DNA of 64,000 bases from Dactylosporangium siamense (GTDB taxonomy: Bacteria > Actinomycetota > Actinomycetes > Mycobacteriales > Micromonosporaceae): NCBI RefSeq assembly GCF_016862795.1, contig NZ_BONQ01000052.1, positions 1 to 64,000 of the forward strand. The letters are read 5' to 3'. How positions within the stretch are numbered: the first letter of the stretch is position 1; each line of letters begins with the position of its first letter. The notes under the pieces were generated by a model, which was not told the DNA's origin, searched no databases, and worked only from the letters and a program-made list of their open reading frames with translations. The translations under genes and the position numbers were made by a program. Below are positions 1-64,000 of this stretch, piece after piece.

Positions 1-1
1 C

Positions 2-886
2 GACGACGCGCCAGCACCCGCACCCGCGCCCACTACGGGGGGCTGGCCGTCGGTGACCGTGACGGGGCCGAACGGGCAGCCGCAGCAGGTCGCGCTGCCG
101 GGGACCTACCCGCCGCCGACCGCCCCACCACCGCCCGCTCCCCCGATGGCGCCGCCGGTCGCTCCCCCAGTCGCACCGCCCGTCGCACCGCCTGTCGCAC
201 CGCCTGTCGCACCGCCTGTCGCCGCGCCGCCGCCCGCCGCCCCGGTGCGGCTGACCAAGGTCACGCTCACCAAGCAGGCGCCGACGGTCTCGCTCGCCAA
301 GCAGGGCGGCGGATCCGGGGCGCTGCGGGTCAACCTCAACTGGACCATGCGCTCCATGGCGAAGCGCGGCCTGTTCGGCAAGTCGAGGGCCGCCCAGCTG
401 CCGGACCTGGACCTCGACCTGTGCTGCCTGTGGGAGCTCAGCAACGGGCGCAAGGGCATCGTGCACCCGATCGAGAACAACTTCGGCGCGCTGCACCAGC
501 CGCCGTACATCCTGCTCGACGGCGATGACCGCACCGGGGCGTCGGAGTCGGGCGAGAACCTGACGATCAACCTCGACCACACCGCCGACTTCCGCCGGAT
601 CCTCATCTACGCCAGCATCTACGACGGCGCCGAGTCGTTCGCCGGCCTCGACGCCGTCGCCACGCTGTATCCGCAGCACGGCGCCCCGATCGAGATGCGC
701 CTCGACGAGTGCACGGTCCAGTCGCGGGCCGCGGCCCTGTTCCTCATCGAGAACGTCAACGGCGAGCTCGTCGTGCGGCGCGAGTCGCGGTTCATCGTCC
801 AGGCGCCCAACCAGTTCCGTAACCAGGCCGTCGACCTCGCCTACGGCTGGGGCATGGAATGGGTGGTCGCCAAGCCAAAGCAGTAA
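2..886 (+). CDS. TerA/TerD-family stress protein (partial, 5' end outside window)
   Basis: The frame is open from the first bases of the window, so the start lies upstream; a GTG at 53 is only an internal codon candidate. The visible part begins with a Pro/Ala linker containing about six copies of an APPV repeat (near 150-230), followed by a roughly 200-residue domain with the TerD-like features PDLDLDLCCLW, an acidic DGDDRTG loop and IDLDH/LIYASIYDG-like strands. TerD-family domains bind calcium through such acidic loops and are linked to tellurite and envelope stress. The C-terminal domain after a long linker is typical of the longer TerA-type proteins of actinomycetes. The exact subfamily is inferred from memory of the motifs. 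The gene ends just before a pair of strong hairpins. Confidence 0.8.
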   Translation, partial: DDAPAPAPAPTTGGWPSVTVTGPNGQPQQVALPGTYPPPTAPPPPAPPMAPPVAPPVAPPVAPPVAPPVAPPVAAPPPAAPVRLTKVTLTKQAPTVSLAKQGGGSGALRVNLNWTMRSMAKRGLFGKSRAAQLPDLDLDLCCLWELSNGRKGIVHPIENNFGALHQPPYILLDGDDRTGASESGENLTINLDHTADFRRILIYASIYDGAESFAGLDAVATLYPQHGAPIEMRLDECTVQSRAAALFLIENVNGELVVRRESRFIVQAPNQFRNQAVDLAYGWGMEWVVAKPKQ

Positions 887-1054
887 TGGGTCATGCGTCC
901 TCACTTCGTTCCGGGCGCATGACCCAACACTGCACCCCTGATGACCGGCCCGAGACGCTCCGCTGGCCGGTCATGCGTCCTCACTTCGTTCCGGGCGCAT
1001 GACCCACTGCTGTCCCCCCGATGACCGACCCGAGACGCTCCGCTGGCCGGTCAT
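887..1054. repeat. Tandem 80-bp duplication carrying alternating terminator-like hairpins
   Basis: Two 80-bp units (891-970 and 971-1050) lie between convergent genes. Each has hairpin A, with arms tgggtcatgcg (887-897) and cgcatgaccca (916-926) in copy one and 969-977/996-1004 in copy two. Each also has hairpin B, with arms atgaccggcc (941-950) and ggccggtcat (965-974) in copy one and 1021-1030/1045-1054 with one mismatch in copy two. The 3' arm of B1 overlaps the 5' arm of A2, so these folds exclude each other. The first arm begins right after the TerA-like stop codon and the last arm covers the stop codon of the opposite gene. The best reading is a duplicated bidirectional terminator. Confidence 0.8.
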
Positions 1055-2010
1055 GCGACGACGACGAGCTTGCCGGTGGTGTGCCGGCGGTCGAAGTCGA
1101 CGCACGCCTGCGCGGCCTGGTCGAGGGCGTACCGTCGGCCGATCGTGGCCCGCAGGCGTCCATCGGCGGCAAGCTCGGCGACCTCGCGCATCCCGCCGAA
1201 GGTGCCCTCCATGTCGAGCACGAACCGCAGGTCGACGTCGGCGCGGCCGATCCAGTCCTGCTGTGGCACGGGATAGGTGATGGTCAGCAGCCGCCCACCG
1301 GGGCGGACCGCCTTGGCGACGCCGGTCAGCTGGTCGCTGGGCAGGGTGACGTTGAACGCGGCGTCGACGTCGACCGGATAGTCGCCGTAGCCGATGATCT
1401 CGGCTGCGCCGAGGTCGCGGACCAGGTCGGCGTCCTCGGCGGTCGCGGTGGCGATGACCGTCGCACCCGCGGCGGCGAGCACGGGGACGAGCGTGGTGCC
1501 GACGCCGCCGGTCGCGCCGACGACCAGGACCCGCTCGCCGGGCCGCACGTCGGCGGTGGCCAGCAACGCCCGGACCGTCAGGCCGGTGGTGGCGAGGGCG
1601 GCCGCCTGCTCGGCCGTGACGCCGGCCGGGCGGTGCGTCACGAACGGGGTGTCGGCCTCGACGACCACGAGTTCGGCGAGGGAGCCGGTGCTCATCGACG
1701 GGCGCGGGCCGAGCATCGCCCGCAGTGCCCGCGGCGCCGCGTAGCCGAACACCTCGTCGCCGGCGGCGTAGCCGGTCACCCCGGGTCCGACCTCGCTGAC
1801 CGTGCCGGCGAAGTCGTTGCCCGGCACGTGCGGGAACGCCAGCGGCGCGACGTCGCGGAACCTGCCGCTGGGGATCACGATGTCGCCCGGGTTGATCGAC
1901 GCCGCGGCGACCCGGACCAGGAGCTGCCCCGGGCCCGGCCGCGGCGCCGGCAGCTCGCCCACCAGGTACTCCTCCGGCGGACCGTAGTCGTTGACGACGA
2001 CTGCCTGCAT
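1051..2010 (-). CDS. NAD(P)H:quinone oxidoreductase-like MDR dehydrogenase
   Basis: Medium-chain dehydrogenase/reductase of the quinone oxidoreductase type, predicted soluble and NADPH-dependent. The N-terminal GroES-like domain has SINPGDIVIPSG and PHVPGNDFAGTVSEVG, and the Rossmann part carries VVGATGGVGTTLVPVLAAAGA (about residues 150-170). Zinc-ligand cysteines are absent, as usual for this branch. The ATG at 2010 (319 aa) is preferred over the one at 2022 because GGAGG (2016-2020) sits 5 nt upstream of it. It is divergent from a TetR gene, and two near-identical palindromes lie between them, so repression by that TetR and induction by an electrophile or quinone is a reasonable inference. 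Confidence 0.88.
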   Translation of the reverse strand: MQAVVVNDYGPPEEYLVGELPAPRPGPGQLLVRVAAASINPGDIVIPSGRFRDVAPLAFPHVPGNDFAGTVSEVGPGVTGYAAGDEVFGYAAPRALRAMLGPRPSMSTGSLAELVVVEADTPFVTHRPAGVTAEQAAALATTGLTVRALLATADVRPGERVLVVGATGGVGTTLVPVLAAAGATVIATATAEDADLVRDLGAAEIIGYGDYPVDVDAAFNVTLPSDQLTGVAKAVRPGGRLLTITYPVPQQDWIGRADVDLRFVLDMEGTFGGMREVAELAADGRLRATIGRRYALDQAAQACVDFDRRHTTGKLVVVA

Positions 2011-2020
2011 GCCATCCTCC

Positions 2021-2082
2021 ATAAACGGACCGGTCGGTCATGTTGCCCCGCCGACCCTAGCGATAAACGGACCGCGCGGTCA
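2021..2082. promoter_or_regulatory. Two TetR operators in a divergent promoter region
   Basis: Two copies of ATAAACGGACCG-NN-CGGTCA occur at 2021-2040 and 2063-2082, 42 bp apart (about four helical turns). Each has an inverted core GACCG-NN-CGGTC. They separate the oxidoreductase and tetR starts. The second copy ends five bases before TACGAT (2088-2093), the likely -10 of tetR. The arrangement fits autorepression plus repression of the divergent gene. Confidence 0.75.
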
Positions 2083-2099
2083 ACTTGTACGATTGCGGC

Positions 2100-2699
2100 A
2101 TGACCGACACCCGCCCGCCACGCGCCGACGCCGTGCGCAACCGGGCGGCCCTGCTGTCCGCGGCCGCGGACGAGTTCGCCGAGCGGGGCATGGACGCGTC
2201 CGTGGCCGACATCGCCCGGCGGGCCGGCGTCGGCAAGGGCACCGTGTTCCGGCACTTCCCGACGAAGGACGACCTGATCGCCGCGATCGTGCTCGACCGG
2301 GTGGGTGAGCTCACCACCGCCGGGGACCGGTTGCGCGACGCGGCCGACCCGGGTGGTGCGCTGCTGGAGTTCCTCACCATCGCCGCGCAGCAGCGGCAGC
2401 AGCGGGACCTGTCGTTCCTGCACGTGGCCGGCGACACCAACGCCGCCGTGGCCGAGGCTCGGGACCAGATGTACCGGACCGTGCACGACCTGGTCGACCG
2501 GGCCCGCACCCACGGCGCGCTCCGCACGGACGTCACCGGCACCGACGTCATCCTGCTGATGTGCGCGCCGAACTACGTCGCGAGCTACGCGCCCGGCGCG
2601 TCACCGGACCTGTGGCGGCGATACCTCGGCATCCTGTTCGACGGGCTGCGCCCGCAGGGGGCGCACCCGCTTCCCGAGCCGCCACCACCGGCCCTCTGA
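2100..2699 (+). CDS. TetR/AcrR-family transcriptional regulator
   Basis: A 199-residue TetR-type repressor. The N-terminal HTH is clear: NRAALLSAAADEFAERG, then DIARRAGVGKGTVFRHFPTKDDL at about residues 38-60. The rest is a helical ligand domain ending in a Pro-rich tail. The start is the ATG at 2100: TACGAT at 2088-2093 lies 6 nt before it and there is no ribosome binding site, so the mRNA is probably leaderless. A TTG 15 bases upstream would also be in frame but would sit at the -10 element. It likely controls the divergent quinone oxidoreductase through the two palindromes at 2021-2082. Confidence 0.9.
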   Translation: MTDTRPPRADAVRNRAALLSAAADEFAERGMDASVADIARRAGVGKGTVFRHFPTKDDLIAAIVLDRVGELTTAGDRLRDAADPGGALLEFLTIAAQQRQQRDLSFLHVAGDTNAAVAEARDQMYRTVHDLVDRARTHGALRTDVTGTDVILLMCAPNYVASYAPGASPDLWRRYLGILFDGLRPQGAHPLPEPPPPAL

Positions 2700-3039
2700 C
2701 CACCGGCGACGTCCACCGCGTCCGGCGCGCCGGCCGCACTCAGCACGGACAGCGCGTCGACCATGCCCACCACGTCCAACACACCGGCCGCATCCACGGG
2801 CGGCGTGTCGGCGGCGCCCATGGACGCACCGTCCATGGTGGCCAGCACCTGCGGTCCGTCCATCATGGACGGCGCGTCCACGAGGTCCAGTGCCGATGGT
2901 GCGTCCATCATGGACGGTGCCGGCGCGAACTACTCCCCGGGCCGCGATCGACGCCGGCGGCGTCCATGATGGACGCACCGCAGGCGCGCCCGCTCGCCGA
3001 GCCGCCGCCAACGCCGGCGGCGGCAGCCGTCATGGACGG
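2700..3039. repeat. Cluster of short CGTCCATSATGGACG palindromes between convergent genes
   Basis: I see no convincing gene in 2700-3029. The second half holds at least five inverted repeats: CCATGGAC/GTCCATGG at 2818-2825 and 2831-2838; CCGTCCATCATGGACGG at 2856-2872; CGTCCATCATGGACG at 2902-2916; CGTCCATGATGGACG at 2961-2975; and CCGTC-ATG-GACGG at 3027-3039, which contains the egtA stop codon. Spacing is irregular (about 25-55 bp). Because the repeats are palindromic, both strands can be read as SIMDGAS-like peptide repeats, and short open frames exist on both, but none has a convincing start or codon pattern. Confidence 0.7.
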
Positions 3040-4262
3040 TGCAGGTGCGGCCACGCCTGACGGAACCGCTGCTCGACGGTGTCGACCACCTCGTCGTGCA
3101 ACGGCTCGGGCAGCCCGTCGCGCTCCAGCACCCGCAACGCCAGGTCGAGCACCGCCGGAGCGGTGCGGGCGACGACGGCGTCGGTGAGGCCATACCGGGC
3201 CGCCTCCAGCCACCGACCGGCGGCCGGCGCGCACAGCTCCCGGGCCGTGTCGATCGTGGCCCGGTCGGCGAGCAGCGCCGCCAGCACCGCGACCGGCGCG
3301 AACCACTCGCCGCCCGGCTGGGTGTCCAGATACCGGACCTGCAGGTGACCCCGGGGGCGCACGAGCGGGAACAGCGTGCCGAGGTGGTAGTCGAGGTCGT
3401 CGAACGTGGGGCGTCCGGGCAGCGCACCGGTGATCCAGTCGGCGAACGTGACACCCGGCCGCACGGCCCAGCTGCCGGTGGGGCGGCGGACGCAGAGCAG
3501 GGGCGCCCGCAGCGCATACCGCGCCCACGCCTCCGCGGGGTCGGGTCCGGTCGGCACGGTGCCGGCCCGGCCCGGGTCGATCCCATACCAGGTGCGCATC
3601 CGGGTGGAGGCCCAACCGGTGTCGCGGCCGGCGTGCACCGGGGAGTTGGCGAACACGGCGAGCAGCGTCGGGCCGAGCTCGTGCACGGCGGCCCACCGGT
3701 CCGCGAGGCCGCCGGGCGGTCCCGCGTCGAGGCTGGGGCGCAGGCCGGCGGTGCTGCACATCATCGTGCGGCCGTCGCTGCTGCGTCGCGCGAAGGAAGC
3801 GGCCATCGCCTGGTAACGGGGCGATGAGAGCACCCGCCTCGGCGGGTGGTGCGGGTCGATGCCGACACCGGCGAGGCCGAAGCCGCCGCGGGTGATCAGG
3901 TCGGTGAGCTGGCCGAGCTCGGCGTTGACCGTGGCATGGAGCCGGGCGAGTGAGCCCTGCGGGCGGGCGGCGAGGCCGATCTGTCCGCCGGGGGCGATGC
4001 TCAGCACGCCGCCGTGCCGCATCGGGTCGTGCGGGCCGTCCGGGTCGAGCGCCGCTGGGGCGTGGCCGCCGAGCGCGGCGGCGAGCGCGGTGGTGTCCAG
4101 CGGCCGGGTGGGGTGGTCGGGGGTGTGGACGATGTGCTCGAGTTCGACGCCGATCGACGTGGGTGGGCCGGTCTTGAAGCAGATCGAGGCGATGTAACCC
4201 TCGGCTTCCTCGATCTGCCGGATCTCGGCACCCGTGTCGACCGCGTGGGGGGCGGTTCTCAT
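3030..4262 (-). CDS. egtA: Glutamate-cysteine ligase EgtA (ergothioneine pathway)
   Basis: Predicted ATP-dependent glutamate-cysteine ligase that makes gamma-glutamylcysteine, the sulfur donor substrate in actinomycete ergothioneine synthesis. The 410-residue length and the N-terminal SIGVELEHIVHTPDHPTRP motif match EgtA; further landmarks are HGGVLSIAPGGQIGLA and RPRGHLQVRYLDTQPGGEW near the C-terminus. The start at 4262 is supported by TAGCAT (4269-4274) 6 nt upstream, giving a leaderless transcript. The usual partners egtB, egtC and egtD are not in the window, so the gene stands alone here. Its stop codon lies inside a palindrome of the neighbouring repeat cluster. Confidence 0.85.
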   Translation of the reverse strand: MRTAPHAVDTGAEIRQIEEAEGYIASICFKTGPPTSIGVELEHIVHTPDHPTRPLDTTALAAALGGHAPAALDPDGPHDPMRHGGVLSIAPGGQIGLAARPQGSLARLHATVNAELGQLTDLITRGGFGLAGVGIDPHHPPRRVLSSPRYQAMAASFARRSSDGRTMMCSTAGLRPSLDAGPPGGLADRWAAVHELGPTLLAVFANSPVHAGRDTGWASTRMRTWYGIDPGRAGTVPTGPDPAEAWARYALRAPLLCVRRPTGSWAVRPGVTFADWITGALPGRPTFDDLDYHLGTLFPLVRPRGHLQVRYLDTQPGGEWFAPVAVLAALLADRATIDTARELCAPAAGRWLEAARYGLTDAVVARTAPAVLDLALRVLERDGLPEPLHDEVVDTVEQRFRQAWPHLHRP

Positions 4263-4338
4263 ACCCGGATGCTACCCGCGACCCCACCCGGGAATCACTA
4301 CCTGCACATCGGGCGCAACTGTAGGTAAGATGCGCCGG

Positions 4339-4617
4339 TCACCGCGTCCGCCGAGCCAGCCGCCACGCCGACACCCTGGGGATGGGCCACGCCCGGGCCG
4401 GCCATCCTCCCCGGACCCGCCGCCGGCTCCCGCGAATCCGGCCGTCGCATCCCATCTGACGCCGGTGCACCACGCCCGAGGCGGAGGGCCGCGCGGCAAG
4501 CCCGGCACCGTCGCGGGTGATGACCACCAGACCCCGCCGGTCGAACCCGTTGAGCAGCACCACCCTGCCGACGAACAGGTTGCCGAGCTCCGGCAGCAGC
4601 TGCGTCTCGATCGTCAC
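4339..4617 (-). CDS. Hypothetical short ORF, possibly a truncated gene
   Basis: A GTG-started frame of 92 codons. The first 50 codons look genuinely coding: nearly every third base is G or C and the composition is normal (ETQLLPELGNLFVGRVVLLN). After about residue 52 the product becomes Arg/Trp-rich, as expected after a frameshift or a chance extension. No motif is recognised and the ribosome binding site is weak. It could be a small real protein, a decayed remnant, or noise. The rest of the 4263-4779 gap shows nothing I can support except the promoter elements of the genes on either side. Confidence 0.3.
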   Translation of the reverse strand: MTIETQLLPELGNLFVGRVVLLNGFDRRGLVVITRDGAGLAARPSASGVVHRRQMGCDGRIRGSRRRVRGGWPARAWPIPRVSAWRLARRTR

Positions 4618-4779
4618 CCGAACCCCCGTCGATCATCGTCAGTGGACTCCGACGGTAGCGACGGCAGTGCCGTGGGCGCGACCCAGTTTTTCCGCCGCCA
4701 CCCCGCCACGTGCGGGGCGAGCGGCCCCTGGCTTCAACGCGCAGCTGGATAGGCTGAAGGCCTTCGGGGGAGGCTGCGC

Positions 4780-5325
4780 ATGCGGCGGTTCATTCGCGGT
4801 TGGGAGCCGGTGGCGGGGACGCCTCGGTGGGCGGTGGTCGCGGCGTGGGCGACGGTGGGGTGCGTGATCCCGTCGTCGGTGTGGCGGTCCGCGGCCGGTT
4901 TCGGTGCCGGGCTCGGCATGTCCGACACGTGGCGTGAGCTGCAGCAGATCCCCGGCACCGGCACCGTCTACGTGTTGTCGCTCAGCGTGCTGTCAATCGG
5001 GTTCGCGTCGCTGACGCTCGGGCTGGTGTATCCGTGGGGTGAGCGGGTCCCGGCCGGGATGCCGGTCGTCGGTGGCCGTCGCTATCCCACCTGGCTGGTC
5101 GCCGGGCTCGCGGCAGCCGGTGTGCTGCCGCTCGCCGTCATCGTGGTGCAGAGTGCCGCGAACTGGGACGTGCTCATCGGGGCCGCAGGGCGGCCGTCAC
5201 CGGGCTGGGTGTCGCTGGCGACGGCCTGCTACCTGCCCGCCGCATTGTGGCCGGTCCTGGTCGCGGCGGTGACCGTCGCATACGTCCGACGCCGGGCGCG
5301 ACCACCGAGCCGCACACCGCTGTGA
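4780..5325 (+). CDS. Hypothetical four-TM membrane protein
   Basis: A 181-residue protein with four predicted membrane segments at about residues 18-38, 60-83, 103-123 and 147-168, and a basic C-terminal tail (YVRRRARPPSR). No family motif is recognised. The start is well supported by the ribosome binding site gggggagg (4766-4773) and by TAGGCT (4750-4755) as a possible -10, which leaves a short leader. It is transcribed alone, on the opposite strand to egtA and separately from the repeat protein that follows. Confidence 0.75.
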   Translation: MRRFIRGWEPVAGTPRWAVVAAWATVGCVIPSSVWRSAAGFGAGLGMSDTWRELQQIPGTGTVYVLSLSVLSIGFASLTLGLVYPWGERVPAGMPVVGGRRYPTWLVAGLAAAGVLPLAVIVVQSAANWDVLIGAAGRPSPGWVSLATACYLPAALWPVLVAAVTVAYVRRRARPPSRTPL

Positions 5326-5429
5326 CGGTCCCGCGGCCAGCCCGACAAGGCCCGCGATCGGAGGCCAGGCGCGCGACGGTCAGGTCGGCAGAGCATCGAC
5401 GGCAAGCATGCTGGCGCTACCGTGACGCC

Positions 5430-7709
5430 ATGGGCGGCGGGCTGCGCGAGGCGTGCGTCGTGGCGATGCGCAACTACCGGCAGATCGAGGTCATCGCCGA
5501 CCGGAGCTACGGATATCCGGCGGCGGTGGCGGTGGCGTGGGCCAGGCTCGGCGACTGGAGCCGCGCGGAGTTCCTGGCCGCGCACATCGGTGCCGGGCGC
5601 CGGGCGTACGCGGGGATGGCCGAGGTCGCGGCCGCCCGGGGCGACGCGGAGCGGTGCCTGCGCATGGTGGACGCGGTCCGCGACCCGGCGCGACGGGGCG
5701 GGCTCGACTGGTTCACGGCCCGCGAGCACGCGGTCGCCGCCCGGGCCGCCGCGCGGGTGGGTCGCCGGGACGTCGCCCGCGACCTGCTGCGCGACGCCGA
5801 GACGGCGCTGCGGCGGTCGGCCGACGCGACGCAGACCGACCGGCGGGCCGAGGCCCTGGCGACGGTCGCCCAGGCGTACGCCGCCATCGGCGACCGGCGG
5901 CACGCCCGGAAGCTCATCGCCGAGGCGGAACACCGGCTGGACGGGCTGCACGGCGACACCCGGGCGTACTACCTGTCGCTGATCGCGTTCGCGTCGGCCG
6001 AGGTCCGGGGCGTGCAGGCGGCGATGCGGTCGTTCCCGGATCCCCATTTCCCGGTGTACCGGGCCCGAGTCCAGGCCGGCTTCGCCCGCGCCGCCGCCGA
6101 GGCCGGTGACCACGGCACGGCCGCCCGGCTGCTCGACTCGGTCGAGGGGTGGCTGCTGCCGGCGGTCCAGGCGCAGGGCGACGTCGTGCACGGCCGGGCC
6201 GAGCTGTCGTTGCGGGAGGCGCTGCTGGCACTGACCGAGGTCGCCGAGGTGGCGGTCCGGGCCGGCGACCCGCAGCGGGCCCGCGGGCACCTGGCAGCCG
6301 TCGATGCGGTGGTACGGCGCCTCGGCTACCCCCAGACCCAGCAGCAGCTGTACACCCGCCTCGCCATCGTCCATGAACTGCTCGGCAGCCCGGCGGCCGC
6401 GGTCACGCTCGTCGAGCACGTCACCGCGCCGGACGCCCGGTTGGCGATACTGACCCAGATGGCCGTCGCGGCGGCGGAAGCCGGCCGGGAGGAACGCGCC
6501 GGCGCGCTGTTCGACCAGGCCGACGCCCTGGCGCGGGAGATGCGACGCCCACGCCGCCAGCAGGACGAGCCGCGGCTGGATCTGGCCGTCGCCCTCGCCG
6601 AGGCCGGGCGGCCCGAGCCGGCCGAACGGATCCTGCTGGCGATGAGCCGGCCCCGGCAGCCGTTCTGGGAGCTCGTGGCGCTGTCCACGGCCGTCGCTGA
6701 GGTTGACCGCCTGGACCAGGCGCAGCCACTGCTGGCGCTGGCCGGCGAGGACGAGAGCCTGCGGGAGCGCATGCTGCCGGCCCTCGCCGAAGCGGCCGGG
6801 CGCACCGACCGGCTGTCCCTCATGGACGACCTCGTCGAACCCGACCAGCACGCCCCGTTCCTGCGCAAGGCCGCCATCGGCGCGGCCGGGGCCGGCCGCT
6901 TCGAAACGGCCCTCGAACTGTTCACCCGCGCCGCGGAGCTGGACCGGGTGGCGCCGTCGACGCGCGGGGCGTGGGTGCTCGGCCCGGACCCGGCGACCCG
7001 GATCGCGGTCCTGGCGTTGCGGGCCGGCAGCCCGCTGGTGGACGACTTCTGCCGGCTGGCCCGGCCACCCGAACGCGCGCACTGGAAGATGCCGGACCTC
7101 GACGCGATCCGCGGTGACCTCGAAGCGGTGGTGCGGCAGGTGACCGCCGAGGACCCGCCGATCGCGGACGCCGTGGCCAAGGTCGCTCCCGTCGTCGCCG
7201 CGCGCGGGCGAACGGACCTCGTCGGGACGCTGCTCGCCCTCGGCGTCCAGGCGAGCCTCAACTGGACTCGGGCCGTGCCCGCCGCGATCAACCGCGACCT
7301 CGCCACGCTCGCCGTCGCGGCCGCCGAGCTCGACCAGCCCGAACGCGCGGACGCCATCCTCCAGCGACTGGCGGACGCGGACACCCACCCGGACGACCGG
7401 GCGCCGGCGCTCGCGGCGCGGGCACAGGCGTACGCCCGCGCCGGCGACACCGCCCGGGCCCAGGAGGTCGTGGACGAGGCGTTCGCGTGCCTGCTCTCCC
7501 GCGCGGGCGGCTCCGGCGCCGAGCGCGCGCTCGCCGCCTGCGTCCGCGCCGGTGTCGCCCTTGACCCACAACGATGCCGGGCCATCTTGGCCGATGCCCT
7601 GGCGACCCAACCGGTGGACACACCCAAGTTTCTCGCCGCCGTGCCCCTGGCCGATCCGGCGCTCGCCGATCTGGTGGTCGCCCTCATGGCCGGCCACGAC
7701 TCCGGCTGA
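5430..7709 (+). CDS. Large alpha-helical repeat (TPR-like) protein of unknown function
   Basis: A 759-residue, almost wholly helical protein rich in Ala, Arg and Asp/Glu, built of about twenty degenerate 30-40-residue helix pairs. Examples are ALATVAQAYAAIGDRRHARKLIAEAE and AARAQAYARAGDTARAQEVVDEAF, which are TPR-like. No enzymatic motif, signal peptide or membrane segment is visible, so it probably acts as a cytoplasmic scaffold. The start at 5430 is chosen because TACCGT (5418-5423) lies 6 nt upstream with no ribosome binding site; an in-frame GTG at 5247 would overlap the preceding gene. It is flanked by unrelated genes, so context gives no function. Confidence 0.8.
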   Translation: MGGGLREACVVAMRNYRQIEVIADRSYGYPAAVAVAWARLGDWSRAEFLAAHIGAGRRAYAGMAEVAAARGDAERCLRMVDAVRDPARRGGLDWFTAREHAVAARAAARVGRRDVARDLLRDAETALRRSADATQTDRRAEALATVAQAYAAIGDRRHARKLIAEAEHRLDGLHGDTRAYYLSLIAFASAEVRGVQAAMRSFPDPHFPVYRARVQAGFARAAAEAGDHGTAARLLDSVEGWLLPAVQAQGDVVHGRAELSLREALLALTEVAEVAVRAGDPQRARGHLAAVDAVVRRLGYPQTQQQLYTRLAIVHELLGSPAAAVTLVEHVTAPDARLAILTQMAVAAAEAGREERAGALFDQADALAREMRRPRRQQDEPRLDLAVALAEAGRPEPAERILLAMSRPRQPFWELVALSTAVAEVDRLDQAQPLLALAGEDESLRERMLPALAEAAGRTDRLSLMDDLVEPDQHAPFLRKAAIGAAGAGRFETALELFTRAAELDRVAPSTRGAWVLGPDPATRIAVLALRAGSPLVDDFCRLARPPERAHWKMPDLDAIRGDLEAVVRQVTAEDPPIADAVAKVAPVVAARGRTDLVGTLLALGVQASLNWTRAVPAAINRDLATLAVAAAELDQPERADAILQRLADADTHPDDRAPALAARAQAYARAGDTARAQEVVDEAFACLLSRAGGSGAERALAACVRAGVALDPQRCRAILADALATQPVDTPKFLAAVPLADPALADLVVALMAGHDSG

Positions 7710-7738
7710 ACCCGATCCCCCGCAGCGGCGGCGGCGAG

Positions 7739-7764
7739 CAACGCGCTGGACCGCCGGCGCGTTG
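7739..7764. terminator. Hairpin between convergent genes
   Basis: Arms caacgcgc (7739-7746) and gcgcgttg (7757-7764) with a 10-nt loop lie in the 77-bp gap between the helical-repeat gene and the di-Mop gene, which converge. There is no T tract, as is usual in this GC range. It could serve both genes as a terminator. Confidence 0.45.
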
Positions 7765-7786
7765 CCACGCCCGCCACAGCCGGCGG

Positions 7787-8209
7787 TTACGGCAACGCCA
7801 CGCTGACCTCGGTCGACTTGATCAGCGCGACCGCGGGGGCGCCCTCGGCGAGGTCGAGGTCCTCGGCGGCGTCCTTGGTGATCGCGGCGGTGACCGTCAC
7901 GCCGCCGGCGACAGCCAGCTTGACCGTGGTCATCACGGCGCCGTGCTCGACCGCGGTGATCGTGCCCGCGAGCTGGTTGCGGATGCTGATCCGCGGCACC
8001 GTGGCGGCGGCGACCGCCACCTCGGTCGACTTCACCAGCGCCAGGACGGCCGTGCCTTCGGTCAGCGCGAGGTCCCGCGCCGACTCGGCGGTGATCGCGG
8101 CCGTGACCTCCTGCCCGCCGTCCAACCGCACCCGCACGGTGCTCATCGCCTCGCCGGTCGCGACGCTCTCCACGGTCCCGGCGAGCTGGTTCCGGATGCT
8201 CAGCTGCAT
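7787..8209 (-). CDS. Molybdopterin/molybdate-binding di-Mop (TOBE) protein
   Basis: A 140-residue protein made of two tandem Mop/TOBE domains (about residues 1-68 and 73-139). Each begins ISIRNQLAGT or LSIRNQLAGT and ends in LVKSTEV or LIKSTEV. Such molbindins bind molybdate or tungstate and store or buffer it in the cytosol. It lies 5 bp behind the methyltransferase gene on the same strand and probably shares its transcript. GGAGAG lies 8 nt before the ATG. The modABC operon with its own HTH-Mop protein starts 1.2 kb away on the other strand, so both divergent units carry molybdate-binding domains. Confidence 0.9.
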   Translation of the reverse strand: MQLSIRNQLAGTVESVATGEAMSTVRVRLDGGQEVTAAITAESARDLALTEGTAVLALVKSTEVAVAAATVPRISIRNQLAGTITAVEHGAVMTTVKLAVAGGVTVTAAITKDAAEDLDLAEGAPAVALIKSTEVSVALP

Positions 8210-8214
8210 GGGAA

Positions 8215-9303
8215 TCACTCTCCACCAGTTCGGACGGCGATGGCGAGGAAACGGTCCGGCGGGTCGTCGTAGTGCACGACCTGCCAGCCGGCGCGGACCG
8301 CCGAGATCCGCAGCGGTCCTTCGGCGAGAGGTTCGTCGGGGCGCAGCGCCCGGCCGTGGCGGGCGGCGAGGGCGGCCCGGCCGGACGGGTGGAACAGCAC
8401 CAGCCGCCCGCCGGGCCGGGTGACGCGGGCGAGCTCGCGCAGGCCGGCGATGGTGTCCGGCAGGTGCATGATGAGCCCGGCGGCGAAGATCGCGTCGATG
8501 CCGGCGGCGGCGAACGGGAGCCGGCGGGCGTCGGCGAGGACCAGCCCGGCGGTCGCGGCGGCGCCGTTCGGCCCGGCGACGGCGAGCATCTGCGGGGTGA
8601 CGTCCAGGCCGACCACGGTCCCGGTCGGGCCGACGGCGGCGCGCAGCGCGGGCAGCGCCCGGCCGGTGCCGCAGCCGACGTCCACCACCGTCGCGCCGGC
8701 GGGCAGGCCGCTCTCGGCGACCGCGGCGGCGTAGGCGGGCTGGTCGTCGCCGAACCTGCTGTCCCAGGTGGCGGCGCGGGCGGCGAAGAACGCCCGGGAC
8801 TCGGCCAGGTACCACCGGTCGCGGCCGGTCAACGCCGCGTCGACGTGGCGGATCACCGGCCAGCCCGGGTCGTGCAGGTCGATGACAACGTGGGCGCCGG
8901 CGCTGCGGTCCGCGCCGGCGGCGGGCGGCTGCGTGCGCAGCCAGATGACCACGGTCCACCCGCCGTCGGGTGCCTGGGCCCGCCACTGCGGCCCGTCCGC
9001 GACGACCAGTGCCTGTTGCAGAAGGGGGGTCGGAGCGAGGCGAGGTCCAGCGCCTGGGCCAGCCTGGGCGAGGCGTTGGGCCCGCCGCAGCCCGGCCATC
9101 CCTGCTGAAACAGGCCCTGGGGTGCCGGTGGACGGGAGCCGGGCACAGCTGCGCCCACCGGCCCGCAGGGCCGCGGCGAGCCGGTCGGCCACGACGCGGC
9201 TGTGACCGTCGAAGCTGTCCACGATCACCCCGGCCGGGCCCGGCGGCACCACCTCGACCAGCAGGTCGAGCACCTCAGCCCACCGTCGCGCCGCCCCGTC
9301 CAT
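8215..9303 (-). CDS. SAM-dependent methyltransferase with degenerate nucleoside-kinase-like N-terminus
   Basis: A 362-residue protein. The C-terminal half (about residues 190-362) is a class I methyltransferase: VVDVGCGTGRALPALR (motif I), VVGLDVTPQML, LADARRLPF and GGRLVLFHP. The N-terminal half (about 1-165) resembles a uridine-kinase fold by its VIVDSFDGHSRVVADRLAAAL start and a VVADG segment, but the P-loop lacks the GxxxxGK[ST] lysine, so ATP binding is doubtful. Substrate is unknown. GGAGAG precedes the ATG. It is upstream of the di-Mop gene in the same operon and divergent from the modABC unit. Confidence 0.8.
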   Translation of the reverse strand: MDGAARRWAEVLDLLVEVVPPGPAGVIVDSFDGHSRVVADRLAAALRAGGRSCARLPSTGTPGPVSAGMAGLRRAQRLAQAGPGAGPRLAPTPLLQQALVVADGPQWRAQAPDGGWTVVIWLRTQPPAAGADRSAGAHVVIDLHDPGWPVIRHVDAALTGRDRWYLAESRAFFAARAATWDSRFGDDQPAYAAAVAESGLPAGATVVDVGCGTGRALPALRAAVGPTGTVVGLDVTPQMLAVAGPNGAAATAGLVLADARRLPFAAAGIDAIFAAGLIMHLPDTIAGLRELARVTRPGGRLVLFHPSGRAALAARHGRALRPDEPLAEGPLRISAVRAGWQVVHYDDPPDRFLAIAVRTGGE

Positions 9304-9404
9304 CTCTCCATCATGCAGATGCCGGGCTGCTGGGGCCAGAGCCTCGAAGACGCGAGCCTCTCAGCGGATTTTCGGCTGCAGGTGCGGCCCACTAGGGTGG
9401 CCGG

Positions 9405-9830
9405 GTGACAGTCTTCCGGATCAGTGAGGCGGCCGAGCTGCTGGGCGTCAGCGTGGACACGGTCCGGCGCTGGGTCGACGCAGGCCGGCTGCCCGCCACC
9501 CGGGACGAGCACGACCACCGGATCGTCGACGGCGTCGACCTCGCGCAGTTCGTCCGGGCCCAGGGCACCGAGCCCGACGGCCGCGCCGAGGGGTCCTCGG
9601 CCCGCAACCGGCTGCGCGGGATCGTCACCGCGGTCGTCAAGGACACGGTGATGGCGCAGGTCGACATCCAGGCCGGGCCGTTCCGGATCGTGTCACTGAT
9701 GAGCCGGGAGGCCGTCGACGAGCTCGACCTGCAGGTCGGGTCGGTGGCCATCGCAGTGATCAAATCGACCACGGTCGTGGTGGAGCGCTCCACCCCGGCC
9801 GTCGCGAATAAGGGGAGGAACAGCTCGTGA
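9405..9830 (+). CDS. HTH-Mop molybdate-responsive protein
   Basis: A 141-residue protein with an N-terminal MerR/excisionase-type helix-turn-helix (ISEAAELLGVSVDTVRRWVDAGRLPATRDEH, residues 5-35) and a C-terminal Mop/TOBE domain (ARNRLRGIVTAV to IKSTTVVVE, about 66-128). This resembles a compact ModE: DNA binding plus molybdate sensing. The GTG at 9405 is preceded by TAGGGT (9393-9398) with 6 nt between, a leaderless arrangement. Its stop overlaps the modA start (GTGA), so it is the first gene of the molybdate transport operon and a likely autoregulator. Confidence 0.88.
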   Translation: MTVFRISEAAELLGVSVDTVRRWVDAGRLPATRDEHDHRIVDGVDLAQFVRAQGTEPDGRAEGSSARNRLRGIVTAVVKDTVMAQVDIQAGPFRIVSLMSREAVDELDLQVGSVAIAVIKSTTVVVERSTPAVANKGRNSS

Positions 9831-10630
9831 CATCCCGTTGGATCCGAATCACGCTCGCGGCGCTGACCGTCGCGGGGCTCAGTGCGTGCGGCGACGACAC
9901 GAAGACCGCCAGTCCGCAGCCGTCGGTCGGCAGCGCCAGCAGCGCCGCGACCGTCACCGGTGACGTCACCGTGTTCGCCGCGGCGTCGCTGACCGAGTCG
10001 TTCAAGACGATCGGCAAGGACTTCGAGGCCGCCAACCCCGGCGCGAAGGTCACGTTCAACTTCGCCGGCAGCTCCGCGCTCGCCACCCAGATCAACCAGG
10101 GCGCGCCCGCGGACGTGTTCGCCTCCGCGGCGCCGGCGAACCTGAAGACCGTCACCGACGCGGGCGGCGCCGAGGGCACCGGCACCACGTTCGTGAAGAA
10201 CCAGCTCGTCATCGCGGTGCCGAAGGGCAACCTCAAGGGCATCAAGACCCTCGCCGACCTGACGAAGCCGGGCGTGAAGGTCGCGCTGTGCGCCGAGCAG
10301 GTGCCGTGCGGCGCCGCCGCGAAGAAGGCCCTCGACACCGCCGGGGTGAAGATCACCCCGGTGACCCTGGAACAGGACGTGAAGGCCGCCCTGGCGAAGG
10401 TGAAGCTGGGCGAGGTCGACGCGGCGCTGGTGTACCGCACCGACGCCAAGGCCGCCGCCACCGACGTCGACGGCATCGAGTTCCCCGAGTCCGCGGGCGC
10501 GATCAACGACTACCCGATCATCGTGCTGAAGAAGGCCAAGAACCCGGCCGGCGCGCAGGCGTTCGTCGCCTACGTCCTGTCGGACAAGGGCAAGGCCGTC
10601 CTCACCAGCGCCGGTTTCCAGGCCCCGTAA
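9827..10630 (+). CDS. modA: Molybdate ABC transporter, substrate-binding lipoprotein
   Basis: A 267-residue periplasmic-type binding protein. A short signal with lipobox LSAC gives a lipidated Cys at residue 21, followed by a Ser/Thr/Pro linker. The mature domain has DVTVFAAASLTESF, KVTFNFAGSSALATQI and GAPADVFASAA, the classic ModA oxyanion-binding signature in which the Ser residues of AASL and GSS contact molybdate. It is translationally coupled to the HTH-Mop gene (GTGA overlap) with gggagg upstream. Function: capture of molybdate at the outer face of the membrane for ModBC. Confidence 0.95.
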   Translation: MTSRWIRITLAALTVAGLSACGDDTKTASPQPSVGSASSAATVTGDVTVFAAASLTESFKTIGKDFEAANPGAKVTFNFAGSSALATQINQGAPADVFASAAPANLKTVTDAGGAEGTGTTFVKNQLVIAVPKGNLKGIKTLADLTKPGVKVALCAEQVPCGAAAKKALDTAGVKITPVTLEQDVKAALAKVKLGEVDAALVYRTDAKAAATDVDGIEFPESAGAINDYPIIVLKKAKNPAGAQAFVAYVLSDKGKAVLTSAGFQAP

Positions 10631-10639
10631 GCTCCCGCA

Positions 10640-11457
10640 ATGCCGATCGTGGACAAAGCCGGGGAGGTAGCCCCTCCCCGGCGCCAGCGGATCCCGCTCG
10701 GCCTGCTCGTGCCGGCCGGGCTCGGCCTGCTGTTCCTCACGTTCCCGCTGGTCGGCCTGCTGGTCCGCGCGCCCTGGACCACACTGCCGCAGCGGCTCAC
10801 CGAGCCGGGCGTGCTCACCGCGCTGCTGCTGTCGCTGCAGTGCGCCACCCTCGCCACGGTCGTCTGCGTGCTGTTCGGTGTGCCGCTCGCCTGGCTGCTC
10901 GCCCGGGTCGAGTTCCCCGGCCGCCGCCTCGTCCGTGCCCTGGTCACCGTCCCGCTGGTGCTGCCGCCCGTCGTCGGGGGTGTGGCGCTGCTGCTCGTCT
11001 TCGGCCGCCGCGGGCTGCTCGGCGAATGGCTCGACACCACGTTCGGCATCACGTTCCCGTTCACCACCACCGGCGTCGTGATCGCCGAGGCGTTCGTGGC
11101 GATGCCGTTTCTCATCATCGCCGTCGAAGGGGCGCTGCGCGGCGCCGACAGCCGCTTCGAGGAGGCCGCCGCCACCCTCGGCGCCGGCCGGTGGACCACG
11201 TTCACCCACGTCACGTTGCCGCTCGTCGCGCCCGGCGTCGCCGCCGGTGCGGTGCTGTGCTGGGCCCGCGCGCTCGGCGAGTTCGGCGCCACCATCACGT
11301 TCGCCGGCAACTACCCGGGGACCACGCAGACCATGCCGCTGGCCGTTTACCTGGCCCTGGAGACCGACCTCGACGCGGCGATCGTGCTCAGCCTGATCCT
11401 GCTCACCGTCTCCGTCGCCATCCTCGCCGGGCTCCGCGACCGCTGGATCACCAGCCC

Positions 11458-11461
<4 letters not shown>
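10640..11461 (+). CDS. modB: Molybdate ABC transporter, permease
   Basis: A 273-residue inner-membrane permease with about six membrane segments. The EAA loop that docks to the ATPase is EEAAATLGAGRWTTFTHVTLP, near residues 173-193, and CWARALGEFGATITFAGN follows, typical of ModB. The start lies 9 nt after modA and the stop overlaps the modC start (ATGA). The ribosome binding site at the ATG is weak, so translation is probably coupled to modA. Confidence 0.95.
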
Positions 11462-12503
<1,042 letters not shown>

Positions 12504-12516
<13 letters not shown>

Positions 12517-12872
12517 CCGGCGGACGGGCCGAGTGGCATGTCCCCTGCCGGCCGTGGGGCCGGCTCCTTCAACTCGATGAAGATCGCGTGGCTGTCCGTC
12601 GCGCCGATGTTCTCGCCGACGTGCTCCTGAGCGCCGACCCAGCGCGCCTGCCCCGCCGTGAGCTCGACCTCGACCTCGCGGCCACCGGCGTGGACGCGGC
12701 GGCGGAAGTCGGCCAGCGTGACCATGACGCTGTCCGGGTGGCGGTGCGGGTGGGTCGTGTCGCCGGGGTGGTCGCGGTATCGCAGGACCCTGACCCGCTC
12801 GTTCTCGAACAGCACCGAGTACAGCTCCGGGTCCGTGACCACCGGATCTACTTCGTGGGACTCCAGTACCAT
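12504..12872 (-). CDS. Cupin-like small protein
   Basis: A 122-residue single-domain protein with a cupin-type core: ENERVRVLRYRDHPGDTTHPHRHPDSVMVTLADFRRRV, with metal-binding His residues in HPHRHPD, then a second strand set around WVGAQEHVGENIG. Cupins of this size bind a metal and act as small-molecule dioxygenases, isomerases or stress proteins; no specific reaction can be assigned. The start at 12872 is supported by TACCGT (12879-12884) 6 nt upstream, which shares bases with the divergent tetR promoter. The 3' end overlaps modC by 13 bp. Confidence 0.8.
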
Positions 12873-12908
12873 GGGACTACGGTACCATGATGGCGATGCC
12901 AGTACCAT
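12866..12908. promoter_or_regulatory. Overlapping divergent leaderless promoters with GTACCAT repeats
   Basis: The 7-bp sequence TACGGTA (12878-12884) contains a -10 hexamer for each strand: TACGGT reading right, 6 nt before the ATG at 12890, and TACCGT reading left, 6 nt before the ATG at 12872. Three direct GTACCAT copies start at 12866, 12882 and 12902, spaced 16 and 20 bp. They are plausible half-sites for the adjacent TetR. Only one polymerase could occupy the shared core at a time. Confidence 0.65.
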
Positions 12909-13492
12909 ATGAGGCGACCGGTCGCACGCAGCAGAAGTCCCGGACCCGGGAGGCGCTGGTCGACGCGACCCGCGCGCTGCTCGCCGAGGGCGCCACCCCG
13001 CAGGTCGAGGACGCCGCCGAACGGGCCGGAGTGTCCCGCACGACCGCGTACCGCTACTTTCCGAACCAGCGCAGCCTGCTGCTCGCGGCGCACCCGCAGC
13101 TCTCCCCGGACACGCTGCTCCCGCCCGACGCGCCGGACGATCCCATCGCCCGGCTCGACGCGTTCATGGCCGCGTTCACCCGGTACAACTTCGACTGGGA
13201 GCCGCAGCTGCGCACCTCGTTGCGGCTGTCCCTGGCGCCGGAGCCGTCCGGTTCCCGGCCGGCCCTGCGGCAGGGCCGGGCCATCGGCTGGATCGAACAC
13301 GCCCTCGAACCGGTGCGCACCGCTCACCCGGCCGTCGACGTGCGCCGGCTCGCCGTCGCCATCCGCTCCGCGACCGGCATCGAGTCGCTGATCTGGCTCG
13401 TCGACATCGCCGGCCAGACCCGCGTGGAGGCCGCCGAGACGGTGCGCCGCACCGCCCGCGCCCTGCTCGACGCGGCGCTGCGCGACGCCTGA
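12890..13492 (+). CDS. TetR-family transcriptional regulator
   Basis: A 200-residue TetR protein. The HTH runs TREALVDATRALLAEGATPQVEDAAERAGVSRTTAYRYFPNQRSLLLAA (about residues 19-66). The remaining helices form the ligand domain. Three ATGs are possible (12887, 12890, 12896); 12890 is preferred because TACGGT ends 6 nt before it. It is divergent from the cupin gene and likely represses both from the GTACCAT repeats in the shared promoter. Confidence 0.88.
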   Translation: MAMPVPYEATGRTQQKSRTREALVDATRALLAEGATPQVEDAAERAGVSRTTAYRYFPNQRSLLLAAHPQLSPDTLLPPDAPDDPIARLDAFMAAFTRYNFDWEPQLRTSLRLSLAPEPSGSRPALRQGRAIGWIEHALEPVRTAHPAVDVRRLAVAIRSATGIESLIWLVDIAGQTRVEAAETVRRTARALLDAALRDA

Positions 13493-13514
13493 GTTCCGTG
13501 GCAGGATCTTGTCG

Positions 13515-14309
13515 ATGGACACCGATGCGCTGCTCGGCGCAGCCGCGATCCTCGCCGGGGCCCGCCGGGTCGTCGTCTTCACCGGCGCCGGGATCTCCGC
13601 CGAGAGCGGCGTGCCGACGTTCCGCGACGACCTCACCGGCCTGTGGGCCCTCTACGAGGCCGAGGAGCTCGCCACGCCGGAGGCGTTCCACCGCGACCCG
13701 GATCTCGTGTGGGGTTGGTACGAGTGGCGCCGCAACCGCGTCCGCCGGGCCGAACCCAACGCCGGGCACTTCGCCACGGCCGAGATCGAGGCCATGGTCC
13801 CCGGCAGCGTGGTCGTCACCCAGAACGTCGACGACCTGCACGAGCGGGCCGGCTCACCGGCGCCGCTGCACCTGCACGGCAGCCTCTTCGCGCCCCGCTG
13901 CATCGGCGCCGGCGCCCACCCCTTCACCGGCCCGCCCGCCGATCCGGCCGCCGACGGCGACCCCAACCCAGAGGCCGACCCAGAGGCCGACGGCCGCCGC
14001 GTCCGGCCGCCGCGGTGCGTGGAATGCGGGATGCTGGTGCGCCCCGGTGTCGTCTGGTTCGGCGAGGTGCTGCCCGCCACGGCCTGGACCGCCGCGAACG
14101 AGGCGGCCGCCAACTGCGACGTGCTGCTGACCGTCGGCACGTCCGGCGTGGTGTACCCGGCGGCGGAGCTCCCCCGCATCGCCCTGCGCACCGGCGCCAC
14201 CGTGATCCAGGTCAACCCGGCGCCCACGGCACTGGACGTGGTCAGCACCATCAACCTGCGCGGCGCCGCCGCCGAGGTGCTGCCCGCACTGGTCGCGGGC
14301 GCCCGCTGA
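13515..14309 (+). CDS. Sir2-family NAD-dependent deacylase, SIRT5-like
   Basis: A 264-residue sirtuin. The NAD pocket has TGAGISAESGVPTFR (residues 23-37) and TQNVDDLHER (102-111); the catalytic His is H121 in LHLHGS. Tyr69 and Arg72 in WYEWRR match the Tyr-x-x-Arg pair that recognises succinyl and malonyl lysine in SIRT5 and CobB, so desuccinylase activity is predicted. The zinc site is unusual: C129, C168 and C171 are present, but the fourth Cys (expected in CxxC after C129) is absent, and an acidic insert PNPEADPEADG lies between the pairs. The ATG at 13515 is preferred over a TTG 6 nt upstream. Confidence 0.9.
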   Translation: MDTDALLGAAAILAGARRVVVFTGAGISAESGVPTFRDDLTGLWALYEAEELATPEAFHRDPDLVWGWYEWRRNRVRRAEPNAGHFATAEIEAMVPGSVVVTQNVDDLHERAGSPAPLHLHGSLFAPRCIGAGAHPFTGPPADPAADGDPNPEADPEADGRRVRPPRCVECGMLVRPGVVWFGEVLPATAWTAANEAAANCDVLLTVGTSGVVYPAAELPRIALRTGATVIQVNPAPTALDVVSTINLRGAAAEVLPALVAGAR

Positions 14310-14336
14310 GACGCACCGGTGGGTAGGATTCGCGCG

Positions 14337-14993
14337 ATGAGCACGATTCGGGGTGTGCTGTTCGATGCCGGTGGCGTGCTGACGCAGCCGGTCGGCGGGC
14401 GGTGGAATCCGCGGTTCGACTTCGAGGGCATCGTGTCGTCCCACCATCCCGACGTCGACCAGGATCTGTTCGCGTCGGCGATCGCCGCCGGCCAGCGCTT
14501 CCTCGACGCCACGCTCATCACGGCGAACCGGACCGCCTACCACCGCGAAATGCTCGCGATGCTCGACATCCCGCACCCGTCGGATCGGCTGCTGCACGAG
14601 CTGGAGGCGCCGGCGGCGGGTCCGGTGATCGAGCTGTATCCAGACGTCCGCCCGGTCCTCGACCGGCTGCGGGCGGCAGGCATCCGCATGTCGGTGGTCT
14701 CCGACACCTGGGCGGGCCTGGAGGCGATGTTCGCCGGCCTGGACATCGCGCACTACTTCGACGGCTTCGCCATCTCCGAGATCCTGGGCTGCCGCAAACC
14801 GGACCCGCGCATGTATGCCGAGGGCAGCCGCCTGGTCGGCCTCCCACCGCACGAATGCCTGTTCGTCGACGACGATCCCGAGCTCGTGGCCGCCGCCGTC
14901 GCCCTCGGCTACCACGGCCTCACCCTCGACCGCACCGCCGAACCCCCCACCCCGCCCGGCGTCATCACCACCCTCGACGCCGTCGCGCTCTGA
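14337..14993 (+). CDS. HAD-superfamily hydrolase
   Basis: A 218-residue haloacid-dehalogenase-type phosphatase. Motif I is LFDAGGVLTQP, in which the first Asp is the nucleophile and the second catalytic Asp is replaced by Gly (DxG instead of DxD). Motif II is SVVSDTW, the motif III lysine is in GCRKPDPRMY, and motif IV is FVDDDPELV. The missing second Asp occurs in other HAD branches but makes plain phosphatase activity uncertain; a dehalogenase-like or binding role is possible. The ATG at 14337 lies 7 nt after TAGGAT (14324-14329). Confidence 0.85.
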   Translation: MSTIRGVLFDAGGVLTQPVGGRWNPRFDFEGIVSSHHPDVDQDLFASAIAAGQRFLDATLITANRTAYHREMLAMLDIPHPSDRLLHELEAPAAGPVIELYPDVRPVLDRLRAAGIRMSVVSDTWAGLEAMFAGLDIAHYFDGFAISEILGCRKPDPRMYAEGSRLVGLPPHECLFVDDDPELVAAAVALGYHGLTLDRTAEPPTPPGVITTLDAVAL

Positions 14994-15005
14994 CCCGGCC
15001 TGCCG

Positions 15006-16007
15006 TCATCGAACGCTGATGATCACCTTGCCGAGCGGGTTGGCCGACTCGTAGTAGCGGAACGCGGCGGGTGCCTCCTCGAACGGGAACGCCCGGTCGA
15101 TCAAGGGACGCAGCTCGTGCGCGGCGATCACGTCGTTCATCTCGACGAACTGGGCCCGGCTGCCGACCGCGATGGCCCGCAGCGTCGCGGCGGCGCCGAA
15201 CACCAGGCGAGGGTCCAGCGGCGGCCACTCGCCGTCGACCGACCCGACGAACGCCACCTGCCCGCTGACGGCCAGGGACCGCAGCGACTGATCCAGCGGG
15301 CCGGCGGTGTGGACGACCCGGTCGACGCCGAGACCGCCGGTGAGGGCGCGGACCGCGGCCGGCCAGTCGGGGTCGGCGCGGTAGTTGACGACCGCGTCGG
15401 CGCCCAGGTCCAGCAGCCGGCGCTCCTTGTCCGGACGGCCGGTGGTGGCGATCACCGTCGCGCCGAGCGCCTTGGCCAGCTGCACCGAGAACAGCGACAC
15501 ACCACCGGACCCGGTGGTCAACACCGTGTGGTTGGCACGAACACCGCCGAGGGCGTTCCAGGCGGTGACCGCGGCGCACGGCAGGGTCGCGGCCTCCGCG
15601 TAGGACAGGTGCGCCGGGATCGGCACCAGCGCCCGCTCCGGCAGGACCGCGAGCTCGGTCAGCAGGCCGTCGAGCGACCCGCCCAGCTGCGGCAGCACCG
15701 CCGGGCGGAACGGCCCGTCCTGCCAGTCCGGAAACAGCGTGGCGGTGACCCGGTCGCCGGGGCGCACCCGCTCGACGCCCGCACCCACCGCGACGACCTC
15801 GCCGGCGCCGTCCGAGACCGGGATGACATCGGGTTTGACCGGCAGGACGTACCGGCCGCGCAGCACGAGCAACTCACGGAAGCTCAGTGACACCGCGTGC
15901 ACCGCGACCGCCACCTCTCCCGGGCCCGGTTGGCGTGGCTCCTCGGTGCGCAGCGACAGCCCGTCGATGCCGGCGCCGCTGGTGACGCGATAGCTGCGCA
16001 CGCTCAC
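15006..16007 (-). CDS. NAD(P)-dependent MDR alcohol dehydrogenase/quinone reductase
   Basis: A 333-residue medium-chain reductase. Landmarks are PGEVAVAVHAVSLSFRELLVLRGRY, IPVSDGAGEVVAVG, VLTTGSGGVSLFSVQLAKALGATVIATT (Rossmann loop) and VNYRADPDW. No zinc ligands are evident. The GTG at 16007 overlaps the upstream stop (GTGA), and GAGGGG of the upstream gene serves as ribosome binding site, so the two genes are co-translated. Together with the NTF2-like protein and the divergent XRE regulator it forms a small regulated oxidoreductase unit. Confidence 0.88.
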   Translation of the reverse strand: MSVRSYRVTSGAGIDGLSLRTEEPRQPGPGEVAVAVHAVSLSFRELLVLRGRYVLPVKPDVIPVSDGAGEVVAVGAGVERVRPGDRVTATLFPDWQDGPFRPAVLPQLGGSLDGLLTELAVLPERALVPIPAHLSYAEAATLPCAAVTAWNALGGVRANHTVLTTGSGGVSLFSVQLAKALGATVIATTGRPDKERRLLDLGADAVVNYRADPDWPAAVRALTGGLGVDRVVHTAGPLDQSLRSLAVSGQVAFVGSVDGEWPPLDPRLVFGAAATLRAIAVGSRAQFVEMNDVIAAHELRPLIDRAFPFEEAPAAFRYYESANPLGKVIISVR

Positions 16008-16417
16008 CCCTCGATGAACTGGTAGTCGCTGACGATCCGCCCGTCCGGACCGAGCACCAGGAACTCCAGGCCGGCGCCCACCGGGTCGCCGCCGTCGCGC
16101 GGCACCATCACCCAGCGGAACTTCACCACCTCGCGGAGCCGCTCGGCGGCGCCGGCGGCCTGGAACACAAACGTGCCGGGGGCGACGAACTCCTGGTAGG
16201 CGCGGGTCACCCGGGACTCGAGCTCGGCGTGCCCGCGGGCCTCCAGCACCAGCTGGTCGAAGCCCAGCCCGGCGGCGGCCTCCCGCAGCTCGAGCGGCGC
16301 CTGCAGGACGTGGACCGCGTCGTCGGCCCACAGCTCGCGGATCGCGGCACGGCGCCGGTCCGCGTCGGGCTCGCTCCACACGGCGACGTAGCGGTCGGTG
16401 AGATCGTTCAGGTTCAT
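16004..16417 (-). CDS. SnoaL/NTF2-like protein
   Basis: A 137-residue alpha+beta cone-fold protein: NDLTDRYVAVWSEPDADRRRAAIRELWADDAVHV at the N-terminus, and a C-terminal sheet with KFRWVMVPRDGGDPVGAGLEFLVLGPDGRIVSDYQFIEG. That pattern is typical of SnoaL-like domains, which act as cyclases, isomerases or ligand-binding proteins. The exact role is unknown. It is the first gene of the operon with the dehydrogenase and is divergent from the XRE-type regulator gene. Confidence 0.8.
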   Translation of the reverse strand: MNLNDLTDRYVAVWSEPDADRRRAAIRELWADDAVHVLQAPLELREAAAGLGFDQLVLEARGHAELESRVTRAYQEFVAPGTFVFQAAGAAERLREVVKFRWVMVPRDGGDPVGAGLEFLVLGPDGRIVSDYQFIEG

Positions 16418-16451
16418 GCCACGACTCTGCGGCGGCCGCCGCGCCCCGACA

Positions 16452-16467
16452 ATTCCCTGCGAGGAAT
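16452..16467. promoter_or_regulatory. Candidate operator of the XRE regulator
   Basis: The inverted repeat ATTCC-CTGCGA-GGAAT sits in the 85-bp space between the divergent NTF2-like and XRE genes. It is the only clear dyad there and is AT-richer than its surroundings. Binding by the adjacent MmyB-type regulator is an inference. Confidence 0.5.
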
Positions 16468-16502
16468 CGCCGGGCGGCGCGACGGCGCGGTACACAGGAG
16501 CC

Positions 16503-17318
16503 ATGACCCAAGGACTCGCGGGCGCGTTGCGGACCTGGCGCACCCGCCGGCGCGTCAGCCAGCTCGAGCTCGCGGTGCGGGCCGGCACCACCCAACGGCA
16601 CGTCAGCTTCATCGAGAGCGGCCGCTCCACCCCGGGCCGGTCGATGATCATCCGGCTGGCCGAGTCCCTGGAGGTGCCGATCCGGGAGCGCAACGAGCTG
16701 CTGCTCGCCGCGGGGTTCGCGCCCGCGTATCCGCAACGCGACCTCGACGATCCGCGGCTGGCGCCGGTGCGCGCCGCCCTCGACCGCATCCTGCACGGCC
16801 ACCTGCCGTTCCCGGCGGTCATCGTCGACCGGCACGGTGACCTCGTCTCGGCCAACGCCGGCTTCCACCTGCTGACCCGCGGCGTCGCCCCCGAGCTGCT
16901 CGCCGCACCGGTCAGCGTGCCCCGGGTCCTGCTGCACCCGCGCGGGCTCGCCCCGCGCATCGTCAACCTCGACGAGTGGGCCTGGCACATCATCGACCGC
17001 GTCCAGGCCGAGAGCGTGCGCAACCCGAGCGACCGCCTGGCCCGCCTCGCTTCGGAGCTCGCGGGCCTCGCGCCGCCGCGTCCCCGGCAGCTGTCGCCGC
17101 AGTATCTGGGCTTCGCGGTGCCGCTGCACCTGCGCACCGGCGACCGGGAGCTGCGGCTGCTCACCACGCTCACCCACTTCGGCACCGCCACCGACGTCAC
17201 CCTCGCCGAGCTGCGCCTGGAGGCGTTCCTGCCGGCCGACGACGCGACCAGCGCCGCCCTCACCGAGCTCGTCACACCCGGGCATCAGGGTCGCGTGGCA
17301 GGCTCGCGCCATGGCTGA
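16503..17318 (+). CDS. XRE-family regulator with MmyB-like ligand-binding domain
   Basis: A 271-residue protein. The N-terminal Cro/CI-type HTH is LRTWRTRRRVSQLELAVRAGTTQRHVSFIESGRSTPGRSMI (about residues 8-48). It is followed by the MmyB ligand-binding fold, seen in FPAVIVDRHGDLVSANAGFHLL and LTTLTHFGTATDVTLAELRLEAFLPAD. Proteins of this type usually control an adjacent dehydrogenase gene, which fits the divergent MDR operon. The ATG at 16503 has aggag just upstream (acaggagcc). Its last 8 bp overlap the next gene. Confidence 0.9.
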   Translation: MTQGLAGALRTWRTRRRVSQLELAVRAGTTQRHVSFIESGRSTPGRSMIIRLAESLEVPIRERNELLLAAGFAPAYPQRDLDDPRLAPVRAALDRILHGHLPFPAVIVDRHGDLVSANAGFHLLTRGVAPELLAAPVSVPRVLLHPRGLAPRIVNLDEWAWHIIDRVQAESVRNPSDRLARLASELAGLAPPRPRQLSPQYLGFAVPLHLRTGDRELRLLTTLTHFGTATDVTLAELRLEAFLPADDATSAALTELVTPGHQGRVAGSRHG

Positions 17319-18003
17319 CCTGGCCCAGCTGCTCGAGGACCTGCGCCCCTCGGAGCTGGCGCTGCGCGACTGGGTGCGGACCCGGCTGAACGCCTCGATC
17401 GTGCGCGAGATGGCCACGTACGACTACGGCATGCGCGTCGACGAGCACCGCTGCGGCATCGAGGACCTCATGGTCGCCCGCCGCCTGCCGGAGCAGGTGC
17501 CGTGGCCCCCCGCCGAGGTCCTGGAACTGACCACGTACACCAGGATCCCCGACGGCGAGGTCACGCCCGGCTCGGCGAGCTGGCGCGGCCACGTCGCCCG
17601 GCTGTTCGCCGCGCTGCTGCTGGTCCGGTCCATGAACAACGCCGATCCCGCCCCGACCCTCGCCGGCCTGGTCGCGTCGGCGCTGGCGCTGGGTCCCGAG
17701 GCCACGGCGGCTGCCGTGCGCTATCTGGCCTGGTGCCGGAAGCACGAACCGGGCTTCTGGCACGGCGACGAGGAGGCCCGACCGTTCCTGACACTCGGGC
17801 TGTGGCTGCTGTACGGCGCGAGCCCCGACCACGATCCTGCCGCCGAGTCGACCCTCCGCCGGGCCTTCACCAGCGAACTGCCACCCCCGCCCGCGACCCC
17901 CAAGTCGATCGCCGGCGCCGAAGGCCGGCGGGCCTGGCGTTCCCTCGTCAACGAGCACCTGCCCACCGACGAGGACCGCGACGTCCGGGCCTGGTTCGCA
18001 TGA
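17311..18003 (+). CDS. Hypothetical protein
   Basis: A 230-residue soluble, mainly helical protein without a motif I recognise. Features are an acidic N-terminus (DLAQLLEDLRPSEL), a Trp/Cys-containing central part (YLAWCRKHEPGFWHGDEEARPF) and a Pro-rich stretch (SELPPPPATPKS) before the C-terminal helix. The ATG overlaps the preceding XRE gene by 8 bp, and its own stop overlaps the next start (ATGA). It therefore probably belongs with the P-loop/SnoaL fusion that follows and may be co-translated with it. Confidence 0.7.
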   Translation: MADLAQLLEDLRPSELALRDWVRTRLNASIVREMATYDYGMRVDEHRCGIEDLMVARRLPEQVPWPPAEVLELTTYTRIPDGEVTPGSASWRGHVARLFAALLLVRSMNNADPAPTLAGLVASALALGPEATAAAVRYLAWCRKHEPGFWHGDEEARPFLTLGLWLLYGASPDHDPAAESTLRRAFTSELPPPPATPKSIAGAEGRRAWRSLVNEHLPTDEDRDVRAWFA

Positions 18004-18977
18004 CGCCCGCGCAGTGGCCGACCATCCGCGACGCGCTCTGGATCGGCGGCGGCCAGTGGTCCGGCAAGACCACGGTCGGCGCCCTGCTCACCACCCGGCA
18101 CGCCCTCACCCACTACCACTGCGACCACCACGACGCCCGCGCCCACGAGGACCGTCGCATCGCGGCGCGCTCGCGGCGCGGCGATCCTCCGCCCGACTGG
18201 CCGGCGTACTGGGCGTCGACGCCGCAGGAGATGGCCGACGTGGCGATGGCCAACTTCGCCGAGCAGTTCCCGTGGGTCCTGGACGACCTGCGCGCCCTGG
18301 TCAGCCCCCGCCCGGTCCTGGTCGACGGCTGGAACCTGCGACCGGACCTGGTCGCCGGCGTCGCCGACGCGGCCCACCGCATGGCGATCCTGGTCCCGAC
18401 CCCCGAGTGGCAGTCGCACCAGGCCGCGACCCTGCCCCGCGCGGCCCGTTTCGGCGCCGACCTGCCCGACCCCGCGCGGGCCCGCCGGAACCGCGACGAA
18501 CGCGACCGCATCCTCGCCGCCGACGCCGCCGACCGGGCGAGCGCGCTCGGCATCCGCGTGATCCCGATCGACGGCACCCGCGACCCGGCGAGCATCGCCG
18601 ACGAGCTCGAGGACCACTTCGGCCTCGCCCCGGACGGTGTGGCCGCGGCGATCGCCGGTGAGCTGGAACTGATGACGCCGGCCGTGCGCGCGTCGCCGGA
18701 GCTCGCCGCCCGGTATCTGGACCCGGACTTCGTGGAGATCGGGACCTCGGGCCGCCGCTGGGACCGCGCGACGACGCTCGCCACGCTCCCGGCGAAGGCC
18801 GGCGCTCGCTACGAACCCGCCCACATGCGCGGCACCGTGCTCGCGCCGGGCCTGGTACAGGTGACGTACGAGACGACGATCGAGGGTGAGCGGGCCCTGC
18901 GCAGCTCGCTCTGGCGCGACCTGGGCGACGGCTCCGGCTGGCGCCTGTACTACCACCAGTCCACCCGCGTCCCGTAA
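18000..18977 (+). CDS. P-loop kinase-like domain fused to DUF4440/SnoaL-like domain
   Basis: A 325-residue two-domain protein. Residues 1-205 are a P-loop NTPase resembling small-molecule kinases: Walker A GGQWSGKTT (17-25), VLVDGWNLRPDLV and a lid-like RARRNRDERDRILAADAADRA. Residues about 220-325 are a SnoaL/DUF4440-type cone domain: GELELMTPAVRASPELAARYLDPDFVEIGTSGRRWDRATTLATL. The two halves are normally separate proteins, and the fusion point near residue 215 is clean. Substrate is unknown. It is translationally coupled (ATGA) to the hypothetical gene before it. Confidence 0.75.
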   Translation: MTPAQWPTIRDALWIGGGQWSGKTTVGALLTTRHALTHYHCDHHDARAHEDRRIAARSRRGDPPPDWPAYWASTPQEMADVAMANFAEQFPWVLDDLRALVSPRPVLVDGWNLRPDLVAGVADAAHRMAILVPTPEWQSHQAATLPRAARFGADLPDPARARRNRDERDRILAADAADRASALGIRVIPIDGTRDPASIADELEDHFGLAPDGVAAAIAGELELMTPAVRASPELAARYLDPDFVEIGTSGRRWDRATTLATLPAKAGARYEPAHMRGTVLAPGLVQVTYETTIEGERALRSSLWRDLGDGSGWRLYYHQSTRVP

Positions 18978-19149
18978 CCGTCATTGTGGGGCCGTCGGCG
19001 CGGGACGCTGTCGAACGGTGCAGGCGTCACCGATGTCGAGTTCGTCCCTCGTTCGGGTGACTGCTGCCGATGCGTGAGCTCCGGCGGGCACGCCTTGTGG
19101 CCGCGTCGGCACGGCGCGTCGACGCACGTGTCAATGGATGCCCGCGGTG

Positions 19150-19178
19150 CTGACTTCCTCAGGCTTCTCGGGTACTGT
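19150..19178 (+). promoter_or_regulatory. Candidate promoter of the coiled-coil gene
   Basis: CTGACT (19150-19155) and TACTGT (19173-19178), separated by 17 bp, form a plausible housekeeping-type promoter about 100 bp before the coiled-coil protein start. Apart from this the 18978-19283 gap (306 bp) holds no gene or RNA I can support. Confidence 0.4.
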
Positions 19179-19283
19179 CCGCGAAGCATTCTGCGCCGGC
19201 GGTGTCGCGGGAGCTCCGGTCGCGGCGGCTGCGAGACGACCTCCGGCCGGTCAGCGGAACCGCAGCCGAGGAGGGCAGGAACC

Positions 19284-19991
19284 ATGACGCAACACGGGAT
19301 GCGACCTTACGACGAGCGCCTCGCGAACGGGCAGGCGACGCTCAACAACACCGCGGAGCAGCAGGCCCCCCGGCACGACATGAACGCGCAGCACGTCAAC
19401 GCGCAGCACCAGGCGCTGCAGGTGCTGACCATGGCGCAGCGCACCGCCGAGGAGCACCTCGACGGCGCCCGGCGCGAGGCGGAGCAGATCCGCGCCGGCG
19501 CGCACGCCGAGGCCGCGCAGATCGTCTCGAAGGCCCAGGCCCGGGCCGACGCGCTGCACAACGAGGCCGAGAAGATCATCGCCGAGGCGCGCGCCCAGGG
19601 CGAGAGCATCGCCCAGGCCGCCGAAGCGTTCGCCGGGGAGACGGAACAGAACGCCACCGACATCCTCGCCGAGGCACAGAGCCGCGCGGAGAAGATCGTC
19701 CAGCAGGCCCGGCAGAATGCGCACGACATCAAGCAGCGCGCCGAGCAGATCTACGAGGACGTCGTCGGTGGCCTCACCTCCAAGCGGCAGGCGCTGCAGC
19801 AGCAGATCGAGGCCCTGGAGGGCTTCGACCACGAGTACCGCTCCCGCCTCACCGCGTTCATGCAGCAGCAGATGCGCGCCCTCTGGGTGAGCCAGCCGCA
19901 GGTGGAGGCCGAGATCGAGGAGGCCGAGGCGGTGCCGAGCGAGCTCATGCCCGCGCCCCGGGCCGGCGATCACGACGAGGTCCAGGCCTGA
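19284..19991 (+). CDS. DivIVA/Scy-like coiled-coil protein
   Basis: A 235-residue, almost fully coiled-coil protein. A Gln/His-rich N-terminal tail of about 50 residues is followed by a long Ala/Glu/Gln heptad region (QRTAEEHLDGARREAEQIRAGAHAEAAQIVSKAQARADAL onward to about 190) with repeats of the AQxxAEKIxxEAR type, then an acidic C-terminus. Such proteins in actinomycetes belong to the DivIVA/FilP/Scy group that organises polar growth or cytoskeletal assemblies. The typical DivIVA N-terminal lipid-binding motif is missing here, so the specific role is open. The ATG at 19284 follows gggcaggaacc. Confidence 0.75.
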   Translation: MTQHGMRPYDERLANGQATLNNTAEQQAPRHDMNAQHVNAQHQALQVLTMAQRTAEEHLDGARREAEQIRAGAHAEAAQIVSKAQARADALHNEAEKIIAEARAQGESIAQAAEAFAGETEQNATDILAEAQSRAEKIVQQARQNAHDIKQRAEQIYEDVVGGLTSKRQALQQQIEALEGFDHEYRSRLTAFMQQQMRALWVSQPQVEAEIEEAEAVPSELMPAPRAGDHDEVQA

Positions 19992-20001
19992 CGGTTCCGC
20001 G

Positions 20002-20580
20002 TCAGCGGCTGCTGGCCCCGGCCAGCAGCCGCACGATCTCGGCGGTGGAGCCGGCCTGACCGAGGAGCGGGAAGATCCGCCGCAGGCTGTTGTGGTGGGC
20101 TTCCAGGTCCAGGTCGGCCATGGCGTCCGTCACGAGCGTGACGTGGTAGCCGTGGTCGTATGCGGCCCGGGCGGTCGACTCCACGCCGATGCTGGTGGTG
20201 AGCCCGGCCAGCACCACCTGCGTGACGCCGCGGCGGCGCAGTCGCAGGTCGAGATCGGTGCCGTGGAAGGCGTTCCAGGTGCGTTTGGTCACGGTGATGT
20301 CGTCGGGGTGGCCGGCCAGGTCGTCCACGACGGCATCCCAGCCGTCGGGCAGTGGACCGGACCGCGCCGGCAGCTCGTTGCGGCCCGGGGCCGGGTCCGA
20401 GCCAGCCGTGACCCGGACCAGCACGACCGCGGCGCCGTGCTCGCGGAAGGCGCGGGCCAGCTCGACCGCCCGGCCCACCACCTCCTGGCCGGTGTGCGGG
20501 ACCGTGGGTGCGCCGACGACGGCGTGCTGCAGGTCGATGATGACCAGCGCGCTGGTCGGGTCGAGTGCGGTGACGGTCAT
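20002..20580 (-). CDS. Isochorismatase-fold protein lacking the catalytic Cys
   Basis: A 192-residue cysteine-hydrolase-fold protein. The conserved Asp lies in ALVIIDLQ and the Lys in TVTKRTWNAF. The position of the nucleophilic Cys is Gly in GLTTSIGVESTARAAYDHGY, where catalytic members have TxxCVxxTA. Gly at this position also occurs in true isochorismatases such as EntB and PhzD, which use the Asp/Lys pair without a thiol, so vinyl-ether hydrolysis is possible while amidohydrolase activity is unlikely. The ATG overlaps the stop of the MFS gene upstream (ATGA), so the two are co-expressed under the divergent LysR. Confidence 0.82.
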   Translation of the reverse strand: MTVTALDPTSALVIIDLQHAVVGAPTVPHTGQEVVGRAVELARAFREHGAAVVLVRVTAGSDPAPGRNELPARSGPLPDGWDAVVDDLAGHPDDITVTKRTWNAFHGTDLDLRLRRRGVTQVVLAGLTTSIGVESTARAAYDHGYHVTLVTDAMADLDLEAHHNSLRRIFPLLGQAGSTAEIVRLLAGASSR

Positions 20581-21806
20581 GCGGGTGCGCCTTCCTGTTG
20601 CGCTTGGACAACTCCGGGAAACCGCCGCCGGGACAGCAGCAGCGGGCTGGTGAGGATGAGCAGGCCCGCGACCGTGATGGCGGTGCGGGGGCTGGTGGCC
20701 TCGGCGAGCAGTCCGCCGAGCGCGCTGAGGACGGCGATCGCCGCGCTGCTGCCGATCGACCAGGCGGACAGCGTGCAGGCGGTGCGGTCCTGCGGGGTGT
20801 GTTCCAGCCGGTACGTGGCGAGCACCGGGTTGTACAGGCTCATGCTGGCGATGATCGCCAGCTCGACCGCGATCACCATCGCGAGTCCGGCGACACCGGG
20901 CTGGACGAAGGCGAGGCCGATCAGCCAGACCGCGCGCAGGGTGCCGACGGCGCGGAGGATCCGCGGCTGGCCGAACCGGGCCACGACCCGAGGGGCCAGC
21001 CGCGAGCCGATGAGCCCGCCGACGCAGGGGGCGGCGAAGGCCAGGCCGTACTGCCAGGGCGGGAAGCCGAGCTCGCCGAGCAGCAGCACGGCCAGCAGCG
21101 GCTCGGTGGCCATGATCAGTCCCGCGACGAGCAGCTGGTTGAGGTACAGCGCCCGCAGGTCGCGGTGGGTCAGCAGGTGCCGCCAGCCGTCGAGCAGCTC
21201 GCCGGCCCTGGTCTGGTGCCCGGCGGCGCGGTGGGGGTGCGCCTCCCGCCCGCCGATCGCGGCGATGCCCAGCGCGGAGAGCAGGTAGCTGAGCGCGTCG
21301 GCCACGACGGTGGCGACCGGCCCGAACAGGCCGACCGCCGCGCTACCCAGCGGCGGACCGACCGCGATGGAGCTCCACGTCGTCGACTCGAACCTCGCGT
21401 TGGCCACGATCAGGTGCTCCGGCCGGACAAGGGTCCTGAGGTAGGCGCCGCTCGCCGCGCCGAAGGCGATCTTCGCGGCGGCGACCACGGCCGAGACGAC
21501 CATCAGCTGCACGAATCCGAGCCGGCCGAGGGCGTACGCGACGGGGATGGTCAGCATGGCCGCGAACCGGGCCAGATCCATCGCGATCATCACCGGCCGC
21601 TTGCGGTGGAACTCCACCCACGGCCCGAGCGGCAGGGCGATCAGCGCGCCCACCGCCGGCCCCATCGCGGACAGCGCGGACACCTGGGCGGGGCCGGCGT
21701 GCAGCACCAGCACCGCGATCAGTGGCAGGGCACCGAACCCCAGCCCCGAGCCGTAGGCGCTGACCGCGTACGCCGCCCACAACCACCCGAACCGCCGACC
21801 CAGCAA
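20577..21806 (-). CDS. MFS transporter
   Basis: A 409-residue, twelve-segment major facilitator of the drug-exporter type. Conserved elements are the loop after TM2 (GPWVEFHRKRPVMIAMDLARF), AFGAASGAYLRTLV, and a central cytoplasmic loop with HPHRAAGHQTRAGELLDGWRHLL near residue 195. The start is TTG at 21806, supported by GGGAGG a few bases upstream and by absence of another in-frame start. It forms an operon with the isochorismatase-fold gene and is divergent from a LysR gene; CAAC-GTTG palindromes lie between. Export of a small aromatic or an antimicrobial is a guess. Confidence 0.88.
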   Translation of the reverse strand: MLGRRFGWLWAAYAVSAYGSGLGFGALPLIAVLVLHAGPAQVSALSAMGPAVGALIALPLGPWVEFHRKRPVMIAMDLARFAAMLTIPVAYALGRLGFVQLMVVSAVVAAAKIAFGAASGAYLRTLVRPEHLIVANARFESTTWSSIAVGPPLGSAAVGLFGPVATVVADALSYLLSALGIAAIGGREAHPHRAAGHQTRAGELLDGWRHLLTHRDLRALYLNQLLVAGLIMATEPLLAVLLLGELGFPPWQYGLAFAAPCVGGLIGSRLAPRVVARFGQPRILRAVGTLRAVWLIGLAFVQPGVAGLAMVIAVELAIIASMSLYNPVLATYRLEHTPQDRTACTLSAWSIGSSAAIAVLSALGGLLAEATSPRTAITVAGLLILTSPLLLSRRRFPGVVQAQQEGAPA

Positions 21807-21825
21807 CCCGCACCTCCCGCGTGAA

Positions 21826-21915
21826 CAACCGACCGTTGACCGCCGCGATCAAAGCAAGGTCCGGGACAAGGAATCAAACAACCGATCCGGTGACGAGCCA
21901 CAACCGATCGTTGTG
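21826..21915. promoter_or_regulatory. Three LysR-type CAAC-N5-GTTG sites in a divergent promoter
   Basis: CAAC-CGACC-GTTG lies at 21826-21838, a half-conserved copy CAACCGATCCGGTG at 21879-21892, and the best copy CACAAC-CGATC-GTTGTG at 21899-21915. They span the whole gap between the MFS operon and the lysR gene, as expected for a LysR regulator that touches a recognition and an activation site. The third overlaps the region just before TAAGGT (21920-21925), the likely -10 of lysR. Confidence 0.65.
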
Positions 21916-21932
21916 TGAGTAAGGTGTGGCGC

Positions 21933-22865
21933 GTGGATCTCGATGCCGTGCGCACCTTCGTCGCCGCCGCCGACGCCGGCCAGTTCCAGGACGCCGCCGC
22001 CGCGCTGTCGATCACCCAGCAGGCGGTGTCCAAGCGCATCGCCGCGCTGGAGAAGGACCTGCAGGTGCGGCTGTTCACCCGCACCCCGCGCGGCGCCCAG
22101 CTCACGGTCGACGGCCAGGCGTTCCTTCCCCACGCCCGGGAGCTGCTGCGGGTGGAGGCGCGCGCCGACGCCTCCGTGCGCCCCGGCCGGCGGGCCCTGC
22201 GCGTCGACGTCCACAGTCGACGGACCGCGCCGGCGGTGCTGCTGCAGGACTTCCACCGCACGCACCCGCGGATCGAGCTGGACGTGGTGACGCTCGACGC
22301 CGACGTCCACGCCGCCACCGCCGCCGTCGACGCGGGGACGGTCGACGCCACCTTCCACGCCGTCACCGTGCCCGCGCGCCGGCTGCCGCCCGCGATCAGG
22401 ACCGCCCGGGTGATCGACGAGCGGCACGAGCTGCTCGTCGGTCCGCGCCACCCGCTCGCCGCCGCCCACGCCGTCACGCCCGCGCAGCTCGCCGAGCACC
22501 GCATCTGGATGCCGGGCATGGCCGTGGACACCGAATGGTCCGACTACTACGACGAGCTCGCCGCCGCGTTCGGCCTCACCATCGACCGGATCGGCCCGGT
22601 CTTCGGCAACGAGGCGCTGCTGGCCGAGATCGCCGACTCCCCGACGCTGGCGACCCTCGCGGGCGAACGCACCCGGTACCTGTGGCCGGACAGCTACGAC
22701 CTGCGCCGCATCCCGGTGCGCGACCCGGCACCGATCTACCCGATGTCACTGATCTGGCGCGCCGACAACCCGCATCCGGCGCTGCCGAAGCTCCGCGACC
22801 ACCTCGTCGCCAGGCGGGTGGACCCGCCCGACGGCCCGGTGTGGCTGCCGAAGTGGGGCCGCTGA
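21933..22865 (+). CDS. LysR-family transcriptional regulator
   Basis: A 310-residue LysR protein. The wHTH is DLDAVRTFVAAADAGQFQDAAAALSITQQAVSKRIAALEKDLQVRLFTR (residues 2-50); the effector domain follows from about 88. The GTG at 21933 gives the standard LysR N-terminus and lies 7 nt after TAAGGT; an in-frame GTG at 21915 would fall in the best operator and is less likely. It probably regulates the divergent MFS/isochorismatase-fold operon. Ligand unknown. Confidence 0.9.
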   Translation: MDLDAVRTFVAAADAGQFQDAAAALSITQQAVSKRIAALEKDLQVRLFTRTPRGAQLTVDGQAFLPHARELLRVEARADASVRPGRRALRVDVHSRRTAPAVLLQDFHRTHPRIELDVVTLDADVHAATAAVDAGTVDATFHAVTVPARRLPPAIRTARVIDERHELLVGPRHPLAAAHAVTPAQLAEHRIWMPGMAVDTEWSDYYDELAAAFGLTIDRIGPVFGNEALLAEIADSPTLATLAGERTRYLWPDSYDLRRIPVRDPAPIYPMSLIWRADNPHPALPKLRDHLVARRVDPPDGPVWLPKWGR

Positions 22866-22878
22866 AGGCTGCCCGGGG

Positions 22879-23325
22879 TCAGGCGTCGAACCACTCCGTG
22901 ACGAAGGTGACGCCGTCGTCGAACGTCACCCCGACCCGGTGCCGGCCGGGCGTGAGGCCGTCGACCTGGAACCGCCCGCGCTCGTCGGCACGGGTCGTCC
23001 GAGTGTCGCCCGGCTTCTCTATGGTCACGGCGGCCGGCGCCGGTGGATCCAGCTGGCCGAGCAGCCGCAGGGTGCCGTCGTCGGTCGACAGCTCGAGCAC
23101 CACCGTGACGTCGTCGCGTTCAAACGTCAGCAGCCGCGCCGCGCCGCCGCGCACGTGTGCGAGCTCCCGTCCGGTCGAGGCCGTGTCGTCGGTGAGCCGG
23201 GCGAGCTCCCGGTCGAGGTTGCGCCATGCCAGCGCCTCGAACCCGGCCAGCACGAACCGGTCCGGGACAGGGTCGGCGTCGCGCCACAGGGACTGCAGGG
23301 CGTCGCCGAGAGCGTCGTCGTTCAT
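22879..23325 (-). CDS. Sigma-linked protein with carboxypeptidase-regulatory-like beta-sandwich
   Basis: A 148-residue soluble protein. Residues 1-50 are helical and acidic (DDALGDALQSLWRDADPVPDRFVLAGFEALAWRNLDRELARL). The middle has two beta strands (ARLLTFERDDVTVVLEL). Residues about 93-146 form a carboxypeptidase-regulatory-like domain (VTIEKPGDTRTTRADERGRFQVDGLTPGRHRVGVTF). There is no membrane segment and no zinc motif, so it is not a classical anti-sigma factor. It lies 53 bp downstream of the ECF sigma gene in the same direction, with GAGGTG before the ATG. From memory, this architecture recurs beside ECF sigma and CHAT genes in actinomycetes; that is unverified. A regulatory or substrate role in the CHAT cassette is a hypothesis. 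Confidence 0.75.
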   Translation of the reverse strand: MNDDALGDALQSLWRDADPVPDRFVLAGFEALAWRNLDRELARLTDDTASTGRELAHVRGGAARLLTFERDDVTVVLELSTDDGTLRLLGQLDPPAPAAVTIEKPGDTRTTRADERGRFQVDGLTPGRHRVGVTFDDGVTFVTEWFDA

Positions 23326-23378
23326 CGGGCACCTCGCGCGTTCGGTCTGGCACGGAATGGCGGCTTCTGGTGGCCGGG

Positions 23379-23921
23379 TCAGTCGGTCATGATCGACCGG
23401 AGACCGGCGAGGCAGCGCGCCCGGGTGGGGCCGATGCTGCCGATCGGGATGTCCAGCGCGGCACCGACCGTCTCGTAGCTGGGTGCCGGGTCCGCGAACA
23501 TGACCCTGAGCAGCCGCTGGCACCCGTGCGACAGCCGCGACACCGCCTGCCACAGGACGCGCTGGGACTCGTCGCGCAGCAGGCGCTCGTCGACCGCCGG
23601 CGCCACCGCCGCGGCGCCCAGCCCGTCGACGTCGTCGACGGGCAGGTCCCGTCCGGCCCGGCGGATCAGGTTGAGCGCCTCCCGGCGGGCCGTCGTGGCC
23701 AGCCAGCCGGGAAGCCGCTCGGCGTCGCGGATGTCGTGCAGGTGCTCGACCAGCCGCAGCCACGTGCCCTGCACCACGTCGCCGGCGTCGGCGGTGGACA
23801 GCCGGAAGCCGCGTGCGATGGACCAGACGAGGCTGGAGTAGGTGGTGACGATGGCGTTCCAGGCTTTTTGGTCGCCCTCGGCCGCGGCCGCCAGGGCGGC
23901 CGCGGGATCGAAATCAGTCAC
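23379..23921 (-). CDS. ECF-type RNA polymerase sigma factor
   Basis: A 180-residue sigma-70 family protein with regions 2 and 4 only. Region 2 is AWNAIVTTYSSLVWSIARGFRLSTADAGDVVQGTWLRLVEHL (about residues 19-60), the linker is PGWLATTARREALNLIRRAGRD, and region 4 is ESQRVLWQAVSRLSHGCQRLLRVMF...YETVGAALDIPIGSIGPTRARCLAGLR (about 118-175). The GTG at 23921 lies 7 nt after TAGGGT (23929-23934), so the mRNA is likely leaderless. An ATG at 23966 is in frame but gives an atypical N-terminus. No transmembrane anti-sigma gene is next to it; the neighbours are a beta-sandwich protein and two proteases. Confidence 0.9.
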   Translation of the reverse strand: MTDFDPAAALAAAAEGDQKAWNAIVTTYSSLVWSIARGFRLSTADAGDVVQGTWLRLVEHLHDIRDAERLPGWLATTARREALNLIRRAGRDLPVDDVDGLGAAAVAPAVDERLLRDESQRVLWQAVSRLSHGCQRLLRVMFADPAPSYETVGAALDIPIGSIGPTRARCLAGLRSIMTD

Positions 23922-23985
23922 GCCCGGAACCCTAACAGCCGTTGCCACGGCACGATGTCCGTTCATGTCCTACCCCGCTGACCGC

Positions 23986-25101
23986 TCATGCCAGGCCGGG
24001 CAGGCCACCGTAGGAGCGCGCGGTCGCCTCCTTGCGCACGAGATCGGCGGCGCCCAGCACGGAACCCGCCGTGCGGTGGTGGCTGGCGATCGCCGCCGCG
24101 GCGTACGGGGCGGCGAACGAGGTGCCGCTCCACCGCGCGAAGCCGGTCGGGAAGTCGTCGTGGGTGACATACGTGCTCGTGACGTCGGCGCCGGGGGCGG
24201 TCACGTCCACCCACGCGCCGCTGTTGCTCCACGAGCACAGCTCCGTGCCGTCGTGTGCGGCCACGGCGAGCACCTGCGACGCGAACGGCAGCGCCGTGCC
24301 GGCGAACGCCGCCGGCCAGTACGGCCGGTCGCTGATGCCCTCGTTCCCGGCGGCCGCCACGACCACCCGGTCCCGGCCGCGCAGCAGCTTCGTCAGCGCG
24401 GCCGCCAGCAGCAGCGGCGGGCGGTCGTTGCGGGTGAACCCGCCGAGGGACAGGTTCACCACGTCGACGTCGGTCAGGGCGAACAGGGCCCGGGCGAGGT
24501 CGACCTCGGTGCACAGGCCGTCGGCGTCGAGCACCTTGATCGCGCGCACCCGGGCGTTGTCGGTGCGGGACATGACGACGCCGATGATGAAGTTCGCGTG
24601 ACCGAGGTCGGTGCCGGAGACCAGTTCCTCGTCGAGGTCGTCGGTCTCGTACCAGTGCGACGGCAGCGGGCTGTCGGCCCACACCGCGGTGTCCAGCACG
24701 GTCAGCCGCACCGCGGCGTCCGCGGCCGGGCCGCCGTCCAGCGGGTACATCTCGGCGGTGACCGGCGGGCCGTAGGGGCCGCCCATCTCGAACGGGTTGG
24801 ACAGGAACACGTGGTTGGGTGCGGCCGCACCGGTCGGCAGCGCCGCCGTCACCATCTCCGGTTCGGCGCCGGGCGCGGCCAGCCGCACGAAACCGGCGAC
24901 GGCCGGCAGTGCCCTGATCGCCGCGGGCGCCACCCCCGCCGACACCAGCGCGGCGCGGGCCGCCTGCTCGTGGTCGGCGGCCACCAGCACCTCGTTCCGG
25001 GTGCGGCGCACCGGCCGGCCGGTCGCGGTGTCGGTGTGCAGCCACGGCAGCGCCGCCAGCCGGGCAGCGCGGCGCTCGTTCCAACGTCCAAACTGAGCCA
25101 T
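23986..25101 (-). CDS. Cytoplasmic S8 (subtilisin-like) serine protease
   Basis: A 371-residue S8-family protein. The catalytic triad is visible: Asp137 in LTVLDTAV, His168 in GHANFIIG and Ser328 in SGTSFAAP, with the oxyanion Asn253 in AAAGNEG. No signal peptide or membrane segment is present, so it should act in the cytosol. Residues 1-125 precede the catalytic domain and may be an inhibitory or targeting region. GAGGAAG lies 7 nt before the ATG. It is divergent from the TPR-CHAT gene with 42 bp between this start and the small leaderless ORF, and it is in line with the sigma gene, suggesting a joint function. Confidence 0.9.
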   Translation of the reverse strand: MAQFGRWNERRAARLAALPWLHTDTATGRPVRRTRNEVLVAADHEQAARAALVSAGVAPAAIRALPAVAGFVRLAAPGAEPEMVTAALPTGAAAPNHVFLSNPFEMGGPYGPPVTAEMYPLDGGPAADAAVRLTVLDTAVWADSPLPSHWYETDDLDEELVSGTDLGHANFIIGVVMSRTDNARVRAIKVLDADGLCTEVDLARALFALTDVDVVNLSLGGFTRNDRPPLLLAAALTKLLRGRDRVVVAAAGNEGISDRPYWPAAFAGTALPFASQVLAVAAHDGTELCSWSNSGAWVDVTAPGADVTSTYVTHDDFPTGFARWSGTSFAAPYAAAAIASHHRTAGSVLGAADLVRKEATARSYGGLPGLA

Positions 25102-25130
25102 CGCAGATCTTCCTCACGTGTCGCCGTGGA

Positions 25131-25143
25131 TAGGATGCGCAAG
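25131..25143 (+). promoter_or_regulatory. -10 element of the CHAT operon
   Basis: TAGGAT (25131-25136) followed by gcgcaag and the ATG at 25144 repeats the TANNNT-N7-start pattern seen at many genes in the window. It places the transcription start at or next to the first base of the 20-codon ORF. No good alternative promoter lies between it and the CHAT start at 25203. Confidence 0.55.
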
Positions 25144-25206
25144 ATGACGGGCGTGGACGGTCCCCTGATACATCCGGGCGGAAGTATTTCTGGCCCGGTG
25201 GCATGA
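25144..25206 (+). CDS. Leaderless 20-residue ORF overlapping the CHAT start
   Basis: The ORF encodes MTGVDGPLIHPGGSISGPVA and stops at TGA 25204-25206, overlapping the CHAT ATG at 25203 (ATGA). TAGGAT lies 7 nt before its start, so ribosomes would begin at the 5' end of the mRNA and reach the CHAT start by coupling. The CHAT start itself has no strong ribosome binding site. The peptide has no signal or membrane features and ends in a Gly/Pro-rich stretch. It could be purely a coupling leader, or a functional peptide such as a protease substrate or inhibitor. Confidence 0.5.
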   Translation: MTGVDGPLIHPGGSISGPVA

Positions 25207-27803
25207 CCGTCCCCGCCGACCAGCTCCTGCAGGCGATCCAGGCCGACCCGCACCGCGCCGCCGCCGACGCGCGCGAGGCGCTCGCCAAGGCCCGTGCCGT
25301 GCGCGACCACGCCGCCGCGGCCGCGGCGCAGCGCGTGCTGGGGCTTGCCGCGCACGGGCTGCACGACGTGACCGCCGCCGCCGCGCACCTGCGCGCGGCG
25401 ATCCGCTCCGCACACCGGGCCGGGGACGCCACCGTGGAGGCCGAGTGCCGCATGAGCCACGCGCTCGTGCTCGACGACCGCGGCGCGTCCGCGGCGGCGC
25501 TGCGCGAGATCGAGCGGGCCTGCCTGCAGCTCACCGGCCTGCGCCTGGCCCGCGCGACCATGCAGCGGGCGCTGATCCTGCGCCGGGTCGGCCGCGACGA
25601 CGACGCCCTCGCCGGCTATCAACGCGCGCTGACCGCCTTCCGGCAGCACGGCGACGCGCTGTGGGAGGGCCGCGCCCTGGTGAACCGTGGGGTGCTGCGC
25701 GGGTACCGCGGCGAGCTCGGCCCGGCCCGGGCGGACCTCGGCCGCGCGGTGCAGATCTTCACCGACCTGGGGCTGCCCGACGCCGTCGCGCGGACCCAGC
25801 ACAACCTCGGCTTCCTCGCCGCGCAGGCGGGCGACGTGCCGGCCGCGTTGTCGCACTACGACCAGGCCCGTGACCGCCTCGCCTACGTCGGCGCCGCCGC
25901 GGTCACCCAGCTCGACCGGGCCGAACTGCTGCTCACCGCCCGGCTGCGGCCCGAGGCGCGGGCCGCGGTCGGCGAGGCGGTCGAGGCCGCCCGGGCCGGC
26001 GCGTTCTCCTCGCTGCTCGGCCAGGCGCAGCTGCTGTCCGCGCGGATCGAGCTGGTCGGCGGCGACGCCGGCCTCGCCCGGACCCTCGCCCGGCAGGCCC
26101 GGGCCACGTTCACCCGGCAGTCCCGCCCGATCTGGGCGGCGCTCGCCCACCGGGTCGAGCTCGGCGCGAGGGTCGCGGCCGCCGGCGGCAACCGGCGCGT
26201 CCTGCGGGACCTGGAGACGGTCGGCGACCGGCTGGCCGCCGCCGTCTGGCTGCCCAGCGCCTGGGACACCTGGGTCGACGCCGCGCACGTCGCCGTCGAC
26301 CTCGACGACATGGCCACCGCGACCCGCTGCCTCGAGAAGGCCGACGCCGGCCGGCACGCCGGGTCGGCGCCGCTGCGGGCGCGGGCATGGCACGCCGCGG
26401 CACGCATCGCGCTGCGGGAGGACCGGCTGCCGGTCGCCAAGCGCCGGCTCGCCGCCGGCTATCGCGACATCGAGCAGCACCAGGCCACGCTCGGCGCCAC
26501 CGAGCTCGGGATGCGCGGCGGCGCCGTCGGCGTCGACATCGCGGCGGCCAGGCTGCGCCTCAGCCTCGGCGAGGGCGACGCCCGTGGCGCGCTGACCTGG
26601 CTGCAGCGCGTCCGCAGCGCGGCGCTACGGTTGCCGCCGGCCCGCCCGTCCGACGACCCGGTGGTCGAGGCGCTGCTCGCGGAGCTGCGCACGGTCGCGA
26701 CGGAGAGCGCCACGACCGCGATCGACTCGCCGCGCACCGCGCGGCTGCTGCGCCGCCAGCGCGCGATCGAGGCCGAGGTGCGGCAGCGGTCCTGGCTGAG
26801 CGCCGGCACCCCGGTCGCGGCCCGCCGCCCGCCCACGCTCGCTGCCCTGTCCGCGGCGCTCGGCGACCGGGTGCTCGTCGAGCTGGCGGCGCTCGACGGC
26901 CAACTGCACGCGCTGGTGCTCGCCGACGGCCGCGTGCGGCACCGCCGGCTGTGCCCGGTCGAGCCGGTCGCGACGGAGCTGACCGCGCTGCGGTTCGCGA
27001 TCCGCCGGCGGGTCGTCTACCCGGGCACCCGCATCGCCGCCCGCGCCGACGACGCGGCGGCGTACTCCGCCGGCGTCCTCGACCGGCTGCTGCTGCGCCC
27101 CCTCGCCGACCTGCTGGACGAGCGGCCGGTGGTGCTCGTGCCCAGCGGCGCCCTGCACGCCATGCCGTGGGCGATGCTGCCGACCTGCCACGGGCGGGCG
27201 GTGACGGTCAGCCCGTCGTCGTGGCAATGGTGGTGGGCCGCGACCGCGGACCCCCACGGCGGGCACGGGCGGGTCCTGGTCGCCGGGCCCGCGCCGCACC
27301 ACGCGAGTGTCGAGGTCACCGCGCTCGCCGGATGGCTGCCGGCGGTCACCGCCCTCACCGGCGCCGCGGCGACGGTGACCGGCGCGCTGCGCACCCTCGA
27401 CGGCGCGGCGCTGGGGCACGTGGCGAGCCACGGCGTGTTCCGCGCCGACAACCCGATGTTCTCCCACCTGATCCTCGCCGACGGGCCGCTCACCGTGTGC
27501 GACCTGTCGGCGCTGCGCCACCCGCCGGAGCTGCTGGTGCTGTCCTCGTGCGACGCGGGGTTGTCCGCGGTGCACCCCGGCGACGAGCTGCAGGGGCTGG
27601 CGGCGGCGCTGCTCGGGCTCGGCACCCGCACCGTCGTGGCGAGCCTCGGTCCGGTCGACGACGAGGACACGCTGCGGCTCATGACCGACCTGCACCGCCG
27701 CCTCGCCGACGGCGTGGCCCCGGCCGTCGCGCTGGCCCGGGCGCAGTCGGCCGGCGTGGACCGGATCAGCGCGGCGACGTTCATCTGCCTGGGCGCCGGC
27801 TGA
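25203..27803 (+). CDS. TPR-CHAT protein (caspase-like protease)
   Basis: An 866-residue protein. Residues about 1-520 are TPR-like helix pairs (for example AVARTQHNLGFLAAQAGDVPAALSHYDQARDRL). The C-terminal part from about 600 is a CHAT domain (caspase HetF associated with TPRs). The catalytic dyad is present: His743 in HVASHGVF and Cys783 in LVLSSCDAGLS, followed by GDELQGLAAALLGLGTRTVVASLGPVDDEDT. CHAT proteases are activated through the TPR part by a partner or ligand and cut specific proteins; in CRISPR type III-E the TPR-CHAT protein cleaves Csx30, which controls a sigma factor. Here an ECF sigma, a beta-sandwich protein and an S8 protease are adjacent, but no CRISPR genes. The partner and substrate are unknown. 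Confidence 0.92.
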   Translation: MTVPADQLLQAIQADPHRAAADAREALAKARAVRDHAAAAAAQRVLGLAAHGLHDVTAAAAHLRAAIRSAHRAGDATVEAECRMSHALVLDDRGASAAALREIERACLQLTGLRLARATMQRALILRRVGRDDDALAGYQRALTAFRQHGDALWEGRALVNRGVLRGYRGELGPARADLGRAVQIFTDLGLPDAVARTQHNLGFLAAQAGDVPAALSHYDQARDRLAYVGAAAVTQLDRAELLLTARLRPEARAAVGEAVEAARAGAFSSLLGQAQLLSARIELVGGDAGLARTLARQARATFTRQSRPIWAALAHRVELGARVAAAGGNRRVLRDLETVGDRLAAAVWLPSAWDTWVDAAHVAVDLDDMATATRCLEKADAGRHAGSAPLRARAWHAAARIALREDRLPVAKRRLAAGYRDIEQHQATLGATELGMRGGAVGVDIAAARLRLSLGEGDARGALTWLQRVRSAALRLPPARPSDDPVVEALLAELRTVATESATTAIDSPRTARLLRRQRAIEAEVRQRSWLSAGTPVAARRPPTLAALSAALGDRVLVELAALDGQLHALVLADGRVRHRRLCPVEPVATELTALRFAIRRRVVYPGTRIAARADDAAAYSAGVLDRLLLRPLADLLDERPVVLVPSGALHAMPWAMLPTCHGRAVTVSPSSWQWWWAATADPHGGHGRVLVAGPAPHHASVEVTALAGWLPAVTALTGAAATVTGALRTLDGAALGHVASHGVFRADNPMFSHLILADGPLTVCDLSALRHPPELLVLSSCDAGLSAVHPGDELQGLAAALLGLGTRTVVASLGPVDDEDTLRLMTDLHRRLADGVAPAVALARAQSAGVDRISAATFICLGAG

Positions 27804-27807
27804 GCGG

Positions 27808-29343
27808 TCAGCCCCGCCAGGCCTGCGCCTCGATGCCGGGCTCGGGCGGCCGCGGGCCGCGGAGCCGGGCCGCCGTGGTGACCGCCGCGGACACCACCGC
27901 TCCCCCGATCGCCACCAGGACGGCGATCCGGGCCGCGGTGTCGTAGCCGTCCGGGTTCCCGGCCGACCAGCCGTAGAACGACCAGCCGATGCCGACCGCG
28001 GTCAGCACCGCCACGCCCAGCACACCCACCGGATGCCACCACCGCAGCCCCCGGTCACCGGCAACCGTCGCCAGGCACCAGACCAGACCCGCCATCGCGA
28101 CCACGATCCCGAAGATGCCGGCGAACCACGTGCCGGCGGCGACCCCGACCAGCAGCGCGAGCGAGCCGAGCACGGTCAGGCTGGCCGCGCCCGCCGCGAG
28201 CCGCCGGCGGCGGGTCAGCACCGGCAGCAGCGCGAGGCTGACCAGGACCGGCACCGCCGACCCGGCCAGCGTGAACTCCAGCCAGACGTGCTGCCCGGCT
28301 CCGACGAGCGGATCAGCCTCCGGCGGGACCCTGTCGGACGGCACCCCGACCCGCTGCCAGGTCCCGTCGGCGAACCTGACGGCGAGGCCGTCGCGCCGGT
28401 TGGCGACGAACACGAGGTGGCCGCCGGTGACCGGCAGCACGGCCACCTCGGCCGAGGCCAGGTCGACGCGGGTCGACCCGAGGTCGTCGACCTGCCTGGC
28501 CAGGAACTCCCGCCGCCCGTCCGAGACCTCCCAGGACATCCGCCAGGTCCGGCCGTCGTCGACGGTCTCCTCGACGGCCATCCGCCCGGGCACGACGCGG
28601 TAGCAGTGCCCTGGCCGGTCGGGCACACACGCCTGGGTGTTCAGCGGCGGCGATGTCGGCGGCAGGGTCGCCGTCGACGGGGGATCCTCCACCCAGGTCC
28701 GGCCGTCGCTCGTCGACAGCCAGGTCGAGGGCCACGACTCCGCGGTCGGGTCGGCGTTGAGCGCGTGGAAGCCGTTGTACAGCCCGACCAGCGCCCGGCC
28801 GTCGACCACCTGGACCCGGGCCACGGCCGGGTAGTACGGGGCGCTGGTGGCGGCGACCGCGAGCACCGCCACCGGGAGCACCAGCGCGGCGCGCACGGTC
28901 CGGGTCCACCGCTCCGGCAGCTCGGCCTCGCGCACCCGGGTCCAGGTCCACCAGGCGACCGCGAGCGCCGGCAACGCGACGAGGTCGGTCCCGTCGGCGA
29001 GCACCGTGGACGGCCGCACCAGGCTCCACGCCGCCGACGCGAACCCGGCCCCGGCCGTCGTGGCCTTCACCCAGGTGAACGCGAGCCCGACGCCGGCCAG
29101 CCCGGCAACGGCGGCGAGCCCGGCCGGCACGCGCGGGACGAGCAGGCACAGCACCGCCGCGACCAGCGCCGGGGCGAAGACGAGCCCGGCGACGTCGCTC
29201 AGCTTGCCGGTGACCGCTCCCGGGTACGCCGCCTTCAGCAGGTGATCGTTGACCAGCAGCACGACAACCGCGCCGACGGTGACCGGGTGGGTCATCCAGG
29301 CAAGGGCGACCGCGACGTGCCGCATACCGGAGGTGCGCTCCAT
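27808..29343 (-). CDS. Hypothetical multi-TM protein with extracytoplasmic beta-rich domain
   Basis: A 511-residue membrane protein. The N-terminal third has about four to five membrane segments (VTVGAVVVLLVNDHLL, LSDVAGLVFAPALVAAVLCLLV and onward). The central part, about residues 165-345, is soluble and beta-rich with repeated Trp-containing STSDGRTWVEDP and VDDGRTWRMSWEV blades that resemble WD/sialidase-like (BNR) repeats. The C-terminal part has further membrane segments. A second ATG six codons downstream is also possible. It converges on the CHAT gene with 4 bp between the stops. Function unknown; a link to the CHAT cassette is not shown. Confidence 0.75.
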   Translation of the reverse strand: MERTSGMRHVAVALAWMTHPVTVGAVVVLLVNDHLLKAAYPGAVTGKLSDVAGLVFAPALVAAVLCLLVPRVPAGLAAVAGLAGVGLAFTWVKATTAGAGFASAAWSLVRPSTVLADGTDLVALPALAVAWWTWTRVREAELPERWTRTVRAALVLPVAVLAVAATSAPYYPAVARVQVVDGRALVGLYNGFHALNADPTAESWPSTWLSTSDGRTWVEDPPSTATLPPTSPPLNTQACVPDRPGHCYRVVPGRMAVEETVDDGRTWRMSWEVSDGRREFLARQVDDLGSTRVDLASAEVAVLPVTGGHLVFVANRRDGLAVRFADGTWQRVGVPSDRVPPEADPLVGAGQHVWLEFTLAGSAVPVLVSLALLPVLTRRRRLAAGAASLTVLGSLALLVGVAAGTWFAGIFGIVVAMAGLVWCLATVAGDRGLRWWHPVGVLGVAVLTAVGIGWSFYGWSAGNPDGYDTAARIAVLVAIGGAVVSAAVTTAARLRGPRPPEPGIEAQAWRG

Positions 29344-29583
29344 CGGCCCATCATCCGGCTCCTCGGCGACGCCATCAGCCCCGTTGCGCGACCGTTATCG
29401 GCGCTCACCGGTCACCGCCGCCAGGTGGTCGGCGACCGGCGGGTGCGGCGCCTGGGACACCCGGGCCACCTCGGCGCAACTGCGGCATCGCCCAGCCGGC
29501 GGGGCGGAGCTGGACCGGCAGCACCGGGGCGCGCAGCATGTCCACGAAGATCGGGCCGAGCACGCAGGGCCTCGACCGGCGCG

Positions 29584-29703
29584 ATGGTGGCGGTGTCCAA
29601 CGTGCTGCCGTACGCCGTGCTGGTCGGCCTGGTCACGTGGACCGTCACGCACGGCAGGTGCCAGGCCCGCGCCGGCCGGGCGGCAGCGGTCGCCGTCGAA
29701 TAG
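29584..29703 (+). CDS. Possible 39-residue single-TM peptide
   Basis: The ATG at 29584 opens a short frame with GC3-rich codons that would encode a hydrophobic helix (VLPYAVLVGLVTWTVTH) and a basic tail. Its TAG stop lies in the TAGGGT that serves as -10 for the next gene. No ribosome binding site is clear. On the opposite strand of 29400-29550 a fragment reading FVDMLRAPVLPVQLRPAGW also looks protein-like but has no intact frame. The rest of the 29344-29713 gap holds nothing I can assign. Confidence 0.25.
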   Translation: MVAVSNVLPYAVLVGLVTWTVTHGRCQARAGRAAAVAVE

Positions 29704-29713
29704 GGTCGGGTGC

Positions 29714-30097
29714 GTGGAACACTTGATCCGGCCGGACGGGCTGCCACCGGTCAACGGCTACAGCCACGCGGTCCGCTTCTCCGGGGCGATGGTCGCCGTG
29801 TCCGGCCAGGTGCCGGTGGACGGCGCGGGGCAGCTCATCGGCGCGGACGACCCGGAGGCGCAGGTCCGCCAGGTGTTCACCAACCTGGCCGCGGCCCTCG
29901 CCGCGGCCGGCTCCGGGCTGGACCGGGTCGTCAAGCTGACCGTGTACCTGACCGACCTCGCCGACCTCGCCGTCTTCCGCACCGTCCGCGACGAGTTCAT
30001 CGACCCGGCCGCGCCGCCGGCAAGCTCACTGGTCCAGGTGAGCGGCCTGGTGCACCCCGCGTTCCGGGTGGAGGTCGACGCGCTCGCGGTGGCTTGA
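29714..30097 (+). CDS. RidA/YjgF/UK114-family protein
   Basis: A 127-residue RidA-fold protein: RPDGLPPVNGYSHAVRFSGAMVAVSGQVPVDGAGQLIGADDPEAQVRQVFTNLAAALAAAGSGLDRVVKLTVYLTDL is diagnostic. RidA proper deaminates reactive enamines with an Arg before the last strands; here that region reads PPASSLVQVSGL without the Arg, so it is more likely one of the other Rid subgroups. The GTG at 29714 lies 7 nt after TAGGGT (29701-29706), a leaderless start. It is convergent with the conservon GTPase gene. Confidence 0.9.
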   Translation: MEHLIRPDGLPPVNGYSHAVRFSGAMVAVSGQVPVDGAGQLIGADDPEAQVRQVFTNLAAALAAAGSGLDRVVKLTVYLTDLADLAVFRTVRDEFIDPAAPPASSLVQVSGLVHPAFRVEVDALAVA

Positions 30098-30157
30098 CGG
30101 CCTACCAGCTGCCTGCGCAGTTGCACCTGCCGCCGGGGGCACTGCGGCGCGGGACCG

Positions 30158-30781
30158 TCAAGCCGATGCCGCCGCGCTGCGTTGTGCCCGCTGCTGTCGT
30201 GCGATGCGCTGGGCATGTGTCACCAGGCTGACGAGCACCGCCTTTGCCGACGCCCGGTCGCGAGCGTCACAGAGGATGACGGGGACATCCAGCGCCAGGT
30301 CGAGCGCGATGCGGACCTCCTCGGGCGTGTGCCGGCGGGGGGTCCCGTCGAAGCAGTTGACACCGATGACGAACGGGATGTTGCGCCGCTCGAAGTAGTC
30401 GATGCTCGGGAAGCTGTCGGCGAGCCGGCGGGTGTCGGCGAGCACGATGGCTCCCAGGGCTCCGAGGGCGAGTTCGTCCCAGACGAACAGGAACCGGTCC
30501 TGGCCGGGCGTACCGAACAGGTACACCACGACATCGGTGCTGATGGTGATCCGGCCGAAGTCCATGGCGACGGTGGTCGTGGTCTTTTCGTCCACGCCCT
30601 CGAGGTTGTCGATACCGATGCTCGCCGTGGTGATGCGTTCCTCGGTCTGCAGCGGCTGGATTTCGCTCACCGTACCGACGAGCGTCGTCTTGCCCGCGCC
30701 GAAGCCGCCCGCGACGAGGATCTTCGTGGCCCTGGGCATGCCTGCCGAGCCGTCGCGCCGATCAGAGGTTTCGGATGCCAT
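30158..30781 (-). CDS. cvnD: Conservon Ras-like GTP/ATP-binding protein
   Basis: A 207-residue small GTPase-like protein. G1 is VAGGFGAGKTTLVG (about residues 23-36), G3 is LFGTPGQDRF (88-97), and the later loop is GVNCFDG instead of NKxD. It is the fourth member of a conservon (cvnA-D in Streptomyces), where it forms a membrane-associated switch with the roadblock and DUF742 proteins under the sensor kinase. The ATG at 30781 overlaps the 3' end of the DUF742 gene by 20 bp, so translation is coupled. Confidence 0.93.
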   Translation of the reverse strand: MASETSDRRDGSAGMPRATKILVAGGFGAGKTTLVGTVSEIQPLQTEERITTASIGIDNLEGVDEKTTTTVAMDFGRITISTDVVVYLFGTPGQDRFLFVWDELALGALGAIVLADTRRLADSFPSIDYFERRNIPFVIGVNCFDGTPRRHTPEEVRIALDLALDVPVILCDARDRASAKAVLVSLVTHAQRIARQQRAQRSAAASA

Positions 30782-31148
30782 GAAGCACCTCTTCAAAAAG
30801 GTCGTCGTCCGGCAGGGCCGGCACCGGATCCGGGTTGTTGGCCAAGATGAGCAACCGGCTGAGCAGATCGCCGAGCAGGACTCGGATGGTGCCGACGGGC
30901 AGGTTGAGGTGCGCGGACAGTTCCGCGACGGAGGTCGGCTGTTGGCAGCGCCGGAGGATGGCCTCGTGTTCGGGGCCGAGGTCGAGGACGTCGGCACCTG
31001 AGACGCTGCGACTCGTCATGATCATCGAGACCAGGTCGAAGCGGCCGTTCGCTTGGGTCCGGCCGCCCGTCATTGCATAGGGGCGCACGACCGGGCCGGC
31101 GTCGAGGTCGACCCAGATCTCGTCGGGGTCGTGCAGTGGGGTGTCCAT
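30762..31148 (-). CDS. cvnC: Conservon DUF742 protein
   Basis: A 128-residue DUF742 protein: VVRPYAMTGGRTQANGRFDLVSMIMTS, then a winged-helix-like EHEAILRRCQQPTSVAELSAHLNLPVGTIRVLLGDLLSRLLI. In conservons this protein bridges the roadblock protein and the GTPase, and its wHTH fold may bind partners rather than DNA. It starts 10 bp after the roadblock gene and ends inside the GTPase gene. Confidence 0.93.
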   Translation of the reverse strand: MDTPLHDPDEIWVDLDAGPVVRPYAMTGGRTQANGRFDLVSMIMTSRSVSGADVLDLGPEHEAILRRCQQPTSVAELSAHLNLPVGTIRVLLGDLLSRLLILANNPDPVPALPDDDLFEEVLHGIRNL

Positions 31149-31158
31149 TACCTCGGCG

Positions 31159-31581
31159 TCACCTGCCGTTGATCTGGCCGGAGTGCGCTCGCGGCTGGGT
31201 TGCGAGATGTTCGGTGACGCGTTGCACCAGCATCTCCATTTCGTAGGCGACGATGCCCAGGTCGCTGTTCGGTCCGCTGATGACTGCGAGGCAGGTTCCG
31301 TGGCCGGCCGCGATGACGAACAGGTACCCGTCCTCGAACTCCAGCACGGTCTGGCGGAGGACGCCGAGGTTGAAGAGCGGGCTGACGCTGCGGGCCAGGC
31401 TCTGCAGTCCGGAGGCACTGGCGGACACATGCTCGGCAAGGTCGCGTTGGATCTCCTGCGAGGAGGCGACGCGCAGCCCGTCGGCAGAGAGCACGACGGC
31501 ATGTCGCACCTCCGCCACCCGGGTGACCAGGTCTTGTAACAGCCAGGTCAGATCGCCGGGGGTGGTCGATTCCTGCACCAC
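31159..31581 (-). CDS. cvnB: Conservon roadblock/LC7-domain protein
   Basis: A 140-residue Roadblock/LC7 protein: LTWLLQDLVTRVAEVRHAVVLSADGLRVASS, then VLEFEDGYLFVIAAGHGTCLAVISGPNSDLGIVAYEMEMLVQRV. Such domains dimerise and act as GTPase partners, as MglB does for MglA. The GTG at 31581 is chosen because GAAGGG lies upstream; an in-frame GTG at 31626 gives a longer, atypical N-terminus. It is the second gene of the conservon, between the kinase and the DUF742 gene. Confidence 0.92.
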   Translation of the reverse strand: MVQESTTPGDLTWLLQDLVTRVAEVRHAVVLSADGLRVASSQEIQRDLAEHVSASASGLQSLARSVSPLFNLGVLRQTVLEFEDGYLFVIAAGHGTCLAVISGPNSDLGIVAYEMEMLVQRVTEHLATQPRAHSGQINGR

Positions 31582-31629
31582 GATGGTCCCTTCTTGACGT
31601 CCGGTTGCGGTTGTCCGTGGTGTCACGAC

Positions 31630-34086
31630 TTACTCGGCGGGGGCGGCGTGTGTGCCGGATGTGCTGGGCGGAGTGGCGGGCGTCGGCAGGTTCAAGGCGG
31701 CTGGCTCGTCCCAGCCATCGGCGCCAGATGCCTGCCGTCGGGCTGCGCGCGAGCCCTGCTGGAACGCGGCCATCCGCGCGCCGGCCGACTCGGCGGAGCG
31801 CGGCGCCAGGGCGGGCACCTCGGCCGGGGGCGCACTCTCACCCTCGGGCGCTTTCCGGGAGCGTCGTGGCAGACCGAAGACGGTGTCCGGCTCTACGTCT
31901 GGGCCGGTGGCCGGCTCTGCGGACAACCCCATGGTGAGCTCGACGGCCGGGGCTGTGGCCAGGGAGTCGAACGGGTCCGGCGAGGCAGCGTGCTTCGCGG
32001 CGGGCGCCGCACCGTTCGACGGGGCAAGCACCGCGACGGCGGTGTGCCGTTCCTCGGGGAGGGAGACCATCGAGGACTCCACCAATGCTCCGGACGGTGC
32101 GATCGGGGCGGTGACGACCGGTAGCGCGGCTGCGGTCGCATCGGCGTCGGGGCCGTCCTGAGCCGGCGTGGGCGCGTCGGCCTGGGGATCGATCAGTGCT
32201 TTCGGGATCAGCACGACTGCGGTCGTGCCGCCGTACGGCGACCGGCGCAGGTGCACGCTGATGCCATGCCGCTTGGCGAACAGGGCAACGACGTAAAGGC
32301 CGAGCCGGACGTTGCTCGAACGCTGGAACTCCGGTGGATTGACCAGCGACTCGTTGGCGGCGGCCAGCGCCGTCTCGCCCATGCCGAGGCCGCGGTCTTC
32401 GATCTCCACCACGTAGCCGTTGCTGACGTGCTCGCCGCCGACCTGCACCTTGGTGTGTGGTGGCGAGAACCTGGTGGCGTTCTCCACGAGCTCGGCGAGC
32501 AGGTGGATGACGTCGCCCACAGCGCGGCCGGCAAGGCCGGGCGCCGAGCTGAGCCGCACGGTGACACGGGCGTAGTCCTCGATCTCACCGATCGCCGCGC
32601 GCAGGACGTCGATCATCGGGACCGGCTTACGCCACGCACGCCCCGACTTCCCGCCGGAGAGCACGATCAGGTTTTCCGCGTTGCGCCGCATCCGGGTGGC
32701 GAGGTGGTCGACGGCGTAGAGGTCGGCCAGCTTCTCCTCGTCGGTTTCCTTGTGCTCCATGGCGTCAAGCGTCGTGATCTGCCGGTGCAGCAGCGCCTGG
32801 GAGCGTCGTGCGATGTCGGTGAGACGAGCCCTGAAGCTGTGGCGCAGCTCGGCCTGCTCAACGGCGGCGTGGACGGCAGCTTGCTGCACCGAGTTGAACG
32901 CGTGGCCGACCTGCCCGATCTCGTCCGTGCCGAATTCCAGGGGCGGCGCCTCGACGTTGACGTCGACCTGTTCACCGCGACGCAGTTTGTCCATGACCCC
33001 GGGCAGCCGCGAGGTGGCCAGCTCGTCTGCTGCGTCGCGCAGCCGGACGAGTTGGGCAAGCAGCTTCCGGGCAGTGGTGATGGAAATCACGATGGACGCG
33101 ATGACAGCGATCAGGCCGAGACCGCCGGCCAGCAGAAGCCGGACCACCACGCCGATGACGGCAGGCTCGGCCCGCTGCAGCGTCTGATCGGCAGAGGCCA
33201 ATTCGAATTGGCGCAGCTCGCCGGCGGCCGCGGTGATCACGCTGGTCCAGCCTGCCGCGGTGACCGGTGGTGCCACGCCCGCCCGGGCACCGGTGACGAG
33301 TTGGTCCTCGACGGTGCGGAGCTTCGTCAACGCGTCGCCGCCGATGAGCCTGTCGTACTGTCCCCGCTCGGGGATCGGCAGGTTGACCGCTGCCTCGGCG
33401 TAGGCGTAGCGCTGGATGCTGACCAGCCGGGCGAGGTCGGCCGGCTCGGTGCCGGTGAACCGCCCGGCGGCGAACACGCCCGCGAGCAGAGCGTCCTCCT
33501 GGGACAGGACCTCCCGCGCTCGGGTCAACGCGATCAGGGTCCGCGACTGCGCGGCGATCTCAGGGTCATCCAGGGCGGAGATGGAGCCGTAGACCCGGAA
33601 CGCACCGTCGATGATCTTCGTGTATTCGCCGACCACGTTCGTCGCGGCACCGCTGTCCACAGCGGCGCGCTGGGGCTGCAGCTGGTCCAGCAGCACTGCC
33701 ATCTCGCTGATGCGGGTCTTGAGGGTGCCGTCCGCCGCCCAGGACACCCCCGAGCTCGCTGTCGACGCCCGCCAAGCGGCGACGACTTCATCAGTGTTCC
33801 GGCGCTGGTCGGTCACAGCCTGGCGCTGGGCATCACGACCGGTGGGACTGCTGCGATACACCACCGACAGCCGCCGCTCGGCCTGCAGCGCAGCCACCAG
33901 CGACTCGGTCGGCCGGCCCACGCCCGGGTCAAGAGTGCTGACCCACAGCAGGTTGAGGCCCTCGCGCAACGTCACGAACGCGGCGAATCCCCACAGCGCA
34001 ACGAGCGACAGCAGCAGAGCGACAACCTTCGCTCGCAGCCGCGTGCCACGCGGTTGACCAGCCGGGCGCTTCCTCGCGAAGATCAT
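31630..34086 (-). CDS. cvnA: Conservon sensor histidine kinase with nitrate/nitrite-sensing-type domain
   Basis: An 818-residue membrane kinase. TM1 is at about residues 22-42, an extracytoplasmic all-helical NIT-type sensor spans about 55-310, TM2 about 318-343, and HAMP follows to about 415. The kinase core has AVDHLATRMRRNAENLIVLSG (likely phosphoacceptor helix), an ATPase N-box ELVENATRFSPP, DRGLGM and GLYVVALFAKRHG. The C-terminal 180 residues are low-complexity Pro/Ala/Glu-rich. No response regulator follows; as in other conservons, output should pass through the roadblock/GTPase module. It is divergent from the diterpene cyclase gene with 181 bp between starts. Confidence 0.93.
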   Translation of the reverse strand: MIFARKRPAGQPRGTRLRAKVVALLLSLVALWGFAAFVTLREGLNLLWVSTLDPGVGRPTESLVAALQAERRLSVVYRSSPTGRDAQRQAVTDQRRNTDEVVAAWRASTASSGVSWAADGTLKTRISEMAVLLDQLQPQRAAVDSGAATNVVGEYTKIIDGAFRVYGSISALDDPEIAAQSRTLIALTRAREVLSQEDALLAGVFAAGRFTGTEPADLARLVSIQRYAYAEAAVNLPIPERGQYDRLIGGDALTKLRTVEDQLVTGARAGVAPPVTAAGWTSVITAAAGELRQFELASADQTLQRAEPAVIGVVVRLLLAGGLGLIAVIASIVISITTARKLLAQLVRLRDAADELATSRLPGVMDKLRRGEQVDVNVEAPPLEFGTDEIGQVGHAFNSVQQAAVHAAVEQAELRHSFRARLTDIARRSQALLHRQITTLDAMEHKETDEEKLADLYAVDHLATRMRRNAENLIVLSGGKSGRAWRKPVPMIDVLRAAIGEIEDYARVTVRLSSAPGLAGRAVGDVIHLLAELVENATRFSPPHTKVQVGGEHVSNGYVVEIEDRGLGMGETALAAANESLVNPPEFQRSSNVRLGLYVVALFAKRHGISVHLRRSPYGGTTAVVLIPKALIDPQADAPTPAQDGPDADATAAALPVVTAPIAPSGALVESSMVSLPEERHTAVAVLAPSNGAAPAAKHAASPDPFDSLATAPAVELTMGLSAEPATGPDVEPDTVFGLPRRSRKAPEGESAPPAEVPALAPRSAESAGARMAAFQQGSRAARRQASGADGWDEPAALNLPTPATPPSTSGTHAAPAE

Positions 34087-34267
34087 TTACCCGTCCCGAT
34101 CCGAGAGGTAGGGCCAGTCTTTTTTGTTTGAAACCGGCCGCGGACACCACCGGGCGCGACCTCTTGTCCGCTATCCGGCACAGACACGGCGGGCAATGTA
34201 TCAGTTTTGGAAAGTGCCATACACTCAGGCCCTAATGATCAAATGGTCGAAGGCCTTGGGTGAATGA
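34087..34267. promoter_or_regulatory. AT-rich divergent promoter region, conservon/diterpene cyclase
   Basis: This 181-bp gap is clearly AT-richer than its surroundings (ttttttgtttgaaa near 34118-34132, tatcagttttggaaag near 34199-34214). TACACT (34220-34225) is a possible -10 for the cyclase, with no good -35. No strong dyad for a known regulator family is seen. The shared, AT-rich region suggests the two operons are co-regulated. Confidence 0.45.
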
Positions 34268-35974
34268 ATGCCAGACCGAATTGCCGCAGGTCAACCATCG
34301 CCGACCCGGCACGACACCGTCGCCGCACTCCTGGACGAGATCACCACTGACCCGGGGGGCGTGGTGAGCGCCTCGATCTACGACACCGCCCGACTCGTCA
34401 GCCTTACCCCTTCGCTGCCCGGGCATACCGCCCGGCTGCGGTTCCTCCTTACACAGCAGCGCAGCGACGGATGCTGGGGAGAGGCAGACGGCTACGCGCT
34501 CGTGCCGACACTGAGCGCCACCGAAGCCATTCTCGCCACCCTCCACCGGCCGTCGGCGGCCGGCATCGAGGCCGGGCAACTGCGCAGCTCGGCGCTGCGG
34601 GGCCTCACCGCGCTGCGGCGCTGGTCGGGCAGCCACGAGTCCGTGCCTGACACGATCGCGGTTGAGGTCGTCGTGCCTGCCCTGATCGCCGCCATCAACA
34701 GCCACCTCGACGGCCCGGATCCCGTCGTCGCCAGCGACGTTCGGCTGGCCGTGCCGGCAGGCATGAACCCCGACGCGGCAAGGCATCTGACGGCCCGCGT
34801 GCGTGACCACGCCGGCAGCGACCCGCAGACCTGGTGGGCGTCGCTGGAGGTGCTCGGCGCGGACGCTGCCCGCATCGCCACGGTGCGACCGCACGAGCAG
34901 GGAATGATCGCCTGCTCGCCGGCGGCAACCGCAGCATGGCTGGGCGAGAACCCGGACCACAGCACGCCCGCCGCGGCAGCCGCGGCGCGGTATCTCAGCC
35001 GGCTGCAGGCGGCCGGCGGCGGACCGGTCGCCGGTGTCTGGCCGATCACCTTCTTCGAGCGGTCCTGGGTCCTGAGCGTCCTGGCGCCGGCCATGTCCAG
35101 CCAGCCGGCACCCGCCAGCGTCCTGGACAGCCTCGACGGCGCGCTCGGACCAGGCGGCGCAAGCGCCGCGCCCAGCCTCCCGCCGGACTGCGACGACGCC
35201 GCGGTGGTGCTCACCGCACTGCACCGCCACGGCCGGCCACGGCCCGTCGACCCGCTCCTGACCTACTACACCGGCAGCTATTTCCGGTGCTTCCCAACCG
35301 AGCGAACCGCGTCGGTGAGCACCACCGCGCACGCCCTCGAGACGCTGCACGAGGCGATCGTCGCCCAGCCGGCCGAGCGCCTGCGGCTGGACCCGATCGC
35401 CGAGGCGACCGCTGCCTGGCTGGTAGAGACTCAAACGGCTGACGGCAGTTGGTGGGACAAATGGCATGCCTCGCCGTACTACGCGACGGCCTGCTGTGTC
35501 GACGCGCTGACGCCCTACACCGTCGTCCTGGCCGGATCCACGGCCACAACGACGGTGGGTGCAGCGGTCAAGCACGCCGTCCAGCGGGCCGTGGCGTGGA
35601 CAGTGGCCACACAGCACACCGATGGGTCATGGGGCCGCTGGGGCGGCAGCGTCGAAGAGACGGCCTACGCCGTGCAGATCCTCACCCGTGCCGGCGGCGT
35701 CGGTCCCGATGTCGCCGCAGCGGTTGCGGCCGGCGCGGCATACCTGCGGCAGCAGCACGGCAGTGGCCCGCACCGCGGTCTGTGGCACGCCAAGGACCTC
35801 TACGCCCCAGTGCGGGTGATCCGGGCCACCCGGCTCGCCGCGCTCGCCGCTGCGGAGCGGTTCGCGGTCACCTCCGGTGCAGCACGAAACGCCCCGGCTG
35901 GCGCGGCCGCAGTGCCGCGGTTGCCCGCGCCACGAGAGGCCCAGACCCGACGAGCTCTGGCCGATGCCGACTGA
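34268..35974 (+). CDS. Class II diterpene cyclase (copalyl-diphosphate-synthase-like)
   Basis: A 568-residue alpha-barrel terpene cyclase. The proton-donating DxDD motif is D307-C-D-D310 in LPPDCDDAAVVL. QW-like motifs are QQRSDGCWGEADGYALVPTLSATEAILATL near residue 65, QTADGSWWDKWHASPYYATACCVDAL near 393 and QHTDGSWGRWGGSVEETAYAVQIL near 450. It should protonate and cyclise GGPP to a labdane-type bicyclic diphosphate (copalyl, halimadienyl or similar). No class I DDxxD is present, which fits the separate class I synthase encoded nearby. The 3' end overlaps the convergent P450 gene by 107 bp. The ATG has only a weak ribosome binding site. Confidence 0.9.
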   Translation: MPDRIAAGQPSPTRHDTVAALLDEITTDPGGVVSASIYDTARLVSLTPSLPGHTARLRFLLTQQRSDGCWGEADGYALVPTLSATEAILATLHRPSAAGIEAGQLRSSALRGLTALRRWSGSHESVPDTIAVEVVVPALIAAINSHLDGPDPVVASDVRLAVPAGMNPDAARHLTARVRDHAGSDPQTWWASLEVLGADAARIATVRPHEQGMIACSPAATAAWLGENPDHSTPAAAAAARYLSRLQAAGGGPVAGVWPITFFERSWVLSVLAPAMSSQPAPASVLDSLDGALGPGGASAAPSLPPDCDDAAVVLTALHRHGRPRPVDPLLTYYTGSYFRCFPTERTASVSTTAHALETLHEAIVAQPAERLRLDPIAEATAAWLVETQTADGSWWDKWHASPYYATACCVDALTPYTVVLAGSTATTTVGAAVKHAVQRAVAWTVATQHTDGSWGRWGGSVEETAYAVQILTRAGGVGPDVAAAVAAGAAYLRQQHGSGPHRGLWHAKDLYAPVRVIRATRLAALAAAERFAVTSGAARNAPAGAAAVPRLPAPREAQTRRALADAD

Positions 35975-37196
35975 GCACGGCCGCAACGACGAGCTGGGCC
36001 TCGGCGGTGAACAGGTGATTGCCCAGGCATTGATGCGGGCCGCCGCCGAACGGTAGGAACGCATACCGGTGCCGGCGCGGCGCCGCCGGCCCGAACCGGT
36101 CCGGATCGAACCGGTGGGGATCCGGCCACGCCGTCGGCAGCCGGTGCATCACGTACGGGCTGACCAGCACCGTCGCCCCGGCCCGGATCGGTACACCGTC
36201 GATCACGTCAGGCTCGGCCGCCGTGCGCGGCACGATCCAGCCCGCGGGCCACAACCGCATCGTCTCCTGCAGCACCTGCCGGGTGTAGACCAGCCGGTCC
36301 AGGTGCTCAGGAGCCGGGGCTGCGTCGCCGACGACCGCGTCGACCTCCTCGACGACCCGCGCCGCGACGTCAGGATGCGCATCCAGCGCCATCCACAGCC
36401 ACGACAGGGTCAGCGCCGTTGCCTCGGTGCCGGCGACGAACATCGACACCACGTCGTCGCGGACCTGCCGGTCGGTCAACGCCGCACCGTTCTCGTCGCG
36501 GGCCGCGACAAGCAGCGACAGGATGTCACCGTCGCCGCCACCATCGCCGCGGACCCGTTGCACATGCGGGTACACGATGTCGTCGATCTGGCGCACGGCC
36601 CGGCGAAACCGTTGATCGCCGGGGACTGGCAGCCAGTCGGGCGCGAACGGCAGCGCGATGCGCCATCCCAGGGCACCGAACGCGGTGGAGATGGCCGCGC
36701 CGAGCACCCCTGCCTCTCCGCTGGGTATCCGGTCGGCGAAGAAGGCGCGGATGAGAGCCCGGAACACCACACGGGTCATACCCTCCACGAGCTCCACCGG
36801 TCGGCCGGCCCGCCCATCGGCCTCGAGCTCGGCGACGGCGGCCACGATCGCGTCGGCCATCGCGTCGAGGACGCCACGGACCGCGCGCGCTGTGAAGATC
36901 GGTTGCAGCAGGTTCCGGCTGCGCTGCCAGCTGGGCCCGTCGCTGGCGATGCCGTCACCCTCCAGCCGACGCAGCGGCTTCCACAGCATGCCGTCGCGGA
37001 CGTACTGCGACGACCGCTCGCGCAGCACCAGTTGCACATGGTCGGCACTTGTCAGCAGCAGGGGCCGGACCGGGCCGACGTCCAGACGCACAATCGCGCC
37101 GTCGTTGGCCGCGCCGAGACGCTCCAGCGCGGCCAGCGGGTCACGGGCCAAGGCCGGGACGGCCCGCCAGATCGGCTCGCGGTGCATCATCGGCAT
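35868..37196 (-). CDS. Cytochrome P450 of the diterpene cluster
   Basis: A 442-residue P450. The I-helix is MFVAGTEATALTLSWLW, the K-helix ExxR is ETMRLW, and the heme loop is FLPFGGGPHQCLGNHL with the axial thiolate at Cys390. The architecture is closer to the CYP102/eukaryote-like branch than to small soluble CYP105-type enzymes. It lies 3 bp after the class I terpene synthase gene on the same strand and should oxidise the diterpene product. No ferredoxin gene is adjacent. ATGs at 37196, 37190 and 37187 are all possible; AGGGG favours 37190. The last 107 bp overlap the cyclase gene tail to tail. Confidence 0.93.
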   Translation of the reverse strand: MPMMHREPIWRAVPALARDPLAALERLGAANDGAIVRLDVGPVRPLLLTSADHVQLVLRERSSQYVRDGMLWKPLRRLEGDGIASDGPSWQRSRNLLQPIFTARAVRGVLDAMADAIVAAVAELEADGRAGRPVELVEGMTRVVFRALIRAFFADRIPSGEAGVLGAAISTAFGALGWRIALPFAPDWLPVPGDQRFRRAVRQIDDIVYPHVQRVRGDGGGDGDILSLLVAARDENGAALTDRQVRDDVVSMFVAGTEATALTLSWLWMALDAHPDVAARVVEEVDAVVGDAAPAPEHLDRLVYTRQVLQETMRLWPAGWIVPRTAAEPDVIDGVPIRAGATVLVSPYVMHRLPTAWPDPHRFDPDRFGPAAPRRHRYAFLPFGGGPHQCLGNHLFTAEAQLVVAAVLSRHRPELVGSGPLVARATAALRPRQPGRFVLHRR

Positions 37197-37199
37197 CCC

Positions 37200-38120
37200 C
37201 TAACGCAGATCGGTGACGCGGTAGACGGCGACTGCGACGTGCAGGCTCCGGCGCAGCACACTCGCCTCGACGACATCGCGCAGCAGATCGTCATGCAGTC
37301 GCACGTAGCGGTCGATCCGGCGCTCGAACGCTGCGACGTCGACCACGTCCAATCGCTGCAGCAGCAGGACATTGAGCCGGCCAGCAGCACGGTCACGATC
37401 GACCGACGCCAGGTCGTTGGCAATCCGGATCGCGCGGGAGGCAGCCACCAATGCCTTGTCGATCCTTGATGACTTGACCGCCGTCGGTGACGCCTTGGCG
37501 AGGATCAGCAGAAGGTAGGCGAAACTGCGGTAGTTGACATGGTGCTCGGCCACGGCCAGGTACTCCACAACCGTCGGCGCACCAGCGCGTCCCTGCTGGA
37601 TCTGCTGGGCACGGACGGTGTGTTGGACGCCGGCGTCGATCGCAGCGCACAGAGCATCAGCGAATCGGGCGAGCAACGTCGGAGCCTTCGCCAGCCTGAG
37701 CTCGGCGAGCAGCTCGGCGAGCATCGCGTCGAGCGCCGGCGCCGGCGCGCTGGGCGCATCCGTGGCCCGCACGAGCGTGCTGAGGCGACCCGCCAGCCCG
37801 GTGAGCACAGCGGGATCGGCGTCCACGTCATCGAGGGCGTCATCGACGAGAAACGTCCAGAGGCAGTACCGCGCCAACACCATCGCGCTGGAGGCGGGCA
37901 GATCCGGCGCGATGGCGGTCACGACCTTGGCCAGTCGCTGGGTCAGGTTGCGGTCGGGGCGCGCTCCATGGGTGGATGCCCACCTCCACAGATCCGCACC
38001 GATCTCCGCAGCCATGGTGCTCGAGGGTCGGTCATCGGCTTGCCGCGCAACGGCCCTCGACGCCACCAGGGCCTCCTGCGACTCTGGCGGGAGGGCCACT
38101 CCTGGAACTTGGACGGCCAC
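37200..38120 (-). CDS. Class I diterpene synthase
   Basis: A 306-residue helical class I terpene synthase. The Asp-rich metal motif is D93-D-A-L-D-D98 (LVDDALDDVD). The NSE/DTE motif is N235-D-L-A-S239-V-D-R-D243, an NDxxSxxxD variant, followed by RAAGRLN. It should ionise the bicyclic diphosphate made by the class II cyclase and release a diterpene hydrocarbon or alcohol. It is the first gene of the synthase-P450 operon. The GTG at 38120 is the longest start; ATG codons near residue 36 are possible but would remove a conserved-looking helix. Confidence 0.88.
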   Translation of the reverse strand: MAVQVPGVALPPESQEALVASRAVARQADDRPSSTMAAEIGADLWRWASTHGARPDRNLTQRLAKVVTAIAPDLPASSAMVLARYCLWTFLVDDALDDVDADPAVLTGLAGRLSTLVRATDAPSAPAPALDAMLAELLAELRLAKAPTLLARFADALCAAIDAGVQHTVRAQQIQQGRAGAPTVVEYLAVAEHHVNYRSFAYLLLILAKASPTAVKSSRIDKALVAASRAIRIANDLASVDRDRAAGRLNVLLLQRLDVVDVAAFERRIDRYVRLHDDLLRDVVEASVLRRSLHVAVAVYRVTDLR

Positions 38121-38584
38121 TCTTCATCGTTCCCGCGAATAGATGATCATCGCAAGACGATCCACAGCCGACCGACCTGCGATCAGGGCCACCGCACCGC
38201 ACCCCGAGGGGGCCGGAGCGCGATAGACAGGGATGGTTGCGGCGTTCGACGACATGGACCAGCCCCTTACCCCCTGAGGCATCCATTACCGATCACCGAT
38301 GCCACATCACGAAGCTACGTGATCACGAACGGCAAAGACATGGTGGGCGGTGAGAGGGTGACCACATCGGACGGTCGCGGCCGCCCGGACTGCCCACATA
38401 CTTCCTGAAGATCAACAATGTCGTTTGTGGCAGAACGACCTACCCGAGTGTGCGGCACGATGGGTGCCGCCGCGACGACCCGTGGGCGCGGCGGGCGTGA
38501 CATTACTCCCCGGGCGGGCCGGCACCGGGAATCGTGAGCGGGGCAGCCGACCGGACGCGCGGTTGATAGGGTCCGGGCGCTTCG
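38121..38584. other. Intergenic region upstream of the terpene synthase, with one dyad
   Basis: This 464-bp region lies between divergent genes. The clearest element is the inverted repeat ATCACG-AAGCTA-CGTGAT at 38306-38323, a plausible operator. TAGGGT at 38567-38572 is the likely -10 of the following membrane-protein gene. A 14-codon ATG frame at 38233-38277 is open but has no support. No other gene or RNA is seen. Confidence 0.5.
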
Positions 38585-39040
38585 ATGACCGTCGACTTCA
38601 CGGGGGCTGCCATGCACGAGAATCCGGCCATTGCCAGGCCTGCCGGCGACGCCGCTCAGCGCACCGTCAAACTCGGGGTCGCTGCGGCGGCGCTGCTCGC
38701 GGCGCTCAACCTGGGACTTGCCGTCACGTTGTTCGTCGTCGCCGGGGTGGCCGGGGGGAAGAACACCGTGCCGTGCATCATCGTGGGCGTCCCGGTGCTG
38801 ATCATGGGTGCCGTCGGGCTCGTCGGGGTCCGGCTGATGCAGCAGGGCAAGCGCCGCGGTGCCAACGTCGCGGCCAAGGGCACATGGCTGCTGTTCCTCA
38901 CGCCGCTGGCGTTCGCCATGGGCGCGTTCGAGGACGGGTTCCACCCGCTCTGGCTGATCCTTGCCGCGGTCGTCCTCGCCGTGCTGGTCGGCGCCACGAT
39001 CCTCGTCGACCGGGCCAGCCACCAGCTCCCCGCCGCGTAG
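38585..39040 (+). CDS. Hypothetical four-TM membrane protein
   Basis: A 151-residue protein with membrane segments at about residues 30-52, 62-84, 97-115 and 121-141 and short loops. No motif is recognised. TAGGGT lies 12 nt before the ATG at 38585, giving a leader of only a few bases; a second ATG at 38612 has gggggc upstream and would give a 142-residue product with all four segments intact. It ends at a strong hairpin shared with the convergent hydrolase gene. Confidence 0.75.
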   Translation: MTVDFTGAAMHENPAIARPAGDAAQRTVKLGVAAAALLAALNLGLAVTLFVVAGVAGGKNTVPCIIVGVPVLIMGAVGLVGVRLMQQGKRRGANVAAKGTWLLFLTPLAFAMGAFEDGFHPLWLILAAVVLAVLVGATILVDRASHQLPAA

Positions 39041-39041
39041 G

Positions 39042-39077
39042 GCGGTGACCGCCCCGGATTGCCGGGACGGTCACCGC
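39042..39077. terminator. Bidirectional hairpin terminator
   Basis: Arms gcggtgaccg (39042-39051) and cggtcaccgc (39068-39077) pair perfectly around a 16-nt loop in the 45-bp gap between convergent stops at 39040 and 39086. There is no T tract, as usual in this GC range. It should serve both genes. Confidence 0.7.
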
Positions 39078-39085
39078 TGCCACCC

Positions 39086-39931
39086 TCAGGCCGGCCCGCA
39101 GAACACGGTGATCAGCCCGGCGAGCTGCTCGGGCGCGGTGAACGGATACAGATGGTTGCCGCCGTCGATCGTGGCGACCGTCGCGCCGGGGATCAGCCCG
39201 GCGAGATGGGCCACGAGCCGGTGGAACGGCGGCGGGCTGGCACTGCCCTGGATCAGCAGGACCCGCTGCCTCAGCCGGGCGGCGGCCGGCCGGCCGAGGC
39301 TCCACCCGTTGATGGCGGGGATCTCGCCGGTGAAGAGATACCGGCTGCTGTCCTCGGCGGCCGCGACCAGGTCGGCGCCGAGCGCGCTCGTCATGACCTC
39401 GCGGAACGACGGACCGCACACCGCCGCCATGAAGACCTCGAACGCGGCCGGGAGGTCGCCTCGCGCGGTCGCCGCCATCGCCGCGCCGATCGCCGGACCC
39501 AGCATGGCGTGGATCGCCTCGAGGTCCTCGGGCGCGACCAGGCTGTCGACCAGCGGGGGTTCGCTGAGCATGAGCGTGCGGACCAGATCGGGATGGTCGA
39601 AGGTGAGCTGCATGGCGATCGTGGTGCCCGACGAGTGGGCGAGCACGTGGGCGGGTGCCGCGCCGAGGTGCCGTAGCAGCGCGGCGCCGTGCCCGGCGTG
39701 GTCGGCGATGCTCAGCCCGTCCGGCGCGGGCGCACCGGTGTAGCCGGCCCGCACCATGCGGATCACGCGGTACCCCTTGAGCACGGGAAGGGCGGCAAGG
39801 GGGGTGAACCAGTCGGCGGACCCGGCGGCGTGGATCAGCAGCAGGGGCGCGCCGTCGCCGCCGGAGTCGGTGTAGGCGACCTCGGCGCCGTCGATGCGCC
39901 ACCGGGTCAGTTCCGGAATCGTCAGGGTCAT
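39086..39931 (-). CDS. Alpha/beta hydrolase
   Basis: A 281-residue alpha/beta-hydrolase. The oxyanion strand is LLLIHAAGSADWF, the nucleophile elbow is LAHSSGTTIAMQL (Ser in H-S-S-G), and the catalytic His is in GGNHLYPFTAPEQ near the C-terminus. Substrate is unknown; the fold covers esterases, epoxide hydrolases and C-C hydrolases. It follows the VOC gene by 19 bp on the same strand and is under the shared TetR-controlled promoter at 40335-40393. Confidence 0.88.
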   Translation of the reverse strand: MTLTIPELTRWRIDGAEVAYTDSGGDGAPLLLIHAAGSADWFTPLAALPVLKGYRVIRMVRAGYTGAPAPDGLSIADHAGHGAALLRHLGAAPAHVLAHSSGTTIAMQLTFDHPDLVRTLMLSEPPLVDSLVAPEDLEAIHAMLGPAIGAAMAATARGDLPAAFEVFMAAVCGPSFREVMTSALGADLVAAAEDSSRYLFTGEIPAINGWSLGRPAAARLRQRVLLIQGSASPPPFHRLVAHLAGLIPGATVATIDGGNHLYPFTAPEQLAGLITVFCGPA

Positions 39932-39950
39932 GATGGTTTTCTCCTCTGGG

Positions 39951-40334
39951 TCAGTCGGCGTAGAGGCGGATCTCGATGCCGTCGGGATCGTGCAACCCGA
40001 TCAGCACCGAACCGCCGTTGTGCCCGGTCACGACGCCGCCGTGGGCCTGGCCCAGCTCGTCGAGCCGGTGTTGCCAGGCCTGGACGGCGGCTCTGCTCGG
40101 CACCGCGAGGGCGACGGGGTCGAAGCCGGCCAGGGCGGCGGACCGCTCCGGATCGAGGCGCAGCGCCAGCCGGAGCGAACCGGTCGGATCGGCGAGGGCG
40201 AGACCTCTGAGCACCCCGTCCTCGATGAACTCGATCTCCACGTGCAGGCCGAGCACCTCGCCGTACCAGGCGCGGCTGCGGTCCAGATCCGCGACGGGCA
40301 GCTTGACGTGGTGAAAGCCGGAGAGTTCAGACAT
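39951..40334 (-). CDS. VOC (glyoxalase/dioxygenase-fold) protein
   Basis: A 127-residue vicinal-oxygen-chelate protein with two beta-alpha-beta-beta-beta units: FHHVKLPVADLDRSRAWYGEVLG at the N-terminus and GSVLIGLHDPDGIEIRLYAD at the C-terminus. Metal-type residues are the first His pair region and Glu in DGIEIRL. Function is unknown. The ATG at 40334 is preferred because AGGAG lies 8 nt upstream. It is first in the operon with the alpha/beta hydrolase and divergent from tetR. Confidence 0.85.
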   Translation of the reverse strand: MSELSGFHHVKLPVADLDRSRAWYGEVLGLHVEIEFIEDGVLRGLALADPTGSLRLALRLDPERSAALAGFDPVALAVPSRAAVQAWQHRLDELGQAHGGVVTGHNGGSVLIGLHDPDGIEIRLYAD

Positions 40335-40351
40335 CCCACCCACTCCTTTCG

Positions 40352-40390
40352 CTAGAGGCGCCTCTAGTAAGTGACTAGAGTAGACTCTAG
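40352..40390. promoter_or_regulatory. Two perfect CTAGAG palindromes controlling a VOC-hydrolase/tetR divergon
   Basis: CTAGAGGCGCCTCTAG (40352-40367) and CTAGAGTAGACTCTAG (40375-40390) are perfect 16-bp palindromes with centres 23 bp apart. The second contains TAGACT (40381-40386), which lies 7 nt before the tetR ATG and is its likely -10. Binding of the TetR dimer would therefore block its own promoter directly. Confidence 0.8.
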
Positions 40391-40393
40391 CGA

Positions 40394-41071
40394 ATGGCGG
40401 ATGCTGTCAACCGGTCGAAGAAACCCGACAGTGCGAAGGGCGAGGTCCCCCGGCGCGCGACGAGGGCCGAGCAGGCGCGGGCCACCCGCCGGCGCATCAT
40501 CGCCGCAGCGACCGAGCAGTTCATCGCGCACGGCTATGGGGCGGCCCTGCTCGACCAGGTGGCCGAGCAGTCCGGCGTCGCGATCCAGACGGTGTACTTC
40601 CACTTCAAGAACAAGCGCACCCTGCTCAAGGAGGCGCTGGACGTCGCCGCCGTCGGTGACGACGAGCCCGTCCCCCTGCTGGAGCGCCCCTGGCTGGCCG
40701 AGATCCGGCAGGAGCCCGACGCACGGCGGGTCATCCAGCTGTGGATCGCCAACGGCCGCACGATCATCCAGCGCGTCGCCCCGCTCATGCGGGTCGTCCG
40801 CGGCGCCACCGGCACCGACCCCGAGCTGGCCGCCCAGTGGGACACCAGCCAGCAGCAGACCCGCACCGCCTACGCCATGCTCGTCCAGCTCATCGCCGAC
40901 CGGGGCGCCCTCGACCCGGCCCTGACCGTGGACCAGGCCCGCGACGTGGCCTTCGTCCTGGCCAACGTGGAGACCTACCTGCAGTTCGCGGACGCCTGCG
41001 GCTGGACCCTCGACCAGTGGCAGGACCGCGTCACCGGCCTCCTGACCGCCGCCCTGCTCCCGAAAGACTGA
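40394..41071 (+). CDS. TetR-family transcriptional regulator
   Basis: A 225-residue TetR protein with a basic N-terminal arm (NRSKKPDSAKGEVPRRATRAEQ). The HTH is TRRRIIAAATEQFIAHGYGAALLDQVAEQSGVAIQTVYFHFKNKRTLL (about residues 31-78), and a helical effector domain follows. TAGACT 7 nt upstream and no ribosome binding site suggest a leaderless mRNA. It should repress itself and the VOC/hydrolase operon through the CTAGAG palindromes. Confidence 0.9.
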   Translation: MADAVNRSKKPDSAKGEVPRRATRAEQARATRRRIIAAATEQFIAHGYGAALLDQVAEQSGVAIQTVYFHFKNKRTLLKEALDVAAVGDDEPVPLLERPWLAEIRQEPDARRVIQLWIANGRTIIQRVAPLMRVVRGATGTDPELAAQWDTSQQQTRTAYAMLVQLIADRGALDPALTVDQARDVAFVLANVETYLQFADACGWTLDQWQDRVTGLLTAALLPKD

Positions 41072-41109
41072 ACCGCGCGACCTCGTGCGCCGGAACCCTG
41101 CGCGAGCGA

Positions 41110-41138
41110 TTGACAAAAACATTTTGTACGTACAGGAT
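41110..41138 (+). promoter_or_regulatory. Promoter and dyad of the wHTH regulator operon
   Basis: TTGACA (41110-41115), a 17-bp spacer and CAGGAT (41133-41138) make one of the best housekeeping promoters in the window. The start codon GTG at 41146 lies 7 nt after the -10. The perfect palindrome TGTACGTACA (41125-41134) sits across the spacer and -10, a position suited to repression by the regulator itself. Confidence 0.7.
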
Positions 41139-41145
41139 GCTTTTT

Positions 41146-41730
41146 GTGATTCAGGACCTCCTGTACTTGGAGCGCGTCGAGCAGGCCGAGACGCTGCTCA
41201 AACCGCACCGCATCGAGGTGCTGCGCCAGTTGGCCGAGCCGCGGTCGTGCACCGAGGTCGCGGCCCGGTTGGACCAGACCCAGCAGCGCGTCTACTACCA
41301 CGTCAAGCGGCTCGTCGAGCACGGCATCGTCACCCAGGTGGCCGAGCGCCGGGTGCGCGGCATCAACGAGGGCGTCTACCAGGCCACCGCACGCGCCTAC
41401 TGGCTCTCCCCCCGCCTCGTCGGCCGGATCGGCCAGCGCCAGCACCGCGACGAGGCCAGCCTCGGCTACCTCCTCGACCTCATGGAGGAGGTCCAGTCCG
41501 ACGTCGCCGCCCTCCACAGCCGGGCGGCCCAACCGGTCGGGGCCCCGGAGCTGCCGTCGCTCGGCGTCTCCGGCGAGATCAGGGTGCGGCCGGACCGGCG
41601 CGCCGAGTTCATGGCCGACCTGAAAACCGCCCTGCAGGACCTCTTCACCAAGTACGGCGGCGCCGAAGGAGACGGGTTCAAGCTCGCCGTCGCCTGCTAT
41701 CCCGACCGTACCCACGACAACGCCGGCTGA
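41146..41730 (+). CDS. ArsR-like winged-helix regulator
   Basis: A 194-residue protein. The N-terminal wHTH is LLKPHRIEVLRQLAEPRSCTEVAARLDQTQQRVYYHVKRLVEHGIVTQVAERRVRGINEGVYQATARAYWLSP (about residues 18-90). The C-terminal half is helical, with a final strand region (SGEIRVRPDRRAEFMADLKTALQDLFTKYGG). It starts at GTG 41146 given the promoter spacing; an ATG at 41137 would lie in the -10. It heads an operon with a SRPBCC gene and a DHFR-like gene, a common grouping where the regulator controls the activator-type AHSA1 partner. Confidence 0.85.
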   Translation: MIQDLLYLERVEQAETLLKPHRIEVLRQLAEPRSCTEVAARLDQTQQRVYYHVKRLVEHGIVTQVAERRVRGINEGVYQATARAYWLSPRLVGRIGQRQHRDEASLGYLLDLMEEVQSDVAALHSRAAQPVGAPELPSLGVSGEIRVRPDRRAEFMADLKTALQDLFTKYGGAEGDGFKLAVACYPDRTHDNAG

Positions 41731-41751
41731 TTTCCGGCAAGGAGACGACCA

Positions 41752-42633
41752 ATGGCCACGTTGAAGAAGCGCATCCGGATCGACGCCCCTCGCAGTGCGG
41801 TGCACCACGCGCTCACCGACCCGACGGCCTTGCGGGTCTGGCTCGCCGAACACGCCGAGGTGGACCTGCCCGACCGGTTCCAGTTCTGGGGTCGCCGCAC
41901 GCCGGACGGTGACGTCCCGCACCAGCGCCTGCTGCACGCCGACGACAGCTCGCTGCGCTTCGACTGGGAGCTCGACGGCGTCACCACCAACGTCGAGCTC
42001 GCGCTGGCCACCGAGGCGGGCGAGCGCGAGTCGACCCTGGTGACGCTCACCCAGACCGAGGTGCCCGGCTGGCCCGAGATGCTGACCACCCCCGGCAGCC
42101 GCAGCCTGATGCACACCTACTGGGCGCTGGCCCTGGCCAACCTCGCCGACCACGTCGAGGGGCGGCAGCCCGTCGCGCACTGCGACTTCACCAGCACGGA
42201 GCTGCGCACCGAGCTGCTGATCGACGCCGACCGGCAGGCGGTGTACGAGTCGCTGACCGAGCCGGAGCACTTCTCCCGGTGGTCCGGCGTGAAGGTCGAC
42301 GTCGAGCTGTACCCGGGTGGCCGCTGGGCGATGGGCGGTTTCGATGCGGGCTACGCCGCGCACATCACCGCCATCGAGCCCGGGCGTTCGATGTCGATCG
42401 ACTGGGGCGAGATGGTCCAGACCTGGGAGCTGGCCGACTCGGGCGGGCAGACCCGGCTGACCTTTGTCCACAGTGGATTCGACGAGACCCGGCCGGCACC
42501 CTACGACGGCTGGCTCGGCCTGCTCGGCGGCCTGGCGGAGCTGCGCCGCTACCACGAGAGCGGGAACTGGCGCCCCAGGTGGGTCGATGTGCAGGTCGAT
42601 GGCCTGCCGGACGAGCTCATGACCACCAACTGA
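41752..42633 (+). CDS. SRPBCC (AHSA1-like) protein with two tandem domains
   Basis: A 293-residue protein made of two START/Bet-v1-type domains. Domain one (about residues 1-140) has RIRIDAPRSAVHHALTDPTALRVWLAEHAEVDLPDRFQFWG, and domain two (about 148-288) has ELLIDADRQAVYESLTEPEHFSRWSGVKVDVELYPGGRWAMGG. These folds bind hydrophobic ligands. AAGGAG lies 8 nt before the ATG. It lies between the wHTH regulator and the DHFR-like gene, all in one direction. Confidence 0.88.
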   Translation: MATLKKRIRIDAPRSAVHHALTDPTALRVWLAEHAEVDLPDRFQFWGRRTPDGDVPHQRLLHADDSSLRFDWELDGVTTNVELALATEAGERESTLVTLTQTEVPGWPEMLTTPGSRSLMHTYWALALANLADHVEGRQPVAHCDFTSTELRTELLIDADRQAVYESLTEPEHFSRWSGVKVDVELYPGGRWAMGGFDAGYAAHITAIEPGRSMSIDWGEMVQTWELADSGGQTRLTFVHSGFDETRPAPYDGWLGLLGGLAELRRYHESGNWRPRWVDVQVDGLPDELMTTN

Positions 42634-42663
42634 CCGCTCACGACGACAGGAGAGAACACACTC

Positions 42664-43230
42664 ATGCGCAACCTAGTGGTGGGGGTTGGCGACTACTCCC
42701 TCGACGGCGTCATCGGCGAGGTCGGCAGCCCGTTCTTCGGCTTCTGCCGCTCCGTCCCCGACGACCCGGAGCACGCGGCCTGGACCGCGGAGGTGCAACA
42801 GCGCGCCGAGGTCCACATCTTCGGCCGGGTCACCTATGAGGGCTTCGCCGGCTGGTTCCCCAACCTCACCGGCGACCCCACGGCCGACATCCTGAACAAA
42901 GGCCGCAAGGTCGTGTTCTCCCGCACCCTCGAACGCGCCGACTGGGACAACACGACGATCGCCGGCGGCGACCTCGTCGAGGAGATCGCCAAACTGAAGG
43001 CGGACGGAGACGGCGACATCGCCGCGTATGGCGGGATCAGCTTCCTGCGGTCCCTCGTGCGGCACGACCTCGTCGACGAGTACCGGCTGACCGTGTACCC
43101 GTTCATCGTGGGCGGCGGCACCACCCTGTTCGACGTCCCCGAGTCGCGCGCCCTCGACCTGGCGGGCAGCGTCGCCTTCGGCAACGGCGTGCTCGGGCTC
43201 ACCTACCGGCGGGCAGCAGCAGCGTCCTGA
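42664..43230 (+). CDS. Dihydrofolate-reductase-fold protein (RibD C-terminal-like)
   Basis: A 188-residue protein of the DHFR/RibD_C superfamily: SLDGVIGEVGSPFFGF near the N-terminus, IFGRVTYEGFAGWFPNL, NKGRKVVFSRTLERADWDNTT, IAAYGGISFLRSLVRHDLVDEYRLTVYPFIVGGGTTLF. It binds NADPH and probably reduces a small substrate; it is not the housekeeping FolA. AGGAGAG precedes the ATG. It is third in the operon with the wHTH regulator and the SRPBCC protein and ends at a long palindrome. Confidence 0.9.
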   Translation: MRNLVVGVGDYSLDGVIGEVGSPFFGFCRSVPDDPEHAAWTAEVQQRAEVHIFGRVTYEGFAGWFPNLTGDPTADILNKGRKVVFSRTLERADWDNTTIAGGDLVEEIAKLKADGDGDIAAYGGISFLRSLVRHDLVDEYRLTVYPFIVGGGTTLFDVPESRALDLAGSVAFGNGVLGLTYRRAAAAS

Positions 43231-43240
43231 TTCACAGAAC

Positions 43241-43266
43241 GCGGCGGCGGGAGCTCCCGCCGCCGC
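43241..43266. terminator. 26-bp perfect palindrome, bidirectional terminator
   Basis: Positions 43241-43253 (gcggcggcgggag) and 43254-43266 are exact reverse complements with no loop bases, in the 46-bp gap between convergent stops at 43230 and 43277. In RNA the centre would open to a 4-nt loop. It is among the strongest dyads in the window and fits a terminator for both strands. Confidence 0.7.
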
Positions 43267-43276
43267 GCTCGCGCTC

Positions 43277-43948
43277 TCACAGCAGGGCAGCGAGCTCCGC
43301 GGGCCGGCTCAGCGGCGCGTCGTGACCGCTGTCGATGAGTTGGAACGGTTCGCCGAGCGCGCGCAACCGTTCCAGCGTGACGGAGGCCGGATACCCGGGC
43401 GGTGTGGCGGTGCAGAAGATGTAGCGCCGCGGTACCGCCGCCGAAGCCGGCGTCTCCTCCGGCATCGGGTCGAGCGACGGCGCCAGCGGGGTCGGGCACA
43501 GCCGGGCGTTCATCCACGCGACGGTGTCCGCGTCCAACCACTGGTCGGCCGGGATCGGCTTCGGCGGCAGCCACAGGTCCCGCGGCAGGTCCGGGACCGG
43601 GCCGAGCAGGGCGGCCGCGCGCTCGCCCGGCAGCGGCGCGGGCGCGTCGACGAAGACCAGCCGGGCCAGCCGGTCGGCGCACCTGCGGGCGGCGGCGGCG
43701 ATCGCGATGCCGCCCTGACTGTGCCCGACGAGGACCACGTCGCGCAGGTCCTCCTCCTCGAGCAGGTTGGCGACGTCGAGGGCCCAGGTGTCCAAGGTGG
43801 GCGGTTCGGCGGTGAGGTGGCGACGGTCGCCCATCCCGGTCAGCGACGGCGTGTGCACCTCGTGCCCGGCGGCGGCCAGCGACCGCCGGACCCGCGACCA
43901 CGACCAGGCGCCACGGAAGGCACCGTGCACGAGAACGAAGACGGTCAC
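43277..43948 (-). CDS. Alpha/beta hydrolase, methylesterase-like
   Basis: A 223-residue hydrolase: VFVLVHGAFRGAWSWSRV (oxyanion strand), nucleophile VLVGHSQGGIAIAAAA, and His in LIDSGHDAPLSRPAELA. The pattern matches the plant salicylate-methylesterase/hydroxynitrile-lyase branch found in many actinomycetes. The GTG start overlaps the stop of the upstream monooxygenase-fold gene (GTGA), so translation is coupled. Confidence 0.88.
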   Translation of the reverse strand: MTVFVLVHGAFRGAWSWSRVRRSLAAAGHEVHTPSLTGMGDRRHLTAEPPTLDTWALDVANLLEEEDLRDVVLVGHSQGGIAIAAAARRCADRLARLVFVDAPAPLPGERAAALLGPVPDLPRDLWLPPKPIPADQWLDADTVAWMNARLCPTPLAPSLDPMPEETPASAAVPRRYIFCTATPPGYPASVTLERLRALGEPFQLIDSGHDAPLSRPAELAALL

Positions 43949-44256
43949 GGCCGGTCCTCCAGGACGACCTCGCCGATGGTGCGGGGGTAGGTGTCATACG
44001 GGCGCAGGTGCTCGTACATGGCCTCGGTGTGCTCGACGTAGCCGGGGGTGCGCGTCGCCTCGGCGTACGACTCGGCCGTGTCGAACAGCCGGATGTGGGT
44101 GAAGTGCGTCGGGTCCTCGACGTCGCGCACCAGCCACCGCCCCCGGAACCCCGGATGGGCGGCGAAGTAGTCGGCGAACCGCGCGGACAGGGCGATGTAC
44201 GCCTCGGCGTGCCCTTCCGCGTCCCGCGTCCAGGCCTGACTGACGACGACGTGCAT
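43945..44256 (-). CDS. Antibiotic-biosynthesis-monooxygenase-fold protein
   Basis: A 103-residue ferredoxin-like alpha+beta protein: HVVVSQAWTRDAEGHAEAYIALSARFADYFAAHPGFRGRWLVRDVEDPTHFTHIRLFDTAESYAEATRTPGYVEH, typical of the ABM/EthD superfamily. The role is unknown; members include cofactor-free monooxygenases and heme degraders. The ATG at 44256 is preferred because GAGGGGG lies 4 nt upstream; an earlier ATG at 44295 has no ribosome binding site. Confidence 0.8.
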   Translation of the reverse strand: MHVVVSQAWTRDAEGHAEAYIALSARFADYFAAHPGFRGRWLVRDVEDPTHFTHIRLFDTAESYAEATRTPGYVEHTEAMYEHLRPYDTYPRTIGEVVLEDRP

Positions 44257-44359
44257 GCGACCCCCTCGTTCCACTGTGCGAACCGATGTTTCCATTCATC
44301 GGCCGCCAGCGGAAGAGGCGGTCACCGGGCAGCCGGTCCCGGGTCGTTAACCTGGTCCG

Positions 44360-44719
44360 ATGCGCGCACGCCTGGATCAGATCGTGGTCGACTGCCAGGA
44401 ACCGGCGAAGCTGGTCCGGTTCTGGGCCGGGCTGCTCGGCGGCGAACCCGTCGACCGGGCGATGGGATGGTCACACGTGGAGCCGCCGGGCTTCGCGCGG
44501 CTCGCGTTCCAGCCGGTGGCCGAGGCGAAACTGGTCAAGAACCGGCTGCACCTGGACATCGAGGTCGACGACATCCCGGCCGCCGCGGGCCGGGCGGTGG
44601 AACTGGGCGCGGCCGTGGCGAGCGAGCTGATCGTGGACGAGCAGGGCGGCTTCCAGGTCCTGCGGGATCCCGCGGGCAACGAGTTCTGCCTGGTCCAACC
44701 CGCCCCGGGTCGCGCATAG
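44360..44719 (+). CDS. VOC-family protein (glyoxalase-like)
   Basis: A 119-residue VOC protein: LDQIVVDCQEPAKLVRFWAGLLGGEPV at the N-terminus, LHLDIEVDDIPAAAGRAVELGA in the middle and FQVLRDPAGNEFCLVQP at the C-terminus. It probably binds a small hydrophobic or metal-chelated ligand. TAACCT (44348-44353) lies 6 nt before the ATG, so it is likely leaderless. It stands alone and converges on the DUF6891-like gene with 4 bp between stops. Confidence 0.85.
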   Translation: MRARLDQIVVDCQEPAKLVRFWAGLLGGEPVDRAMGWSHVEPPGFARLAFQPVAEAKLVKNRLHLDIEVDDIPAAAGRAVELGAAVASELIVDEQGGFQVLRDPAGNEFCLVQPAPGRA

Positions 44720-44723
44720 CGGG

Positions 44724-45410
44724 TCAGGTCAACGGTGCGTACCACCGCGCGCCGGTGACCAGGATCCGGGTGGACTGCTTCCGGTTCCACTCGACCTGCA
44801 TGCCGTGCCGGCGCAGCACCGGGAAGACCGTCCCGTCCATCAGCCGCTCCAGGTCGGCCTGATAGCCGGCCTGCTGCTCGGCCTCCGACAGAGACTCGTA
44901 GGCCGTCTCGTCGAAGTCCTCGGGCGGGTAGACGCCGTAGCCGAGGTAGACCGAGCCGGTCGGGCTGGACATCAGCGACTCGGTGTCCTGCTGGTGATAC
45001 CAGAGGTACCCGTGCCAGTGCCGCGACTCGTCGCGCTCGTCGTGGATCTCGCCGGAAGCGCAGGTGCCGCAGCAGCTGAAGTTTTCCCGCGCCAGCACAC
45101 CGAGCTGGTTGAGCTCGGTGAAGGCGACGGTCAGGTTGCTCTGCACGGGACCCCACCCGCGCTGCTGGGCCCGCCGGACGTCGAGCGCCTTTTCGTAGGC
45201 CGCCGCGAGCTCCTCGTCGGTGGCGCCGTGGCGCTCCTCGTCGTCCTCGAGGTAGTCCACGAACTCGGCGGCGTCGTCCTCGCCGCGCACGATCCAGGCC
45301 CAGATCTCGTCCTCGATCTCGGTCCGGCCCGGCTCCGCGATCCGCTCGGGAAGGAACCTGGCCCCGTCAGGACGGTCGTTGTACACCCACTCGCTCACAC
45401 CGAAGATCAT
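44724..45410 (-). CDS. DUF6891-like protein
   Basis: A 228-residue acidic soluble protein. The central motif is SNLTVAFTELNQLGVLARENFSCCGTCASGEIHDE with a CCxxC cluster, then HWHGYLWYHQQDTESL and GSVYLGYGVY. This resembles the DUF6891 family, from memory. The CCxxC plus His residues might bind a metal. The N-terminus has helical, acidic sequence (IEDEIWAWIVRGEDDAAEFVDYLEDDEERHG). The start is uncertain: the ATG at 45410 or a GTG at 45398 with CATGAT 7 nt upstream. Confidence 0.7.
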   Translation of the reverse strand: MIFGVSEWVYNDRPDGARFLPERIAEPGRTEIEDEIWAWIVRGEDDAAEFVDYLEDDEERHGATDEELAAAYEKALDVRRAQQRGWGPVQSNLTVAFTELNQLGVLARENFSCCGTCASGEIHDERDESRHWHGYLWYHQQDTESLMSSPTGSVYLGYGVYPPEDFDETAYESLSEAEQQAGYQADLERLMDGTVFPVLRRHGMQVEWNRKQSTRILVTGARWYAPLT

Positions 45411-45444
45411 GGCAGGTGCGAGCGAGTGGGCAGGCATCAGCGGG

Positions 45445-45852
45445 TCATGCGGCCGGTTCGAGGACGACGACCGGGATCTGGCGGCTGGTCTTGCTCTCGT
45501 AGTCGGCGAAGCCCGGGTACGCCGCCTTCTGCGCGGTCCAGATCCGCTCCCGCTCCTCGCCCTCGGCGACCCGGGCGGCCAGCTTGACCGTGCCGGCGCC
45601 GATCTCGGCCTGCACCTGCGGCTGGGCCAGGATGTTGTGATACCAGTCCGGGTTGGTCGGCGCGCCGCCCTTGGAGGCGAACACGGCATATCCGGCGTCG
45701 ACCTTCTGGTACATCACCGGGTGGACCCGTTCCTGACCGGTACGCGCGCCCACGGTGTGCAGCAACAACAACGGGGCGCCCTCGAAGTTGCCGCCGACCC
45801 GGCCCTCGTTGGCGCGGAACTCTTCGATGATCTTGTCATTCCAGTCGCTCAT
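45445..45852 (-). CDS. F420/deazaflavin-dependent nitroreductase-family protein (Ddn-like)
   Basis: A 135-residue split-barrel protein of the F420-dependent Ddn/FDOR-A type: NDKIIEEFRANEGRVGGNFEGAPLLLLHTVGARTGQERVHPVMYQKVDAGYAVFASKGGAPTNPDWYHNILAQPQVQAEIG. The KGG and PxWYxN motifs are characteristic of F420-binding members. It likely reduces quinones or other electrophiles with F420H2, which implies that the organism makes F420. The start is the ATG at 45852; no strong ribosome binding site is seen. Confidence 0.9.
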   Translation of the reverse strand: MSDWNDKIIEEFRANEGRVGGNFEGAPLLLLHTVGARTGQERVHPVMYQKVDAGYAVFASKGGAPTNPDWYHNILAQPQVQAEIGAGTVKLAARVAEGEERERIWTAQKAAYPGFADYESKTSRQIPVVVLEPAA

Positions 45853-45874
45853 GAACGCAAGTCTTGCACTCCGG

Positions 45875-46528
45875 TCAGACCGCCCGTGACTCGAACACCA
45901 CCCGCACGTAGGGCAGGGCGTCCCGCGGCACCACCGCCGTCAGCACCGTGCGGGCGCCGAGGGCCGTGGCCACCCCGTACACGTGCGGGTCCGTGTCGAT
46001 GCGGAAGCCGTCGCGGGGCGTGCCGTCCACGACGACCGGGATGCGCGGCTCGACACACCGTTCGTCCACCGGCGGCGCGTCCTGGAACTGGTTGACCAGG
46101 ACGTGGTTCACGTGCGCGACCAGCAGGGCCTCGACGGTGCCGGCCCCACCCGGCTCCTGGCTCCACCGGGTCCGCACGCATTCCCAGAGCATGGGGTACC
46201 GCATCCGCTGCACCTGCCCGACCAGCCACTGCGGTCGCGGCCAGGGCGGCTCCTCCTCCAGCGCCCGGCGCTGCGGCTCGTCCAGCTCCGCCAGATTCAC
46301 CGGGTCGTCGGGGTCGTCCGGGTTGCGCCACAGGGTGTAGCCGAGGCTGACCTCGCACGACTCGAGCACCTCGTCGCGTGTCCCGGACGCCACGCCGATC
46401 GCACCCCAGTCCTCCAGGTGCGGCTGCGGCACGAGGCCGATCACCGGCACCGGCATCCGCCGCGCCTGCTCGAGCAGCTCCAGGCGCGGGTCCGGCTCGT
46501 GCTCGCCGAGGACCCCTTCGAATCTCAC
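45875..46528 (-). CDS. Hypothetical protein
   Basis: A 217-residue soluble protein without a recognised family. It has PVPVIGLVPQPHLEDWGAIGVASG near the N-terminus and several conserved-looking Trp residues (SLGYTLWRNPDDPDDPVNL, PPWPRPQWLVGQ), then VDGTPRDGFRIDTDPHVYGVATALGARTVLTAVVPRDALPYVRVVFE at the C-terminus. The last part reads like a small beta domain. The GTG at 46528 has only a weak ribosome binding site. It follows the gene upstream by 17 bp in the same direction, so the two are probably in one operon. Confidence 0.65.
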   Translation of the reverse strand: MRFEGVLGEHEPDPRLELLEQARRMPVPVIGLVPQPHLEDWGAIGVASGTRDEVLESCEVSLGYTLWRNPDDPDDPVNLAELDEPQRRALEEEPPWPRPQWLVGQVQRMRYPMLWECVRTRWSQEPGGAGTVEALLVAHVNHVLVNQFQDAPPVDERCVEPRIPVVVDGTPRDGFRIDTDPHVYGVATALGARTVLTAVVPRDALPYVRVVFESRAV

Positions 46529-46545
46529 ACCTACCAGTGTGCCTC

Positions 46546-47319
46546 TCAGGCGTCCACGAGCAGTAGGCCGTCGTTGTTGAGGTGCAGCTCGGGGGTGGTG
46601 GCGTCGGGGGCGTACGGCGCGACCGTGAGCGCTCGCCGGCCGTCGAACCGCAGGACCTGGCCGGGCGTGAGCACGTGGCCCTCGGCGAGCATCCGGGCCA
46701 GGTGGTTGAGGATCCGCCCGGTTTCCTCGATGCGGTCCGCGGGCACGCCGGCGACCAGGTCCGGGCGCCCGAACTTGAGCATGCCACGGGTGTGGACCGG
46801 GTGACCGAAGCCGGGCGCCGGCTCGGTCTCCGCGATCAGGCTCACCTCCTGCTGGACGGTGAACGGCCGGTGCGGCGACAGCGCCGCCACGCTCGCGCCG
46901 GTGAGCCAGTTCGCCGCGAAGACGTCGAGCGCGGCGAAGGCGCCCGCCGCGGCGATGCCCGCCGCGACGGCCCAGGCGAGCTGGAGGTGGGTCAGGTCGG
47001 CCGGGTCCGCGGCGGCGATCGAGATCGAGTAACACCAGGTCGCGGCGTCCAGCCGGTCGAGGTCGAGCGGTTGCTGGGCGGCGAGGTTCCGCAGCGCACC
47101 CGTGCGCCAGGTGTCGATCCAGGCGGCGCTGTCCGCGTACTGATGGATGCGCAGATCGAGCGCGGCGAGCGGAGCGGTCGGCGGCACGGCGTCGCGAACG
47201 CGCAGCTCCGCTCCGCCGCCGAGGACGTTCGTGTCGGCGAACGCGATCAACATGACGGACGCGTCACGGCCGGTGGCCCGGAACGCGGGACGCTGCCAGG
47301 GCTCGATCGCGGTGGTCAC
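46546..47319 (-). CDS. Hypothetical protein
   Basis: A 257-residue protein of unknown family. It begins with EPWQRPAFRATGRDASVMLIAFADTNVLGGGAELRVRDAVPPT, has an Ala-rich middle (QLAWAVAAGIAAAGAFAALDVFAANWLTG) that may be a buried helix rather than a membrane segment, and ends LHLNNDGLLLVDA. The GTG at 47319 is chosen because the upstream sequence runs into the sigma/anti-sigma region without a coding pattern. It lies 28 bp downstream of the anti-sigma-like gene. Confidence 0.65.
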   Translation of the reverse strand: MTTAIEPWQRPAFRATGRDASVMLIAFADTNVLGGGAELRVRDAVPPTAPLAALDLRIHQYADSAAWIDTWRTGALRNLAAQQPLDLDRLDAATWCYSISIAAADPADLTHLQLAWAVAAGIAAAGAFAALDVFAANWLTGASVAALSPHRPFTVQQEVSLIAETEPAPGFGHPVHTRGMLKFGRPDLVAGVPADRIEETGRILNHLARMLAEGHVLTPGQVLRFDGRRALTVAPYAPDATTPELHLNNDGLLLVDA

Positions 47320-47347
47320 CGCGGCAGTCTTCCACGCCGTCGCGGGG

Positions 47348-48130
47348 TCAGACCGGCCAGGTCGGGTCGGTGGCAATGGCCTGCAGCTGTTGGACGGTCA
47401 GCGGCGGCTCGGCACGCGTCGCGGTGTTCGTCTTCTCGTGCACCGCGTTCCAGGTGCCGAGCACGACGCGGACCCCGTCCGGCCGGTAGACGTCGGCCAT
47501 GCGCCGCTGGATCCGGTCGTGGCCGGCGTCCTCCGACGGGCCTTCGGTCAGCACGACGATCGTGCCGTCCGGCAGCACCGACCTGGTGCAGTGGGTGCCG
47601 GCCGGATCGCGCCGCCTGGCACAGGTGAACGTGTCCATCGGGTCGTCGCCGCCGTGGCCGGACGGGATCACGCGGTTGAAGCCGGGCTGCACGTTGACCT
47701 GGACCTTGCCGCGGCCGGCCCGGTCGCTGAGGATCACCTCGGCGAAACCCGGCTGGCTGTCCGGCTCCGACACGGTCACGCCGGCCGGTAGCAGGCGGAG
47801 CAGGGTGTTGAGCATGGCGTCGGCCGGCACGTCGGACGGCCGGGTGCGCGGGCTGGGCGCCGCCGAGGTCAGGGTCGGGGCGGACGGCGGGCCCGCCGAC
47901 ACCACGGGCGCCGGCGCTGCCGTGGGCGCTCCGCCCGACCGGTCGACGGCCGTCGCGGCGACGCCGATCACCACGCCCAGCACCACGATCCCGCTGACCG
48001 CCGTCGCGATCCGTTGCCGGCTCCGGGTCCGGTCGGCCCGGGCGAACACCGCTGCCGGACCGCCACCGACCGGTGGCTCGTCGAGCTCCGCGGCCTGGTT
48101 CAGGGTCGTACGCAATTCGTCGAGCGGCAT
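47348..48130 (-). CDS. Membrane protein linked to SigE-type sigma factor (putative anti-sigma)
   Basis: A 260-residue protein with a cytoplasmic N-terminus of about 40 residues (LDELRTTLNQAAELDEPP), one membrane segment at about 42-62 (ATAVSGIVVLGVVIGVAATAV), a Pro/Ala/Thr-rich linker and an extracytoplasmic domain with Cys residues (TFTCARRRDPAGTHCTRSVLPDGTIVVL). The topology is that of an anti-sigma factor, but no zinc-binding HxxxCxxC motif is present. The ATG overlaps the sigma stop by one base (TGATG), so both are translated together. Confidence 0.78.
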   Translation of the reverse strand: MPLDELRTTLNQAAELDEPPVGGGPAAVFARADRTRSRQRIATAVSGIVVLGVVIGVAATAVDRSGGAPTAAPAPVVSAGPPSAPTLTSAAPSPRTRPSDVPADAMLNTLLRLLPAGVTVSEPDSQPGFAEVILSDRAGRGKVQVNVQPGFNRVIPSGHGGDDPMDTFTCARRRDPAGTHCTRSVLPDGTIVVLTEGPSEDAGHDRIQRRMADVYRPDGVRVVLGTWNAVHEKTNTATRAEPPLTVQQLQAIATDPTWPV

Positions 48131-48657
48131 CAGACCACACCTCCATCGCTGAACATGAGCTCCGCCAGGCTCCCGGCGAGCATCTGGCGCATTCCGGCCA
48201 GCCCCTTGGCCGACTGGCTCTTCACCGTGCCCTCGCTGACCCCGAGCACCGCGGCCGTGTCCTCGACGCTGCGGTCCTCCCAGTACCGCAGCACGACGGT
48301 CGCGCGCTGCCGCGCCGGCAGGGTGCGCAGCGCGGCCAGCACCGTGAGTGCCGTGGCCCGGTCGCCGGCCACCACCGGCGGCTCGGCGGCGCCGGCGGGG
48401 TCCGCCCAGGTCCGCTCGCGCCGCCGTGACCCGCGCTGGTTGTCGTCGAGGTACACCCGCAGCAGCACCTGGCGCGAGTACGCGTCGAGGCTCTCGACCC
48501 GCCCGCGCCGCGCCGCCACCACGACCTTCGCGAGGGCCGTCTGCACGAGGTCCTCGGCCCGGTGCCACTCGCCGCACAGCAGGAACGCGGTCCGGCGCAG
48601 GTGCGCGTACCGGCTCTCGACGTAGTCGTGCAGCTCGGACTCGATCTCCTTCTTCAC
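48130..48657 (-). CDS. SigE-family ECF sigma factor
   Basis: A 175-residue ECF sigma. Region 2 is ELHDYVESRYAHLRRTAFLLCGEWHRAEDLVQTALAKVVVAARRG (about residues 8-52), and region 4 is LRTLPARQRATVVLRYWEDRSVEDTAAVLGVSEGTVKSQSAKGLAGMRQ (about 108-156). The LLCGDxHxAEDLVQ-type sequence is typical of the SigE-type group abundant in Micromonosporaceae. The GTG at 48657 follows GGGGGG. It is co-translated with a membrane protein that may hold it inactive. Confidence 0.93.
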   Translation of the reverse strand: MKKEIESELHDYVESRYAHLRRTAFLLCGEWHRAEDLVQTALAKVVVAARRGRVESLDAYSRQVLLRVYLDDNQRGSRRRERTWADPAGAAEPPVVAGDRATALTVLAALRTLPARQRATVVLRYWEDRSVEDTAAVLGVSEGTVKSQSAKGLAGMRQMLAGSLAELMFSDGGVV

Positions 48658-48769
48658 GGGCTGCCCCCCTTCACCAGTCCTTGACCGGTGCGGCACCCGC
48701 CGGGGTTGCCTCGGCCCCGCAGGGAAATTGCGCTGCGGCCCGGCGGGTTCGGAGGTTAGATTGCCCGGC

Positions 48770-49441
48770 GTGAGCAGGATCGTCTCGGTCAATGTGGCGG
48801 CGGCGCCGGATCTCAACCCGGTCAAGCGGGTCGGTGTCACGGGCATCAACAAGCGGCCGGTCGACCACCTGGTCGCCGTGCGCGCGCCGGGGCCCAAGGC
48901 GACCGGGTTGGGCAGCGGGCTGGTCGGTGACCAGGTCTGCGACACCGAGCATCACGGCGGCGACGACCAGGCCGTCTACGCGTACGCGCGGGAGGACTAC
49001 GACTGGTGGCAGGCGCGGCTGACCCGGCGGCTGGCCAACGGGCTGTTCGGGGAGAACCTGACGACCGAGGACCTCGACGTCAACGGCGCGGTCATCGGTG
49101 AGCGGTGGCGCATCGGGCCGCAGCTGGTCCTCCAGCCGACCTTCGGCCGAATCCCGTGCGTCACGTTCCAGCACAAGATGGGCGAGCCGCGCTGGCTGAA
49201 GACCTTCGCGCGGGCGGTCCGTCCCGGGGCGTACCTGCGGGTGCTGGAGCCGGGCACGGTGTGGGCCGGCGACCCGGTGGTCGTGGAGGACCGTCCGGCG
49301 CACGGGGTGACGATCGCGCGGGCGTTCCGGGCGTACATGACCGAGCCGGAGCTGCTGCCCGAGCTGCTGGAGATCGACGGGCTGCCCGACGACCTGCGCG
49401 AGACGCTGTCGGAGCGGCTGCACCCGCCGCGGCGGCGGTAG
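48770..49441 (+). CDS. MOSC-domain protein (YiiM-like)
   Basis: A 223-residue MOSC domain protein. GINKRPVDHLVAVRAPG and DTEHHGGDDQAVYAYAREDYDWWQ precede the core GLFGENLTTEDLDVNGAVIGERWRIG and QPTFGRIPCVTFQ, in which the conserved Cys is the presumed molybdenum or sulfur ligand. YiiM-type proteins use molybdenum cofactor to reduce N-hydroxylated compounds. The start is GTG 48770, 7 nt after TAGATT (48757-48762), a leaderless layout. A molybdate uptake operon lies 39 kb away in this window. Confidence 0.9.
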   Translation: MSRIVSVNVAAAPDLNPVKRVGVTGINKRPVDHLVAVRAPGPKATGLGSGLVGDQVCDTEHHGGDDQAVYAYAREDYDWWQARLTRRLANGLFGENLTTEDLDVNGAVIGERWRIGPQLVLQPTFGRIPCVTFQHKMGEPRWLKTFARAVRPGAYLRVLEPGTVWAGDPVVVEDRPAHGVTIARAFRAYMTEPELLPELLEIDGLPDDLRETLSERLHPPRRR

Positions 49442-49481
49442 TCGGTCTGCGGGGCGTGGCGCTCGACGGCATGATGGGATC

Positions 49482-50168
49482 ATGACCGTTCGCGCCCGGC
49501 TGTTGCGTGTCGCCGGCCTCGTCGCGTTGCTGGCGCTGGTCGTTGCCGCAGCGCTCGTCGTCGGCGTGCCGGATGCGCAACGGTTGCGCAGTGGCGTCCT
49601 GGGGCTCGGCTGGTGGGCGCCGGTCGCCTTCAGCGCGCTGTATGCCGTGGTGTCGCTGTCGCCGCTGCCGAAGACCGTCTTCACCCTCGCAGCCGGGGCG
49701 CTGTTCGGGCTGGTGGCCGGGGTCGTCATCGTGGTCACCGGGGCGATGCTCGGCGCCGTGATGGCGTTCCATCTCGGCCGGCTGCTCGGTCGTGACACGG
49801 TGCGGTGGCTCACCGGCGGGCGCCTCGACCGCCTGGACCCCTTGCTGACGGGGCACGGGCTGGGCACGATCATCGTCGCCCGGCTGATTCCGATCGTGCC
49901 GTTCACCGCGGTCAACTATCTCGCCGGGCTCACCTCGGTCCGGCTGCGTGACTTCGTCGCCGGGACGGCGGTGGGCATCCTGCCGGCCACGACCGCCTAC
50001 GTCACGGTCGGCGCCTACGGCTGGCAGCCCGGCGCGTGGCCGATGTGGGCGGCGCTCGCGACGCTGCTGGTGCTCAGCGTCGGCGGGCTGCTGGCCGAGC
50101 GGCGCCGGCGCCGGAAGTCAAAAGCCGAACCGAAGGCCACCGAACCCGAGGCCACCGGCGCGTCCTGA
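49482..50168 (+). CDS. TVP38/TMEM64-family (VTT domain) membrane protein
   Basis: A 228-residue inner-membrane protein with the VTT/SNARE-associated domain: LSPLPKTVFTLAAGALFGLVAGVVIVVTGAMLGAVMAFHLGRLLGRD, then RLIPIVPFTAVNYLAGLTSVRLRDFVAGTAVGILPATTAYVTVG, including the conserved RLxPxxPFxxxN segment. The C-terminus is a basic cytoplasmic tail. DedA/TVP38 proteins act in lipid movement or membrane homeostasis. The start is the ATG at 49482; the ribosome binding site is not clear. It converges on marR. Confidence 0.9.
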   Translation: MTVRARLLRVAGLVALLALVVAAALVVGVPDAQRLRSGVLGLGWWAPVAFSALYAVVSLSPLPKTVFTLAAGALFGLVAGVVIVVTGAMLGAVMAFHLGRLLGRDTVRWLTGGRLDRLDPLLTGHGLGTIIVARLIPIVPFTAVNYLAGLTSVRLRDFVAGTAVGILPATTAYVTVGAYGWQPGAWPMWAALATLLVLSVGGLLAERRRRRKSKAEPKATEPEATGAS

Positions 50169-50176
50169 GCTGCGGG

Positions 50177-50599
50177 TCAGGCCAGGGCCTTGCGGAGCAG
50201 GGTCGCCAGCTGGTCCTGCTCCTCGAGGGTGAGGTTGGCGATCGCGGCGCGGGCGAACGCGAACGATGTCTCGAAGTCGGCGTAGAGCGCGTCGCCGGTG
50301 CCGGTGCGCACGATCTGCCGGGACCGCCGGTCGCTGGGGTTGGTGTGCCGCCGCACGAGGTCGCGGCTTTCCAGCCGGGCGATGATCTGGGTGACGTTCG
50401 AGGCGTCGCAGCCGAGTTCGTCGGCCAGCTCCCGCATGCCGCGCGGGTCGGCGATCCGGCCGAGGACACACGCCTGCGCGACGCTCAGCCCGTGCTGCGC
50501 GGCGGCGGTCTCGTAGGCACGGTCATAGGCGTCGACGAAGTCGAACATGGCCCGCTCGGCGTCGGTCGACGCGCGCACCGGGCCCGACGGGACGGCCAT
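50177..50599 (-). CDS. MarR-family transcriptional regulator
   Basis: A 140-residue MarR protein. The wHTH runs LSVAQACVLGRIADPRGMRELADELGCDASNVTQIIARLESRDLVRRHTNPSDRRSRQIVRTGTGD (about residues 38-105), with flanking dimerisation helices. TAGACT lies 6 nt before the ATG on this strand, so it is likely leaderless. It is divergent from an NmrA-like gene, and CTTGA-TTGTC-TCAAG sites lie between them. Confidence 0.92.
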   Translation of the reverse strand: MAVPSGPVRASTDAERAMFDFVDAYDRAYETAAAQHGLSVAQACVLGRIADPRGMRELADELGCDASNVTQIIARLESRDLVRRHTNPSDRRSRQIVRTGTGDALYADFETSFAFARAAIANLTLEEQDQLATLLRKALA

Positions 50600-50605
50600 G
50601 CGATC

Positions 50606-50668
50606 AGTCTACCAAAGAGCTTGATTGTCTCAAGTATCTGTGCCTAGCATAAAGCATGAGTCAATCAA
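50606..50668. promoter_or_regulatory. MarR-type operator region of the marR/NmrA divergon
   Basis: CTTGA-TTGTC-TCAAG (50620-50634) is a short dyad between the two genes. The 11-mer TTGATTGTCTC (50621-50631) recurs with one change, in reverse orientation, at 50658-50668 inside the first codons of the NmrA-like gene. TAGCAT (50645-50650), the likely -10 of that gene, lies between the copies. Binding at both would clamp the promoter. Confidence 0.65.
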
Positions 50669-51492
50669 GTATCTCGCCGCGACGGACGGTGCTGGTGACC
50701 GGCGCCCGGGGCAAGACCGGCCGGGAAGTGGTCGCCCAGCTGCGCCAACACCCCGAGATCACGGTCCGGGAAGGCTCGTCCCAGCCGGGCGCGGAGACCG
50801 CGTTCTCCTGGGACGACCCGGGCACCTGGCCCGCCGCCGTGAAGGACGTGGACGCGGTCTACCTCATGCGGCCGGACGTGCCGGAGGCACCCGAACACGT
50901 CGCCCGCCTGGTCGACCTCAACCCGGACGCCTCCGTCGTGCTGCTGTCCGAGCAGGGCGCGGACGGGCTGCCCGCCGGGCAGTGGGCCCGCCGGGTCGAG
51001 GACGCCGTCACCGGCCGCGCCGCCGGCTGGACCCTGCTCCGGCCGTCCTGGTTCCACCAGGTCCTGACCGACCCGCGCTTCTACCGCGACGACATCCGCG
51101 TCAACCGGGTGCTGCGGCTACCCTCCGGCGGCGCGCCCATCGCCTGGATCGACGCACGGGACATCGCCGCGGTCGCGGTGGCCGCGCTCGTCTCGCCGGC
51201 CGGGCACGACCGGCAGTCGTACACCATCACCGGGCCGGAAGCACTGCCCATCCAGGCCGTCGCCGATGCGCTCTCCACCCAGCTCGGTGTCGCCGTCCGT
51301 GCCGACGACCCACCGCCGGGGCAGGCCGTCGAGGGCTTCGACGCGTGGACCACGGACATCCTCATCGACCTGTACGAGCGGGTCCGGACCGGCGGCTTCG
51401 CCGAGCACACCCCGGTCGTGGAGCGCGTCACCGGGCGCCGCCCGACGTCGGTGAGCGAGTTCGTCGCCGCGAACCTCGACGAGTGGCGCTGA
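50656..51492 (+). CDS. NmrA-like NAD(P)-binding oxidoreductase or regulator
   Basis: A 278-residue atypical short-chain dehydrogenase. The Rossmann motif is VLVTGARGKTGREVVAQL (about residues 12-29), then WTLLRPSWFHQVL and IAWIDARDIAAVAVAAL typical of NmrA/SDR-a5 proteins. No YxxxK catalytic pair is present at the usual place. Related proteins in many actinomycetes are quinone or NADPH sensors and small reductases. TAGCAT lies 5 nt before the ATG. It is divergent from marR. Confidence 0.88.
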   Translation: MSQSSISPRRTVLVTGARGKTGREVVAQLRQHPEITVREGSSQPGAETAFSWDDPGTWPAAVKDVDAVYLMRPDVPEAPEHVARLVDLNPDASVVLLSEQGADGLPAGQWARRVEDAVTGRAAGWTLLRPSWFHQVLTDPRFYRDDIRVNRVLRLPSGGAPIAWIDARDIAAVAVAALVSPAGHDRQSYTITGPEALPIQAVADALSTQLGVAVRADDPPPGQAVEGFDAWTTDILIDLYERVRTGGFAEHTPVVERVTGRRPTSVSEFVAANLDEWR

Positions 51493-51496
51493 CGGG

Positions 51497-52372
51497 TCAG
51501 CCGCGCGCCCGGAACGGGGCCAGGGTGGCCCGGATCTGGTCGGCCGCGCCCCAGTCGTGGTCGAACTGGGCCACCACGGCGAGGTGCTGCCGCAGCTGGA
51601 TGATCGGCATGCGGGCCGGCCAGTCGCCGTCCAGGTCGGTCAGCTCGGCGTAGACCTCGAAGAACCGCCGCGCCTCGGGCGGCGGCGACGTCGTCCACAC
51701 GTGGGCGAGGTCGACCTCGGCCCACGTGTAGGACACGGCCGGGTCGATCAGGGCGGGCCGGCCGTCCTCGGTGGACATGACGTTCTGCGCCCACAGGTCA
51801 CCGTGCGTCAGGCAGGCCGGCCGCTCCGGCAGCAGTTCGGGCAGCCGGTGACACAGCCGCTCCAGCGCCACCCGGTCCCCGGCGTCCAGCGCCGCCTCGA
51901 CCCGGGGCTGGTCGAGCCACCGCAGCAGCCGGTGCTGCGCGAAGAAGGCGAAGCCGTCGTCGTCCCAGGTGTTGACCTGCCGGCGGCGGCCCAGCCAGTT
52001 GTCGCGGTGCCAGCCGAAGCGAGGATGGGTCGTGCCCAGGTGCAGGCGGGCGAGCACGTGCGCGAACCGCTCCCAGAACGCCTCGCCGCCCGGCCGCGGC
52101 TGCAGCACCGGCAACACCAGCAGCTCCCGGTCCACCAGGATCACCTCGGGCGTCGCCACCCCGCCGAGCTCACGCAGGGCGGCCAGCCCTTCGGCCTCCG
52201 CGGCGAACACGTCGTCCGCCGGCGGCTCGTCGAACGCCTTGACGAACACCGGCGGCCCGTCCCGGCGGGTGGCGATGCCGGCGAGCGCGGCGAGCCCACC
52301 CGCCGCCGGCCGCACGTCGACGACGTCGTGCATCCCGGCCCGGACCAGGCAGTCCAGCAGGAAGCGGGTCAC
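51497..52372 (-). CDS. Fructosamine-kinase-family protein
   Basis: A 291-residue aminoglycoside/fructosamine-kinase-fold protein. The Lys-containing strand is PPVFVKAFDEPPADDVFAAEAEGLAALREL, the catalytic loop is LTHGDLWAQNVM (HGDLWxxN) and the metal site is ALIDPAVSYTWAEVDLAHVW (DPA). WHRDNWLG is specific for fructosamine 3-kinases, which phosphorylate Amadori adducts to trigger deglycation. The GTG overlaps the stop of the tetR gene upstream (GTGA), so the two are co-translated. Confidence 0.9.
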   Translation of the reverse strand: MTRFLLDCLVRAGMHDVVDVRPAAGGLAALAGIATRRDGPPVFVKAFDEPPADDVFAAEAEGLAALRELGGVATPEVILVDRELLVLPVLQPRPGGEAFWERFAHVLARLHLGTTHPRFGWHRDNWLGRRRQVNTWDDDGFAFFAQHRLLRWLDQPRVEAALDAGDRVALERLCHRLPELLPERPACLTHGDLWAQNVMSTEDGRPALIDPAVSYTWAEVDLAHVWTTSPPPEARRFFEVYAELTDLDGDWPARMPIIQLRQHLAVVAQFDHDWGAADQIRATLAPFRARG

Positions 52373-52938
52373 GTCGCCTCTCCGTCCGTGACCGCCAGTC
52401 CGGTGCGCAGCAGACCGACCAGGCGGCGCGCGTTGTCCACGTCGGTGGTGAGGGCCGCGCCGTTGGCGAGCGCCAGCAGGTCGGTGGCCGTGACGTCCGG
52501 CCGCAGCGCCGGCTGCGCGCGGCGCACCAGCGCGCCGGCGGTGGCCGTGATCGCGGCGTGCCACTCCTCGAACATCGGCGTCCGCCGGCCGTCCGGGACG
52601 TCGGTGGCCGCCAGCGCGAGCGGGCGCTTGGTCGCCACATGGGCGACGAACGCGTCGAGCCAGGCGAAGAGCGCGTCGATCGGGACCCGCGCGGCGAGGA
52701 TCCGGCCGCCGTAGTCGCACAGCGCCGTCACCTCGTCGGTGTACAGCGCGGCGAGCAGCTCGGCGCGGGTCGGAAAGTGCCGGTAGAGGGTGGCGTTGCC
52801 GACGCCCGCGCGCCGGGCGACGTCGTCCAGGGCGACCTCGCTGCCGACCTCCGCCACGAGCGCACGCGCGGCGACGAGCAGGCGCTCCCTGTTGCGTTGG
52901 GCGTCGGACCGGGGCCGGCGCTTGCTATCCGGGGACAT
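52369..52938 (-). CDS. TetR-family transcriptional regulator
   Basis: A 189-residue TetR protein: RNRERLLVAARALVAEVGSEVALDDVARRAGVGNATLYRHFPTRAELLAALY is the HTH (about residues 17-68). The ATG at 52938 lies in one of two GGGGACA-CCCC sites, so the regulator likely binds over its own start. An open frame continues upstream, but the added segment has no coding character. It is co-translated with the fructosamine-kinase-like gene and divergent from a SnoaL-like gene. Confidence 0.9.
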   Translation of the reverse strand: MSPDSKRRPRSDAQRNRERLLVAARALVAEVGSEVALDDVARRAGVGNATLYRHFPTRAELLAALYTDEVTALCDYGGRILAARVPIDALFAWLDAFVAHVATKRPLALAATDVPDGRRTPMFEEWHAAITATAGALVRRAQPALRPDVTATDLLALANGAALTTDVDNARRLVGLLRTGLAVTDGEAT

Positions 52939-52976
52939 CCCCGAATATGGTACGGCAAGAAAACGGGGACAACCCC
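52931..52976. promoter_or_regulatory. Paired GGGGACAWCCCC operator sites
   Basis: GGGGACATCCCC (52931-52942) and GGGGACAACCCC (52965-52976) lie 34 bp apart in and next to the 58-bp gap between tetR and the SnoaL-like gene. The first covers the tetR start codon. They are the obvious candidate sites for the TetR. Confidence 0.65.
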
Positions 52977-52996
52977 ACTTCTGCGGAGGGGACGCG

Positions 52997-53395
52997 ATGC
53001 TGACCACCGAGGACCGGTTCGCCATCGAGGACGCCATCAACCTGCACGGCCACCTGACCGACCGCGGCGACTTCGCCGGGCTGCCCGCGCTGTTCACCGA
53101 GGACGTCACCTACGACGTCACCGCCCTGGGCGGCGGCGTGCTCGCCGGGCTGGCCGGCGCCCGCGACGCCGCACTCGCGCTCGGCGACGCGAATCCGCTC
53201 GCCCACCACGTCACGAACATCGTGCTCGAGGAGGCGCCGGACGGGACGGTGCGGGCGCTGTCCAAGTATCTCGGCGTCATGACCGACGGATCCGTCGCCA
53301 GCGGGACCTACGAGGACACGGTCACGCTCGGCGACCACGGCTGGCGGATCACGCACCGCGTCATCCGGCCCCGCCGGGTGCCCCTGCAACCCTGA
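52997..53395 (+). CDS. SnoaL-like domain protein
   Basis: A 132-residue cone-fold protein: TEDRFAIEDAINLHGHLTDRGDFAGLPALFTEDVTYDVTALGGGVLAG, then AHHVTNIVLEEAPDGTVRALSKYLGVMTDGSVASGTYEDTVTLGDHGWRITHRVIRPRR. This is the SnoaL_4-type aromatic-ring-hydroxylase-beta-like pattern. The reaction is unknown. GGAGGGG precedes the ATG by 6 nt. It is divergent from tetR and converges on the paralogue pair downstream. Confidence 0.85.
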   Translation: MLTTEDRFAIEDAINLHGHLTDRGDFAGLPALFTEDVTYDVTALGGGVLAGLAGARDAALALGDANPLAHHVTNIVLEEAPDGTVRALSKYLGVMTDGSVASGTYEDTVTLGDHGWRITHRVIRPRRVPLQP

Positions 53396-53402
53396 CGCCG
53401 GC

Positions 53403-54206
53403 TCAGCCGCGGGCCTCGTACGACGCCTGCGCACCGAGCCCCACCAGCAGCTGGCAGAGCACCGAATATCCGGATCCGTCCAGGTAGTTGACGTACCTGC
53501 GGGACTTGCCGTTCGTCAGGCGCACGTCGACGCGCCCGGGCCGCAGCTCGACCCGCTCGATCTCGGCCCATGGTGTGGCCCCGGCGTCCTTGGGGCCGAC
53601 GATCCCGGCCGGGGTCACCCGGACGTCACCGCGCCTGACGACGCGGCCGGCGCGCACCGCCTCGACCTGCCGGGCCACCACCCGGGCCACCGCCTGCTCG
53701 GTGATCAGGTCGGCGATCGGCCGGACCAGGGGAAAGTCCGCGGCGACCTCGGCCGGCACCAGCGCGGCGAAGAACCCGCCGCCCGGACCGTACGGATCCA
53801 GCGCGTTCTGATAGTCCGCCCGGATCGTCACGGTGCGGTCATCGCCGGCGGTCAGCAGGAACCCCTTATAGGACCAACTCGACTCCGATTCGCTGACGTC
53901 CGGCGTCCAGTGGTCCACCACGCCGGTGACCTCGTCCCAGCGCACCGGCCGGGGCGGCACGCCGGGGTCGACCTCCACCAGCCCGTCGGGGTAGGCGTAC
54001 AGCCACCGGACGAACCGGCCCCGCCGGAGGCGCACCGGCGGGGTGATCTCGGTGCGGTGGTACAGGCCCAGCGGCTCCCCCATCCCGAGCTCCAGACCGA
54101 CCTGGACGGCGTGCCGCCAGTTGGCGGCGCTGCGCTGCTTTGCCTGCCCCACCATGCGCTGGTACTGCTCGTCCAGCCGCTGCCGCGCCTCGGGCCGCAT
54201 TCCCAT
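53403..54206 (-). CDS. Paralogue B of a tandem pair (membrane hairpin lost)
   Basis: A 267-residue protein that matches its upstream neighbour along its whole length: identical starts MGMRPEARQ, shared SAANxRHAVQVGL, LDPYGPGGG and ITEQAVARVVARQV. It lacks about 47 residues after TEITPP, where the neighbour has two membrane segments, and is therefore predicted soluble. The C-terminal half looks like a PH-like beta domain (ELRPGRVDVRLTNGKSRRYVNY). It resembles DUF6585-type proteins, from memory. AGGGGG 7 nt before the ATG at 54200 makes that start as likely as 54206. Confidence 0.78.
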   Translation of the reverse strand: MGMRPEARQRLDEQYQRMVGQAKQRSAANWRHAVQVGLELGMGEPLGLYHRTEITPPVRLRRGRFVRWLYAYPDGLVEVDPGVPPRPVRWDEVTGVVDHWTPDVSESESSWSYKGFLLTAGDDRTVTIRADYQNALDPYGPGGGFFAALVPAEVAADFPLVRPIADLITEQAVARVVARQVEAVRAGRVVRRGDVRVTPAGIVGPKDAGATPWAEIERVELRPGRVDVRLTNGKSRRYVNYLDGSGYSVLCQLLVGLGAQASYEARG

Positions 54207-54242
54207 ACCCCCTGGGTAGCACCGCCGGGCAACCGGACCGGC

Positions 54243-55187
54243 TCAGCCGCTGGCCTCGTACGACGCCTGCACGCCGAGCGCCATCACCAGCCGGCAGAGT
54301 ACCTCGTAACCGGATCCGTCCCGGTAGTTGTCGTGCTTGCGGGCCTTGCCGCTCGTCAGGCGCACCTTGACGCGCCCGGGCCGCAGCTCGACCCGCTCGA
54401 CCGCGGCCCACGGCGTGACCGTGGCGTCCTTGGGGCCGGCGATCCCGTCGCGGGTCACCCGGACGCCACCGCGCCCGACGACGCCGCCGGCGCGCACCAC
54501 CGCGACCTGCCGGGCCACCACCCGGGCCACCGCCTGCTCGGTGATCAGCTCGGCGATCGGGAGGACCCGGGGGAAGGCCGCGGCGACCTCGGCCGGCAGC
54601 AGCGCGACGATCAACCCGCCGCCCGGACCGTAGGGGTCCAGCGCGTTCTGATAGTTCGCCGGGATCGCCATGGTACGGCCATCGCCGACGGTCAGCAGGA
54701 ACCCCTCATAGGTCCACGTCGAATCGGATCCGGCCGACGTCCAGTGGTCGACCACGTCGGCGACCTCGTCCCAGCGCACCGGACGCGGCTGCCCATCGGG
54801 GTCGACCTCGGCCAGGCCGCCGGGGTAGCCGTACAGCCACCGGGTGAACCTCCGGCGCCCCGTCAGCACGGCGCACACCAGGATGTAGGCGCCGGCGAGG
54901 ACCGGCGAGACGCCGAGGACCGGAATCGCCGCGTCCGGCGCCCACAGCATGATCAGCACGACCCCGCTCACGAAGGCGGCGACGGGCGCCAGCAGGAGCA
55001 GCACCCGCCGGGCGCCCATCGGCGGGGTGATCTCGGTGTGGTACAGGCCCAGCGGCTCCCCCAGCCCGAGCGCCAGCCCGACCTGGACGGCGTGCCGCAC
55101 GTTGGCGGCGCTGCGCTGCTGCGCCTGCTCCACCCTGCGCCGGTGCCGCTCCTCCAGCTGCTGCCGCGCCTCGGGCCGCATTCCCAT
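54243..55187 (-). CDS. Paralogue A of a tandem pair (with membrane hairpin)
   Basis: A 314-residue protein with the same layout as the gene downstream, plus two membrane segments at about residues 61-82 and 87-108 after TEITPP. The soluble C-terminal part has RWLYGYPGGLAEVDPDGQPRPVRWDEVADVVDHW and a second beta domain with ELRPGRVKVRLTSGKARKHDNY. Function unknown. Only 36 bp separate it from paralogue B, so the pair arose by tandem duplication; the ancestral form probably had the hairpin. Confidence 0.8.
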   Translation of the reverse strand: MGMRPEARQQLEERHRRRVEQAQQRSAANVRHAVQVGLALGLGEPLGLYHTEITPPMGARRVLLLLAPVAAFVSGVVLIMLWAPDAAIPVLGVSPVLAGAYILVCAVLTGRRRFTRWLYGYPGGLAEVDPDGQPRPVRWDEVADVVDHWTSAGSDSTWTYEGFLLTVGDGRTMAIPANYQNALDPYGPGGGLIVALLPAEVAAAFPRVLPIAELITEQAVARVVARQVAVVRAGGVVGRGGVRVTRDGIAGPKDATVTPWAAVERVELRPGRVKVRLTSGKARKHDNYRDGSGYEVLCRLVMALGVQASYEASG

Positions 55188-55238
55188 GCCCACCTGGGTA
55201 GCACTGCCACGCAATCGGAGCGGTTCTAAGCTGTCGCC

Positions 55239-56306
55239 ATGCCCGGCAGGCCGATGTCGCAGGACCAGTACCCGCATCGCGTCGCGCGCGTCCGGAGCCT
55301 GGTCGCCGGGGAGCAGGACGGTGCGCTCGTCGAGGAGCTCGTCGACCTGGCGGTGCACAACGAGGACGTGTGGCGCTACGACGGGGCGGCCGTGCGCATG
55401 GCGGTGGAGGTGCTGCCGCCGTCGCGCCGGCACGCCCTGATCCTGGCGGTCGCCGACCGGGCCGCGGCCGGGGCGCCCCCGGTCGAGGTCTCCTCGCTCC
55501 TGCGCTGGCTCGCGCGCGGCCTCGGACCGGCGGCGCTGTCCTGGCGCGCCGGCCGGTGCCTCATCGACACCACCGCCGCATCCGTGACCGGCCTGCCCGA
55601 CGAACTGCGCGTGCTGGCCGAGGTAGCCGTGCGGGAGACCGGCGCGGTCCCGCCGGAGCTGCTGGCGGTGATCCGGCGGTCGGCAATGCGGTTCTCCGAC
55701 TGGGCAACGGCGTTGCAACCGTGGCTCGACACCGCTGCTGACCCGCTCAACGTCGGCGAGGCCTGGGCCGGGACCGCCAACGCCGAGGTCGCCGATCGGC
55801 CCCTGCTCGTCCACGCGCTCGCCGCCAAGGGGGCCCACCCGGCCGCCGGCTGGGCCCGCCGGGCCGCGGCCGTCGCTGGCGAGCTCGGCGCCGCCAGGTG
55901 CCGGACGCTCATCCACCGCTGGTTCGACCTGGTGCCGCGGCCACGCACGCTGCGCCTGCGCGACGACGACCGGTACGACGCCAACGAGGTGCTCGACCCG
56001 CACAACGCGCTGGCGTTGCGCGGCCTGTTGTTCCTGCTGACCACCGTCCCGCCGGACCCGGAGGATCCGGCGGTCGTCGGCCGGCTCGCCCAGCACGCCG
56101 CCGAGAAGGGCCCGGGCCATGGGCCACGCAGCAAGGTCGTCGCGTACGCCGCGGTCCACACGCTGGAACGTCTCGGCACCGTGCCCGCGCTGCACGAGCT
56201 CCAGCGGCTGCGCAGCGGCACCAACCAACCGGGCTTCAGCGGCCGCCTCGACGTCGCGATCGCCCGTCGCCGCGCCGCGCTCAGAACCTCCGCGCTCATT
56301 GCCTGA
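55239..56306 (+). CDS. Hypothetical HEAT-like helical protein
   Basis: A 355-residue soluble, mostly helical protein made of short Ala/Leu/Arg-rich helix pairs (for example ALILAVADRAAAGAPPVEVSSLLRWLARGLG and RCRTLIHRWFDLVPRP), reminiscent of HEAT repeats. No catalytic motif is seen. TAAGCT (55227-55232) lies 6 nt before the ATG, so it is likely leaderless. It is divergent from the paralogue pair with 51 bp between starts. Confidence 0.7.
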   Translation: MPGRPMSQDQYPHRVARVRSLVAGEQDGALVEELVDLAVHNEDVWRYDGAAVRMAVEVLPPSRRHALILAVADRAAAGAPPVEVSSLLRWLARGLGPAALSWRAGRCLIDTTAASVTGLPDELRVLAEVAVRETGAVPPELLAVIRRSAMRFSDWATALQPWLDTAADPLNVGEAWAGTANAEVADRPLLVHALAAKGAHPAAGWARRAAAVAGELGAARCRTLIHRWFDLVPRPRTLRLRDDDRYDANEVLDPHNALALRGLLFLLTTVPPDPEDPAVVGRLAQHAAEKGPGHGPRSKVVAYAAVHTLERLGTVPALHELQRLRSGTNQPGFSGRLDVAIARRRAALRTSALIA

Positions 56307-56389
56307 CCGAGGCCGGGACGGACAACGGGCCGGCGTCGAAGCGGGTGGCCGGGGCGATGCCGTATTGATCAACTCTCTATCCTGTCGGC

Positions 56390-57556
56390 GTGACCGACAC
56401 TCCCCCGCCGAACGACCCCGCACCGGCCCCTGAACCCGCGCCGGTGCCGGTCCCAGCTCCGCCGTCGGAGGACGGGCAGGCGCCCGTTGCTGAGCCGGCG
56501 TCCGTTGCTGAGCCGCAGGTGGCAGTTGGTTCGGAGGGCGGGCGGCCTCGGCGGCGGCGCATGCTGCTCGTGGCCGCCGCGCTCGTGCTCGTGCTGCTCT
56601 CGGTCGGTGGTGTGGTCGCGTGGCGGGTGTTCGCCGCCGACCCACGCGACGCCGCCAAGGAGTACTTCGCCCGCCTGGCCGCCGGGGACGCGAACGGCGC
56701 GCTGAAGATCGTCGACGCCAGTTCGATCGCGGCGCAGCTGCCGACCTCCAACCCGCTGCTCTCCGCCGCCGCGCTGAGCGACCCGGCGGCGCGGCCCCGG
56801 GCGATGACGGTCACCCACGTCACCGAGGCCGGGGACACGGCCATGCTGGCGGTGCGGTACCAGGCGAACGACGCCACGGTCACGCAGGCGCTGACGGCGC
56901 GGCGGCAGGGACGCAGGTTCGTGCTGGTGTCCCCGTTCGTCCGGCTCTCGTTCGCGGGCGCCGCGGCCACGGACAAGGCACGGATCACGGTCAACGGGGT
57001 CGCGGTCGACCCGGCCGGGAGCGGGTCGGCGTTTCCGGGCGCGTACACGGTCACCGCGGACGGCAACGCCCTGCTCGCCGGCCGCTCCACCGCGGCCGTG
57101 CCGTCCCCGGACGCCACCGCCACGGTCACGCTGCCGCCGCCGAGCCTGTCCGCGGACGGCCAGGCCAAGGCCGACGCGGCCGTCACCGCCGCGCTGCAAC
57201 AGTGCGCCGCCAAGTACTTCCAGCCGGGGTCGGGCTGCCCCGCCGTCACACTCTTCAACCCGCCGGCGCGGGTCGTCCCCGGCTCACCGCCGCCCGGCCA
57301 GCTGATCAGCGGCAGCTGGACCGTGACGACCGCCAAGACCGACATCACCGTAACGATCACCAAGGTCCCGGTCTGCACGTTCACGCCCGACGCCGGCGCC
57401 GTGACGTTCTCGGCCGCCGACGGCGTCGTCCACTGGGACGTCAAGCTTGCCGTGGACGGCAAGGTGCTGACCGGCCAGTCCGGCGACACGCAGTTCACGG
57501 CCAAGGGCCGGGTCGCCCTGGACGCCGACGGCACGCTCCACGTCACGTTCGCCTGA
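56390..57556 (+). CDS. Single-TM protein with extracytoplasmic DUF4878-like domain
   Basis: A 388-residue membrane-anchored protein: a Pro/Ala-rich cytoplasmic N-terminus (about 55 residues, many PAPxP repeats), one membrane segment at about 58-79 (MLLVAAALVLVLLSVGGVVAW), then a soluble part with RDAAKEYFARLAAGDANGALKIVDASSI resembling the lumazine-cone DUF4878 fold, and a beta-rich C-terminus with a Cys pair. It probably acts outside the membrane. The GTG at 56390 lies 6 nt after TATCCT (56378-56383). Confidence 0.75.
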   Translation: MTDTPPPNDPAPAPEPAPVPVPAPPSEDGQAPVAEPASVAEPQVAVGSEGGRPRRRRMLLVAAALVLVLLSVGGVVAWRVFAADPRDAAKEYFARLAAGDANGALKIVDASSIAAQLPTSNPLLSAAALSDPAARPRAMTVTHVTEAGDTAMLAVRYQANDATVTQALTARRQGRRFVLVSPFVRLSFAGAAATDKARITVNGVAVDPAGSGSAFPGAYTVTADGNALLAGRSTAAVPSPDATATVTLPPPSLSADGQAKADAAVTAALQQCAAKYFQPGSGCPAVTLFNPPARVVPGSPPPGQLISGSWTVTTAKTDITVTITKVPVCTFTPDAGAVTFSAADGVVHWDVKLAVDGKVLTGQSGDTQFTAKGRVALDADGTLHVTFA

Positions 57557-57602
57557 ACCGCCGGGGTTGCGCGGCGCCGGCCGGATGCGCCATCGTGCGG
57601 TG

Positions 57603-58628
57603 GTGGACGCCCGGCTGACGTGGCGGCTCCTCCTGGTGCCGAGGCTGCTGCTCGCCGCCGGCGTCATCGTGTGGGCGTTGCTGAACGTGCTCACGGCACG
57701 GCGGCCGGCCCAGCCGCCCCGCCGGCCGCCGACGGCCGGGGACCCGGTCGGGGACGCCCTCGCCGGCGCCCGGCCCGTGCCGCGGTACACCGACGAACCG
57801 TTGAAGGTGACCGACCTGCGCTGGATCGTCGGCGTCGAAAACCTCGAGGTCGCGGACGAGGACGGGTTCAACACGGTCGTCGGTCTCGACGACGCGGTGT
57901 CGACGTACGTCGACGTGGCCGCCGACGGGCTCGAGGACGCCCTGGCCGACCAGCCCGGCATCGACGCGGTGGAGCACACCGACCGGGAGGTCGTGCTGGT
58001 GCGCAGCACGCTGTCGCTGCCGGACGTCCACGCGGCCGCCGTCCGGGCCCTGCTCGCCATCAACCGGGATCCCCGCCCGATGCCACGGCGCCGGCCGTTG
58101 GATCCGGCCGTGGTCGGTGCGGTGGCCGACGACGTGGCGGCCGTCATGAGCGGGCACGGCTTCGCCGGCCGGCTCCCCGGCCCCGCGTTCTACCGGCTGC
58201 TGCCCGACGAGCACCTGGTCCAGATCGTGGGGCTCCGCGACGGCTTCGGCCACCACAACGACGACGGCACGATCACCGACGCCCGGGTCAGGCTCGCCGT
58301 CGACGTCCTCGAACTCGACGCGGCCGACGTCACCGCCGGCCCGCGCGTGCTGTCCACGTCGTGCGACTGGGCGCCGGCCACCGTCAGCGGCATCGAACAC
58401 GTCCTCGTGACCAGGGCGGTGCCGTGGTGCGCGGCCACCGCGTCACGGGCCGCGATCGTCGACCGGTGGGTGCGTGGCCTGCCGTGGCACGTGCCGGACC
58501 GGCCAAGGTGGGAAGCCGCCGACATCGCGGCGCAATGGGGCTTCCGCAAGCACGCCCGGGACCTGCTGGGGCGCAGCCGGTCACCGCAGTCGGCCGCCGT
58601 GGCCGCGAAGCACGGCTTCAGCCGGTGA
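57603..58628 (+). CDS. Hypothetical protein with N-terminal TM segment
   Basis: A 341-residue protein with an N-terminal membrane helix (WRLLLVPRLLLAAGVIVWALLNVL, about residues 7-30), a Pro/Arg-rich linker and a large soluble part with no recognised domain (VTDLRWIVGVENLEVADEDGFNTVVGLDDAVSTYVDVAADGLEDAL). An ATG at 57585 is in frame; GTG 57603 is preferred because CATCGT lies 6 nt upstream, but this is weak. The 3' end overlaps the convergent esterase gene by 11 bp. Confidence 0.65.
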   Translation: MDARLTWRLLLVPRLLLAAGVIVWALLNVLTARRPAQPPRRPPTAGDPVGDALAGARPVPRYTDEPLKVTDLRWIVGVENLEVADEDGFNTVVGLDDAVSTYVDVAADGLEDALADQPGIDAVEHTDREVVLVRSTLSLPDVHAAAVRALLAINRDPRPMPRRRPLDPAVVGAVADDVAAVMSGHGFAGRLPGPAFYRLLPDEHLVQIVGLRDGFGHHNDDGTITDARVRLAVDVLELDAADVTAGPRVLSTSCDWAPATVSGIEHVLVTRAVPWCAATASRAAIVDRWVRGLPWHVPDRPRWEAADIAAQWGFRKHARDLLGRSRSPQSAAVAAKHGFSR

Positions 58629-59418
58629 GGACGTCGTCGAGGAAGTCGATGCCCGCCTCGGTGAAGGTGCCGACCTCGACCGACGCGCCGGCGAAGACGT
58701 GACCGGCGCCCTCCACGGGCAGCACGTCGCAGCGCACCCCCTGGGCCCGCAGGGCCTCGGCGAAGCCGACCGCCTCCGCGAACGGGACGATGTCGTCCTC
58801 GGTGCCGTGCACCAGCAGAAACGGCGGCGCGTCCGGGTGGACGTTGTGCAGCGGGCTGGCCAGCCGCGCGAACGCCGTGCGCTCCCCGATCGGGCCGCCG
58901 AGCAGGAGCGCCGGGAAGGCGAACGGGTCGTCCTGCTCGCGCAGGGTGGAGAGGTCGACCGGCCCGTACCAGATGACGGCGGCCTGGATCGCGGTGTCGC
59001 CGGTGCCCGTGAGCGCCGCGATCGCCGCGATCTGGCCGCCGGCCGACTCTCCCAGCACGGCGAAGCGGTCCGGGTCGAGCCGCAGCGTCGCGGCGTGGTG
59101 CCGCAGCCAGCGCACGGCCGCGTCGACGTCGGCCTGCTGCGCGGGGTAGACGGCCTCCAGCGCCAGCCGGTAGTCGACGTCGGCGACGGCGTACCCCCTG
59201 GACACCATGCGCTCATGGAACCTCTGGTCGACCGTCCACACGCGACTCCCTGTCGTCCAGGCACCGCCGTGGATCCAGAGCACGACCGGGAACGGGCCGT
59301 CTCCCGGCGGCACGTGCAGGTCGAGCTGGAGCGGGCGGTGCCCGAACGGGGCCGAGACGACGCAACCGGCGTGGGTGAGCGTCTTGCGTGGTTCGGGCAC
59401 GGGATGGAACTCGGTCAT
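58618..59418 (-). CDS. Alpha/beta hydrolase, BD-FAE/carboxylesterase-like
   Basis: A 266-residue esterase of the hormone-sensitive-lipase/BD-FAE type. The oxyanion motif is WIHGGAWTTGS, the nucleophile is VLGESAGGQIAAIAA, and the Asp and His are in VHGTEDDIVPF and VEGAGHVF. No signal peptide is visible, so it is cytoplasmic. The ATG at 59418 is the natural start. Substrates are probably short acyl esters. It is convergent with the upstream gene. Confidence 0.9.
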   Translation of the reverse strand: MTEFHPVPEPRKTLTHAGCVVSAPFGHRPLQLDLHVPPGDGPFPVVLWIHGGAWTTGSRVWTVDQRFHERMVSRGYAVADVDYRLALEAVYPAQQADVDAAVRWLRHHAATLRLDPDRFAVLGESAGGQIAAIAALTGTGDTAIQAAVIWYGPVDLSTLREQDDPFAFPALLLGGPIGERTAFARLASPLHNVHPDAPPFLLVHGTEDDIVPFAEAVGFAEALRAQGVRCDVLPVEGAGHVFAGASVEVGTFTEAGIDFLDDVLTG

Positions 59419-59485
59419 GAACTCAACTTCCTGGTCGGATCGGCGTCAGCGGTGCGCGCCGATGGTGTGCCTGTACGGTGTGGCC

Positions 59486-59740
59486 ATGCCACCGCCGAAC
59501 GAGGTCGTCGTGTTCTTCCTCGCGGTGTTTCTGGCGGCGGGCGTGTTCAACCTGGTTGAGGCGCGCCGCTGGTTCGCGCGCCGGCGGCAGGGCATCCCGC
59601 CGCCGCGGCAGACGTTCTGGAACGCCAGCCACAGCGTGCCCCGCCATCCGGTGGACGGTTACCTGTACGGCGCCCTGTTCCTGGCGCTCGCCGCGGCGTG
59701 CGTGGTTGTCCTGGTCGGCCGGCGCCTGCATCGGTGGTGA
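59486..59740 (+). CDS. Small two-TM membrane protein
   Basis: An 84-residue protein with membrane segments at about residues 6-24 (VVVFFLAVFLAAGVFNLVE) and 58-78 (YLYGALFLALAAACVVVLVG), joined by a basic cytoplasmic loop (RRWFARRRQGIPPPRQTFW). No motif is recognised. TACGGT (59474-59479) lies 6 nt before the ATG, so the start is the leaderless one and not an ATG further upstream. Confidence 0.7.
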   Translation: MPPPNEVVVFFLAVFLAAGVFNLVEARRWFARRRQGIPPPRQTFWNASHSVPRHPVDGYLYGALFLALAAACVVVLVGRRLHRW

Positions 59741-59755
59741 TCGAGCCGCGGTGGC

Positions 59756-60448
59756 TCAGAGCAGGAACGAACGCCGCGTCTCCGCGCCCACGTTGATGGT
59801 GCCGAGCAGCGTGCCGGCCTGATCATAGACGTTGGTGGTCCGGTTGCTGCGCATCACCTCGCGGATGCCCGGCGGCAGGGCCGGCGGGTCGTCCTCGGTC
59901 AGGCGCATCCGGGTCGCGGCGGCGATCAGGCGGGAGACGAGCCGGGCCGCGTCGGCGGTGACCGGGACCCGGCCGAACTCCCAGCCGGACACGGTCAGGT
60001 CCAGCAGTTCCAGCGTGTGCAGCAACAGCAGGTTCGGGTCGGTCAGCACCATGGCCCGCTTGACGTCGACCTCGACGGCGGTCAGTGCCGCCTCCAGGTG
60101 GACGTGGGGATGGAACCCCGTGGGCAGTTCCGCGAGCCGGTCCCGCAGGCCCGGCCCGAGCTGCCGGAACAGCGCGCGGTAGTTGTGCCGGTCGACGCCG
60201 CGGCCGAGGGCGGAGGCCTGGGCCTGGATGTCGGCGTGCGCCCGGTCGGCGGTCTCGTGCACGATCCGGTTCGCGACGGCCAGGCCGTCGTCGTCGGTGA
60301 GCAGCTGGACCAGCGAGCCGACCTGCTCCTGGAACCCGACCGGGACGTGCCCGCCGTACCGGTGCCGGATGTCGGCGATCAGGGCCTCCTGCCGCGCCGG
60401 GTCGAGCCGCAGCGCGCGGTCGGCCTGCCTGCGCCGGAACCATCGCAT
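59756..60448 (-). CDS. Hypothetical protein
   Basis: A 230-residue soluble, helical protein with an Arg-rich N-terminus (WFRRRQADRALRLDPARQEAL). It shows a MDP-like central region (VEVDVKRAMVLTDPNLLLLHTLELLDLTVSGWEFGRVPVTADAARL) and a short C-terminal beta tail. No family is recognised. GAGGAG lies before the ATG at 60448. It is 51 bp downstream of the methyltransferase gene on the same strand, so co-transcription is likely. Confidence 0.65.
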   Translation of the reverse strand: MRWFRRRQADRALRLDPARQEALIADIRHRYGGHVPVGFQEQVGSLVQLLTDDDGLAVANRIVHETADRAHADIQAQASALGRGVDRHNYRALFRQLGPGLRDRLAELPTGFHPHVHLEAALTAVEVDVKRAMVLTDPNLLLLHTLELLDLTVSGWEFGRVPVTADAARLVSRLIAAATRMRLTEDDPPALPPGIREVMRSNRTTNVYDQAGTLLGTINVGAETRRSFLL

Positions 60449-60499
60449 GTCCGCTCCTCACCTCGGCGCCGACCGACCATGCTACTGCGGCCGCCGGTG

Positions 60500-61237
60500 T
60501 CAGCCGGAAACGAGGATCCGGTACCCGGCGTCGTAGTCCGGACATTCGAGCAGGTCACGGTGGCGGTCGTGCCAGCGGCGGGACTGCAGGTCCGCGGCGA
60601 GCCGCTCCAGTCCCGGCCGCAGCACCTCCTCGTCGAGCTGGGCCAGCATCGAGATGCTCGACCGGACCACCGGGTCGAGGTAGGCCTCGGGCCGGCGCCA
60701 GTACGCCGCGCCGAAGCCGTCGGTGCAGTCGTGGGGCACCGGCACCGGCTGGACCGTGGCCCCGCCGAGCAGCCCGGTGAGCCGGTCCACCGGCACGGCC
60801 CTGGCCTCGTCGAACGCGGTGACCTCCGGCAGGTACTCGCTGACCAGCCAGAACGAGCGGATGACCCGCGGATCCCAGGTGAGGATGACGACCCGCCGGC
60901 GGGCGACCCGGCGCAGCTCGGCGATGCCGGCCTCGACGTCGGTCCAGTGGTGCACGGTGAGCACGGCCATGACCGCGTCGGCCGCGCCGTCGGCGAGCGG
61001 GAGCGCCTCCGCGCACGCCTGCACGACCGGTGCCGCTCCGGGCGGACGCTGTCCGATCATGACCGAGCTGGGTTCGACGGCGACGACCGTCTGCGGGGGT
61101 TCGTAGGCGCCGGCCCCGGCACCCACGTTGACCACGGACCGGGCGTCGCCGAGCGCGGCGGTGAGGTGCGCCGCGATCCGCCGGTCCGGCCGGCGGGTGG
61201 ACGTGTACACCGTGCCGATCGCGTCATAGATGGTCAC
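60500..61237 (-). CDS. SAM-dependent methyltransferase
   Basis: A 245-residue class I methyltransferase: VVNVGAGAGAYEPPQTVVAVEPSSVMI is motif I, ACAEALPLADGAADAVMAVLTVHHW is the motif II/III region, and LRRVARRRVVILTWDP follows. The N-terminal YDAIGTVYTSTRRPDRRI is typical of UbiE/COQ5-like arylamine-type methyltransferases in actinomycetes. Substrate unknown. The GTG at 61237 has no ribosome binding site but a GACACT 6 nt upstream. Confidence 0.88.
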   Translation of the reverse strand: MTIYDAIGTVYTSTRRPDRRIAAHLTAALGDARSVVNVGAGAGAYEPPQTVVAVEPSSVMIGQRPPGAAPVVQACAEALPLADGAADAVMAVLTVHHWTDVEAGIAELRRVARRRVVILTWDPRVIRSFWLVSEYLPEVTAFDEARAVPVDRLTGLLGGATVQPVPVPHDCTDGFGAAYWRRPEAYLDPVVRSSISMLAQLDEEVLRPGLERLAADLQSRRWHDRHRDLLECPDYDAGYRILVSG

Positions 61238-61296
61238 GGTCTCAGTGTCCCAGGACGGGGCGTCGCCGAGCGGCGCGGCGACCTAGGATTCTCGCG

Positions 61297-62739
61297 ATGG
61301 GGGCTGACACGTCATTGCTGGACGGCTGGCGCCAGGTGCGGCGCTTCGCCGTGCCGCGGTGGATGATCGAGCAGGCCACGGCGCTGCGGTCGGCCGGGGA
61401 CTGGCGGGGGGCGTGCGCCGCCGCGGACATCGAGGTGGACATCGACCTGGCCGGCATCGGCCGGGACCACGGCACCGCCGTCGCCGAGGCGGTCGAGGAC
61501 GACCTGCGGCACCTCGCGCCGGACCTGCTGCGCTGGCACCTGGACCGGGACCTGTGGCCGCGGGTCAGCCTGCGCCGCGAGCCGACCCTGCTGAGCGTCC
61601 ACCCCGGCGGGCAGCTGCTGGTCGTGCCGCGCTACCGGGACACCTCCAGGCCACGGCTGGTGCTGCGGTTCGCCGGGCCGGCCGACCCGCGCCGGGGACT
61701 GCACACCAACCGGGAGCAGTGGGACGTCCGGTGCACCGGCGATCTCCTGGCCCGGCAGCAGCCGTGCCCCGACGCGGCCGAGATCCTCGCGCTGCAGGAC
61801 GCCGGGCAATGGCGCGAAGCGTTGCGCCTCGCCGGGTTCGACATCGACGCGCTCGCCGACCTGTCGCCGATGCTGGAGAAACGGCTCAGCCCCACCCGCC
61901 TCGATCTCACCACGCTGGCCGCGGCGGCCCGCGAGTTCGGGCGGCCGGAAGCGACGATCGACCTCGAGGGCGAATGCCTGTGGATCGACGGCTTCCGGCA
62001 CCGGATCCACCTCGGCTACGACGATCGGCGCGACCTCCCGCCGGTGCTGCCGATGGCCCGGATGGAACGGTCGATCGACGCCGACCTCGTCCGGCTCGGC
62101 CTGCTGTCCCTCGACGAGCTGCACCCGCTGGTCGCCGCGGCGATGGTCCCGGGGCACAAGGGCGCCGCGGGTCCCGCGCCCAGGGTCGACATGTCGCCGT
62201 TCACCGTGCCGTGCGGCAGCGAACGGCACCGCATCGGACCCGACGGCATCCCGCACCCGCCGGAGGAGATCCGGCGGGAGCAGAGCCTGCACGCGCTCGG
62301 CGGGCCCACGCCCACCGGCTGTTTCGCCGCACATATCGGCTGGCGCGACCCGTCGGTGCCCGTGCCGAAGGTGCTCCGCCGGCGCCGTTCGGTGCTGGTG
62401 GACCAGGCCCGCAACGGCGACGGCCCGGCACTGACCGCGTGGCTCGACGCCGGCCTCGACCCGCACCTGCGCACCGGCGAGTCCTGGACCCTGCTGCACC
62501 TGATCGCCTGGCTGCCCGACCCGGCGGCGTTGGTGACGCGCCTGGTCGCCGCCGGGCTCGACCTGGAGGCCCAGGCTCGGGGCGGGAACACGCCCCTTCG
62601 CCACGCGATCGGCCAGGGCGGCTCGGTCGCCGCGATCCGGGCCCTGGCCGCCGCCGGCGCGGTCACGACCGGCTGGGCGGACGCCGCCGAGCGCGCCAAC
62701 CGGCTCGCGGAGCTGCAGTTCCTGGCCACGCCGTGCTAG
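61297..62739 (+). CDS. Ankyrin-repeat-containing protein
   Basis: A 480-residue protein. Residues 1-340 are of unknown fold, with two similar segments (SAGDWRGACAAADIEVDIDLAGI and DAGQWREALRLAGFDIDALADL). The C-terminus from about 365 has two to three ankyrin-like repeats (NGDGPALTAWLDAGLDPHLRTGESWTLLHLIAWL, ARGGNTPLRHAIGQGGSVAAIRALAAAGA). TAGGAT (61284-61289) lies 7 nt before the ATG, leaderless. Its stop overlaps the MFS start by 7 bp (GTGCTAG), so both may act together. Confidence 0.8.
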   Translation: MGADTSLLDGWRQVRRFAVPRWMIEQATALRSAGDWRGACAAADIEVDIDLAGIGRDHGTAVAEAVEDDLRHLAPDLLRWHLDRDLWPRVSLRREPTLLSVHPGGQLLVVPRYRDTSRPRLVLRFAGPADPRRGLHTNREQWDVRCTGDLLARQQPCPDAAEILALQDAGQWREALRLAGFDIDALADLSPMLEKRLSPTRLDLTTLAAAAREFGRPEATIDLEGECLWIDGFRHRIHLGYDDRRDLPPVLPMARMERSIDADLVRLGLLSLDELHPLVAAAMVPGHKGAAGPAPRVDMSPFTVPCGSERHRIGPDGIPHPPEEIRREQSLHALGGPTPTGCFAAHIGWRDPSVPVPKVLRRRRSVLVDQARNGDGPALTAWLDAGLDPHLRTGESWTLLHLIAWLPDPAALVTRLVAAGLDLEAQARGGNTPLRHAIGQGGSVAAIRALAAAGAVTTGWADAAERANRLAELQFLATPC

Positions 62740-63938
62740 CGGCCCTGCGGATCCGCGACTTCAGGCTGCTGTGGACGGGCCGGTTCGTCAGCCAGCTCGG
62801 CACCTGGCTGCTCACCGTCGCGGTCCCGGCACACGTCCTGCACCTCACCGGCTCGCTCATGGCGACCGGTCTCACCCTCGCCGCGGAGTACCTGCCGGCG
62901 CTGCTGCTCGGCCCGCTCGCCGGGGTGCTCACCGACCGCTGGGACCGCCGCCGGGTCATGCTCACCACCGACGTGTTCCGGGCCGTCGTGGTCGCCGCGA
63001 TGCTGCTCGTCGACTCCCCCGGCACCGTGTGGATCCTCTACGCCGCCCTCGCGGCCGAGAGCGCGGGATCGATCCTGTTCCGTCCGGCCGCGCAGGCGTA
63101 CACCCCGGCAATCGTCGGCACCGGCAACCTGCTCAGCAGCGCCAACGCGCTCACCGCCGTGACCGACGGCACGGTGCGGCTCGTCGGCGCCCCGCTCGGC
63201 GCGGTGCTGCTGCTCGCGTTCGGGTTCCCGGTGCTGATCTGGGTCGACGTCGCCAGCTACCTCGTGTCGGCGCTCGCCATCTTCCTCACCACCCGCCGGC
63301 CCGCACCGACCCGGACCGCCGCCGCGGACCTGCGGGCCGACCTGCGGCACGGCCTGCGGACCGTCGCCGGCCACCGGATGACGTTGTGGCTGCTGGTCAT
63401 CGGCGTCGTGTTCACCCTGGCCAACGGCGCGCTCAGCGCCCTGCTCATCCCGCTCGGCGTCACCGAGCTCGGCGGGCCACGCCAGACGGGGCTGGTCGTG
63501 TCCGCGCTCGGGGTCGGGTTCCTGCTCGGCGCGCCGCTCATCCGGGTGCTCGTCGACAAGGTCCAACCGCGGCGGCTGTACTCGGCCACCCTGCTCGGCA
63601 CGGCGGTCGGCTTCCTGCTGCTGTTCACCGCGCACACCCTGACCGTGGCCCTGCCGGCGGCCGTGGCCATCGGCATGTTCGGCTCGATGACCTGGGCGGT
63701 GCCGCAGACCACCCTGCAACGCACGCTGCCAAACGACGTCCTCGGCCGGGTCAGCGCCGTCTTCCTCAGCGGCGAGGCGCTCGGCACCCTGCTCGGCGCC
63801 GTCACCGGACCGATCGTCGCCCAGGCCGCCGGGCTGGTCACCCTGGCGGTCGCCGCCTGCGCGCTGACGGCCGCGTGCGCGCTGCTGGGCGCGGCGCTGC
63901 TGCCGACCGTCGAGCTGCCGGCACCAATTGCCCATTGA
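62733..63938 (+). CDS. MFS transporter (EntS-like exporter family)
   Basis: A 401-residue major facilitator of the MFS_3/enterobactin-exporter type: ALRIRDFRLLWTGRFVSQLGTWLLTVAVPAHVLHLTGS at the N-terminus, GVLTDRWDRRRVMLTTDVFRAVV (motif A) and FGSMTWAVPQTTLQRTLPNDVLGRVSAVFLSGEALGTLLG near the C-terminus. The GTG at 62733 overlaps the ankyrin-type gene stop. It probably exports a small molecule; the substrate is not indicated by neighbours. Confidence 0.9.
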   Translation: MLAALRIRDFRLLWTGRFVSQLGTWLLTVAVPAHVLHLTGSLMATGLTLAAEYLPALLLGPLAGVLTDRWDRRRVMLTTDVFRAVVVAAMLLVDSPGTVWILYAALAAESAGSILFRPAAQAYTPAIVGTGNLLSSANALTAVTDGTVRLVGAPLGAVLLLAFGFPVLIWVDVASYLVSALAIFLTTRRPAPTRTAAADLRADLRHGLRTVAGHRMTLWLLVIGVVFTLANGALSALLIPLGVTELGGPRQTGLVVSALGVGFLLGAPLIRVLVDKVQPRRLYSATLLGTAVGFLLLFTAHTLTVALPAAVAIGMFGSMTWAVPQTTLQRTLPNDVLGRVSAVFLSGEALGTLLGAVTGPIVAQAAGLVTLAVAACALTAACALLGAALLPTVELPAPIAH

Positions 63939-64000
63939 ACGTCTTCCATCGATCTTCGGTGTCTGCCTACAGTCGTGCCCTGTACCTCGACGACGGAGGG
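63939..64000 (+). promoter_or_regulatory. Promoter-like end of window, gene beyond edge
   Basis: TACAGT (63968-63973) is a possible -10, and the window ends in ggaggg (63995-64000), a strong ribosome binding site. A plus-strand gene probably starts just past the edge. Nothing else is seen. Confidence 0.45.

What the first reader, a model, noticed from the sequence alone, without database searches (positions are those of the whole stretch)
22879..27803. CRISPR-free TPR-CHAT protease / ECF sigma / S8 protease cassette
Four genes in 5 kb encode an ECF sigma factor, a small carboxypeptidase-regulatory-like protein, a cytoplasmic subtilisin-like protease with an intact triad (D137, H168, S328) and a divergent 866-residue TPR-CHAT protein with an intact His743/Cys783 dyad. 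In CRISPR type III-E, TPR-CHAT cleaves Csx30, which restrains a sigma factor; in CalpL/T/S a protease frees a sigma factor. Here similar parts stand together with no CRISPR genes and no ordinary membrane anti-sigma. The hypothesis is a proteolytic switch in which CHAT or S8 cuts the beta-sandwich protein or the sigma factor after an unknown trigger, as stress or defence signalling.
Basis: partly seen in the sequence, partly recalled or inferred. Interest (0 to 1): 0.85.

Follow-up and report, generated by a model that had tools for sequence, protein, structure and literature searches.

The report
Protease-controlled sigma factor gene cassette
Four neighbouring genes form a regulatory module, found throughout the actinobacteria, in which two intracellular protein-cutting enzymes probably decide when a transcription switch (a sigma factor) is released; the gene set is already known as the setting of sigma group ECF54, but its promoter signature and an invariant arginine that could be the cutting point are new, testable details.

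Summary
The window encodes a soluble cassette S8 protease > ECF sigma > small "CarbR" protein, with a divergent TPR-CHAT gene; catalytic residues are intact. It is not a local oddity: relatives occur in 98 of 297 actinomycete genomes; 86 of 131 loci with full flanks hold all four genes, in many arrangements; in Jiangellaceae, where SIG-CarbR stands alone, an S8-CHAT pair sits elsewhere in the genome. Nor is it new in kind: a 2022 review describes sigma group ECF54 with this context (carboxypeptidase, subtilase, CHAT, no anti-sigma) and proposes proteolytic control. What I add: (1) a bipartite promoter, TGTATCA-N16/17-CTC, in front of S8 or SIG units but never CHAT, so sigma probably drives S8 and itself while CHAT acts upstream; (2) CarbR is a helical hairpin plus beta-sandwich joined by a disordered linker holding an arginine invariant in 159 of 159 proteins, a candidate cleavage site; (3) a modelled sigma-CarbR chain shows sigma in an anti-sigma-bound arrangement (no sigma-only control). 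Best model: CarbR is a soluble anti-sigma-like protein cut by CHAT; freed sigma then makes S8. Contact, cleavage, trigger and any defence role are unshown. Member of a known kind with newly testable parts.

The parts
25203..27803 (+). TPR-CHAT protease gene, 866 aa, dyad H743/C783
   Evidence: Pfam CHAT E 1.2e-32, TPR_12 E 1.5e-8; dyad conserved 114/114
23986..25101 (-). S8 subtilisin-like protease gene, 371 aa, triad D137/H168/S328, no signal peptide
   Evidence: Pfam Peptidase_S8 E 1.5e-19; triad conserved 118/118; no hydrophobic segment
23379..23966 (-). SIG: ECF sigma factor gene, 195 aa
   Evidence: Sigma70_r2 E 6e-14; TIGR02937 59.2 bits over its cut-off of 42.9; family alignment A2
22879..23325 (-). 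CarbR: small protein, 148 aa; helical hairpin, disordered linker, beta-sandwich; candidate soluble anti-sigma
   Evidence: CarboxypepD_reg E 2.9e-6; model; SIG directly upstream in nearly all relatives
23146..23175 (-). disordered linker of CarbR, residues 51-60; the codon of invariant Arg59 is 23149-23151 (candidate cleavage site)
   Evidence: pLDDT under 50 at residues 51-60; Arg59 159/159
25166..25172 (-). -35-like element TGTATCA of the candidate sigma promoter of S8-SIG-CarbR
25144..25148 (-). -10-like element GTCAT (consensus CTC(T)), 17 nt behind TGTATCA, about 42 nt in front of the S8 start
   Evidence: weaker than the consensus

Best explanation
The cassette is a soluble proteolysis-to-transcription switch of the ECF54 type. 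At rest the small CarbR protein, encoded directly behind the sigma gene, holds the sigma factor inactive, probably through its N-terminal helical hairpin (inferred). CHAT, whose gene is not under this promoter, senses an unknown trigger, probably through its TPR part (inferred), and cuts CarbR after the invariant arginine in the disordered linker between hairpin and beta-sandwich (inferred). Freed sigma reads TGTATCA-N16/17-CTC promoters and transcribes S8-SIG-CarbR units (promoter architecture shown, recognition inferred). The detectable regulon is almost only these units, so a burst of cytosolic S8 protease is the main output; whether S8 is executioner, amplifier or terminator is undecided.
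For: SIG sits directly in front of CarbR in nearly all loci while S8 and CHAT move around them. S8 and CHAT stay paired even when far from SIG-CarbR. Both active sites are invariant. Promoter in front of first-in-unit S8 and SIG, 1/64 for SIG behind S8, never CHAT; all four SIG-less cassettes keep a motif (relaxed form in one). CarbR = hairpin + disordered linker + beta-sandwich with Arg59 invariant 159/159 and Gly/Ser/Ala behind it in 143. In the SIG-CarbR model sigma takes the arrangement of SigW/RsiW and CnrH/CnrY (3.0-3.4 A over about 150 residues) and not that of holoenzyme sigma (26-28 A). Precedents: Csx29-Csx30-CASP-sigma (PMC10028731) and CalpL-CalpT-CalpS (PMC12751052).
Against: No contact or cleavage has been measured. 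The model has no sigma-only control and no PAE, and ECF sigma factors are often solved as anti-sigma complexes, which may bias it. The coevolution test was inconclusive. Arg59 could have a structural or binding role. Four cassettes have CarbR beside S8 without SIG, so CarbR may also work with S8. Csx30 is not cut after an arginine as far as its paper tells.
Confidence: 0.5

Rival explanations
1. Published ECF54 proposal: there is no anti-sigma; the proteases keep the system off by degrading the sigma factor itself, and a signal stops the degradation. CarbR would be an adaptor or scaffold.
For: Stated in PMC8999054 section 3.3 for ECF54 and shown by experiment for AntA (ClpXP). The S8 unit is under the sigma-type promoter, which would suit negative feedback.
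Against: It gives no role to CarbR, the most constant partner of sigma, nor to its invariant Arg59.
Confidence: 0.2
2. CarbR is mainly the partner of S8 (substrate, inhibitor or targeting subunit); CHAT activates S8, S8 cuts CarbR, and sigma is freed at the second step of a protease cascade.
For: CarbR stands beside S8 without SIG in four loci (L040, L080, L099, L104). CHAT and S8 are paired where the set is split.
Against: 24 loci have SIG-CarbR without S8 nearby. S8 is itself made by the switch, which makes it a poor first trigger.
Confidence: 0.18
3. S8 and CHAT are effectors of a suicide or defence response; the sigma factor only regulates their supply, and CarbR is a ligand sensor for sigma without proteolysis.
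For: S8 is a promoter target and almost the only one found. CHAT has a weak hit to BovA. The CarbR beta-sandwich is of a common type that could bind ligands.
Against: CHAT is never behind the sigma-type promoter, so it is not a co-regulated effector. An invariant Arg in a disordered linker suggests processing.
Confidence: 0.1

Closest known systems
ECF sigma group ECF54 (Huang 2015, Casas-Pastor 2021, as summarised in PMC8999054)
   Same: ECF sigma with conserved carboxypeptidase-like, subtilase and CHAT genes and no anti-sigma; proteolytic control proposed; named example from Geodermatophilus, an actinobacterium
   Different: The review names no promoter or cleavage site and treats sigma degradation as the mechanism; the ECF54 sequence model was not available here
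Type III-E CRISPR Craspase (Csx29-Csx30-CASP-sigma)
   Same: TPR-CHAT protease with His/Cys dyad, encoded beside an ECF sigma factor and a third protein made of two domains and a flexible loop (PMC10028731)
   Different: No CRISPR genes found here; Csx29 model far below cut-off; CarbR is 148 aa against at least 565 for Csx30; an additional S8 protease
CalpL-CalpT-CalpS (type III CRISPR, Lon protease)
   Same: A protease frees a sigma factor by cutting a soluble anti-sigma (PMC12751052)
   Different: Lon-SAVED protease activated by cyclic oligoadenylate; no SAVED or Lon domain was found in the four proteins
Borvo (BovA) defence protein
   Same: CHAT domain; weak profile match over about 95 residues
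   Different: Only the CHAT core matches (22.9 bits); different gene setting

Membership tests
ECF54 | ECF sigma factor (sigma2 and sigma4, no fused extension) | tested here: met
   195 aa; TIGR02937 over cut-off; two-domain sigma in the model of a relative
ECF54 | Context of carboxypeptidase-like, subtilase and CHAT genes, without anti-sigma | tested here: met
   window and 86 of 131 full-flank loci; feature as given in PMC8999054
ECF54 | Score over the ECF54 classification model or phylogenetic placement | not testable with these tools
   Model not held; representative SFT86700.1 not retrievable. Geodermatophilus siccatus (L215) has SIG-CarbR, G. obscurus no CarbR
Type III-E Craspase (Csx29) | Csx29 family score | tested here: not met
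   NF041237 12.3 bits, cut-off 300
Type III-E Craspase (Csx29) | CRISPR array or gRAMP/Cas7-11 beside it | tested here: not met
   No CRISPR-like repeats in the window; six neighbouring proteins without cas families. The rest of the genome was not searched for cas genes
CalpL-CalpT-CalpS | Lon-SAVED protease | tested here: not met
   The proteases are S8 and CHAT; no Lon or SAVED match in Pfam or NCBIfam
Borvo defence system | BovA-type CHAT protein | tested here: inconclusive
   PADLOC BovA E 7e-6 over residues 743-836 only, 22.9 bits

The most novel reading that the evidence does not exclude
A CRISPR-free, fully soluble caspase-like switch spread through the actinobacteria: a separase-like CHAT protease cuts a small anti-sigma after an invariant arginine, and the freed sigma factor has essentially one job, to make a cytosolic subtilisin, so that one protease triggers the synthesis of another through a dedicated promoter.
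Probability: 0.35. Interest if true: 0.8.

Novelty: new member of a known kind. Interest (0 to 1): 0.58.

Why it matters
Relatives of this cassette occur in about a third of the actinomycete genomes sampled, and I found no experimentally known signal, regulator or regulon for ECF54. An invariant arginine, a consensus promoter and a clear split between an upstream protease (CHAT) and a target protease (S8) turn a general proposal into a few decisive experiments. If right, the CHAT-to-anti-sigma logic known from type III-E CRISPR also exists as a CRISPR-free signalling module, which bears on where the Craspase parts came from.

Tried and rejected
Chance neighbourhood: rejected by conservation across genera and by the split loci. 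Sequence search of CarbR against solved structures: nothing significant. Fold search of CarbR: a common beta-sandwich (CrdA Z 9.8, then many unrelated Ig-like folds), no functional hint, and the N-terminal hairpin barely tested. Wider regulon: the strict motif in 20 genomes gave 29 matches against 13 for the reversed control, and the excess is about the number of cassette-linked sites, so no wider regulon was found with the strict motif; weaker sites would be missed. An apparent CarbR-S8 fusion (L056) is an open frame running antisense to CHAT. A profile of diverse SIG sequences had no stretch usable for the genome scan; a closer set was used. The original ECF54 papers are not held; only the review was read.

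Full report
Observation. The four genes are real and as described. On the minus strand S8 (23986-25101), SIG (23379-23966) and CarbR (22879-23325) follow each other with gaps of 19 and 53 nt; TPR-CHAT (25203-27803) is divergent. Domain assignments hold. None has a strongly hydrophobic segment. No CRISPR-like array was seen, and flanking genes are ordinary.

Conservation. A profile of CarbR, the most specific marker, finds 98 of 297 actinomycete genomes and 50 of 115 genera. I fetched about 180 loci, including 80 named ones from Micromonosporaceae to Solirubrobacter and Nitriliruptorales. Of 131 loci with full flanks, 86 hold all four genes, 24 only SIG-CarbR, 11 SIG-CarbR-CHAT, 7 SIG-CarbR-S8, and 3 lack SIG. 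The order varies widely (S8>SIG>CarbR with divergent CHAT; S8>SIG>CarbR>CHAT; SIG>CarbR with S8 or CHAT on either strand), yet SIG stays directly in front of CarbR. Eight named loci found by SIG have no detectable CarbR. In the family with SIG-CarbR only (Jiangellaceae, by the record of L218), all 13 genomes tested have a CHAT protein elsewhere, and all 9 of those loci that I examined carry a divergent S8 gene beside it. The four-part set thus survives physical separation. The counts are of loci, not of independent events, and some genomes appear twice under different identifiers.

Active enzymes. In alignments of cassette proteins the S8 triad is intact in 118 of 118 and the CHAT dyad in 114 of 114 proteins that cover the sites; 14 further CHAT sequences were cut or split.

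Promoter. Intergenic regions share TGTATCA followed by CTC(T) after 16 or 17 nt. The heptamer occurs 115 times in 171 loci; five scrambled heptamers and the reversed one occur 7 to 26 times in the same set. At starts of transcription units the strict motif precedes S8 in 46/110 and SIG in 23/93 cases; it precedes SIG inside units in 0/68 and first-in-unit CHAT in 0/83; the reversed motif gives 0. With one changed base allowed: S8 leading S8-SIG-CarbR 44/62, S8 in separate units 12/41, SIG first of its unit 48/97, SIG behind S8 1/64, CHAT 0/87 and 0/37. The two-block form and spacing are those of an ECF promoter. That this SIG reads it is inferred from its fixed place in front of SIG-containing units. 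The window copy lies at 25172-25166 with a weaker -10-like GTCAT. In the host genome such sites also precede an S8-SIG-CarbR unit and an S8-CHAT pair about 41 kb apart on contig C154, and a SIG-less S8-CarbR-CHAT cassette on C118, so several cassettes probably share one regulon. In 20 genomes, sites beyond the cassettes do not clearly exceed the reversed control, so the detectable regulon is narrow; one extra gene beside CHAT in Catellatospora and Allorhizocola carries the site.

CarbR. The model of the window protein shows two helices (3-17, 22-50), a disordered stretch (51-60) and a beta-sandwich (64-143). In 159 family members Arg59, inside that stretch, never varies, although neighbouring positions and linker length do; Val precedes it in 120 and Gly, Ser or Ala follows in 143. 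The only other residue as invariant is Gly117. An invariant arginine before a small residue in a flexible linker is what a processing site looks like; separases, which CHAT resembles (PMC9729208), cut after arginine (general knowledge). That CHAT cuts here is an inference; S8 or no protease at all remain possible.

Sigma with CarbR. In some relatives the two genes are in frame with one stop codon between them. For 12 such loci I read that stop as glycine, as a computational device only, aligned them with separate SIG and CarbR rows, and modelled the L139 chain: mean pLDDT 88, pTM 0.69. Its sigma2-sigma4 arrangement matches SigW in SigW/RsiW and CnrH in CnrH/CnrY at 3.0-3.4 A over about 150 residues, but holoenzyme sigma factors only at 26-28 A when both domains are aligned. 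Without a sigma-only control this is suggestive only.

Known or new. PMC8999054 (section 3.3) describes ECF54 with conserved carboxypeptidase, subtilase and CHAT genes and proposes proteolytic control without an anti-sigma. This cassette fits that description, so the kind is known; I could not run the ECF54 model. Compared with Craspase the logic is alike (there Csx30 binds and inhibits CASP-sigma until Csx29 cuts it), but membership is not met. I found no report of the promoter or of Arg59 in the papers I could search; the original ECF54 papers are not held, so an earlier description of the promoter cannot be excluded.

Judgement. Shown: conservation, core pair SIG-CarbR, paired CHAT-S8, intact active sites, promoter architecture, invariant Arg59 in a predicted disordered linker. 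Inferred: CarbR restrains sigma; CHAT cuts at Arg59; sigma reads the promoter; S8 is the main output. Unknown: trigger, substrate of S8, biological role. I rate a single functional module at well over 0.9 and the specific CHAT-CarbR-sigma route at about 0.5.

Noticed in passing
L050 2520, L051 12008, L140 4039, L142 4195 (Catellatospora, Allorhizocola): A further gene of 223-251 aa directly behind CHAT carries the full TGTATCA-N17-CTCT site; its C-terminal part resembles the CarbR beta-sandwich weakly. Candidate extra regulon member.
   Followed up: partly
L179 2510, L189 5304 (Patulibacter, Solirubrobacteraceae): The promoter motif stands in front of a protein with a CxxxCxxC radical-SAM-like motif (CNLACGHC) near the cassette.
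   Followed up: no
window 34197 (+): A second TGTATCA lies 71 nt in front of a 568-aa gene (34268-35974), in AT-richer DNA and with CTC at an unusual distance; probably chance.
   Followed up: no
L106-L108, L110, L111, L115, L134: Cassettes with CHAT but no detected S8, whose sigma factors have lost the otherwise conserved GSIGPTRxRCL motif of region 4.
   Followed up: no
L181, L184, L187, L197, L200, L206, L210, L217: Close SIG relatives without CarbR, S8 or CHAT nearby (Solirubrobacterales, Nitriliruptorales, Geodermatophilus obscurus); possibly a sister ECF group.
   Followed up: no
host genome G000: Nine CHAT matches. Cassette-like units lie on contigs C29, C52 (window), C118 and twice on C154; the C118 one has no sigma gene.
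   Followed up: partly
window 27808-29343 (-): A 511-aa membrane protein without Pfam match ends 5 nt from the CHAT stop codon; I did not see it in the relatives' loci I looked at.
   Followed up: no

Follow-up and report, generated by a model that had tools for sequence, protein, structure and literature searches.

The window, as the whole 64,000-nucleotide stretch of Dactylosporangium siamense DNA analysed here is called, carries a conservon (30158-34086, minus strand) lying head-to-head with a gene for a class II diterpene cyclase, beyond which are genes for a cytochrome P450 and a class I terpene synthase (35868-38120, minus strand) (Table 1). The conservon possesses the CvnA kinase, roadblock CvnB, DUF742 CvnC and GTPase CvnD in conservon gene order. 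Its cvnB is one of 12 roadblock cvnB genes in the genome, while its CvnD is 62-72% identical to the CvnD of linked relatives. A complete cvnA-D set divergent from a class II cyclase had been described in an earlier note on this DNA, and both the ORF listing and Pfam confirm it.

Table 1. Features of the conservon and diterpene locus in the window.
Feature	Coordinates	Strand	Evidence and remarks
cvnD, small GTPase, 193 aa	30158..30739	-	PF03029 1.7e-29 (Pfam); alternative longer GTG start at 30997 possible
cvnC, DUF742	30762..31148	-	PF05331 8.3e-31 (Pfam)
cvnB, roadblock/LC7	31159..31626	-	PF03259 2e-24 (Pfam); alternative start 31581 possible
cvnA, sensor histidine-kinase-like, 818 aa	31630..34086	-	PF08376 NIT 3.3e-44, HAMP, HATPase (Pfam)
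Intergenic, cvnA / class II cyclase	34087..34267	.	181 bp, GC 0.558 (window 0.732)
Class II diterpene cyclase, DCDD at residues 307-310	34268..35974	+	PF13243 1.6e-10; PtmT2 5bp8 3.3e-111
Cytochrome P450	35868..37196	-	PF00067 1.9e-63 (Pfam); 3' end inside class II gene
Class I terpene synthase, DDALDD + NDLASVDRD	37200..38120	-	PF19086 5.7e-16 (Pfam)

Both enzymes placed beyond the cyclase by the earlier note are present but in the reverse order, the P450 coming first and the class I synthase second. The two are separated by 3 nt and form a unit of their own, and the P450 gene converges on the class II gene with an overlap of 107 nt (35868-35974). The stretch separating cvnA from the class II gene is AT-rich relative to the window, as had been observed. 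A promoter region shared within it is possible for the class II gene and the conservon; the class I-P450 unit, which had been included in the proposal, is separate. No promoter match was obtained with a simple sigma-70 scan of 34000-34400, nor any Rfam match within 28000-40000. The class II gene, whose GC3 is low for the window, was missed by codon-position gene calling and was identified with BLAST and Pfam instead. With these corrections the original observation is confirmed.

Distribution of the module

This conservon stands at the class II gene in 96 of 137 non-redundant loci, the window included, and 41 (duplicates removed) have the class II gene without it. The class II gene itself occurs in 145 of the 160 genomes G143-G302. 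Linkage was counted on retrieved loci, 24 of them (4 from the same genus and 20 nearly all best-ranked) together with 40 among the matches listed; in all 40 of these sampled family loci, conservon genes lie alongside the class II gene. Five duplicate rows between collections and three further duplicates were removed, as was L125, which has an unrelated conservon (CvnA at 34%). In 76 of the 96 linked loci the genes run P450-class I-class II-cvnA-B-C-D on one strand, and this order is spread over the Micromonosporaceae, Streptosporangiaceae and Thermomonosporaceae. The head-to-head form is confined to three linked loci, these being the window, L079 and L059. Since the co-directional form is usual and the head-to-head form exceptional, the linkage does not derive from a divergent promoter shared by the two sides.

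The linked CvnA proteins form a single clade (support 95) in a tree with nine same-genome paralogues and four other CvnA, all of which fall outside it, and the window P450 groups with 57 further linked P450s in a single clade (support 100). Judged from sequence, the seven-gene block is thus established as a real and old module whose conservon is a separate CvnA lineage. That the genes are neighbours by chance would agree with the 41 class II loci without this conservon, but with gene order kept over three families and single CvnA and P450 clades we regard this as hardly credible. The earlier note had named absence of the association from all relatives as evidence against its proposal; relatives do carry it, and the idea of a conservon dedicated to a diterpenoid locus, probably labdane-related, is upheld by 95 further non-redundant loci and a CvnA clade of their own. 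A search of openly available papers, related topics included, found no report of a link between conservons and terpenes or diterpenes.

The diterpene enzymes and the Salinispora operon

Among solved structures, the class II enzyme is closest to the ent-copalyl diphosphate synthase PtmT2 (5bp8, 3.3e-111, 376 bits), followed by 7xkx (9.1e-67, 229 bits), which we take to be a drimenyl synthase. The idea that DxDTT distinguishes drimenyl (sesquiterpene) cyclases was considered and dropped, as 7xkx aligns with DGDD and is outscored by PtmT2. The latter shares the DxDD motif with the window enzyme; however, a conservon is not part of the PtmT2 family, and the stereochemistry of the two enzymes may differ. 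The window class I synthase matches Stt4548 (1.2e-9) and Sat1646 (2.8e-5), and has relatives of 38-40% identity in genomes G141 and G142, located away from the conservons of those genomes. Of the motifs predicted earlier, the DxDD (as DCDD) and the DDxxD (as DDALDD) are present, while the NSE-type motif NDLASVDRD ends in D rather than E. The reasoning from paired class II and class I enzymes to a labdane-related product has homology, to PtmT2 and to Sat1646/Stt4548, as its backing.

Like the Salinispora terp1/sat operon (SaCPS, SaDTS/Sat1646 and CYP1051A1, with the product isopimara-8,15-dien-19-ol), the window combines a class II enzyme, a class I enzyme and one P450, the latter in the same clade. 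It differs in having DCDD instead of DADT in class II and DDALD instead of EDWxxD in class I, the class I enzymes being only distant kin, and in its rearranged gene order. The portions of the terp1/sat accounts consulted name three enzymes and no conservon (PMC9814573, PMC10301674). The whole module, with the conservon downstream, is present in L180, from a Salinispora-type genome, whose class I synthase is 97.9% identical to Sat1646, and therefore the characterised isopimaradienol operon has this conservon as well.

In the class II tree the window, L079 and L059 lie outside a 59-row DxDT clade, while in the P450 and CvnA trees they are deep branches within the linked clade. The window represents a deep branch of the module, one whose genes have been rearranged, and the class II gene of its lineage may represent either the old DxDD state or a replacement of the cyclase.

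Variability of the CvnA sensor domain

NIT domains take their name from nitrate/nitrite sensing. In the window CvnA, membrane segments predicted by hydropathy at about 17-42 and 306-344 flank the NIT domain (63-301), and a model of residues 1-430 (pLDDT 85.9) resembles NasR (4akk, E 5.7e-7). Across 15 genomes (105 pairs), the median identity of linked CvnA is 0.44 for NIT and 0.91 for the kinase, as against 0.72 and 0.81 in an unlinked control conservon from the same genomes; NIT identity is below that of the control in 100 of the 105 pairs. This comparison omits three loci without a CvnA match and two with a broken control CvnA. With the kinase at 0.95 or above, NIT in a control set of 37 CvnA (including the two broken ones, stops as X) never falls below 0.83, while the linked median is 0.45. 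These comparisons demonstrate that the predicted outer NIT domain of linked CvnA is hypervariable and the inner signalling half conserved, as would be expected at a polymorphic signal-receptor locus. One unlinked conservon pair is variable too, the second, terpene-free conservon of L092/L121 having NIT at 0.50 and kinase at 0.91. For the window itself, the NIT case comes from three loci.

Co-variation was assessed in the 86 of 96 linked loci that have all parts. As related loci are not independent, a disjoint-pair test was used, and partial Mantel permutation counts are descriptive only. NIT divergence correlates with that of the P450 (Spearman 0.93, 43 disjoint pairs), the synthases (0.87 and 0.83) and the core (0.65). 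Among 35 pairs with core identity of at least 0.85, NIT is below 0.55 in 14, all with P450 at or below 0.67, and the other 21 all have P450 at or above 0.71. L114 and L118, two Microbispora loci, have flanks at 89-97% and cvnB-D at 94-97%, together with a P450 at 53%, class I at 51% and NIT at about 0.44. NIT is not significantly more strongly coupled to the P450 than to class II (bootstrap -0.013 to 0.229), and no link of NIT with class I is seen with P450 and core held (-0.06). In terms of sequence, then, NIT divergence demonstrably follows the P450 and synthases more than the kinase and CvnBCD. Sensor type thus co-segregates with the putative signal-making genes, although linkage could also give co-segregation.

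Such linkage could act through block recombination, in which homologous exchange would replace the enzyme genes in one piece with the neighbouring 5' portion of cvnA, product and sensor having no recognition of each other. In the usual order NIT adjoins the enzyme genes, so that one tract could change all; the flanks are conserved on both sides, and the exchanged P450 and NIT of L072 are neighbours. However, the breakpoint is located between the NIT and HAMP domains, the first 44 residues of CvnA are conserved too (0.89, L114/L118), and the control conservon retains its NIT. Furthermore, L149 and L213 are close in P450 (0.74) and NIT (0.56-0.61) but less so in the intervening class I (0.59) and class II (0.53). 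We consider this explanation improbable.

The P450 might alternatively be an accessory of the CvnE type, touching the kinase as a heme sensor and having no biosynthetic role. Accessory P450s do occur in some conservons, and models place them at the HATPase domain, but in the portion of that account consulted CvnE accompanies CvnA without NIT (PMC13343842), whereas NIT was found in all 24 linked CvnA scanned; the precedent of P450-carrying conservons cited by the earlier note is thus not applicable. With NIT and CvnD held constant, no co-variation between the P450 and the kinase is seen (-0.16), and CYP1051A1 of terp1 is reported, in the text consulted, as taking part in product formation (PMC9814573). 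This role is very improbable.

A candidate diterpenoid signal and its putative receptor

The co-change of sensor and terpene enzymes suggests that the sensor detects the terpene, and we lean slightly towards a conservon that senses the oxidised diterpenoid of its own cluster, the two forming a polymorphic signal-receptor locus. GGPP made elsewhere in the genome would be converted by the class II and class I enzymes to a labdane-related diterpene, which the P450 would oxidise. The product would exit the cell or stay in the membrane, where the outer NIT domain of CvnA may recognise the strain's own compound and CvnA may set the CvnD GTPase through CvnB and CvnC. This scheme would resemble comQXPA of Bacillus, with a terpenoid as signal and the conservon as receptor pathway. 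In comQXPA, as described in the excerpts consulted (PMC4008528, PMC4408185), the signal-making genes also adjoin a receptor kinase with a variable outer and a conserved inner part, in distinct types; the module differs in having terpenoid enzymes and no peptide, a NIT sensor and a GTPase pathway instead of a response regulator, and signalling here is putative. With the conservons of the Cvn8, CvnE and CvnF types, in the portion of PMC13343842 consulted, it shares cvnA-D order, the four domain signatures and a NIT-HAMP-HATPase CvnA, and differs in the coupling to terpene synthases, the P450 beside a NIT-bearing CvnA and the hypervariable NIT.

Alternatively, the conservon may sense an outside cue, such as nitrate or a neighbour's molecule, and switch the diterpenoid genes on or off, the diterpenoid being an effector and not a signal. 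Adjacency of conservon and class II gene in 96 loci would fit, as would the repression by Cvn8 of an adjacent lanthipeptide cluster (PMC13343842, in part). In the sections consulted, diterpenoids were not detected in Salinispora PKU-MA00418 fermentations (PMC9814573) and the terp1 product was not seen in pure culture (PMC10301674), and expression therefore looks conditional. An outside cue, though, does not account for a NIT domain that diverges along with the P450 when the kinase and CvnBCD retain 94-99% identity (L114/L118), and we consider it unlikely, if a serious contender. The interpretation offered in the earlier note is, overall, partly supported.

Sensing of the cluster's own product may be extended, tentatively and with chances we put just short of even, to a widespread polymorphic pheromone system of actinomycetes. 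In this, lineage-specific oxidised labdanes or pimaranes would be read by cognate CvnA NIT domains through a common CvnB-C-D GTPase pathway; conservons, at least of this clade, would be self-terpenoid receptors, and terp1-type 'orphan' diterpenes would be signals. We know of no role for terp1-type diterpenoids. The inputs of conservons are described as largely unexplored in the part of PMC13343842 consulted. The seven-gene module joins these two questions, and both can be tested in a laboratory actinomycete. If true, the proposal would provide a terpenoid counterpart to peptide quorum sensing, present, by class II content, in 145 of the 160 genomes of the best-sampled genus (G143-G302), and a means of turning on silent diterpenoid genes.

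Gene layout and terpene enzymes of the window locus

The window, part of contig C52 of a 12.7 Mb genome in 296 contigs, has a block of seven genes. Sequence matches tie other genomes of its family to Longispora, Phytohabitans, Virgisporangium and Micromonospora, which places it in the Micromonosporaceae. The earlier note had placed the conservon head-to-head with a class II cyclase gene; this holds, while beyond the class II gene the P450 comes first and then the class I synthase. The P450 and class II genes are convergent, with an overlap of 107 nt.

Features of the conservon-diterpene block
Feature	Position or length	Strand	Description
cvnD	30158-30739	-	conservon GTPase gene
cvnC	30762-31148	-	conservon gene
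cvnB	31159-31626	-	conservon gene
cvnA	31630-34086	-	conservon sensor gene
gap cvnA/class II cyclase	181 bp		
class II cyclase	34268-35974	+	
P450	35868-37196	-	
class I synthase	37200-38120	-	

All seven genes have a GC3 of 0.80-0.88, with 0.953 and 0.914 in two neighbours and a mean of 0.933 (sd 0.033) over the 67 genes called in the window. The block is compositionally distinct as a unit, in keeping with its acquisition in one piece. Also present in the window are a divergent protease pair of subtilase (PF00082, -) and TPR-CHAT protein (PF12770, +) at 23986-27803, with 101 bp between them, and a 505-aa protein without a Pfam match (27808-29325, -).

The closest PDB match of the class II protein is the ent-CPP synthase PtmT2 (5bp8, 3.3e-111), followed by 7xkx (9.1e-67), which we take to be a drimenyl synthase. 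The class I protein possesses the motifs DDALDD and NDLASVDRD; its only PDB matches are Stt4548 (1.2e-9) and Sat1646 (2.8e-5), both described in excerpts of PMC9814573 as isopimara-8,15-diene synthases. Judged by these matches of the enzyme pair, a labdane-related diterpene is the likely product, as the earlier note had predicted. The best class I relatives among the 354 family genomes (G142 and G141, Longispora; 38-40% identity) lie distant from the conservons of their own genomes. The prenyl synthase family PF00348 has eight matches in the window's genome and none on its contig. On contig C39 of genome G000 (8651-14613), two class I synthase domains share one 720-aa frame, presumably geosmin-synthase-like in layout, with a prenyl synthase nearby.

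Distribution of the module and its Salinispora-type member

A class II relative (E <= 1e-20) was identified in 179 of the 354 family genomes, including 145 of the 160 numbered G143-G302, all of genus g23, the best-sampled genus, among the matches listed. Loci were sampled from the family (24), from named matches of a class II profile search (80) and from further family matches among those listed (40); with eight duplicates dropped and the window added, 137 were compared. The window's type of conservon lies at the class II gene in 96 of these (linked loci) and is absent there in 41; the head-to-head form occurs in only three of the 96, namely the window, L079 (Longispora albida) and L059 (genome G142). 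In 76 linked loci the P450, class I and class II genes are followed, in this order and on the same strand, by cvnA to cvnD, and one more has this order with class I split in two pieces; the others are rearranged, ended by a contig edge, or had no class I or P450 detected.

Carriers belong to the Micromonosporaceae, Streptosporangiaceae and Thermomonosporaceae, and among the 137 loci the module's conservon is missing from those of Pseudonocardiaceae, Streptomyces and Nocardiaceae (Rhodococcus, Nocardia). The conservon at L125 (Amycolatopsis) is unrelated (CvnA 34%) and was not counted. Enzyme content is in flux in eight Nonomuraea loci (L123, L132, L145, L150, L156, L134, L151, L154), class I being inverted between class II and cvnA in five and not detected in three. 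A second conservon gene set lies directly downstream of the module in L142 and L144 (Micromonospora) and in L092 and L121 (Actinomadura).

In quick trees, with SH-aLRT the sole support measure and the window rows on long branches, 59 linked CvnA form a single clade (support 95) separate from nine paralogues of the window's genome and four others, and 58 linked P450s form another (support 100), with L079 and the window as deepest branches. By sequence, the window locus belongs to the module. The class II tree has one clade of 59 rows, of which 56 are linked, and sets the window, L079 and L059 apart in a clade of their own. The motif split follows these clades: Thr/Ser replaces the third DxDD aspartate in 96 of 99 linked rows (three duplicates included), the three DxDD rows being the head-to-head loci, and the 41 unlinked rows have DxDD (38) or DADT (3). 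The general acid of the motif is retained in the linked proteins.

Genome G148, a CHARACTERISED member, has a class I protein with 97.9% identity to Sat1646 over 284 residues and is therefore of Salinispora type; its locus (L180) has P450, class I, class II (SaCPS-type, DADT) and cvnA-D all on the same strand. The sat cluster is near-identical to S. arenicola terp1, whose three enzymes yield isopimara-8,15-dien-19-ol (PMC9814573, in part), a product undetected in pure culture according to excerpts of PMC10301674. The same excerpts report pimaranes with differing oxidation from Verrucosispora, Micromonospora and Microbispora; all are module-carrying taxa.

Conservons and terp1-type enzymes are already known. 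Excerpts of PMC13343842, in which terpenes have a term count of 0, describe Cvn8 as controlling a neighbouring lanthipeptide cluster, and a P450 (CvnE) and a GAF protein (CvnF) as accessories for CvnA without the outer NIT sensor domain, whereas all 24 linked CvnA scanned carry NIT. No report of the constant conservon-diterpene link or of the sensor polymorphism was found in the open-access literature searched.

Variability of the CvnA sensor domain and its partners

The NIT domain is flanked by two membrane segments and would therefore lie outside the cell; a model of CvnA residues 1-430 (mean pLDDT 85.9) is similar to NasR (4akk, E 5.7e-7). In linked loci NIT variability is far above that of HAMP and kinase, column entropy being raised in the NIT helices and flat in the other two. 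In 15 g23 genomes with both a linked and a terpene-free, unlinked orthologous control conservon (105 pairs), median identities were 0.44 (NIT) and 0.91 (kinase) for the former and 0.72 and 0.81 for the latter, NIT identity being lower in the linked conservon in 100 pairs. At kinase identities of at least 0.95, control NIT was 0.83-0.98 (18 pairs, 37 control CvnA) and linked NIT had a median of 0.45 and a minimum of 0.37 (154 pairs).

Among 86 loci with every part present, the partial rank correlation of NIT, other parts held, was largest with P450 (0.32) and next with class II (0.18), and that of the kinase was largest with CvnD (0.49). In 43 disjoint pairs, each matched as nearest by the HAMP-kinase-CvnBCD core, the correlation of NIT identity was 0.93 with P450, 0.87 with class I, 0.83 with class II and 0.65 with the core; the P450-minus-core gap was significant (bootstrap 0.113-0.486) and the P450-minus-class II gap was not (-0.013 to 0.229). 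Core identity was at least 0.85 in 35 pairs: NIT was below 0.55 in 14, all with P450 at most 0.67, and higher in 21, all with P450 at least 0.71.

Loci L114 and L118 occupy the same chromosomal site, with matched neighbours at 89-98%, cvnB-D at 94-97% and a CvnA kinase at 0.99, and have NIT at 0.43-0.46, P450 at 53%, class I at 51% and class II at 71%. Two module copies in genome G005 (L024, L025) have similar signalling genes (kinase 0.88) and differ in NIT, P450 and synthases. In L149/L213, P450 and NIT are more alike than the intervening synthases, and L072 has L155-like P450 and NIT and L143-like kinase, cvnB, cvnC and synthases.

What the sensor may respond to

The P450 is presumably intracellular and NIT would lie outside, so direct contact is unlikely and the product is the simplest link. 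As the sensor changes with the enzymes and its own kinase half does not, sensing of the cluster's own product is favoured, at slightly better than an even chance. Against it, NIT identity is 0.50 and kinase identity 0.91 between the terpene-free second conservons of L092 and L121, so that NIT variability extends beyond the linked clade. Exchange of blocks with no recognition between product and sensor would be easy for contiguous NIT and enzyme genes, and is ranked third, as improbable. Product sensing would also find a thin fit in the window's NIT, which is closest to that of Longispora (0.48 versus <=0.43 in 21 other linked loci, kinase equal), the second-best match reaching 0.44 on a larger alignment.

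The module resembles the Bacillus quorum-sensing locus comQXPA in that its outer sensor varies with the enzymes while the kinase half is steady, as for ComP, whose N-terminal part is variable and cytoplasmic part conserved (PMC4008528, in part); comQXPA types delimit communication groups (PMC4408185, in part). Control of the enzymes through the conservon by some other cue is a distinctly less probable reading than product sensing, and feedback regulation of the enzymes is consistent with either.
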